A program made the translations under genes and the position numbers. DNA of 36,832 nucleotides. It comes from Fragilaria crotonensis (taxonomy: Eukaryota; Bacillariophyta; Fragilariophyceae; Fragilariales; Fragilariaceae). Shown piece after piece: positions 1 to 36,832 of this stretch. Location of the stretch: the NCBI GenBank assembly GCA_022925895.1, contig JAKSYS010000627.1:1-36832 (forward strand). Direction: 5' to 3'. Below the pieces are notes generated by a model. The model was not told the origin of the DNA. It ran no database searches and saw only the letters and a program-made list of their open reading frames with translations. The stretch's first letter is position 1; every line of letters starts with the position of its first letter.

Positions 1-3000
1 CAAGCCAACGCATCACTTCATCTCTTAATTCAGCACCTCAAAATGACACATGAGATTGCGACAATGGAGACATACCCAACGGTTTCGAGGAGTTCCAAGA
101 AAACTTAAAGCTTGGCGAGAGTCAACCACAACGTCTCCGTCTGGGATGCATCTTGGGCATTATAAGCTTTACTCGCGAATCACAAGTATTCTCATGTTCC
201 TCCACTTGGCAACTCAGAAAATCCCGATGATCCGGAGACGCAAGAACATATTCGGTTACCCACCTCAAGTCTGAGTATGACCAAATGCAGAGGTCCTTGC
301 TCGAACTCCATCTCTCCTTGTTGAATTACGCACTAGAACGCGGGTATTCCTTTCTACGATGGCAATGCATCGCCAATACCATTCTGTTCAAGGATCCCGG
401 GAATGTTAAAATCCATCGCACTAGAGTCATACACATTTATGAAGCTGATTTCAATCTCATGTTGGGGATAAAGTGGCGAGTGGCGTTATATCAATCAGCT
501 TTGAAACAACTCAACGAAGGTCAGTTCGGCTCAAGGCCGCGACGTAATGCAGTGGATCCAGTCATGATTGAAGAATTACAATTGAAATTTCAAGACTCAG
601 CCGCCGCATGTTTCTTCAGACAAACTATGATGCAACCGCATGTTATGACCGGATAATCCCGAATTTGGCCATGCTCGCAAGCCGTAGATTCGGCGTAGCA
701 AAGAAGTCACCAAGCGAACGCAACAACTCTCAACAAAGCAAAGTACCATATCCGGACCGAACTTGGAATGTCCGATTCATCATACTCTCATTCAGTTGAT
801 ATGCCTATCTATGGCACCGGACAAGGTAGCGGCAATTCTCCGATGATATGGTGCTTTTTGTCAAGTTTGCTCTTCGATTGCTATGACCTTCGAGCGTCTC
901 CCGCCCAGTATTGTAATCCGGATTGGACGAACCGAAACCAAGTCTCAATGATTGGTTTCGTGGACGACAGCAACGGACAAGTTAATTCGTTCTTTGACCA
1001 CGAGTCTCCCGAAACACTTCAAGCCTTAATCGAAAAAGCTCGCACCAACGCCATAGCATGGTCCGAATTGCTGCATGCAACAGGGGGAGCACTCGAGTTG
1101 ACCAAATGTTCTTATCACGTCGCATTCTGGAAGTTTTCCAGTCAAGGAGCTCCGGTCTTATCTAATATCTCCCGAGAGATACCTCCTTTGCACATCCTCG
1201 ATCCATTCACAGGTCAGGAGCAAGTATTAGAATACTTGCCTCCGTCAGTAGCCCATAAAACTTTGGGACATTATAAGGAGCCAATGGGGTTGCAAAAAAT
1301 GCAATTCCGACAATTGAAAGCAAAAGTGACGACATCACTGCGTTTCTTTGGAGTAACCATTTTCACTCGCGACGAGGCATGGACATTTTACCGCTCCTGT
1401 TATATTCCAGCTGTTGTATATCCATTGACGAGCTCGTTTCTTTCACAGTCGCAGTTAAAGCATATCCAAGGGAAGGCAATGTCCATTATAACAGCAAAAT
1501 GTGGCTTTAATCGGAACACAAAGACAGAAGTGTTGTACGGACCCAAGGACTTGGGAGGAGCAGACTTCCGCCATCTCATCGTTCAGCAAGGCATTTCCCA
1601 GACCATGTATTTTCTTCGGCATTGGCGATCACAGTCTTCCACGGTAAGCTCTTGCAGAATACAATGGCATGGGCACAATTGTCTGTCGGTATGTCATATC
1701 CAATTTTAGAACGCACTCAAGAACCGCTTCCTCATCTGGAAGCTAAATGGATTGGGAGTCTTCGAACATTCCTCGGTTCAATCTCCGCATCTATTCAACT
1801 CGACGACTCGTTTGTTCCGTTACCACAAAGGGAAAATGACATATATCTGATGGACATGATAGTCCAATCGGCCCGGTACACTCCAAACGAGATTCGGAAG
1901 TTGAATTATTGTCGTTTATACTTACAGGCCGTCACGTTATCAGATATAGCGAAGCCCAATGGTTGTGAGCTCGATCCGAGTATGTTGTGTGGACAACCGT
2001 CATTAATGAGTAATCGCACACGCTGGCACACGGTCAACCAAGATAGACCGTCAGAAATCGAATGGAAGTTGTGGAAATCGGCAAATCGTCTTTGGAGTGA
2101 TGAGAAAGGAGTACTCTTTCAAGCGTTGGGCGAGTGGACTCAACCCTCTCAAAGCGACGGTTTCAATCGTTTGCTTATGTGCATCGAGGAACCCTGTATG
2201 TTCTCAATGAACACCACACCTACGCAGTCTATCGACACTCAGGTCATAACAGATATCGGCCATCAACTTCTAAACGACCCTGCACATACGCCCAGTTACC
2301 AGAGTACGCGAGTTCCTCAGAAGTCGCTCGACACTCAGGGATATTGGAAACTCCATGGAAATCCGTCGTCGACTTTCCGATCAATGCCTAGCGCCCCATC
2401 CGCATCGGCCACTTTCGAATTATTTGTAAGTACCTTAGATCCGTGGGAAGCCGAACTTTTGAGTCATGTCACTTTAAATGTCGACCCTTCACGTTATGTC
2501 TCGAGTTGACACCAGGCTTCCGAGCTGTCAGCGACGGATCCGTGAAGCTGCAATGTCATGGATCGTTCGGATGGATTCTCAGTACTCTCCAGGGAGAGAG
2601 ATTGGCTTTGGTATGGGTCCAGCCCGCGGGAGATTACCAAAGTCTTACCGTGCTGAGGCATACGGTTTGCTTTTTCCTTCGATTTCTGCTTCGCATAAAG
2701 GAATTCACTTTCATGCATGAGCCCTGGATAGGAATACTGGCCACCGATAGTCAAGGTGTTCTCGATACTCTACAAGAAGGCGATCATGATCCTCAGGAAC
2801 AGGAGGTACCCGTTGATTTGGACCGTGGCGAGGTTATTTTGGACTGTCTTAGACCGGATTGGGACATCCTCATTGAAATCCAATTGGCATTGAAACAACT
2901 GCCCCGCGTCGCTCTTCAGTATGTAAAAGGCCACCAGGATGACAAAGTTCCATATCACTCTCTGGATCTCTTGGGACAACTTAATGTGGACGCAGACACG

Positions 3001-4037
3001 CAAGCTGGTCTCTTCAATCGCGAATTTGGAGCATATCGCGGCCACGTCATCATGTCTCCAGCGGCAAGAGCCCATTTATGTCTTCCACGGACAGTCACCA
3101 GTCGGTACCCAGTGTTGCTTCATGAGGCCACCACGACACCTTTACTTGACTACATTCGCCGCAAACATGGCTGGGATGCTTCCACTCTCCATTCCATTCA
3201 TTGGGGTGCGCACGCATTGGCTATAAAGAAGACCATGATCCCGCACACTCACTTGGTCAAACTGCTCCACCGCATGTTACCTACCCACGCGATGGCAAAC
3301 AAGTTCGACGGTGGTACTCGTACATGTCCGCTGTGTGGTTCCACCCACGAAGACTCGCCCATATTATTCGATGCGAGCATCCTTCACGTGAACGATGGCG
3401 TACCGAATTTCTCAGCGCACTGCGCGACCACCATATTCATACCAATACGTCACCACGGTTGAGCGCACTGATGTTAGATGGCATCCGTCTGTGGTTCATT
3501 CTCGGCCAGAGACTGCAGTGATGGTAACTCCAGAGGCTTATCACCCCACATTGAGATCTCTAGTGAACCAACAGAACCACATCGGTTGGGACCAGTTATT
3601 TCTGGGAAGATTTTGCAAAGAATGGGGCCATCATCAACAACGATACCTTTCCCAATGCGATGTTGAGAGTAGTGATGACCTCTCTCAAGCGGGTGCGAAG
3701 TGGCTGGCCAAAATCATCCAGCTATGCTGGCAGCACTGGTTCACGCTTTGGAAGACGAGAAACCAGGAGGTCCACGGACATGATGAGCGGTCCCGAACGG
3801 AAGCGACGAAACGTGAAGTTCGGTATCAACTCGCCAACATATATCGTCATCGAAACATGTACGAAAGTCACGTCCAACGATTGTTGCATCGAGATCCCAG
3901 CAGTCATGATCAACACGCTCTTAGCGTTACGAAGAATTGCTATCTATCAATCCCATCTTCCGGAAAGTTACAGAAGAGTGAAACAGAGAGCATTAAGCGG
4001 AATGAGATCTATTCGGGATTACTTTGTACATGGATAA
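1..4037 (+). pseudogene. Non-LTR-type reverse transcriptase/RNase H, frameshifted, 5' end outside window
   Basis: The coding signal jumps between the three plus frames. In order: a block SPSGMHLGHYK (about 145-175), a region with VIHIYEADFN (425-460), RT motif A YDATACYDR (625-650), motif B GQGSGNSP (820-845) and motif C FVDD (957-968). RNase H follows, with SDGS (about 2530), an AEAYGLL piece in another frame (2655), ATDSQG (2740) and a C-terminal GHQDD...NVDADTQA. Then come a CPLCGS...H...C zinc-finger remnant (3320-3390) and a C-terminal part ending RSIRDYFVHG at a stop at 4035-4037. These blocks are what I associate with diatom non-LTR RT proteins. No apurinic or restriction-type endonuclease domain is visible. 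At least six frame changes make it a pseudogene unless the indels are assembly errors. It converges with the helicase on the other strand, 160 bp away. Confidence 0.85.
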
Positions 4038-4070
4038 GTCGGGTACCCGGAGTTTCAGTGACGGTGGCTG

Positions 4071-4088
4071 CTATACTCCCCAGTATAG
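4071..4088 (+). other. Perfect 7-bp stem, 4-nt loop hairpin downstream of the RT stop
   Basis: CTATACT and AGTATAG flank a CCCC loop, 33 bp after the RT stop codon. It is the only perfect compact hairpin I noticed in the RT/helicase gap. It could be a 3'-UTR structure of the retroelement or chance. A run of nine T follows at 4159-4167, which on the minus strand would be an A-rich stretch just after the helicase stop. Confidence 0.5.
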
Positions 4089-4198
4089 TGCCTACCCGTG
4101 CGAGTCGAATGTCTTTTTCGTTATGGGCATAGCGGCAGCACGTAAAATAGATTTGAGGTTTTTTTTTACATAAACGAGATCCAACATGGTATTCATTA

Positions 4199-7100
4199 CT
4201 ATGTAGTTCGAAGAATTGGAACACAATTAACGCCGGGTGTCGGTAATGCTGTCTCCTGGGAGGTCAAAAACTTACAAAAAGATGCTTCAGAAGTATAAAT
4301 TTCTTCGATATACGCCTGAAAGGTACCGGAAACTTTTGCTTGGAGGAAGTTGTGCGAGAGTAATCGTCGCAATCTGCCCTTTACTGGGCAGCTGTTGCTT
4401 TCGTGCTTTGGGGCACCTGCTGCTCCTTTGAAAACCCAGCACTCACAGCACGCTCGGTTGTTCATGTAATCTTTTAAACGGGCAAAGTTTGCGATCATGT
4501 GTACTCACACCGCATGCGTAGTACATTTTCCATTGGAAACAAATGTCTTTGTTCTCTGGCAGAGTCTTACTTCCAGTTCCACGTAAGAGTGGTATTCCTC
4601 GACATGACGGTTTTCCACACACAAGACATGCCGTCGTCAATTGTAAGAGAACACGTCGCGCAGCACTTTCGTTCTTTCAGCATGTCGAATACGGTGAGTG
4701 GCCTCAGTTTGGAGATTTGTCAATGGAATGGTGCGACAGAAAGGACATGCTCCACAGTTGGCAAGCGTTTCTCTCCCAAATGAAGCGGACAAAATCTTGA
4801 TCGCACAACCCTTTGTCCTTGGGATGCATCGAATAACCAGTCGCGAACTGCGCATGATGTCATAACAGCTTTGAAATCACAATGGTCTTGTGGTGTCACA
4901 ATGTGTTCATTCAAGAGACGAGTGTATCGATACTCATCATCCCTTACGCGGTGGTCAGAAAGGTTGTCTGGTACAGCAAATAGGACTTGGCCAAACTCTT
5001 TTCGCATGCTCTTCCGTAATCGACCAAACAATTGAACAATCTGCATGGAGTCATACAAATAGCCGACACATACCAAATGTCTGCAGGAGGGATTTTCGTT
5101 GCCAACCAAACCCATTGTTGTTGAAATGAGAACATCCAACTGTCCTTTGCTCCATTCCTGTGGCACTTTGATTAACATCGTCATGAGTGGAGTCAGAGGA
5201 AACAAATTTGCATTTGAACCTATTGCTCAACTGTTCAAATAGAAGAATCCCATCCCTTTCTCAGCGACGACAATATGGACAGCTGCAAGTCCCCTTCCAG
5301 ATTCCAACTTTGTTTTAACAAAGTGAGCGGCGACATACACATAACGTGAAGAAATTGACACTTTGATTTCAAACCCTGTGGGAATTTGCCAACCACATGA
5401 TTCCCAAGGATAAGTTTGACGTCGCTGAGGTCATCGGTTCTTGATAAGCCAAGATGCCTTGCAAATCTTTTAACCATAAAAATTGAAGCGACCCACTCAA
5501 GACAACAATGGGAATACCCAGACTCGGGAGTTCTGAATAAACCTTGTATTTGTTGTCCCGGAACCTCATTTCAGATAGGATGGTGTGCACTTCGTCAATA
5601 ACAATTTTATCGACAACGTCCACCCAAGACTTGAGAACTTCATAGAACCACATGAACAAATTGCTGATGGCATCGAGGCTCAAAAAGACCAAGCTTGGGA
5701 GATTTTCTTTCTCCCGAGTTCTTCTGGTAGTGGGCCATCAGAGGTGATGTCCCGCCCCAAAAAACACAGATGTTTGACTTGAGGAAAGCTTCTCGAATGC
5801 CGTGGATGCCATTGCAAACTGATACCCAGCCAAGAAACGATATGGTGAAACATGGATGATTGTCTTTGGTTTGGTCGCAAGGTGGCGAGCAATAGTCGGA
5901 ATTATATACGATTCCGATTTGCCCTCACCTGGTGCTAGTAGAGCAAGACAGTGCTGGGGCTTGTTGTTTAACTCAGTACCATAGCCAAACTCAACCAACT
6001 CTTTCTGCTGCAGCGATAGATAGTGTTCATGGCCATTATTTGGACTTAGAAGTTGGATACCGAAGTCGCATTGCAGTGCGTAGGTCTGCCAAGGAAAGGC
6101 GTGATGGTGGATTGGGATATTAGATAGGACGTCTCCAATAGCACAATGATACGCATTAAAGTGTGCCTCTTCTGAACCAACTTGCTGGCTGGAATACGCA
6201 ATGGCATGTGTCGTTGAAGAATGACCCATTTTTGATGCCCCCATGGCACTCGCTGACAAGAACATGCCAGGTTGATGGCCACCACCGGTCACGAAGTTAG
6301 AAACACCAGCCCAAAAATGCCTTACTTGTGTCATGTTCGGAATCGCAGATAAAGAAAAAATGTCTCGGATGATATGTGATGGTTGAATGACGGAAGCATT
6401 AATCCTTGTCGGGAATATGAGATTATGATTGTTGTCACTGGTGTTACTGCAGAACATACTGCTTGCTTTCGTTTGGATCAGAGATCGAAACAACAAAAGT
6501 ATCTGGAGATAACTGGGGTAGCTTGCGCTCAATTTCTTTGCAAGTGCGTCGTGATGCGCTATTGAACCCTTTCAATGAAGAAAGTGTGTAATAGACCGTA
6601 CCATTTGTGTAGAGACAGTGGAACATGGTCGGATCGCGGAGCTCATTCAACCTTGCGGAACCACCACCGAAACCGTGGAAAGACATTTCAAAAGTGCCTT
6701 CAAATGGTCGAAACAATCCAGAGAGAAAAGTGAACCTTGTTTCCACACGGGACTCACATCTGCTAGAAAAAGGTCACCTGTGTCACAATCAACGTGGACC
6801 TTTATATTGGTCAGAACATCGATTACCGGTTTCCACCAAATTCCCTCTGCTAAGTTTGAAATTGCAACCTTCATCAAATAAACTGTCTTTGGAACAATTT
6901 GCGACCAGTCATCAAACAGAAAAGAAAACTGATCAACGACAATGTTCCCCTTTTCATCAAGTGTCGTCTTCCTCCTTTTGGGGAGTCTGCGGTGCATTTC
7001 ACGAATTTGGCGGAGCATAGGTGACAGAGAATGGATGACATGCGATTTTCTTACCGCCGTGATGAGAGCAGGACCGTGTAACGTGAACGCGTCTTCAGAA

Positions 7101-8277
7101 AACGAACATATAACGGAACAAATACCGGCTTTCAAAACAGATGTTACCTTAGCGATAAGCGAGGAAACAGTGTCACACGATATCATTTTGATTTTGGAAT
7201 CCTCTTTTTGGACACGGAATCCAGACATTAAACAGAATTCAACCGCCAATGGATGATGTTGCACTGAAGGTGGTATTTCAAGCATTAAATCCTTCAGAAA
7301 GTATGCAATTGAAAATCCATCTCTCTCGTTGAATTTCTTGTTGACAAACAGACCTCGTCGGAAGGAATATGCTAAAAGCTTTTTGAGTTCAATTAGTAAT
7401 GTAGATGGATCGTGTTGCATGGTGTATGTGCATCGTTGTGACACATCTTCAATTTCACCACCTTCAAATGTTTGCAAAGCAGCCCGAAGATCACCAGGTA
7501 CCATTTTTATGTTCTTCTGGGCATAGTTCAGAAGCCAGACTTCAGCAAGCTGGTGAAGTTTAACCAGGAATACCTCAGTTGATGGATTTGGTGGTGAATG
7601 GATCAAGTTGAAGTCAGTTTTGATTTTTCAATAAAGTGCCACCGCCACAGCCAAAAATAAGTGGGGTGAACATATGAGTATACGTGTCGTCCTGTCTTTC
7701 CCTTTGAGGTAGTAGTGGCAACAAAGCAGTTCTCGCCTCGCCGTAATCAAATTGTTCCGTGATGCGAGGTGCTTTGTTGAAGAAAGCTGAGACTTGGGCA
7801 TGGGAAACGTATCGACCACAGCAGAGTTTGATGAGTTCAACTTCCCAGCTGCAACTCATTGCAACCCATATTTTTGCAATGTCGAAGAGCGTTATCTTTC
7901 CTCGGAAAGACGGAACCGCAAGTGCACACATATCCTGTATAAGTTTTTTTGTCACTACGGTACGGCTCTATGGTGCAGGATTCCTTCGCAACGAGAACTC
8001 TTTTAGTAAATTCGTTCAACACAGAACGGACTGTAGACATTCTACTGTCCATGTGATGTTTTTTAAGGTGATCGCGGATGGATCTCTCTTCCATGTTGAT
8101 CATGTTGTGAGCATTGCATTGACGGCAGCAAAGGCCGAATGGTGAGAAAGTGAAAAGTTCTCGAATAGGATCAAGGGGGTCGATCTCTGTGCTTTGCACC
8201 AGAAGACGGACAGAAACAACAGGACTGATAATTCCGTTAACCAGCTTTTGTATTGGAGGAGAGCTTGATGATGGCAT
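4199..8277 (-). pseudogene. Zinc-finger SF2 helicase, copy A (near full length, frameshifted)
   Basis: Read from 8277 down. The N-terminus carries two zinc-finger-like motifs, CCRQC...H...H and CTCGSVF...RHCKNMGC (7840-8165), resembling the finger domain that precedes helicases in some fungal subtelomeric genes. A middle region of about 320 aa (6650-7606) leads to HGFGGGSAR (about 6670) and ASKMGHS...AYSSQ (about 6210). The helicase motifs follow: Walker A APGEGKS (about 5915-5935), DEVH (5585-5596), LSGS (about 5515), LISTTMGLVGNENP (about 5110) and motif VI QLFGRLR (about 5014-5034). The C-terminus is Cys-rich (CLVCGKPSCRG, CCECWVF), probably zinc-binding. At least six frame changes interrupt about 1,300 codons. 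The likely role is an ATP-driven DNA helicase of a mobile element. The start at 8277 is the first ATG upstream of the fingers and is uncertain, since copies D and F begin differently. Confidence 0.8.
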
Positions 8278-8562
8278 GATGGGAATGATGAGTTTGTTAT
8301 GGACAAGCCGTGATGTTTGTGTGCCTGTGTAATAAAGTCAGTCGGGAGCCGCGCCAATTTCGATAGTACCGAATTCTACTTGGATCGATCGTAACTCCCG
8401 ACGTACAAAATCGAGCTGTCTAACGTAGGAATCATTACTGGGGGATCCCTCTCGACGTACAAAAATGTCCCTCCCGACGTACAAAAATCACTCCCAACGT
8501 ATCTAATAAAAGTATCCATACCTGAGGATATATAATCTACATAGAAGCTCGCCCCCTTAGGG
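7586..8562. repeat. Direct duplication, first copy (helicase 5' part plus terminus of A)
   Basis: This stretch is repeated at 8574-9542. By eye the coding part has about eight indels and about five substitutions in 700 bp, while the last 261 bp differ at one base. The duplicate is joined through a 13-bp remnant (8563-8575). Confidence 0.9.
8278..8562 (-). promoter_or_regulatory. Right terminus of element A: helicase 5' flank with iteron array ending in TTAGGG
   Basis: The non-coding flank upstream of helicase A. Twelve-base iterons with core CTCCCGACGTAC lie at 8395, 8449 (CTCTCGACGTAC), 8471 and 8491 (CTCCCAACGTAT), with a degenerate one at 8416 (CTGTCTAACGTA). The last iteron is followed by exactly 54 bp and then TTAGGG at 8557-8562. 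Because it lies directly upstream of the helicase it may act as promoter, as binding site for the element protein, or both. That function is inferred. The final 261 bp (8302-8562) recur almost unchanged in B and C. Confidence 0.75.
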
Positions 8563-8575
8563 CCTTCTCCTTAGG
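8563..8575. repeat. 13-bp terminus remnant
   Basis: CCTTCTCCTTAGG equals the last 13 bp of the second kind of terminus (compare 16709-16721). It looks like an element reduced to its extreme right end, between terminus A and fragment B. Confidence 0.6.
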
Positions 8576-9257
8576 TGGTGAATGGATCAAGTTGAAGTCA
8601 GTTTTGATTTTTTCAATAAATTGTGTGCCACCGCCACAGCCAAAAATAAGTGGGGTGAACATATGAGTATACGTGTCGTCCTGTCTTTCCCTTTGAGGTA
8701 GTAGTGGCAACAAAGCAGTTCTCGCCTCGCCGTAATCAAATTGTTCCGTGATGCGAGGTGCTTTGTTGAAGAAAGCTGAGACTTGGGCATGGGAAACGTA
8801 TCGACCACAGCAGAGTTTGATGAGTTCAACTTCCTGCAGCTGCAACTCATTGCAACCCATATTTTTGCAATGTCGAAGAGCGTTATCTTTCCTCGGAAAG
8901 ACGGAACCGCAAGTGCACAAATATCCTGTATAAGTTTTGTCACTACGGTACGGCTCTATGGTGCAGGATTCGCCGCAGCGAGAACTCTTTAGTAAATTCG
9001 TTCAACACAGAACGGACTGTAGACATTCTACTGTCCATGTGATGTTTTTAAGGTGATCGCGGATGGATCTCTCTTCCATGTTAATCATGTTGTGAGCATT
9101 GCATTGACAGCAAAGGCCGAATGGTGAGAAAGTGAAAAGTTCTCGAATAGGATCAAGGGTCGATCTCTGTGCTTTGCACCGGAAGACGGACAGAAACAAC
9201 AGGACTGATAATTCCGTTAACCAGCTTTTGTATTGGAGGAGAGCTTGATGATGGCAT
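8576..9257 (-). pseudogene. Helicase 5' fragment, copy B
   Basis: Encodes only the finger region and the following 80 or so residues (CTCGSVF...CKNMGC, then LIKLCCGRYVSHAQ and FGCGGGTQF). It stops being homologous to helicase A at HSPP, where the reading frame runs into the 13-bp remnant and terminus A, adding KEKALRGRASM before a stop. Relative to copy A it keeps the frame after CNELQLQ, where A has a 2-nt loss, but it is broken earlier at HLKK by a missing T. Neither copy is intact. Confidence 0.85.
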
Positions 9258-9542
9258 GATGGGAATGATGAGTTTGTTATGGACAAGCCGTGATGTTTGT
9301 GTGCCTGTGTAGTAAAGTCAGTCGGGAGCCGCGCCAATTTCGATAGTACCGAATTCTACTTGGATCGATCGTAACTCCCGACGTACAAAATCGAGCTGTC
9401 TAACGTAGGAATCATTACTGGGGGATCCCTCTCGACGTACAAAAATGTCCCTCCCGACGTACAAAAATCACTCCCAACGTATCTAATAAAAGTATCCATA
9501 CCTGAGGATATATAATCTACATAGAAGCTCGCCCCCTTAGGG
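9258..9542 (-). promoter_or_regulatory. Right terminus of fragment B
   Basis: Homologous to the flank of copy A. The last 261 bp (9282-9542) differ from A at one position (gtaGtaaag). The last iteron ends at 9482 and TTAGGG begins at 9537, giving the same 54-bp gap. Confidence 0.8.
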
Positions 9543-9576
9543 TATTATATCTATTTTTAGGCCCGCCCCCTTAGGG
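9543..9576. repeat. 34-bp terminus remnant
   Basis: TATTATATCTATTTTTAGGC and the following GCCCCCTTAGGG match the last part of the terminus at 14494-14661. A different element family reduced to its final 34 bp, ending in TTAGGG (9571-9576). Confidence 0.7.
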
Positions 9577-9659
9577 CAATCAAAGTAGCTTGTATATTGG
9601 AAAACTTGAAATTGTATGAGATTTTTTACACAAACCCTTGACTCTATCCATTTTCTATA

Positions 9660-9900
9660 ACATTTCAACACCTAACATTAACCCTATTGGTATTATGTTT
9701 ATCAACAGCAATAACCCAAACCTTATCAATCTTAACCAGAAATTCAACACTAACCCTAAACCTTATCAGTCTTGTTTAGTCTTCAACAATAACCCTAAAC
9801 CCTATCAGTCTTGTTAAATTTTTCAACAGTAATCCCAAACCCTATCAGTCTTGTACTAATTTTCAACACTAAACCCAAACCCTATCAGTCTTGTGAAAAT
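9660..9900. repeat. Telomere-like minisatellite in M1
   Basis: About five degenerate units of roughly 45-55 bp built on TTCAACACTAACCCTAAACC followed by CTATCAGTCTTG. The units contain CCCTAA/CCCTAAA-type words but are not a pure telomere array. Confidence 0.75.
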
Positions 9901-10157
9901 TTTTGTCTCCATTCTAATCTTATTAAAAAATTAATTCACTATATAGTCGGCAATCAGAAATATTCACAGTGTTACACATGTTTTTACATACAATCCTTAG
10001 TCATGTAGAGGTCTTATTTAGCACTTCAATACAAATATTGACTCTTATTAAGCTTTTTGTAACAAGAATGCACATGCGCCTGTAACTAAGCATGTTTGGA
10101 ATCACTTTTTTTTCATTCTCATAAATCCTGCATCGCTACACTTTTGCACTTTAGTGT

Positions 10158-10439
10158 TTGAAGTGGCATTGTGAATTGGATCCTGCTCACCATGATGTAC
10201 CAGGTAGCCGCAGAGCCGAGACCAATGACTGGAGGAACATGATTAATGCGACGGCATACATGATTCCTCCTATCATTGAGAAAATGGACACAGCTAGTCT
10301 GGACATCACAAATGGTACCAGAGCCCAGCTCCACGCCACTACACAGGACACCAAAGACAACTGGAAATGCATATGTGGCAGTAGGATCAATGCAATCAAG
10401 CAACACTCCTTCTGTTTAGCCTCTTTCATTAAGATGTAA
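10158..10439 (+). pseudogene. Zinc-finger-like module ORF, M1 copy, frameshifted
   Basis: Encodes DPAHHDVPGSRRAETND...MINATAY...IIEKMDTASLDI, then a WKC-CG...IKQHSF segment. Against M2 it lacks bases in the CxxC region (WKCICG instead of WKCILCG) and breaks soon after. It is a degraded copy of the M2 ORF. Confidence 0.7.
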
Positions 10440-10663
10440 GGACGTTGACTAAGTTTGAACACGTATGCTTATCAATTACTGATGAAGTTGCAAAGGAACT
10501 TGTAAACAAGCCAAGCAACCAAACAACGAACAAATGAATGAAGGTGACGAGTGAAGAGCAACAGTATCAAAAACAATAGACTAGTAGTATGCTCGTGGAT
10601 GATAGTATTGTTATCATTGTAAGGTCCTCATCAGCAACAATACATTTTGTTGCTAGTGATCCT

Positions 10664-10924
10664 GACAAGCCGTGATGTTTGTGTGCCTGTGTAATAAAGT
10701 CAGTCGGGAGCCGCGCCAATTTCGATAGTACCGAATTCTACTTGGATCGATCGTAACTCCCGACGTACAAAATCGAGCTGTCTAACGTAGGAATCATTAC
10801 TGGGGGATCCCTCTCGACGTACAAAAATGTCCCTCCCGACGTACAAAAATCACTCCCAACGTATCTAATAAAAGTATCCATACCTGAGGATATATAATCT
10901 ACATAGAAGCTCGCCCCCTTAGGG
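10664..10924 (-). repeat. Terminus C: isolated 261-bp right end
   Basis: By eye identical to the last 261 bp of terminus A, starting abruptly after M1 sequence. Iterons follow the same order, the last ends at 10864, and TTAGGG lies at 10919-10924. No helicase sequence accompanies it, so this is either a truncated element or the right end of an internally deleted M1 element. Confidence 0.85.
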
Positions 10925-11933
10925 ACTTCAAGCAACAAGTCCTTCAAAAAGTAGGGCACTGCAAAGGCATTGCTTGTGTCAAAGCCTCTCGATGCAAAGA
11001 GACCTCGTCTGTAAGAAAAGGATAAAAGCTTTTTCAACTCTGGAAGCAAACTCCGTGGATCGTGTTGCATTGTGTAGGTACAACGATGTGATATCTCTTC
11101 TATTTCACCACCTTCAAATGTTTGAAGTCCAGCGCGGAGATTGCCAGGAACCATCAATATATTTTTGCACGAACTTAAGGAGCCAATCCTCAGCATGCTT
11201 GTGGATTTGAACCAACAAGAACTCAGTTGATGAGCACGGTGATGAATGGATCGAAGAAAGTCGGATTTATCTTCTGGACAAATTGTTTGCCACCACCGCA
11301 TCCATGAATAAGGGGTGTAAACATATGTGTGCGTATGATCCTGTTTTTCCCTTTTGGAAGAATAGGAAAAAGCACAGCTCTTGCCTCACAATAATCAAAT
11401 TGCTGTTTTGAATTGTGTGGTGATTCGTTGAAAAATGAAGTGACTTTAGCATGAGTCACATACCTGCAGCAAAGCTTGATGAGATCAACTTTCTGTAGTT
11501 TTGAAGAATCACAACCCACAGTCTTGCAGTGTCGATTTGCATTTCCAATCTTTACAAAGGATTGACCACACACACAAGAAAATCCAGCATAGGTTTTGCT
11601 GTCGCTCCGATACGGATCGATACTTCCCAAAGCCTTTGCATGAAGTAGTTCCTTTTTATATTCTTCAAGGAGAGAACGGACTGTCGAAACCCTACTGTCC
11701 AAACCATGTTTTTTCAAGTGGCGGCAGATGCATCTCTCGTCCAACTCAACTGTTGCACAGTTGTTGCTTTGAAGGCAGCGAAGACCAAATGGAGAGAAGG
11801 AAAATAGTTCTCGAATGGATGAAAGATGATGGTCAATGCAATTGAATGTGTTGGATGATGTCATGGTGCGATCAGTTTGATGATTTGTTTTGTACAAGTG
11901 GTGATTCAGTGATGTTCCAAGAGCACAGACCAT
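10925..11933 (-). pseudogene. Zinc-finger helicase 5' fragment, copy D
   Basis: From 11933 it encodes an N-terminal part with IRELFSFSPFGLRC, HLKKHGLDS, a second finger CVCGQSF...NRHCKTVGC, and FGCGGG-like HGCGGGKQF. After one frameshift near 11260 it continues (MVPGNLRAGLQTFEGGEIEE, YTMQHDPRS) to LKDLLLEV. There it is cut and joined to terminus C, with the frame running on as a chimeric tail to 10738. MTSSNTF at about 11862 is an alternative start. It is clearly diverged from copy A, so it belongs to another subfamily. Confidence 0.8.
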
Positions 11934-12140
11934 GTGTTACTTTTAAATTTAAACATTACTGAAGCTTACGGGGGTGTCCTGTGGCTCCTATGGTATATTT
12001 CCCTATTTGAAAAGTGGCTCCGATGGCAGAAATTTGGCTCCTGTGGTACTTTTCTCTAAATAAAATAGCTCCTGTGGTATCAAGTAAAAATATTTATATC
12101 TGAGGAATATTTATCTAGTTTGAACCCCGCCCCCTTAGGG
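11934..12140 (-). promoter_or_regulatory. Right terminus of D with CTCCTGTGGTA iterons
   Basis: Iterons start at 11985 (CTCCTATGGTAT), 12018 (CTCCGATGGCAG), 12038 (CTCCTGTGGTAC) and 12069 (CTCCTGTGGTAT), at intervals of 33, 20 and 31 bp. The last ends at 12080 and TTAGGG begins at 12135, a 54-bp gap. The core differs from that of A although the layout is the same. Confidence 0.8.
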
Positions 12141-12167
12141 CCTTCTCCTTAGGGCCTTCTCCTTAGG
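12141..12167. repeat. Two tandem terminus remnants of 14 and 13 bp
   Basis: CCTTCTCCTTAGGG followed by CCTTCTCCTTAGG. They match the extreme right end of the termini at 16372 and 16721. Confidence 0.65.
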
Positions 12168-12864
12168 CGGATATCTGTTTGACAGTATTCTCCAGGCTTT
12201 TATGCTTTCTCTCGAATTCTTTGGATTGTTTGAGAAGGGCAGTATCGATGAGCGATTGTAACGTCTCCGAGCGCAATTCAATATTCGAATCAATTTGCAT
12301 GGATGCCGTTTCAGTAGCTTTCGTAACAGTTTGTTCCGTAAAATATGCACCCAACTTCTGTTTAGAAGATTGGTAAGCAACAGAGACAAAATATTGTTCC
12401 ATCGGTGTGTGGACGAAGCGTTGGATCTTAAGAAGGATTTCACCCGGTGGGTTTGTTTCCTCAATAAGAGAAGTGCAGTCCGCGAGCGATGCTGGGTTAT
12501 TAATCCAGCCTCTATCAAGAACCCTGGGGTCTTGAGTAGGGAAACGAGATGCGAGAACTTTTGAGAATTCGTCGCGTGTACAGAGTTCCTTGCTTGCATT
12601 CCTCCGTTCGTTCAACATACAAAGTAGAAAGTGAACTTTGTAGTCGCTTGGATCGGCAGACTTGGCAAGCAGAGAAGTGGAACAGATATGTGTTAAAAGA
12701 GAGACGAATCTTTGAACGACAGTATCATGTAGTACTTTCACTTCAAGTTCCGCTGCTTTGTGGATGAGGACCACGCGAGCACTATCTTGATAAGTAGTGA
12801 CCACAGTCTTCATAGATTCACGAAGAGCGAGGGCTTCAGGATGATCGGTCGCGTCGTTGGACAA
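12163..12864 (-). CDS. Unknown protein E, 3'-truncated
   Basis: A 233-codon open frame of unrecognised family. Its last 60 residues (IELRSETLQS... KEFERKHKSLEN) are charged and heptad-like, so a coiled coil is possible. It ends KQISA, and its TAA stop lies inside the CCTTAGG remnant (12163-12165), so the natural C-terminus is missing and the stop is supplied by the junction. The start at 12864 may not be native. A short upstream frame from about 13144 (MSNPATSATNKSPSPTQ) has Ser/Lys-rich sequence that could be its N-terminus after frameshifts. Its position, left-truncated against terminus remnants, is the same as for the helicase fragments. Confidence 0.55.
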   Translation of the reverse strand: MSNDATDHPEALALRESMKTVVTTYQDSARVVLIHKAAELEVKVLHDTVVQRFVSLLTHICSTSLLAKSADPSDYKVHFLLCMLNERRNASKELCTRDEFSKVLASRFPTQDPRVLDRGWINNPASLADCTSLIEETNPPGEILLKIQRFVHTPMEQYFVSVAYQSSKQKLGAYFTEQTVTKATETASMQIDSNIELRSETLQSLIDTALLKQSKEFERKHKSLENTVKQISA

Positions 12865-13606
12865 AACGAGTAGAGTAGATAATCTGATGCTTCTTGGAAT
12901 GAATGAGGATCTTCAAGTCGATGTAGCGTAGATTTCTTTGTAGCAACAGTTGTAATTCAAAAGTTCGATACATAACGGGGTGAAGAATGATTTTCTTTAG
13001 AATCGTGCGACGCAAGTGCTTGAGTGATCGACGATTTTGCAGCGTTTGCTGGGGTAGTAATCGGATCTTGATTCTTTTTCCAGCAGCGAGTGCTGGGTTG
13101 GAGAGGGACTTTTGTTTGTTGCGCTGGTCGCAGGATTAGACATGGTGGAATGTAGGTTAGGGTAAAAGTGGAAGAAATACATGTGTCCGATCAAACGATA
13201 TTTAGAGAAGTGACAACTAACAAGTCTTTTATGTTTAAGACTTTCGCTGGATGCTTCGTCAGGCTGAGTTGTGAGATTGTCAGAACAAAAAATGCAAAAT
13301 AGGATTGCGGACAATGGCGAGGAAAAGGCGAGGTGTATCGCTTAAAACGATAACGTCTTTGTGACGTGTCGTGATAGCGATACTTAGCCAAAAAACTCGC
13401 GGTGGACGTTAGAAAGCGACTCCGGTGTTCGCAATGACGCGTTAGTCGGCGTCAGCGAGGCAATTGGCGAATCTAGTCGTGAAACGTGATAGGGTAACAG
13501 ACAGATAAGCGGAGTAACATTGTGGAACGTCACCTTGTGGAGCTAGGGTTGTCACGTTTGTCACGGGTTAAGGTGACGTTGTGACAAAAAGTTCCGTGCA
13601 TGGACC
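12865..13606. other. Upstream region of gene E; no convincing gene
   Basis: I see the possible N-terminal coding remnant (about 13000-13144) and otherwise unique sequence rich in GTGACG/CGTTAG words. No RNA gene or conserved ORF is recognised. Confidence 0.4.
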
Positions 13607-13980
13607 ACGAATTTCGAGTTTTCAATCACGAATGGCATGGCCACCAACTTCGCATTTCACACCGTAACTTCACTAAAAATAGACCAATTCTTAATCTGAA
13701 ACGACGAACGTTGAGAATGGGACAAGGCGAAGAAAGTTGTACATCGGGTCTTCGAACGAAACGTACCCACTGAGGCTGAACACAGCCATAAGAACGACGA
13801 AATTCGAGTTTTCAGTTGTGACTGGTATTTCCTCCAGCTTCACATTTCATACTGTATCTTCGCTAAAAATAGACCAATTTTGAATCTGAAGTAATAGTCG
13901 TTGAGACAGCTTCAAAGCGAAGAAAGTTGTATAAGAGGTCTTTGAACGAAATAAACCTGATGAGGATGAAAACTCAATCA
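13607..13980. repeat. Degenerate tandem repeat, two units of about 190 bp
   Basis: Unit 1 (13607-13796) and unit 2 (13797-about 13980) share ACGAA-TTCGAGTTTTCA, CTAAAAATAGACCAATT and GCGAAGAAAGTTGTA at the same offsets. The sequence is non-coding as far as I can tell, and the function is unknown. Confidence 0.75.
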
Positions 13981-14145
13981 TCAAGTGGTCTTCATGGTAG
14001 TTAGAGTAGTGCCGACGAGTGCACAAGAAGAAAATTGGGCAGCAAAGTATAAGTGAGCATACCAGGTTGTACATACTTCAAAGCACTTTTGACAATCCTC
14101 AACATGGTACATAAATCTACGGGGATGTTCAGTACAAAGAAATCT

Positions 14146-14250
14146 CTCCGGACGTACCTCCGAACGTACAACGACGCCCTCGCAACGTATCAAGTAAAAA
14201 CATGCATACCTGAAGCTTTTTTATCTATATTTTCGGCCGCCCCCTTAGGG
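14146..14250. repeat. Right terminus T5 (CTCCGGACGTAC iterons)
   Basis: Iterons at 14146 (CTCCGGACGTAC), directly abutting 14158 (CTCCGAACGTAC), and at 14179 (CTCGCAACGTAT). The last ends at 14190 and TTAGGG begins at 14245, again 54 bp. It is probably the right end of the element carrying gene E. Confidence 0.75.
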
Positions 14251-14493
14251 CGAACGTCAAACGCTGATAACGTCATATTTCGGTCAACGGTCACTTTCAT
14301 AGCTAGCAAGTAAATTCCTCGCGGATCTCCGGGTTCGCCGGGATGGGGTACACACTTGAGTCCGTACGGTCTCAGGACGGTGACAACCCGATAATTAGGT
14401 TTCGTTTTGTTTTAAAAACACCACCAGTGGTATCAAGTAAAAGCATTCATACTTGAAGACTTTTTATCTAGAAACAGCCCCTTCTCCTTAGGG
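14251..14493. repeat. Short fragment ending in terminus T6
   Basis: About 170 bp of unique sequence, then a single iteron CACCAGTGGTAT (14422-14433), the constant 54-bp block and TTAGGG (14488-14493). It is a heavily truncated element of the CACCAGTGGTA family. Confidence 0.7.
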
Positions 14494-14661
14494 AACGCGG
14501 CGTAGCACCCGACGTACACGTCTCTAAATAAAAGTGACACACGACGTACAAAAAGTGACATCCACCGTACAAATCCTAAGTTAAAAATGACACCCGTCGT
14601 ATCAAGTAAAAGTATCTATATCTGTGGATATTTTATCTATTTTTAGGCCCGCCCCCTTAGG
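14494..14661. repeat. Terminus T7 (CACCCGACGTAC iterons), nothing else retained
   Basis: Iterons at 14506, 14538, 14559 and 14591, at intervals of 32, 21 and 32 bp. The last ends at 14602 and TTAGG starts at 14657. It sits directly against T6 on the left, so only the terminus of this element survives. Confidence 0.8.
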
Positions 14662-14784
14662 AGCATGAACATATTCAAGAAGGAAAGTATGAGACGAGCA
14701 GAGTAGCTTGTAAATCAGAAAAGTTGAAATTGTATGAGATTTTTTACACTAACCCTTAACTCTATCCATTTTGTATTACATTTC

Positions 14785-15058
14785 AACACCTAACATTAAC
14801 CCTATTGGTATTGTGTTTATCATCAACAATAACCCAAACCTTATCAGTCTTAGAAAGAATTCCACACTAACCCTAAACCCTATCAGTCTTATTTTGTTTT
14901 CAACACTAACCCCAAACCCTATCAGTCTTGTTTTGTTTTCAACACTAACCCCAAACCCTATTAATCTTGTTAAATTTTTCAACAGTAACCCCAAACCCTA
15001 TCAGTCTTGTATTAATTTTCAACAACAAACCCAAACCCTATCAGTCTTGTGAAAATTT
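14785..15058. repeat. Telomere-like minisatellite in M2
   Basis: Five to six degenerate units of CAACACTAACCCCAAACCC followed by TATCAGTCTTGT. On the plus strand they translate as repeated TLTPNPISLVLF, which is a consequence of the repeat and not evidence for a gene. Confidence 0.75.
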
Positions 15059-15312
15059 TTGTTTCCATTCTAATCTTATTAAAAAATTAATTCACTTTTT
15101 AATCGGCAATCAGAAATATTCACAGTGCTACACATGTTTTTACATACAATCCTTAGTCATGTAGAGGTCTTATTAAGCACTTCAATACAAATATTCACTC
15201 TTATTAAGCCTTTGTAACAAGAAAGCACATGCGCCTGTTACTAAGCATGTTTGGAATCACTTTTTTTTCTTTCTCATAAATCCTGCATTGCTACAGTTTT
15301 GCACTTTAGTGC

Positions 15313-15675
15313 TTGAAGTGGCGTAGTGAATTGGACCCTGCTCACCATGATGTACCAGGTAGCCGCAGAGCCGAGACCAATGACTGGAGGAACATGATTA
15401 ATGCGACGGCATACATGATTCCTCCTATCATTGAGAAAATGGACACAGCTAGTCTGGACATTGCAAAGGGTAGCAGAGCCCAGCTCCACGCAACTACACA
15501 GCACACCAAAGACAACTGGAAATGCATTTTATGTGGGAAAATGTTCAATGCAATCAAGCAACACTCCTTCTCTTTAGCCTCATTGACTAAGTTCGATCAC
15601 GTATGCCTATCAATTACTAATGAAAATGCAAAGGAACTTGTGAACAAGCCAAGCAACCAAGCAACAAACAAATGA
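15313..15675 (+). CDS. Zinc-finger-like small protein of module M2
   Basis: A 120-codon frame. Residues 10-60 (HHDVPGSRRAETND... IIEKMDTASLDI) are shared with M1 and M3. Residues 66-105 contain WKCILCGKMF...IKQHSF...HVCLS, which looks like a BED- or C2H2-type finger (CxxC followed by His/Cys) but lacks a textbook spacing. The start is the first ATG after a stop, and upstream sequence is conserved in M1, so the true N-terminus may differ. It could be an intact small gene or an exon of a larger truncated one. It is AT-richer than the Copia genes. Confidence 0.5.
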   Translation: MKWRSELDPAHHDVPGSRRAETNDWRNMINATAYMIPPIIEKMDTASLDIAKGSRAQLHATTQHTKDNWKCILCGKMFNAIKQHSFSLASLTKFDHVCLSITNENAKELVNKPSNQATNK

Positions 15676-16040
15676 ATGAAGGTGACGAGGAACACTTAAA
15701 TGATGACAAGCAATTAGGCAATGGAAAACAATAGACTGGTAGTGTTGAATAATTACGGAGTATCGTTATGGATGATAGTGTTGTTATGATTGTAAGGTCC
15801 TCATCGACAACAATACCTTGTGTTGCTAGTGATCCTGTCGTCCTCATCGTATAGTTGCCTTCATCCTTGTGGTTGCTAGCTTTAGTAGCGACTCGCTTGT
15901 AATGTTGTTGATAACCTGGAGTGTCACCTGCATAGCAAGGTGTTGTCAATAATGTGTAGTGTCTCCTTTGTCACAAGGTGAAGCGTCGTCGTCGCGAGGT
16001 GAACGAAGCAATGAACAAACGATTGAACAAAGAAACTGGC

Positions 16041-16372
16041 GCATGATTTTCAGTATTGAATTCTACGGAGACGATCCGTAACTCCCGATGTACAAGTTTG
16101 AAATTGTGTCATAGGAATCATTACTAAGTTATCCCTCCCGATGTACCTCCGGACGTACAACAAAAAGCATTACCAGGATTGTTCACACTGCATTGGTAGT
16201 ATGGAGCTCGGTACCACCAGTGGTATATGATGCTAATTAAAAAGGCCCACCAGTGGTACAAAAATATACACCGGAGGTATGTGATCCTAAATAAAAACAC
16301 CACCAGTGGTATCAAGTAAAAGCATACATACTTGAAGACTTTTTATCTAGAAACAGGGCCTTCTCCTTAGGG
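16041..16372. repeat. Terminus T8, compound: inner GACGTAC and outer CACCAGTGGTA iterons
   Basis: Inner part resembles terminus A (GAATTCTAC, AGGAATCATTACT) with iterons at 16082 (CTCCCGATGTAC), 16135 and 16147. The outer part has CACCAGTGGTA-type iterons at 16215, 16248, 16269 and 16301 (intervals 33, 21, 32). The last ends at 16312 and TTAGGG starts at 16367. Two iteron families in one end suggest recombination or a nested insertion close to the end. Confidence 0.75.
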
Positions 16373-16432
16373 AGAGAAAGTGAAAAGCATTACTGGTTCA
16401 ACCTCAATAGTTGCATTTGTTTTTGCAGACAT
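16370..16432 (-). pseudogene. Helicase N-terminal stub, copy F (21 codons)
   Basis: From ATG at 16432 the frame reads MSAKTNATIEVEPVMLFTFSP and then meets TAA, supplied by the CCCTAA complement of TTAGGG in T8. LFTFSP matches copies A and D (LFTFSP/LFSFSP) just before the first finger. The stub is followed upstream by its own flank and terminus T9, so this is an element retaining only about 60 coding bases. Confidence 0.65.
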
Positions 16433-16721
16433 GATGATGATGGGGTGTGATAGATTTTTTGCATGGCGAGTCCAATGGAATACTCACTCTTTTTTTGAAA
16501 AATTGTCTACATAAAAGCATTACCAGGATTGTTCACAGTGCATTGGTAGTATGGAGCTCGGTACCACCAGTGGTATATATTGCTAGTTAAAAAGGCCCAC
16601 CAGTGGTACAAAAATCTACACCGGTGGTATGTGATCCTAAATAAAAACACCACCAGTGGTATCAAGTAAAAGCATTCATACTTGAAGACTTTTTATCTAG
16701 AAACAGGGCCTTCTCCTTAGG
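16433..16721 (-). promoter_or_regulatory. Terminus T9, right end of stub F
   Basis: Iterons at 16565, 16598, 16619 and 16651 (intervals 33, 21, 32). The last ends at 16662 and TTAGG starts at 16717. The block 16514-16721 is a close duplicate of 16165-16372 in T8. Confidence 0.8.
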
Positions 16722-17430
16722 TTTCATGTATGTGCATTGAATGTGGATACTAATTAAATTGTTAGCAAATTAAGTCTTACTAAAAATTTATTACTTACAA
16801 ATATTCTTGACAAGAAAGCAAATGCGCCTGTAACTAAGCATGTTTGGAATCACTTTTTTTGGTTTCTCATTAATCCTGCATCGCTTCTGTGTTGCCCTTT
16901 AATGTTTGTACTCTTGTAGCGAAATGGACGCTGCTCATCATGATGTACCAGGTAGCCGCAGAGCCGAGACCAATGACCGGGGGGACATGATTAATGCGAC
17001 GGCATACATGCTTCCCCCTATCATTGAGAAAATGGACACAGCTAGTCTGGACATCGGGAATGGTGGCAGAGCCCAGATCCACATGAATACACACAGCAAA
17101 GAATACTCAGATGATGATGTAAGTGATGACAATCCCAATCCCAAGAAGGGGTTCCAGCATGTCTACAAGTCGAAGACAAATTCGAGTCACAGAGTGATGG
17201 TTGCACACGACGCATCGACGACAAAAGGTACGCCAAATAGCAAGCTGGGCAAACGAGATAATAAGAAGTCAAAGAAAATCGCCAGCCTTCAGGAGGTGTT
17301 GCCATCAAATGTGCACGCAATGGGAAGGTCATTCTTGAGCACGCGCCCTGTGTTTTATAGTGGGACACCCAGGAGAAGTCTCCCAATCCCATTGACAATG
17401 GCATTATGCTTTCAGCAATGGAAGATCTAA
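16722..17430 (+). pseudogene. Module M3: shared N-terminal segment leading into the oxygenase gene
   Basis: About 16811-17080 repeats the M1/M2 segment (TGCGCCTGTAACTAAGCATG through GGACAGCTAGTCTGGACATC). The frame opened at 16906 reads HHDVPGSRRAETND...IIEKMDTASLDI, then diverges from M2 into an acidic stretch (YSDDDVSDDN) and a basic, possibly nuclear-targeting stretch (KLGKRDNKKSKK). The next plus frame carries SPNPIDNGIMLSAMEDLKV just upstream of the oxygenase frame, so I think two frameshifts separate what was one protein. Confidence 0.55.
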
Positions 17431-17458
17431 AGGTAATCGACACCATTTTGGAGCCAGA

Positions 17459-18184
17459 ATGGAGTCTGCTGCTGGTGACACTGTGTTTACCTTGATCCCC
17501 CGTCACGATGCAATCCATAAAATGACACATGTGAAAAAGACAATTGCTTCTCTGTATGCCTTAGATGATGCGAAGCGAGCAGCTGAAGTGCGTGGAAAGA
17601 CTCGAATCACAGTGGCGGAAGACAATGGCAAGTATGTGACAGTGGGCTTGAAACCAAACCGAGGCTCTGTGGGCGTTTCTGAGATCTGGCCGCAGAAATT
17701 GAACATTGCTGACAGGAACTCAATTAGAAAGTTAATGGCACGTTGTGAGGAAGCTGCCAAGGGCTACATTCCATCAAACGAACTCCGTGGTCTGCGCATT
17801 GCACAAGTACTTGGTGAGTGGAAGGAGATCAGTGGAGTGTCCTCCAATCCAATCTGGGGAAGTCTTGCTTGTGGGCGGAACTACTATTTGAATTCCCACG
17901 TTGATGAGGATTTCTTTTATTCTTTGACAACCGTTACTTCTGAGCACGGACTGCAACAAGACATTGACAGGTACAGCATGGATGCTGATGTCAGTAACTA
18001 TTTCACTTTTGCTGAACAAGGAATCGCTGTTGCATTGAGACCAGGTGACATGCTGATTTTCAATCCGCTGTATCACCACTGTTTGTCCTCTCGTACTTCT
18101 GCATTTCAAAGTGTGGATGTCTTTTGTTTGTCCTTGTACCTGAAGACGGCTGTGGTTGGTAAGAATGATAATAGTTTGAATTAG
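17459..18184 (+). CDS. Predicted 2OG-Fe(II) dioxygenase-fold protein
   Basis: A 241-codon frame. HVDED gives a candidate metal-binding His147/Asp149. GDMLIFNP and HHCLSSR give a distal His206/207 and a possible 2-oxoglutarate-binding Arg212, followed by a conserved-looking VFCLSLYLKTAVVGKND tail. This HxD...H...R order with a GD turn fits a double-stranded beta-helix oxygenase. Whether it is TET/JBP-like, acting on bases in DNA, or acts on protein is not decided by sequence alone. The start is the first ATG in this frame, and upstream codons open from 17396 plus the M3 ORF suggest a longer original protein. It converges with helicase J across a tandem repeat. It is the longest unbroken non-Copia frame with recognisable catalytic residues here. 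Confidence 0.6.
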   Translation: MESAAGDTVFTLIPRHDAIHKMTHVKKTIASLYALDDAKRAAEVRGKTRITVAEDNGKYVTVGLKPNRGSVGVSEIWPQKLNIADRNSIRKLMARCEEAAKGYIPSNELRGLRIAQVLGEWKEISGVSSNPIWGSLACGRNYYLNSHVDEDFFYSLTTVTSEHGLQQDIDRYSMDADVSNYFTFAEQGIAVALRPGDMLIFNPLYHHCLSSRTSAFQSVDVFCLSLYLKTAVVGKNDNSLN

Positions 18185-18261
18185 CTCTGTTTTAGTAGTT
18201 GTGTGTTTACAGGTGCAAACAATCTGGATGATTGTTACGCACTTCATGGTTACTTGATAAT

Positions 18262-18535
18262 ATTCCAGTGCCCCGCGTTCCCCGGTTGACGGACAGTAAA
18301 TCTCCGCAGGGCTACTCGAACAAAACATTCCAGTGCCCCGCGTTACACGGTTGGCGGACAGTAAATCTCTGCGGGGCTACTCGAACAAGACATTCCAGTG
18401 CACCGCGTTACACGGTTGACGGACAGTAAATCTCTGCGGGGCTACTCGAACAAAAACATTCCAGTGTCCCGCGTTCCCCGGTTGACGGACAGTAAATCTC
18501 CGCAGGGCTACTCGAACAAAACATTACAGTGCCTT
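18262..18535. repeat. 65-bp tandem repeat, four full units plus a partial
   Basis: Units start at 18262, 18327, 18392, 18458 and 18523 (periods 65, 65, 66, 65). Each unit contains CAGTGCCCCGCG near its start and CGCAGGGC or TGCGGGGC near its end, so each could form a stem with a loop of about 35 nt. It lies in the 370-bp gap between the convergent oxygenase and helicase. Confidence 0.9.
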
Positions 18536-18554
18536 CCAACAACTTAGCTCTTCT

Positions 18555-19399
18555 CTAAATAGAATTATTTTTTGTATTGTAAGTACTATCAATCACAGCC
18601 ATGAACTCACAGAACGAGGTCGAGGAAGTGTAGATACCCTCAAGGAAGTCCTTGAATGATCCCTTAACCTTGGTGTTAACAAAATGATGTGACAACAACC
18701 GCCTCAACCTACCCTTTACTTCACAATCTGTCTTTGCGTGATGTTTAGAGCCTGGTACCTTTTTGAAAACCCAACACTCACAACAAGCCACATTATTCAA
18801 ATAGGTCTTATCAAAACAAAGCTGGCGGTCATGAGAACTCACACCGCATTGATAACAGTTTTTCCAGAGGAAACAACAACCTTTATTCTCAGGCAGTGAT
18901 TTGCTGCCCTTCCCATTCAATAAGGGGATTCCACGACAATAAGTCTTGTTGCACGCAAGACAACACAAAGCGAGCTTTTGAAGGACTCGTTCAATCGCTT
19001 GTTCGTTTCGCCTTTCAGTTGCCATCCGTTTGGTGGCCTCAGCCTGAGCATTATGGGTTGGAATGTGGCGACAAAAATGGCAAGCACCGCAATTCTCCAT
19101 CTCTTTTCCAAATGACTGTGACATAACCTTCAATGCACAGTCACGGTTTCCTGATGCTGCATCCATGGTCCAGTCACGTACACCGCCCGAAGTCATTGTT
19201 TGTCTAAAAAGTGCATGATCCCCCTCAGATACAAGGTTTTCATTCAGAAGCCTTGTGAATCGCTGTTCATCGTCCTTGATTCTTCGTTTTGACAAGGCTT
19301 CTGGTGCCGCAAAGAAGATTTGGCCGCTAGGAATTCTCATGTACTGTCGAAGACGACCAAACCCTTGAATAACCTGCATAGCATCGAACATGTACCCCG
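18555..19399 (-). pseudogene. Helicase copy J, C-terminal part (after Copia 1)
   Basis: Continues the helicase from just after the Copia 1 junction: YMFDAMQVIQGFGRLRQYMR holds motif VI. It is followed by Cys-rich zinc-binding segments (CGACHFCRHIPTH, CLACNKTYCRG, CYQCGVSSHDRQLC, CCECWVFK), ending NTKNNSI with a stop at 18555. This stretch is an unbroken 278-codon frame and is the best-preserved helicase C-terminus in the window. It matches copy A throughout. Confidence 0.85.
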
Positions 19400-19553
19400 T
19401 GAACGAATTCTACTGTGTCTGCGTCATATTGGGCTACGGCCAGACCAAGTGGGGTTTCTCCGGACTTAGTTTATAATCTTGTTCTATCCTAATCACTAAT
19501 GCCATGCTGCCCCACAATGATGGATTTCCAGTAGTAACGGTAGGTTTTATTCA
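19400..19553 (+). repeat. 5' LTR of Copia 1
   Basis: 154 bp, begins TG and ends CA, identical by eye to 26388-26541. TTATAATC near 19471 is a possible TATA box. Confidence 0.9.
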
Positions 19554-20666
19554 GTTTATCAGACCCAGCACTCACGTGTTGGCACGCAAAAGGACTGGCG
19601 TGAATGATCTGGAGGGAACAGAACATTCGTCCTTGCAAACGAGCGCGTTGTAGTTCAACTGTGAAGGCGGGACGACAAAGTACAGTCGTCGGACCGGTGA
19701 TCTCAACTTCACACTACCCGATTAGCAGCGAAGGATCGTTCGCAAAACGGTAGCGGGAGTAGCTCTCCCGACGTAATCGTGCAGACCATAACCGTCGTGC
19801 TGACGAACGGTTTTGTCGACGATTGGATCGGTCATGTTCATCATGACGACCGTTTCCAGGAGCGGAAGTGCCCAGTTCAGCCTGGGAAGTGGCGTCTGCG
19901 ACGGCAGATGATGCCGCGAAAGGGACACCGAGCGGCAAAGGAATAGCCGGACACCATGAGGCCAGGGAGGTCAGAAAGGACATGGTTGGGCGAAACGGCG
20001 ATCACAGCTACGCTGCGGTCATCCGTTCCTCGAAGATTCGAGAGGAATCGCCTGGGGTCATGATTCCGATCGTGGCCACGACCAGGGTTCCAAATTGCAG
20101 CCTAAGTCTTGAAGGAACAAGATTGGAAAGCTCTTTAGAACCTTGGGGGAATTGACTGGTGACTGCATAGCCCTAGCTAACCTGGAGGGTTGCCGGGAGG
20201 TCATGCAGCGCAGGCTAAGTGGCACGGACAATTAATGTCTAAGTAAAGTGCTGCGTCGGACGTTTTCTAAGTGATTTTAACGTTACGGATTTTACTTAAG
20301 GAATCAAGTCCCGAGGATGGTCGTTAGCGAGCGGTTAGGGCAATACTGAGTTTTTATTCTGTGCAGTCGAATGAGTCGAATGGCACATGTGGCAGCGTTA
20401 CACACGCCAATCATGCGTAACGCACGCACGATGACGCGAATGTGAAACGCATCTACGTGTGGGCCGGTACAAACGCACGGCGATGCATGAAATGCACTGA
20501 GAAACTCCAGGAATGTCCTGACATACTATGACCTACGTAAATGCTACGTATAAAACTCGCGGATGATCCCAAACAATTGGCGACGAGTTTGTTTGTGGAA
20601 ATATCACAATATTCCAATAAAACAACTCAAGAAGGCACTTTTCCCAACATTCCAACATCTTCGACC
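19554..20666 (+). other. Copia 1 primer-binding site and long 5' leader
   Basis: The sequence just inside the LTR, GTTTATCAGACCCAGC, resembles a tRNA-derived primer site only loosely (TATCAGA is shared with the initiator-Met type). About 1.1 kb of leader follows. It contains a 95-codon frame at 19868-20155 with no recognisable domain, and I see no further gene. Confidence 0.5.
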
Positions 20667-22037
20667 ATGGACGACGACGAGCAGTCCGAGGAGTTCACCG
20701 AGGCACTCGTTTACATCGGTTTCAACAGGGTCACCGCAGAGGCGATCGTTGCGCAGGGATTTACTTCCCCGTTGACGCTTCTGACCGTCTCTGAAGACAG
20801 TCTCTCCGATGACGAGGCAGGTTGCAAGGAACAACCCACGCCAAGGAGTTAACTTTCCCTTTGTCAGCGTTAACCTCCTTAAAGGTTTTCGCCATTGACT
20901 GCGTCGCAGATTCGATGTGGACTCGAGGCGAACTCGGAGGATTTCTCGAGGGCCAAGGCAGAGGAGGCGGTGGATAGGATGCAGGAGGAGAAGAAGTTGC
21001 TGGATGGCATGGATGCCATGACTCCAAGGAAGCCGGAGGTGCTCAAGAACCTCAGCTTGTGGGTTAAGTGGTGGGAGTCATGGGACAATTACATCTACCA
21101 CTTCCGAGCTGAGGCGAGATGCCCGTTGTCCTACATTCATCGAGCGCACACGGAGGTGACGAACGAAGTGCGGGACGTCGAGTACGATGATTTGGACGAC
21201 CATTTGGTCAACAATACCGTGCTCGAAGGCCAACATTACGCCATCGACAACAAGCGATACTATGCAGAGTTCAAGAGTTATATCTCGGACGGACCTGGTT
21301 GGACCTTTATCAAGCACTTTGACGCCAAGAAGGATGGTCGCGGCGCAGTTCTTGCTCTCAGGAAGCAGTGTGAGGGCGAGAGCGCTAACATGACTATCAA
21401 GGCGAAGGCTTATGCGAAGCTCGGTGCGTCCCAGTTTACTGGACATCGACGCAATTGGACGTTTCAGCATTATGTCCAAGCTCACCAGGAAGCTCACGCT
21501 GAACTGGAGCTGGTGGGTGAGGCCGTTCCCGAGACGAAGAAGGTTCAGGATTTCTTGGCGAACATCAAGGATCCGACTCTGCAGATGGGTGTGACGCATT
21601 GCTTTGGTGAGCCTGAGAAGCTCAAGTCGTTTGAAAGCTGTCAGCAGTATCTTTCGACGCTAGCGACGACGACGCGGGCCTACAAGGATGCTGGGAGTGC
21701 GGCAAGGAGCGTGAGCTCCGCGTCGACCGGCGCAGGTTCCAAGTCGTCGGGTGGCAAGGGAACCAAACGCAAGGGTGGCAAGAAGCAAGCAAACACCAAA
21801 GGTTACTCCAATGAGGAGTGGTGGGCTATGTCTGATGCCGAGCGGGCTGCGGTCGTTAAGGCACGCAAGGAAGCCGGCGGCAAAGGAAGAAGAAAGCCAA
21901 GAAGGAACGCCAAGCTTCTGTCTCTGGGGTTGATTCCGGGGACGGAAACGGGGACGGTAATGCCCGACTCCAACGTCAGCGTCCGCGAACGCAGGCGACC
22001 AGTTTGGGAGGAGAGCCCATTCTGGTGGGAGTGGTAA
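20667..22037 (+). pseudogene. gag: Copia 1 gag-like gene
   Basis: Starts at ATG 20667 (MDDDEQSEEFTEALVYIGFN, then RVTAEAIVAQGFTS), a typical N-terminus for these Gag proteins. A frameshift near 20815 and an in-frame TGA near 20895 interrupt VNFPFVSVNLLKGFRH. The remainder, 20895-22037, is open for 380 codons and holds the capsid-like region (WWESWDNYIYHFRAEA) and a basic Gly/Lys-rich tail (GGKGTKRKGGKKQ). No CCHC zinc knuckle is visible, and the basic tail may replace it for RNA binding. The product would assemble the virus-like particle. Confidence 0.75.
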
Positions 22038-22062
22038 CCGAGTGGCGGAAACGCCAACTCGG
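22038..22062 (+). other. Hairpin with GAAA tetraloop directly after the gag stop
   Basis: CCGAGT-GGCG, loop GAAA, CGCC-A-ACTCGG: ten base pairs with one bulged A, starting at the base after TAA (22035-22037). The pol frame is the same frame, but a second in-frame TGA follows at 22065, and the first pol ATG is at 22080. Confidence 0.65.
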
Positions 22063-22079
22063 ACTGACGCAAGGTCCTA

Positions 22080-25000
22080 ATGGTCACCGCTAGCACCGCT
22101 GAGCGCGTGATCAAGGCCATGTCAAGCGGAGCATGTGTGGACAGGTCCGAGATGGACTCGCATGCGGATACCTGTGTTGCGTGCAACATGGTGGTGTTGG
22201 AGGATACTGGTCAAACAGTTAGTGTAACTCCATTCACCTCAGAGTATAATGCTCTGAAAGGGGTCCCCATTGTGTCGGCGGCAACGGCGTATGATTGCCC
22301 GACTGATGGGGAGACATATTTGTTGATCTTCAACGAATGTTTATTCTTAGGAGAACGGTTACCTGTTTCACTCCTTTGTCCCAATCAACTAAGAGCTTTT
22401 GGGCTGTTTGTGATACTCCTCAGCAATTTGATGCTGACTCACCTCACGATATATCCTTCCCGGATTCGAAGCTGAGGATTCCCTTGGAGATGGAGGGCGT
22501 GGTCTCGTATTTTACTTCGAGAAGACCAACTGACGATGAGATCGCCAACTGTACGCGGCTGGAAATGACGTCTGATGCGGCGTGGGATCCTAGATCACCA
22601 CACTTTCGTCAGGCTGAGACCCAACTCCGCGAGCGAACCGACTTCAACGTTTCTATGGTCAGCACCACGATGCAGCTTTCGGGGACAGGAACGCGGGGAA
22701 ACCTGCACGAAGTGATGAGTTTGATGACTCCGAGGGAAATTTTGGCTGTCGCAAGTGCAGACGATGGATTACTAGCGGAGCGACTCGAAGAAATGGTGCA
22801 AGTCTCAGGCGGTGACTTGAGAGGAGATGGGATCTGCATGATTGGTTTGGAACACGAGCTCTATGCAGTGGCGACGTCGTCACCTGATTCCGTTATCACG
22901 AAGGAGGTCCTGGCGAAACGTTGGGGATTGGGATTGGAGACTGCAAAGCGAACGCTGGAGGTTACGACGCAAGTCGGAGTAAGGAAGTACGTGCATCCAG
23001 TGTCGCGGCGATTCAAGACGAGGCAGCAGGCGATACGTTATCCAAGGTTGTCGGGGAAATTCTACACCGATACGATGTTTTCTCCGACGACGTCATTGCG
23101 TGGATACACTTGTGCCCAGGTCTTCACAGATGGGTACGGGTACGACGAGTTCTACCCTTTGAAGACGAAGGCGGACGCCTCCCGGGGACTTCTCGGTTTC
23201 ATCCAAGAGTCTGGGGTACCGGGTTGGCTGATTTCGGATGGCGCCTTGGAGCAGAGAACTAGGCACTGGCAGGACGTCGTCCGCGACTACCAGATCCGCC
23301 AAACTCTGACGGAGCCGTATAGCCCGTGGCAAAACAAGGCGGAGAGTTCCATTCGTGCTATCAAGCGTGGAATTCGTCGGTTCATGCAAGCCGAAGGATC
23401 ACCAAAGCGAACTTGGTGCTTCTGCGGCGAATGGTATGCCGGAACAAGGCGACTGACGGCGCACGATACGCCGGTTCTGAATGGTCGTGTTCCGGCGGAA
23501 AGGGTGGATGGTGACACGCCCGACATCTCGATGTACGTCCAGTTCAGTTGGTACCAATGGGTACATTACATGGATCATGACGGAGAGGTGAAGCTTGGTC
23601 GTTGGTTGGGACCGGCAAGAGGGATTGGGAGCGGCAACTGCCATTGGGTATTGCCAATCTCCTGCCGTCCGATCGCAAGGTCAACGGTCTTTCTGATCGG
23701 GGACGAGATCGAGCGGATGCAGCACACGATTGAGGCAAAGGAACGCTTCGACGAAGAGGTGCAAGACAAGATCGGCGACAGTAAGCGCCAATCAGAGGTT
23801 GACGACGACTTCGACGGGTTGTTCCTCGATCGAAGAAGTTCAGGAGGCGGAACGGGATGCGGATGACGATCTCGAACCCTCGAACCTGAGTCAACCAGGA
23901 AGGATGCAGACGACTACACGCCTGAGTCGATGGACGAATACATCTCGGCAAGCGTGCTTCTGCCACGTGGCGAAGACGTGGTACGCGCAAAGGTCATTGG
24001 TCGGATGCACGGAAGAGACGGTAATCCACTTGGCATGCGGCACTCGAATCCTATCTTGGACACCCGGGAGTACCAGGTTGAGTTTCCGGACGGATCGACT
24101 GCGACGTATGCCGCGAATGTGATTGCCGAAAACTTGTATTCACAGGTGGACGACGAGGGTCGCCACTTTGCCATTTGCAAGAGATCACCGACCACAAGAA
24201 AGATGGATCGGCCCTGTCAAAGGACGACGGTTTCATTGAGAACCGTCATGGGCAGCGTCGTCCCAAGCTGACGACGAGGGGTTGGAAACTCTTGGTCTCT
24301 TGGAAGGATGGTACTTCGGATTGGATTCCGTTGAAGGACTTGAAAGAAGCGAACCCCGTTGAGGTGGCGGAGTATGCGGTTGCCAACAAGATCGCAGAGG
24401 AACCTGCATTTGCTTGGTGGGTTCGCGATGTGCTACGCCGCCGGGATCGTGTAATCAAGAAGGTAAAGTCCACCAAGTATTGGCTGAGGTCGCACAAGTA
24501 TGGCGTGGAACTGCCGAAGACTGTGGCCGAGGCGCTTGCGATTGATCGCAGAACGGGGACTACCTTTGGCGTGATGCCATTGAAAAGGAGATGAGAAATG
24601 TGATGATTGCATTTGAGTTCAGCGACGACCCAAACCCGCCGGTTGGATTTGCAAAAGCGACATGTCACATGATATTCGACATCAAGTTTGATCTGACGAG
24701 GAAGGCGCGATTGGTCCTGAATGGCGCGAAGCATGATGTGCCGAAGGAAATGACCTTCTCGAGTGTCGTCTCACGCGACAGCGTTCGTATCGCTTTCACT
24801 CTTGCGGCTTTGAATGGGCTCGATATCTTGGCGGCCGACATCCAGAATGCCTATCTCTCGGCGCCGACTGAGGAGAGGTTATATGTCGTTGCTGGGTTGG
24901 AGTTCCCACCCGATTTAAGAGGACGACCAGCGAAGATAGTGCGTGCACTTTATGGAATGAAGTCGTCGGGAGCACGATTCAGGGACCACCTTGCTGCGTC

Positions 25001-26197
25001 GCTGCGGGATATGGGCTACAAGAGTTGTAAGGCGGACCCGGACGTGTGGATGAAGGCCGCGACGAAGGCCGATGGAACCAAGTTCTACAGCTATGTTCTG
25101 GCGTACGTTGATGACATCCTCTGCCTCGATACTAATCCGAAGAATGTGATGGACGCTTTGTCGAAGGTTTACAAGCTAAAGGATGGGAGCGTGAAGGCGC
25201 CTGACGTATATCTTGGGGCTGAGATCAAGCAGTTCAAGATTCCCGAGTCGGACGAGCCGGGAAAGATCAGGTGGGCCATGTCTTCATCCAAGTATGTGGC
25301 GAGGGCTGTCAAGGATGTTGAGACAGAGTTGGAGAACGTGGGGTTGGGGTTGCCGAAACGCACCACGACTCCATTAAGTCAGGGGGTATCGACCAGAGTT
25401 GGATCAGACGGCGGAGTTGGATGCACAGCGGCTCAATTACTACCAAGGGTTGGTCGGCGTCTTAAGGTGGATCTGTGAACTTGGGCGAGTGGACATCCTG
25501 ATGCCGGTTTCTCTGATGTCACGATATCTTGTGTCTGCCAGGGAGGGCCATCTTCAGCAGTTGTTCCATGTCTTTGCATATCTGAAACAGTATGACCGAT
25601 CAACGATGGTGTTTGATGACACAGAGCCGAGCTACGACCCGCGACGGTTTGCCACACAGGATTGGTCGAAGTACTACCCCCGATGCGAAGGAAGCGATAC
25701 CGGAGAACATGCCTGAACCGCGAGGGAAGCCAGTTATGATGACTTGTTTTGTCGACGCTGATCATGCAGGTTGTCAGTTGACGCGTCGGTCGCATACTGG
25801 TGTGATCCTTTATATCAATCGTGCGCCAATCATTTGGTACTCCAAGCGGCAGAACACGGTGGAATCCTCCACGTTTGGCTCGGAGTTCATCGCCATGAAG
25901 ATTGCGGTTGAGTTAATTGAAGGGTTGCGGTACAAGTTAAGGATGATGGGTGTTCCGGTTGAGGATCCGTGCAATGTTTTCTGTGATAATGAAGCGGTCG
26001 TCAAGAATTCTACCAGGCCGGAGTCAACCTTGAAAAAGAAACATCAGGCGATTGCATATCATCGGACTCGTGAGGCTCAAGCTGCGGGGACTGTGCGAAT
26101 TGCTAAAGAAGATGGTGAGACGAACCTGGCAGATATCTTTACGAAGCTCTTGGCAGGACCGAAACTTCGGGATTTATCGCAACGCATCCTATGGTAA
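22080..26197 (+). pseudogene. pol: Copia 1 pol (protease, integrase, RT, RNase H), frameshifted
   Basis: Protease: MDSHADTC, catalytic Asp near 22155. Integrase in the frame 22337-23866: YTDT Asp245, SDGA Asp301, NKAE Glu336, close to the DD35E spacing. A linker follows in two frames (23930-24594; WKDGTSDWIPLKDLKEANP). RT at 24591-25440: AADIQNAYL (Asp83), LYGMKSSGARFRD and YVDD (172-175 of that frame). RNase H at 25700-26197: FVDADHAG, ESSTFGSEF, CDNEAVV, then DIFTKLL near the end. Frame changes occur near 22420, 23870, 24260, 25440 and 25690. All catalytic residues are still encoded. Confidence 0.85.
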
Positions 26198-26387
26198 TGG
26201 GATGGCTTTTGGCCTGCGAAGCAGGTGGCTGGCCTTGGCCTACGAGCGTAGGTGTGGATGGGCTAATACTATTCGGTAATGGATGTCCGAACGGCCTCTG
26301 GTGTTACGTGATATTTGGTGTTTTGTGAGGAGTACGAATCCGGGGACGAGCGAATCACCGATGGATCGGTATTTTGCTCGCGGGGAC
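26198..26387 (+). other. Copia 1 3' untranslated segment with two small hairpins
   Basis: CCTGC-GAA-GCAGG (26213-26225) and CCTAC-GAGC-GTAGG (26239-26252) lie within 60 bp of the pol stop. The stretch ends GCTCGCGGGGAC before the LTR, a weak polypurine tract. Confidence 0.5.
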
Positions 26388-26541
26388 TGAACGAATTCTA
26401 CTGTGTCTGCGTCATATTGGGCTACGGCCAGACCAAGTGGGGTTTCTCCGGACTTAGTTTATAATCTTGTTCTATCCTAATCACTAATGCCATGCTGCCC
26501 CACAATGATGGATTTCCAGTAGTAACGGTAGGTTTTATTCA
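26388..26541 (+). repeat. 3' LTR of Copia 1
   Basis: Identical by eye to the 5' LTR over 154 bp. Followed by the CCCG repeat and resumption of helicase J. Confidence 0.9.
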
Positions 26542-29500
26542 CCCGCGCAAGCAACGAATCGGCAAGCAGGGTTTTCATTCCCAACTAACTCAATCGAGGT
26601 TGATATCAGGATGTCGAATCCACCCATGCCCCATTTTTTAGCAACAGCCTTCAAATCTTCTGCGGGGGTATCAGACGATACGAAGACACAATTTACAGAT
26701 TTGGATGTAATGCGCTGTTCAAGAAGTTCTCCATCACACTTGTCAACAACAAAGATATGAACTGCTCCCACACCTCATGCACACGATGAATAGCAAAACT
26801 GGCAACTTGGTATATGTATCTCGGTGTGACTGAAAATTTGATTCGGAATCCATGAGGAAAATGTCCAAAAAGGACCCGCCGTGAATAATCTTGATGTCAT
26901 TCATCTGTTTGTCACGAGACAAACAAAGTCGCATTGCAAATTTAGAAAGAATGAACAAAGGGACTGATCCACTCAATGCCACAATCGGAATCCCAAGAAC
27001 AGCAAGTCTCCAATAAACCTGATACTTCTCCCGAAAGCTTAATTCTGTAAGAAAAGTATGGACCTCATCAATAACAATCTTATCCATGACGTCAATCCAC
27101 GACTTGAATGTTTCAAAATGAAACGTGAACAAGTTGAAGAGAGCGTCCAGGCTGAGAAAGGAATGTTTGGGAGATCCTCCTTGTTGGAAAGCTCATCGGG
27201 TAACAATCCAACATTGATGTCCCCGCCAGTGAAGATGCAGTGGAAATGCTTGTTCCAAAGCCGACTTTGTCAAAAGCAGTGGTTGCATTATTGATTGGTA
27301 GAGGCCAAAAATTATAGGGCGACACATGAATTATCATTTTGCTTTGATTGCCGATCCGTCTTGCAATGGTGGGAATAATGAAAACTTCAATTTTCCTTCA
27401 CCAGGGAAGAAGTCCAAAGCAATGCTGTTGTTCTGCATTGAGTCATCGTGACAACCATATCCAAACTCAACAAGTTCCTTCTGTTGAGATGAAAGATAGT
27501 TGTGACCATCTGATGAAATAGCCTTCGGTACCGAAGTGACATTGCCATCCGAATATCACCCAATGAGTTTGCACAATTGGATTTTTGACATCTCGTATGT
27601 CCCCGATGGCGAAGTGATAAGCATTGAAGTGTGATTCCTCAGCCCGAAGTCGTTTGCTTGAATAAGCAACACCATGTGTCATCTTGGAGTGCCCCATTTT
27701 TGATGCCGCCACAGAGCTTGCCGTGGACGTCAAAAACGCCTTTCCATCCTCATCATCACCAGTAACGAAATTCGATACACAAGCCCAAAACTGACGAATC
27801 TGCCGCATATCGGGTGATGAATCCAAATTGAAAATATTCCTGATCACATTTGGAACACCAAAATTTGAAGGTGTTCTCCGCTTTGGAAAATCAAAAGGGA
27901 ATCGGATTGCTCAAAAAGATTTACATTCGCATTGACGAGAGATCGGTACAACAAAAAGTATCGAGTGATAACAGAGGGAGTTTCGCTCGACTTTCTTGAA
28001 CCGACGACGAGAAGAACTGTTAAAACCCTTCAGTGACGTCATGGAGTAATAAACAGCATCATTGCTGTACACGCAGTGGAACATAGTCGGTTCTGTCAAC
28101 TCTCTCATCCTTGCGGATCCTCCTCCAAAACCATGAAATGCCATCTTCAACAGTGCCATAAAACAATCCAACTGATCAACAAGGAAAGAAAGTCCAACAT
28201 TCCAACAGGGAGTGACATCGAGCAATGAAATGTCTGCCGTGTCATCATCGACACGGATTCTGATAAATGTTGATGGATCAACCACAGGCTCCCACCAGGA
28301 ACCATCAGCCAAATGAGTTAATGACTCACGCATCAAGGTGACAGCTGTGGGAACTATGCGTGACCAGATGTCGTATGGAAATGCGTGTTGGTCAACAATG
28401 ATATTTCCACCTGAGTCAACTGGTGTTTTGCCTTTTGGTAGTCGTTCGTGCATTTCTTATTTGTCGAACCATTGGTGAAAGAATATGTAGTACGGGAGCC
28501 TTGCGAACAGATGACACAAGCAAATCTCCAGAATGAGTGGATGACTGCTCTGAAAAGAACAGATGACGGAGCATGCTGCTGCTTTCAGAAGCGATGCTAC
28601 CTTGGCGAATAAAGACGACACCGTGTCACAGGATATCAGAGAGATTTTTGATTCCTGAGCGGATACACGAAAAGGAAACATGAGACAGAATTCCACCACA
28701 AAGGGGCGTGGCAACTGATGGTGGAACTTCAAGCAAAAAATCCTTCAAAAATATGCAACTGCAAATTGATCACTTTCATCAAAACCCTTGATGCAAATAG
28801 GCCCTTGCGGAACGAATAGGATAGAAGCTTCTTCAATTCAGGTAGTAAGCTGGTTGATCATGCTGCATTGTATAGGTCTTTCCTTGTGAAACATCATTGA
28901 CTTCACCACGATCAAAATTTTGAAGTCCAGCTCGGAGATTCCCTGGCACCATCAAAATATTCTTCTGTGCAAAATTTAATAGCCAATTTTCAGCTTGTTA
29001 TGAATTTTGATCAGAACTGACTCAAGAGTTTGACTCGGTGGAGAATGGATAGAAATGAAGTCATTTTAATCTTTCTTTCAAAGTCTTGTGGACGAGCACA
29101 ACCAGCAATGATGGGGTGTACATGTGAGTGTACGTATGATCTTGCTTTTCCCTTGGTGGAAGGAAGGAAGCAAAGCCGCTCTTGCCTGGCAGTAATCGAA
29201 TTGCTCCTGATACGCGGTGGTTGATCCTCAAAAAAAAACTTAACTTGAGATTCTGATACATATCAACCACAACAGAGCTTGATGAGGTTGACCTTCAGCA
29301 ATCTAGAAGGATCACAACCTGACCTTGTGCAATGTCGACGTGCACTATCCTTTCTTGAATTGAAATTTTGACCGCAGAGGCAGGAATAACCACTGTAAGT
29401 TTTCATATCACTTTGGTATTGGTCCATTGTGCCAGACGCCTTCACAACTTCAAGTTCTTTTTGGAATGTGTTGAAAAGAGAACGAGCAGTAGCAATGCTG

Positions 29501-29608
29501 CTGTCCATACCATGTTTTTTCAGATGACGGGAGATGCATCTTGTATCCAACTGAATAGTGAAATTGTTTGTACATTGCTGACAGGATAGGCCAAAGGGAG
29601 AGAAAGTG
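26542..29608 (-). pseudogene. Helicase copy J, central and N-terminal part (between the two Copia elements)
   Basis: From high to low coordinates: first-finger remainder and HLKKHGMDS, second finger CLCGQNF...RHCTRSGC (about 29335-29395), LIKLCCG, YTYTHMYT-like segment, MVPGNLRAGLQ (about 28950), HGFGGGSARMRE (about 28110), ASKMGHSKMTHGVAYSS (about 27690), a Walker A remnant PGEGK (about 27390), DEVH (about 27060), LSGS, and LISTSIELVGNENPACR next to the Copia 1 junction. At least seven frame changes are present, and the Walker A Ser is lost to one of them in this reading. The order and length match copy A. Confidence 0.85.
29604..29608. repeat. Target-site duplication of Copia 2, left copy
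   Basis: AAGTG, repeated at 36827-36831. Copies A and B have GAGAAAGTGAAAAG at the same place in the helicase, which confirms the empty site. Confidence 0.9.
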
Positions 29609-30020
29609 TGTGAGACCCTCTCTAGTACGGCAGCTTCACATACGTTGGCTCGCTTGGGAGTCGAGTTAGTGCGAGACCGTCAGAAACAGAAGAGGGAGAA
29701 CACGACAGCACAATGAACGGAAGAGCGGCGATATCCGACGAGGTACGCAGTGGCGAGGGTGTCGGTGATAGTGATGTCGTGAGTTATAGATGGGGACGAA
29801 GCAACAACTGTACCTCTTCACCCTTACGATCGTAGACCGGCAAGAATGCAGTGGAGGTAATAGTTTTAGGCTAAGTTAAAGTTGTGAGCCGATGGAGTAC
29901 ATCGGCCTTAAGCTAAACTAGTCGGAGTTGCACATGCGTCATGCATGTCAGCGACTGTAGATAGTAGACTGTGCGCGATTAGACGATTGCACAGTAGCAA
30001 GAATGAAATATGCACTGACA
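29609..30020 (-). repeat. 3' LTR of Copia 2
   Basis: 412 bp, TG...CA. I see one difference from the other LTR (G/A in ATGTC-R-CGACTG near 29951). The inner neighbour, read on the minus strand, is ATGGGGAGTG, a plausible polypurine tract. Confidence 0.92.
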
Positions 30021-30084
30021 CACTCCCCATTGTAAGCCATAGCATGCAATGAGCAACAGAAGTGTATCTTGAAGGATAAGAACT

Positions 30085-33000
30085 TCAGGGGGCCGGGTAT
30101 CCACGGGCACCATAGTGACCCATGAGGCGGCGAACATGACGATGATGAAGCGTGGGCCCAAGCGATTTCGTCAGGAATCCGCGGAGTTGACGACACCAGG
30201 AATGTGAGAAAGAACAATCTCATTCGCTGCCTTCCATTCTTGGAGGGCAAAATGCTGGATGTCGATATGACGAGCGCGCGGCGTGGGACGACTCGCATTA
30301 ACCATCAAGATGGCGGCAGCGTTGTCTTCGAACAACGTAGTTGGGCCGAGTTGTGCGTACCCAAGTTCTGAAAGGATCGATCGGAGGTACTTGGCAATCT
30401 TGGCGGCATGGACAGCTGCAAGGAACTCTGCTTCGGTGGAGCTTGTGGAAACGGTCGATTGAATCTTTGACTTGTAAGCCAGAGGGCCACCGCAGAACAT
30501 GAAGACGAGCCCGGTAATAGAACGACGCGTGACAAGGTCCGTTGCATGGGCTGCGTCGACGTAACCAGCAAGTTCGGTCGAGGATTGAACTTGCGGGAAA
30601 TCAGGGAGGACGAGTCCGAATGAGAATCTTGAAGTCGCCAGGCGGAAGTGATGAGAAGCACGTTTCTCCAATAGAACAAACCCCAATTTTTCGTCATTCG
30701 TAGGTACCGTGCGACACGACGTAATGCGTCGTAGTGCACCTTTGCCGGGTGATCGGAGAAACGGGCAAGTGTCGTGACCGCGTATCCGATGTCCGGTCGA
30801 GCAACCACATAGGCGTAAATCAACGCTCCCAAGACACTTCGATACGAAAACCCAGCAGCCGTTTCAAGATCATAATATTCTGCGGTTCCGTCACGAGGTG
30901 CATTAGCGTAGTCGTCAAACATTTGTTGTGTTGTCGATGCGGCAAGTGGCTCGATGGGTTTCTCGTCCGTCTCTCGTGATCCGGATGACGACCAACCATA
31001 GTGCGCCAGCAATTTATCAATGTATGTTTCACACGTGATCTTGATGTATCGGTCGCGTTGGTCGACGTCGACACCATTGAACGAATTCAGGATACCTTCG
31101 TCGCGGAGATCGATGCCGTCTTCGGCGCAAATGACACGAACAAGGTCTTTGATGGCGTCAACGTTCACACATCCGATGGCCATATCGTCAACTTGGCGAC
31201 ATATAAGCATTCGGTGTCCCTTGTAAGTTCCTTGATAGAGACTGCGCTCGTGGGTGGTCGAAGTGAAACCGTGACGAGCGATGACAGAGTTCACGAACTT
31301 TTCCCAAAGCGCTCCGGATTCTGGATGGCCTTGAGCATGTTGAACAGGAGCACCATTTCGAGAGACGACCGTACCGTGACGAGCGAGATACCAGTCGGCG
31401 TATTGATCATCGATGACCACGAACGTGGGCTGATTTGGTGGCGGCGAGTTCGCATACGCGTTCGTCGCGTCCACTTTCAGACTGACATAACCCTCATGAG
31501 CACACAGAGCAAAGAAAAGGCGCATACAAGGTTGTTCGATGCAGCTAGAATAGGTGTTAGCCAACTTGAGCTGTGGAGCTGCGCGAGGGGATCCATCGCA
31601 GCAGTTTCTTGCTTTCCGAGAACCGTCGCCTTTGATGGCGTAGTTCCAATGTTGCCGGAGCACAATAGCATCTCTGGGAGCAGGAACAGGGCGCCATACA
31701 TTTCTTGTTTGGCCATCGAATCAAGCTGCTTGAATTCGGCGTCTTGCCATTCTTTCCAGTTTGGGAGGCGTCGGAGCTTACGTCGAGTGAAGCTCCAGGC
31801 TTTGTTCTTCCGGAGTCCCATGCGTCGTTGTATTCAGGGAGCGAAGGAGCAACTGAACATGGTCATCATCGATGGTGCTGTCTTCGTTGCATGCGATACC
31901 GCCGTCAGGCAGGTTCGGTTGCGGGGAGGAGGACCGGATGGCAGAGACTGTACGCAATTGTTCCACAGATAGATGAATCGGCTGGTCAAGATGCCGATCG
32001 ACAACTGGGATATATCGGTCCGGTGCGAAAACAATCTTGAACGTTTGCTCGTCCGATGCGGCCACAACACGAAGTGCGTCCAAGATAGATGCCGCAGTGA
32101 ACACGGCGACGTCATTAATGGATACAACGAAGGCGCCGATGTATTTACGGCGAACATTTCGGATCCGCGAGGCCGTGGTATTTGCAACAACACCGGAAAC
32201 ATACCCTCGTCTCCGAATGTGACACTCCATGATTTCGAAACCGAGGCAGGGATGCTCACAGGTGATGGACGGGGACAGTTCGTCAAGGCGTTCGAATGGG
32301 TCATCAGAGACTTCCAGGTTGAAGGCTGGGAGATCCAGACGGTCCGGACCGACGACGCCGTCATCGGCAAGGTTCCGGAGGAGCTTCACATTAGGAGGCG
32401 GTTCATCTAGATCGTTCATGCCCTCGTCGAAACGCGCATGGGTGGCGGTTTTGACGGTCGAGCTGCCAAGGTCGAAGTAATACATGACCTTCAGGAGCGC
32501 GAGTACCCGAGAAAATACCGAGGCGGGAGTTCGGAACGACGCGACCGTATCGAGCAGTCGTTGGACGAACGTGGATCCGACATCCAAAGGTCCGTAGCTT
32601 TGCCAGATTTGGGAGAGGGCACCACACATCTCGTATGGGCTTGTAGGTCGATCGCCGTGGGGACGAAGTTATACAAGCGAATGTAGTGGTAGAATGCATA
32701 CGGCCAGAAGTTGGGCTGGAGATTCGCACCGGAAAGCATGGTGCGAAGAGCATCGCCGATCGTCTGATGTGGACGCCTCCAGGTCCATTCTGATGCGACG
32801 AATCCGGACCGGTCAGTTCCACGGCATATCCAAAGTTTGCGAAGGTGCGATGGATGTCGCGGCACTTTCCGAGCTCACCACCTCCATCCATGCGAACATA
32901 CTTGTCGGGACATTGCGGGAGTTGCTTGCAAGCCAGCTGTTGATCCAATCGATGGGAGGTGCTTTCGTTGCGAAGGCGCGACCGAAGATTCGACCACTGA

Positions 33001-33680
33001 AGTGATCAGTAAGAAGGACATAACAAGTCTCTCCGTTGAGGCCGACGAGGTGTTGTGTCGAACTGAGTCCCGGCTCTTCTGGACCATGAAGCCAAAATCG
33101 ATCGACAATCCTTGGTTACACGTTGTCGCTCTCATTGTGGTTTCGATTCCTTTTGGTGCTTTGCGGAGTTTGGCAGCAAGACAGATGGGACATCCTTCAA
33201 GTTCGGTTGGAATCTGGAATTGCGGCATCCCTTTACAAAACGATGCATCTCCGACAGACGACGAAAATTGATGTGCCCAAGCCGTTGGTGCCACAACATT
33301 CGCAGAGCCGTACGACTCAGGGAGCGCACGGCATATGCATCCGTGCATAAAGGCGAAGAGAGTTCCGGAAATGAACGTCACCGTCCAGGATCGTTGGACG
33401 TTGAGCGAGGAGATCTTCTGAGCGATGGCCTTCGTGGCTTAAGCGGTCTGTGTCGATATTGACGGGGACAATGAAATCGAGACCCGCCGGAGCCATTCCT
33501 TGTCCAAAACGTAAGGTCTTGCGTTGCCGTCGGGTGAAGCGGGCAGCACATTAGAATTCGGGGCAGGTGGAGAATGACAGGCATCGCAGGTCATACCATC
33601 GATGGGATCAAGAATTGTTGCTGCGGTGACTGGTGCATGTTCGGTGCACAGTTTCCGAACGACTTGGTCCGATGGTAGCG
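30085..33680 (-). pseudogene. pol: Copia 2 pol (integrase, RT, RNase H), frameshifted
   Basis: GAG-pre-integrase LWHQRLGHINFRRL (about 33270-33300) and GCPICLAAKLRK (about 33190). Integrase: SIDFGF Asp (about 33100), MDGGGELGKC Asp (about 32885) and a SSHQNG block (about 32790). A connecting region (31778-32629) precedes RT, largely one 452-codon frame 30305-31663 with VDATNAYAN (Asp65), QHAQGHPESGALWEKF and QVDD (157-160). RNase H follows at 30171-30686: YVDAAHATD, SSTEAEF, EDNAAA, RHIDIQHF. After another frame change the end reads LTKSLGP...LMGHYGARG with TGA at 30085-30087. At least six frame changes are present, and the catalytic residues are retained. Confidence 0.85.
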
Positions 33681-33683
33681 GCG

Positions 33684-36346
33684 CTAAATGGGCCTCAGCT
33701 GTCGGGCAATCAAGGCCTCAGTGAACGTCAAGCCGCCGCGGCTTGCCGTCGGTTGCAAGATGATGTGTATATCTTGCGAGCGACGAAGGCGGTGCGGAAA
33801 GTGAATGTGTCCGATGTTTTCAGAGAAGCTTGACATGTGGTAGCCATCGGTACCGAGCTGCTTTGAAATAGCTGCATGGGAAATGATGATGCCTGGAATT
33901 GTGAGTGTAATATGTCCGAATGAATACGGACGATGGGCCTCCGGCATTTCCACGATTATCAACCGGCACGCACAGGAAGCCGACACCGATAGGTTGATGC
34001 GCATGGTGACCGGCGTCAAAGAGGCGGACGTTGGTGCGACTGAGAGGGCGGTAGGCAAAGAGAAGCTTGCGATCGTTGGCAGTGCATGCCATCGATCCGT
34101 TGTCGGCATGCGCGAACGAGAGTTGACGTTCGCGATCATACGTTTCAGCCAGTCGACGAAGTAGGATAGGTTCGGGAAGAACGTCGTCGATGTGAATTGT
34201 CTCTGACGCTGGAAGTGCAGGATTTGCATCAGCGACAGGGATGGTGATGGAGTTGGTGCTGGGGACGTCGAAACATGCCTCAAAGTCGACTTCTTCAGCA
34301 GCGGTGACGCGGAGGAATTTTGTTGGAAGCCAACTAATTCGTCTTCATCCTCGTCGTCGTCCTTGTCTTCGGTGGCAGGGACCTCAACGCCGGCCGGCTC
34401 ATGTTCCAAGATGCGACGCATGGTCCGGTTGGTGGGAGGCGGTGGGCGACCACGGGTATTGGCCGAGTTCAGGCGGCTGCGAAACTGCTTGTGCGAGTTC
34501 GCGATCTGCGCCTTGAGCTGAGGATTGCGTTGTGCCAACCCTTCGGCGACAATGTAGTCAACGAAGCGATTGCAGTCCTCCAATTTATGACCTGGCAAAT
34601 GGCAACCAAGACAAACAGAAGATGCATCTTGGTTCTGGGAAATGGCGCGAACCATCAGGTTGATCTCCTCGTCGTCGAGGGTCGCTTCGGACATGGACGA
34701 CGAGAAGTCAGGCGACGCGGTTTCAATGCGTCGGATGATGGACGTCGGCGTCCTTCCCGTTGACGACTGCTGCGAGGACGGTGGGTCGCGGCCGATTTCG
34801 GATGCATACTCGACGAACGTCGTTGCGAGTTGCGCCAACGAGAGTTTGAACGGAAGCGCACCATCGTGTCCAGTGCGCTTATCGCGTTCGACTAAACGTC
34901 GGATCTCGGGACGCCATTCGGACGTCAGATTGCGGACCGAAAGGTCGAGAGCCTCTGATTCGGTGTACGTGCGAGTGGCTTGACGCTCGCGCACCATGAA
35001 GTCTTGAAGCCGACGGATGTACAAACTGAATGGTTCGGTACGACGCTGGCGAGGGATTTCGCTAGCAGTTGAGAACACTGAATGGAGAAGGGGATGATGT
35101 AGGCGGAACAATGAATACACCACGTGATATCCTGCTTGGGGAGGGCAGCCTTCAACGGCGCTCTGTTCTCGTGAACCATTCGGGAAGGTTGATTCTTGAG
35201 TGAGGGCGGTGTAGATTAACCCCGACATGAATGAGTCCTTCTCGCGGACGGACGCAGGAAGCCAAAGCCACCATTTTCCATGAATCGAATCCTCTTGTGC
35301 CGATTCATATGGTGGGCACCACACTCCCCATTGAAGGCAAGTGGAGCAAAATAATTTGTACCAATGAACGAATGAATCGTTTTTGGACGAATCGAATTTT
35401 GGAATGCTCGCTTTTCGGAAGTCTTTGAACTTTACCTCGCCACACATGAATTGGCACATGTAATCTTCAAAAGATTCGGCACCGAAGGTCACTTCGGCTG
35501 AAAAAGGGTGCATGCGAGTAGGCGTACGGGTCAACGTTCCCGTACGATTTGTCGCTGCGGAATTGAATAACGGGCGAGGCGGGACCGCGTCGGGTGGACT
35601 CTGAAAGCGATCAGCGGCCATTGGTGGCCCGTGGCCACCGGTGGGTCGGGTATCGACCGGTTGTCCTCGAAAGGTCGGGACGGTGATGACAGGATCGTCG
35701 CTAGTATCGACGTTGACACTTGGCGGGGGGATGATCTTCTTCCGTGGTAGCGGGAACAGGTGGCGTGTCGACATGTACGGATGTGTCGATTACCGATGGC
35801 GGCCCTCCTCGTCGGGAGTGCCGGGAACGGCTCTCGTGTACGCTATCGGAAGCAACCGAGGATCCTGGTGGTTTCGGAATGTCGATCGCAGACATAAGAA
35901 AACGGATCAGGACAGGGACATGGACGAGGTCCGAAGGACGAGCGATCTTTGAGGCGCTGGTTGATCAAGCGCTGCAATGCAGGCTTTCGCAACGAGATGA
36001 TGTGATTGCGATCACGGGCGTGATACATGCCGAAACCAGAGTCCGTCAGCAAAGGTATCAAATCCTCCGAGAGCCAGGTGGTATCTTGGAGTTGTTGGAG
36101 GACCGAATCGCGGATCACGTCGTGGTAGTTGTCAAGAAGTGTCTTCGTAAGGACGTTGAAGACTTCTGTGAGTGGGATTTCCGCCATTGGGCAGTCCACA
36201 ATGTCGATGGTGACAACGAGACAGTCATCATCGTGCCGGAGCCCCTGCGTCTGACATGTTAATATCAGGTCTTCAGAAATATGCGGTCCTGGATGGATGA
36301 TTCCGAATCGGAGTGGTAACGTGGTTCTTGGTATCGTACGACACAA
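33684..36346 (-). pseudogene. gag: Copia 2 gag and protease region
   Basis: An N-terminal frame from ATG 36346 (167 codons, MCRTIPRTTLPLRFG) continues after frame changes near 35890 and 35755 into a 696-codon frame ending at 33684. That frame holds the capsid-like region (FVHWYKLFCSTCLQWG, FSLYIRRLQDFM) and a perfect CCHC knuckle CLGCHLPGHKLEDC (about 34560-34605). Past about 34250 the long frame looks non-native. The neighbouring frame (33820-34150) carries ADNGSMACTAND, which I take as the aspartic protease active-site region in variant form. The leader between primer site and ATG is only about 56 bp. Confidence 0.75.
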
Positions 36347-36402
36347 AGAACACGAGAACGCAGACTTATTCGGAGTGGCGCAGAATTCAATCGTATACGT
36401 TT

Positions 36403-36414
36403 GGGCTCATAACC
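36403..36414 (-). other. Copia 2 primer-binding site, anticodon-arm type
   Basis: On the minus strand GGTTATGAGCCC starts directly after the LTR. Its complement GGGCTCATAACC is the anticodon stem-loop of eukaryotic initiator tRNA-Met, with the CAU anticodon, rather than a tRNA 3' end. Drosophila copia is primed by such a half-tRNA. The next bases on the plus strand upstream (GTGGCGCAG at 36376-36384) also resemble a tRNA D-arm. Confidence 0.65.
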
Positions 36415-36826
36415 TGTGAGACCCTCTCTAGTACGGCAGCTTCACATACGTTGGCTCGCTTGGGAGTCGAGTTAGTGCGAGACCGTCAGAAACAGAAGAG
36501 GGAGAACACGACAGCACAATGAACGGAAGAGCGGCGATATCCGACGAGGTACGCAGTGGCGAGGGTGTCGGTGATAGTGATGTCGTGAGTTATAGATGGG
36601 GACGAAGCAACAACTGTACCTCTTCACCCTTACGATCGTAGACCGGCAAGAATGCAGTGGAGGTAATAGTTTTAGGCTAAGTTAAAGTTGTGAGCCGATG
36701 GAGTACATCGGCCTTAAGCTAAACTAGTCGGAGTTGCACATGCGTCATGCATGTCAACGACTGTAGATAGTAGACTGTGCGCGATTAGACGATTGCACAG
36801 TAGCAAGAATGAAATATGCACTGACA
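36415..36826 (-). repeat. 5' LTR of Copia 2
   Basis: 412 bp, begins TGTGAGACC and ends ACTGACA in plus orientation. It differs from 29609-30020 at one base by eye. Confidence 0.92.
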
Positions 36827-36832
36827 AAGTGA
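36827..36832 (-). pseudogene. Right target duplication and resumption of helicase copy J
   Basis: AAGTG is the second target-duplication copy, and the next base A agrees with copies A and B (AAGTGAAAAG). The N-terminal codons, 5' flank and right terminus of J should lie just beyond the window. Confidence 0.8.

What the first reader, a model, noticed from the sequence alone, without database searches (positions are those of the whole stretch)
8395..16721. Iteron arrays with helically phased, conserved spacing and an exact 54-bp distance to TTAGG
At nine termini (last iterons ending at 8502, 9482, 10864, 12080, 14190, 14433, 14602, 16312, 16662) the gap to TTAGG is always exactly 54 bp, although the iteron cores differ (CTCCCGACGTAC, CTCCTGTGGTAC, CTCCGGACGTAC, CACCCGACGTAC, CACCAGTGGTAC). 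Four-iteron arrays start at intervals of 33/20/31, 32/21/32, 33/21/32 and 33/21/32 bp, close to 3, 2 and 3 helical turns. Terminus A gives 21/33/22/20 if one degenerate iteron is counted. Preserved geometry with drifting sequence is what a multimeric protein-DNA complex on one DNA face would leave behind. I do not recognise this as the end of any described transposon class.
Basis: seen in the sequence. Interest (0 to 1): 0.88.

Follow-up and report, generated by a model that had tools for sequence, protein, structure and literature searches.

The report
Mobile chromosome-end caps in a diatom
In a diatom genome, stretches of DNA that run from the telomere to one exact inner edge studded with likely protein-binding sites appear to be copied as whole chromosome ends onto other chromosomes, a way of moving DNA that matches no transposon type we found described.

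Summary
All nine window termini have the 54-bp gap; the block occurs 91 times in the 62-Mb diatom genome (reversed control 0), and 83 of 95 fetched copies have TTAGG at the exact distance, 88 within 1 bp. Iterons come in 25 variants with spacings near 2 and 3 helical turns.

The block is the inner (centromere-side) end of a one-ended unit whose other end is the chromosome end. The four contigs found to begin with telomere repeats all carry it, facing the same way. C490 and C754 are 99.6% identical over 10.0 kb, from telomere repeats to CCTTAGG, then unrelated; two further pairs behave alike, and three pairs share the inner flank but carry different ends. Flanks are joined at (A)GG: 31 of 40 uninterrupted homologues have GG there, background 5%. 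The unit encodes a zinc-finger-like SF2 helicase; no second end and no reverse transcriptase was found.

Best reading: self-spreading chromosome-end caps copied onto other DNA ends at AGG. The architecture is shown; the copying route, protein binding and the helicase's role are inferred. Some copies lie 59-155 kb from the predicted contig end and remain unexplained.

The parts
4238..8175 (-). ZnF-like + SF2 helicase gene of the leftmost unit (frames broken), 5' end next to the terminus
   Evidence: tblastn/ORFs; 74.5% DNA identity to C754 over 4.0 kb
8395..8502 (+). iteron array, own-type iteron starts at about 8395, 8449, 8471, 8491
8500..8561 (+). 62-bp terminal block ending CCTTAGG
8562..8575 (+). 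14-bp relic GCCTTCTCCTTAGG of another terminus type
   Evidence: sequence; same relic in C754 and C783
8576..9541 (-). second unit: helicase gene N-terminal part truncated on its outer side, plus terminus 9480-9541
9542..9575 (+). 34-bp relic of a third terminus type
   Evidence: (D6)
9576..10923 (.). internally deleted unit: outer region with 39-bp repeats and start of gene B joined to a helicase 5' leader and terminus 10862-10923
10924..12139 (-). helicase unit truncated on its outer side within the gene, iterons, terminus 12078-12139
12140..12167 (+). two tandem 14-bp relics GCCTTCTCCTTAGG
12168..14249 (.). unit with an ORF (12163-12912, -) and 190-bp repeats, terminus 14188-14249; 12140-14661 also in C783 with different sequence on both sides
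14250..14492 (+). 243-bp unit, terminus 14431-14492
14493..14661 (+). 169-bp unit, terminus 14600-14661
14662..16371 (.). outer region (39-bp repeats, start of gene B) + iterons + terminus 16310-16371; the same inner flank occurs in C389 behind another terminus type
16372..16721 (+). 350-bp unit, iterons about 16565-16662, terminus 16660-16721
16722..18184 (+). gene B region (2OG-dioxygenase-like by recalled motif only), start of a unit also in C592, C551, C269
18558..29607 (-). ZnF-helicase gene of that unit, split by a copia-like LTR element about 19400-26541
   Evidence: 154-bp LTRs 100% identical

Best explanation
The iteron block is the inner end of a mobile chromosome-end cap. A cap is everything from the telomere to CCTTAGG: telomere repeats, satellite, accessory genes, a ZnF-like SF2 helicase gene read towards the telomere, iterons, the 62-bp block. 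SHOWN: caps are near-identical on different contig ends with unrelated inner flanks, the same inner flank can carry different caps, the switch point is CCTTAGG in each of these pairs, the receiving site is mostly (A)GG, and older units are truncated where the next cap abuts. INFERRED: the zinc-finger part of the helicase binds its own family's iterons, the inner edge is opened at TTA/AGG, the helicase unwinds towards the telomere, and a broken or cut chromosome end (3' ...CCT) is extended on that strand out to the telomere, gaining the whole cap while its own outer part is lost: a site-specific form of break-induced replication. A cap thus spreads by capping DNA ends.
For: C490:247-10243 vs C754:433-10445, 99.6% over 10,023 bp from beside the telomere repeats to CCTTAGG; C592 vs C783, 98.9% over 10,385 bp; inner flanks unrelated in these and in C551/C269. 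Same flank, different cap: C588:12139/C783 (flank 97.6% over 2538 bp), C588:16371/C389 (97.7% over 353 bp; only 44 bp outside the block was available in C389, but its block is of another family), C23:1482/C122 (95.4% over 1919 bp). Contigs with a telomere-repeat run at base 1: C23, C490, C592, C754, 4 of 4 with termini in the same orientation relative to it (hypergeometric 9.5e-7). Orientation uniform in 19 of 19 contigs with more than one hit. GG at -2,-1 in 31 of 40 uninterrupted homologues, background 0.05. Of nine joints tested in telomere-ended contigs, five clearly lack a near-identical outer arm of the interrupted sequence further out. 1324-codon open helicase frame in C490, Pfam DEAD 2e-13, Helicase_C 8e-6. 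No relative of the window's RT/pol ORFs in six caps, and no Pfam RT in the ORFs scanned.
Against: Some termini are far from the predicted outer contig end: C273 (about 155 kb), C122 (about 61 kb), C197 (about 59 kb); mean position is on the predicted side in only 22 of 29 contigs (one of the 7 misses, C754, does have its telomere on the predicted side). Of the nine joints in telomere-ended contigs only five are clear: two are ambiguous (C592 15702 and 15898, a tandemly duplicated end), one rests on a 76% homologue (C592 14300) and one lies in a tandem repeat (C23 12809); among the open ones C783r 20113 is ambiguous too. Only 40 of 79 unique flanks had a usable homologue, some only 67-76% alike, and 9 of the 40 lack GG, among them the flank of the key copy C490 (best homologue GA). 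No nuclease or joining enzyme was recognised (structure models useless). Only four telomere-ended contigs were found. One other contig, C427, has degenerate interior telomere-like runs and no listed terminus.
Confidence: 0.66

Rival explanations
1. Ordinary two-ended DNA transposon (perhaps very large) with an unrecognised outer end, nested in itself in subtelomeres.
For: Iterons at an end, an encoded zinc-finger-like protein, internally deleted copies and nesting are all usual for DNA transposons; interior copies exist (C273, C197, C122).
Against: The C490/C754 and C592 caps run into satellite and telomere repeats with no target flank outside; the outer half of the interrupted target is clearly missing in 5 of 9 tests in telomere-ended contigs, the other 4 being unclear; no inverted repeats of 30 bp or more with 14-bp seeds in 7600-17500; orientation uniform in 19 of 19 contigs.
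Confidence: 0.13
2. Homologous recombination or break-induced replication between subtelomeres, using the 62-bp block as shared homology; CCTTAGG is only the inner limit of homology, as with duplicated subtelomeric blocks.
For: Swaps of caps at shared flanks could arise by crossing over inside the block; [quoted passage not shown]
Against: Receiving sites do not contain the block: uninterrupted homologues mostly show only (A)GG. In the C588:16371/C389 pair the last shared run before the flank is 7 bp.
Confidence: 0.12
3. A telomere-attaching retroelement (HeT-A, TART, Terminon or MoTeR kind) whose RNA 3' end is CCTTAGG, using a reverse transcriptase supplied elsewhere, for example telomerase.
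For: Arrays of one orientation, truncated on the telomere side, and 2-3 nt complementarity at the joint are what such attachment gives; non-LTR RT copies sit in the window and in C23.
Against: No RT found in the 10-kb caps; the copied unit includes satellite next to telomere repeats and two convergent genes; no poly(A) or telomere repeats at the joints listed; the RT in C23 lies in the opposite orientation.
Confidence: 0.06
4. Assembly artefact: chimeric joins at a high-copy end.
For: Fragmented assembly, 881 contigs.
Against: The same base in dozens of joints with different flanks, and the GG rule at receiving sites; both shared and non-shared sides run over kilobases in several pairs.
Confidence: 0.03

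Closest known systems
Yeast subtelomeric Y' elements (Y'-Help1 helicase)
   Same: Next to telomeres, encode a helicase, amplified at chromosome ends; BIR required for their spread (PMC13177704, passages read)
   Different: Here there is a fixed inner edge with iterons, joined to unrelated DNA at (A)GG; no telomere repeats were seen at the inner edge
Fungal telomere-linked (subtelomeric RecQ) helicases
   Same: Helicase gene family at chromosome ends, some copies truncated (Agaricus bisporus, PMC7473861, passages read)
   Different: The protein here is not recognisably RecQ (TIGR00614 E 0.038) and carries N-terminal zinc-finger-like motifs; I found no report of a precise mobile edge in what I read
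Telomeric retroelements: HeT-A/TART (recalled), Terminons (PMC6431247, passages), MoTeRs (PMC7367193, search listing), FoTeRs (PMC12857005, abstract and outline)
   Same: Attachment at chromosome ends; polar arrays and truncation (Terminons; HeT-A recalled)
   Different: No reverse transcriptase found in the unit; joints at non-telomeric AGG; the moving unit includes satellite and reaches to the telomere repeats
Helitrons (recalled)
   Same: Asymmetric, helicase-encoding, no inverted repeats found
   Different: No Helitron or Rep domain in Pfam scans; different end and target

Membership tests
Two-ended (TIR) DNA transposon | Two defined ends, usually inverted repeats | tested here: not met
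   No inverted repeat of 30 bp or more with 14-bp seeds in 7600-17500; no outer end found in the caps compared. Shorter inverted repeats not excluded
Two-ended (TIR) DNA transposon | Target flank kept on both sides | tested here: inconclusive
   Nine joints in telomere-ended contigs: outer arm clearly absent in 5, unclear in 4
Helitron | HUH Rep nuclease plus Pif1-type helicase | tested here: not met
   Pfam: DEAD, Helicase_C and weak ResIII and SecA_DEAD hits only
Telomeric retroelement | Reverse transcriptase in the element | tested here: not met
   tblastn with five window RT/pol ORFs: none in six caps; no Pfam RT in the ORFs scanned. A very diverged RT is not excluded
Yeast Y' element | Telomere-adjacent unit encoding a helicase | tested here: met
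Yeast Y' element | Telomere repeats between tandem units (recalled) | tested here: not met
   Telomere-repeat scan: besides contig starts only one short match, C551r 9722, not at a joint; joints are CCTTAGG to varied flank
Fungal telomere-linked helicase | RecQ-family helicase | tested here: inconclusive
   TIGR00614 recQ_fam E 0.038; cas3_core E 5e-6 and DpdF E 3e-4; all below their cut-offs
2OG-Fe(II) dioxygenase (gene B) | Profile match to a 2OG family | tested here: not met
   No Pfam, NCBIfam or PDB profile support; HxD...H-like motif from recall only
Iteron-bound multimeric complex | Protein binding to the iterons | not testable with these tools
   Geometry only

The most novel reading that the evidence does not exclude
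A class of mobile element whose transposing unit is a chromosome end: one end is the telomere, the other a ZnF-bound iteron edge that is opened site-specifically and joined to any AGG, replacing everything beyond it. It moves as DNA, without reverse transcription and without a second transposon end, and doubles as a telomere rescue system.
Probability: 0.5. Interest if true: 0.95.

Novelty: categorically new. Interest (0 to 1): 0.86.

Why it matters
If true, it adds a DNA-based, one-ended way to mobilise chromosome ends, between a transposon and break-induced replication. It would give a defined substrate and a candidate enzyme for asking how a chromosome end can be site-specifically copied onto another, how subtelomeres diversify in diatoms, and whether selfish helicases drive telomere rescue; the long-noted helicases at yeast and fungal telomeres could be re-read in that light.

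Tried and rejected
TTAGG as telomere repeat: rejected; it faces away from the telomere, and the GG matches the receiving site. Exact pattern ACGTAC-N-TTAGGG: 12 hits against 117 for the reversed control, none in the window, because the last iteron of these ends reads GTAT and its core varies. RecQ membership: not supported. PDB by sequence: first query no hit, helicase core of C490 only weak SF2 hits, best E 0.027, profile A1 no hit. Structure prediction from single window sequences: pLDDT 32 and 36, unusable, so no fold search was run. Viral contigs: no relative of the helicase core. 2OG identity of gene B: no profile support; gene B also occurs in contigs absent from the terminus list, for example C108, C388, C54 (93 matches), so it is not cap-specific. 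Microhomology-only joining: T at -4, the next base of the end, is not enriched (8 of 40) while A is (20 of 40), so a sequence preference is likelier, but both fit. Literature: searches listed no such element; only open-licence papers are held. Papers seen: PMC7473861, PMC9266582, PMC13177704 and PMC6431247 by passages; PMC12857005 abstract and outline; the rest as search listings only.
Full report
WHAT WAS CHECKED. The whole genome (62.1 Mb, 881 contigs; the window is all of contig C588) holds 91 matches to the core pattern at up to 2 mismatches in 29 contigs, 0 for the reversed control. It is a diatom, judged by silicon-transporter family matches: 19 listed, 18 over the cut-off. In fetched sequence 95 core matches have TTAGG at +57 in 83, +56 in 3, +58 in 2, none in 7. 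I did not fetch every one of the 91 hits.

ITERONS. The last iteron has 25 variants; upstream copies are of the terminus's own variant. For 74 termini with 260 bp upstream (exactly identical upstreams counted once), the mean is 2.27 further iterons against 0.024 in mononucleotide shuffles; the commonest intervals are 21 (40 times), 33 (26), 32 (25), 20 (23) and 31 (16), and 165 intervals of 70 bp or less give R 0.82 at 10.5 bp.

WHERE THE END SITS. Two scans for telomere repeats found runs at base 1 of C23, C490, C592 and C754 (sequence) and degenerate interior runs in C427, which has no listed terminus. The four telomere-ended contigs carry the terminus, with CCTTAGG facing inward (4 of 4; 29 of 881 contigs carry it; p 9.5e-7). 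The 19 contigs with more than one hit have one orientation each (19 of 19). From the telomere inward C592 reads: repeats 1-478, a satellite with a period of about 52 bp to about 2670, genes, gene B (+), helicase gene (-), iterons, CCTTAGG at 13728. C490/C754 are shorter: satellite, one large + frame, helicase, terminus; about 10.1 and 10.0 kb without telomere repeats, the limit in C490 taken by eye. C23 has an internally deleted cap of 824 bp.

ONE EXACT EDGE, TESTED BOTH WAYS. Same cap, different flank: C490 and C754 are 99.6% identical over 10,023 bp, from beside the telomere repeats to the last base of CCTTAGG, then unrelated. C551/C269 (99.4% over the 1.4 kb compared) and C592/C783 (98.9% over 10,385 bp) behave the same. 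Same flank, different cap: C588:12139 and C783 share 2538 bp (97.6%) beginning at the first base after CCTTAGG; C588:16371 and C389 share 353 bp (97.7%); C23:1482 and C122 share 1919 bp (95.4%); on the other side they belong to different families (for C389 only 44 bp beyond the block was available). In the C389 pair the last common run before the flank is 7 bp, too short for ordinary homologous exchange. I chose the nine pairs from matches seen; the three not named here are copies alike on both sides or begin in a short tandem repeat.

THE RECEIVING SITE. 89 joints ending in a TTAGG-type end (ends without it were not taken) gave 79 distinct flanks with enough sequence; for 40 of them fetched sequence held an uninterrupted homologue aligned from base 1-3 (39 had none and were dropped; some of the 40 are only 67-76% identical). 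At the two bases before the joint 31 of 40 have GG (background 0.05); A at -3 in 26, A at -4 in 20, T at -4 in 8. Nine do not have GG, among them the flank of C490 (best homologue GA). So the GG of TTAGG mostly corresponds to a GG already at the receiving site, with a preference for AAGG. Many flanks are interiors of other copies of the same helicase gene. Short relics (GCCTTCTCCTTAGG at two places in C588 and one each in C783 and C754, two of these four doubled and shared by descent between C588 and C783; a 34-bp one at 9542-9575) look like old termini cut at an inner GG and re-capped.

WHAT IS MISSING OUTSIDE. For 27 of the 40 joints (those in ten contigs with enough sequence) I looked for the outer half of the interrupted homologue further out in the same contig. 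Of nine joints in telomere-ended contigs, five clearly have none (C754 10445, 12075, 15168; C592 16548; C490 10243); C592 14300 rests on a homologue of only 76%; C23 12809 lies in a tandem repeat (matches of 74-89%) and is uninformative; C592 15702 and 15898 have 100% matches that belong to a tandemly duplicated end and are ambiguous. Among the 18 others, C551r 6456 has a 98.8% match and C269r 6656 an 80% match, both lying inside the gene of the capping unit itself, and C783r 20113 a 100% match to the adjoining repeat. The outermost unit fetched has the helicase gene end to end (frames often broken) in C754, C592, C783, C551, C269, C490 and C588, not in C23; many units further in are truncated.

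GENES. C490 has a 1324-codon open frame (5893-9864, -): zinc-finger-like motifs, a long middle part without family match, an SF2 helicase (Pfam DEAD 2e-13, Helicase_C 8e-6) and a Cys-rich tail. The C754 copy has further N-terminal residues in frame and is broken elsewhere, so I do not claim that either copy is fully intact. A genome search with the N-terminal part lists 130 matches; by my count these fall in 34 contigs, 25 of which also carry termini; further long frames (1260, 1254 codons) are in C84 and C578. It is not recognisably RecQ. Gene B resembles 2OG dioxygenases only by motif recall; no profile supports it, and it also occurs elsewhere. No relative of the window's five RT/pol ORFs lies in six caps.

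MECHANISM. Shown: moving unit, exact inner edge, receiving site, polarity, and loss of outer target sequence in five clear cases. Inferred: the protein binds its iterons, the edge is opened near TTA/GG, the helicase unwinds outward, a recipient 3' end ...CC(T) is extended on the donor strand to the telomere. It fits that the joint shares 2-3 nt, that the joined flank keeps its GG, and that the gene lies directly beside the iterons. A nuclease, if any, is unidentified. I give about 0.66 to the mobile-cap reading and roughly 0.4 to this copying route.

AGAINST. C273, C122 and C197 carry termini 59-155 kb from the predicted outer contig end; mean position is on the predicted side in 22 of 29 contigs (p 0.004). 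Two interior copies are themselves cut at a different, similar end (...CCGCCACCTT), which suggests sister families I did not survey. Only four telomere-ended contigs were found in the assembly.

NOVELTY. Nearest are yeast Y' elements and fungal telomere-linked helicases (telomere-adjacent helicases, recombination) and telomeric retroelements (one-sided attachment). None of the passages I saw describes an RT-less unit with the telomere at one end and a sequence-specific edge at the other; the literature searches listed none, within open-licence papers only.

Noticed in passing
window 19400-26541 and 29609-36826: Two LTR retrotransposons in and beside one cap unit: 154-bp LTRs 100% identical, and 412-bp LTRs 99.8% identical, so both look recent.
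   Followed up: no
window 231-4132: Non-LTR retrotransposon pol pieces (+) beside the leftmost helicase gene; relatives lie in C23 in the opposite orientation.
   Followed up: partly
L065 (C273) and L067 (C122): Helicase homology stops at a different end-like sequence ...CCGCCACCTT, possibly a sister family of caps.
   Followed up: partly
terminal blocks, e.g. window 8552-8561: YCCTT|AGG at the edge resembles, from recall only, the cleavage site of poxvirus type IB topoisomerase; may be chance.
   Followed up: no
L033 480-2670; C23 2182-2435; C783: Satellite with a period of about 52 bp next to telomere repeats, also found inside older units, perhaps marking former chromosome ends.
   Followed up: partly
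window 9716-9902 and 14833-15058: 39-bp repeats rich in CCCTAA-like words (AACCCTAAACCCTATCAGTCTTG...) upstream of gene B.
   Followed up: no
G000 C97:29749-33762: Three silicon-transporter copies in one 1456-codon open frame.
   Followed up: no
L046, L047 (C427): Interstitial degenerate TTAGGGG/CCCCTAA runs about 26 kb apart, facing each other, without termini.
   Followed up: no
L065 (C273): Open frames that look, from recall, like a Plavaka-type transposase and a BED-like finger between a helicase part and a gene-B-like frame; family not tested.
   Followed up: no
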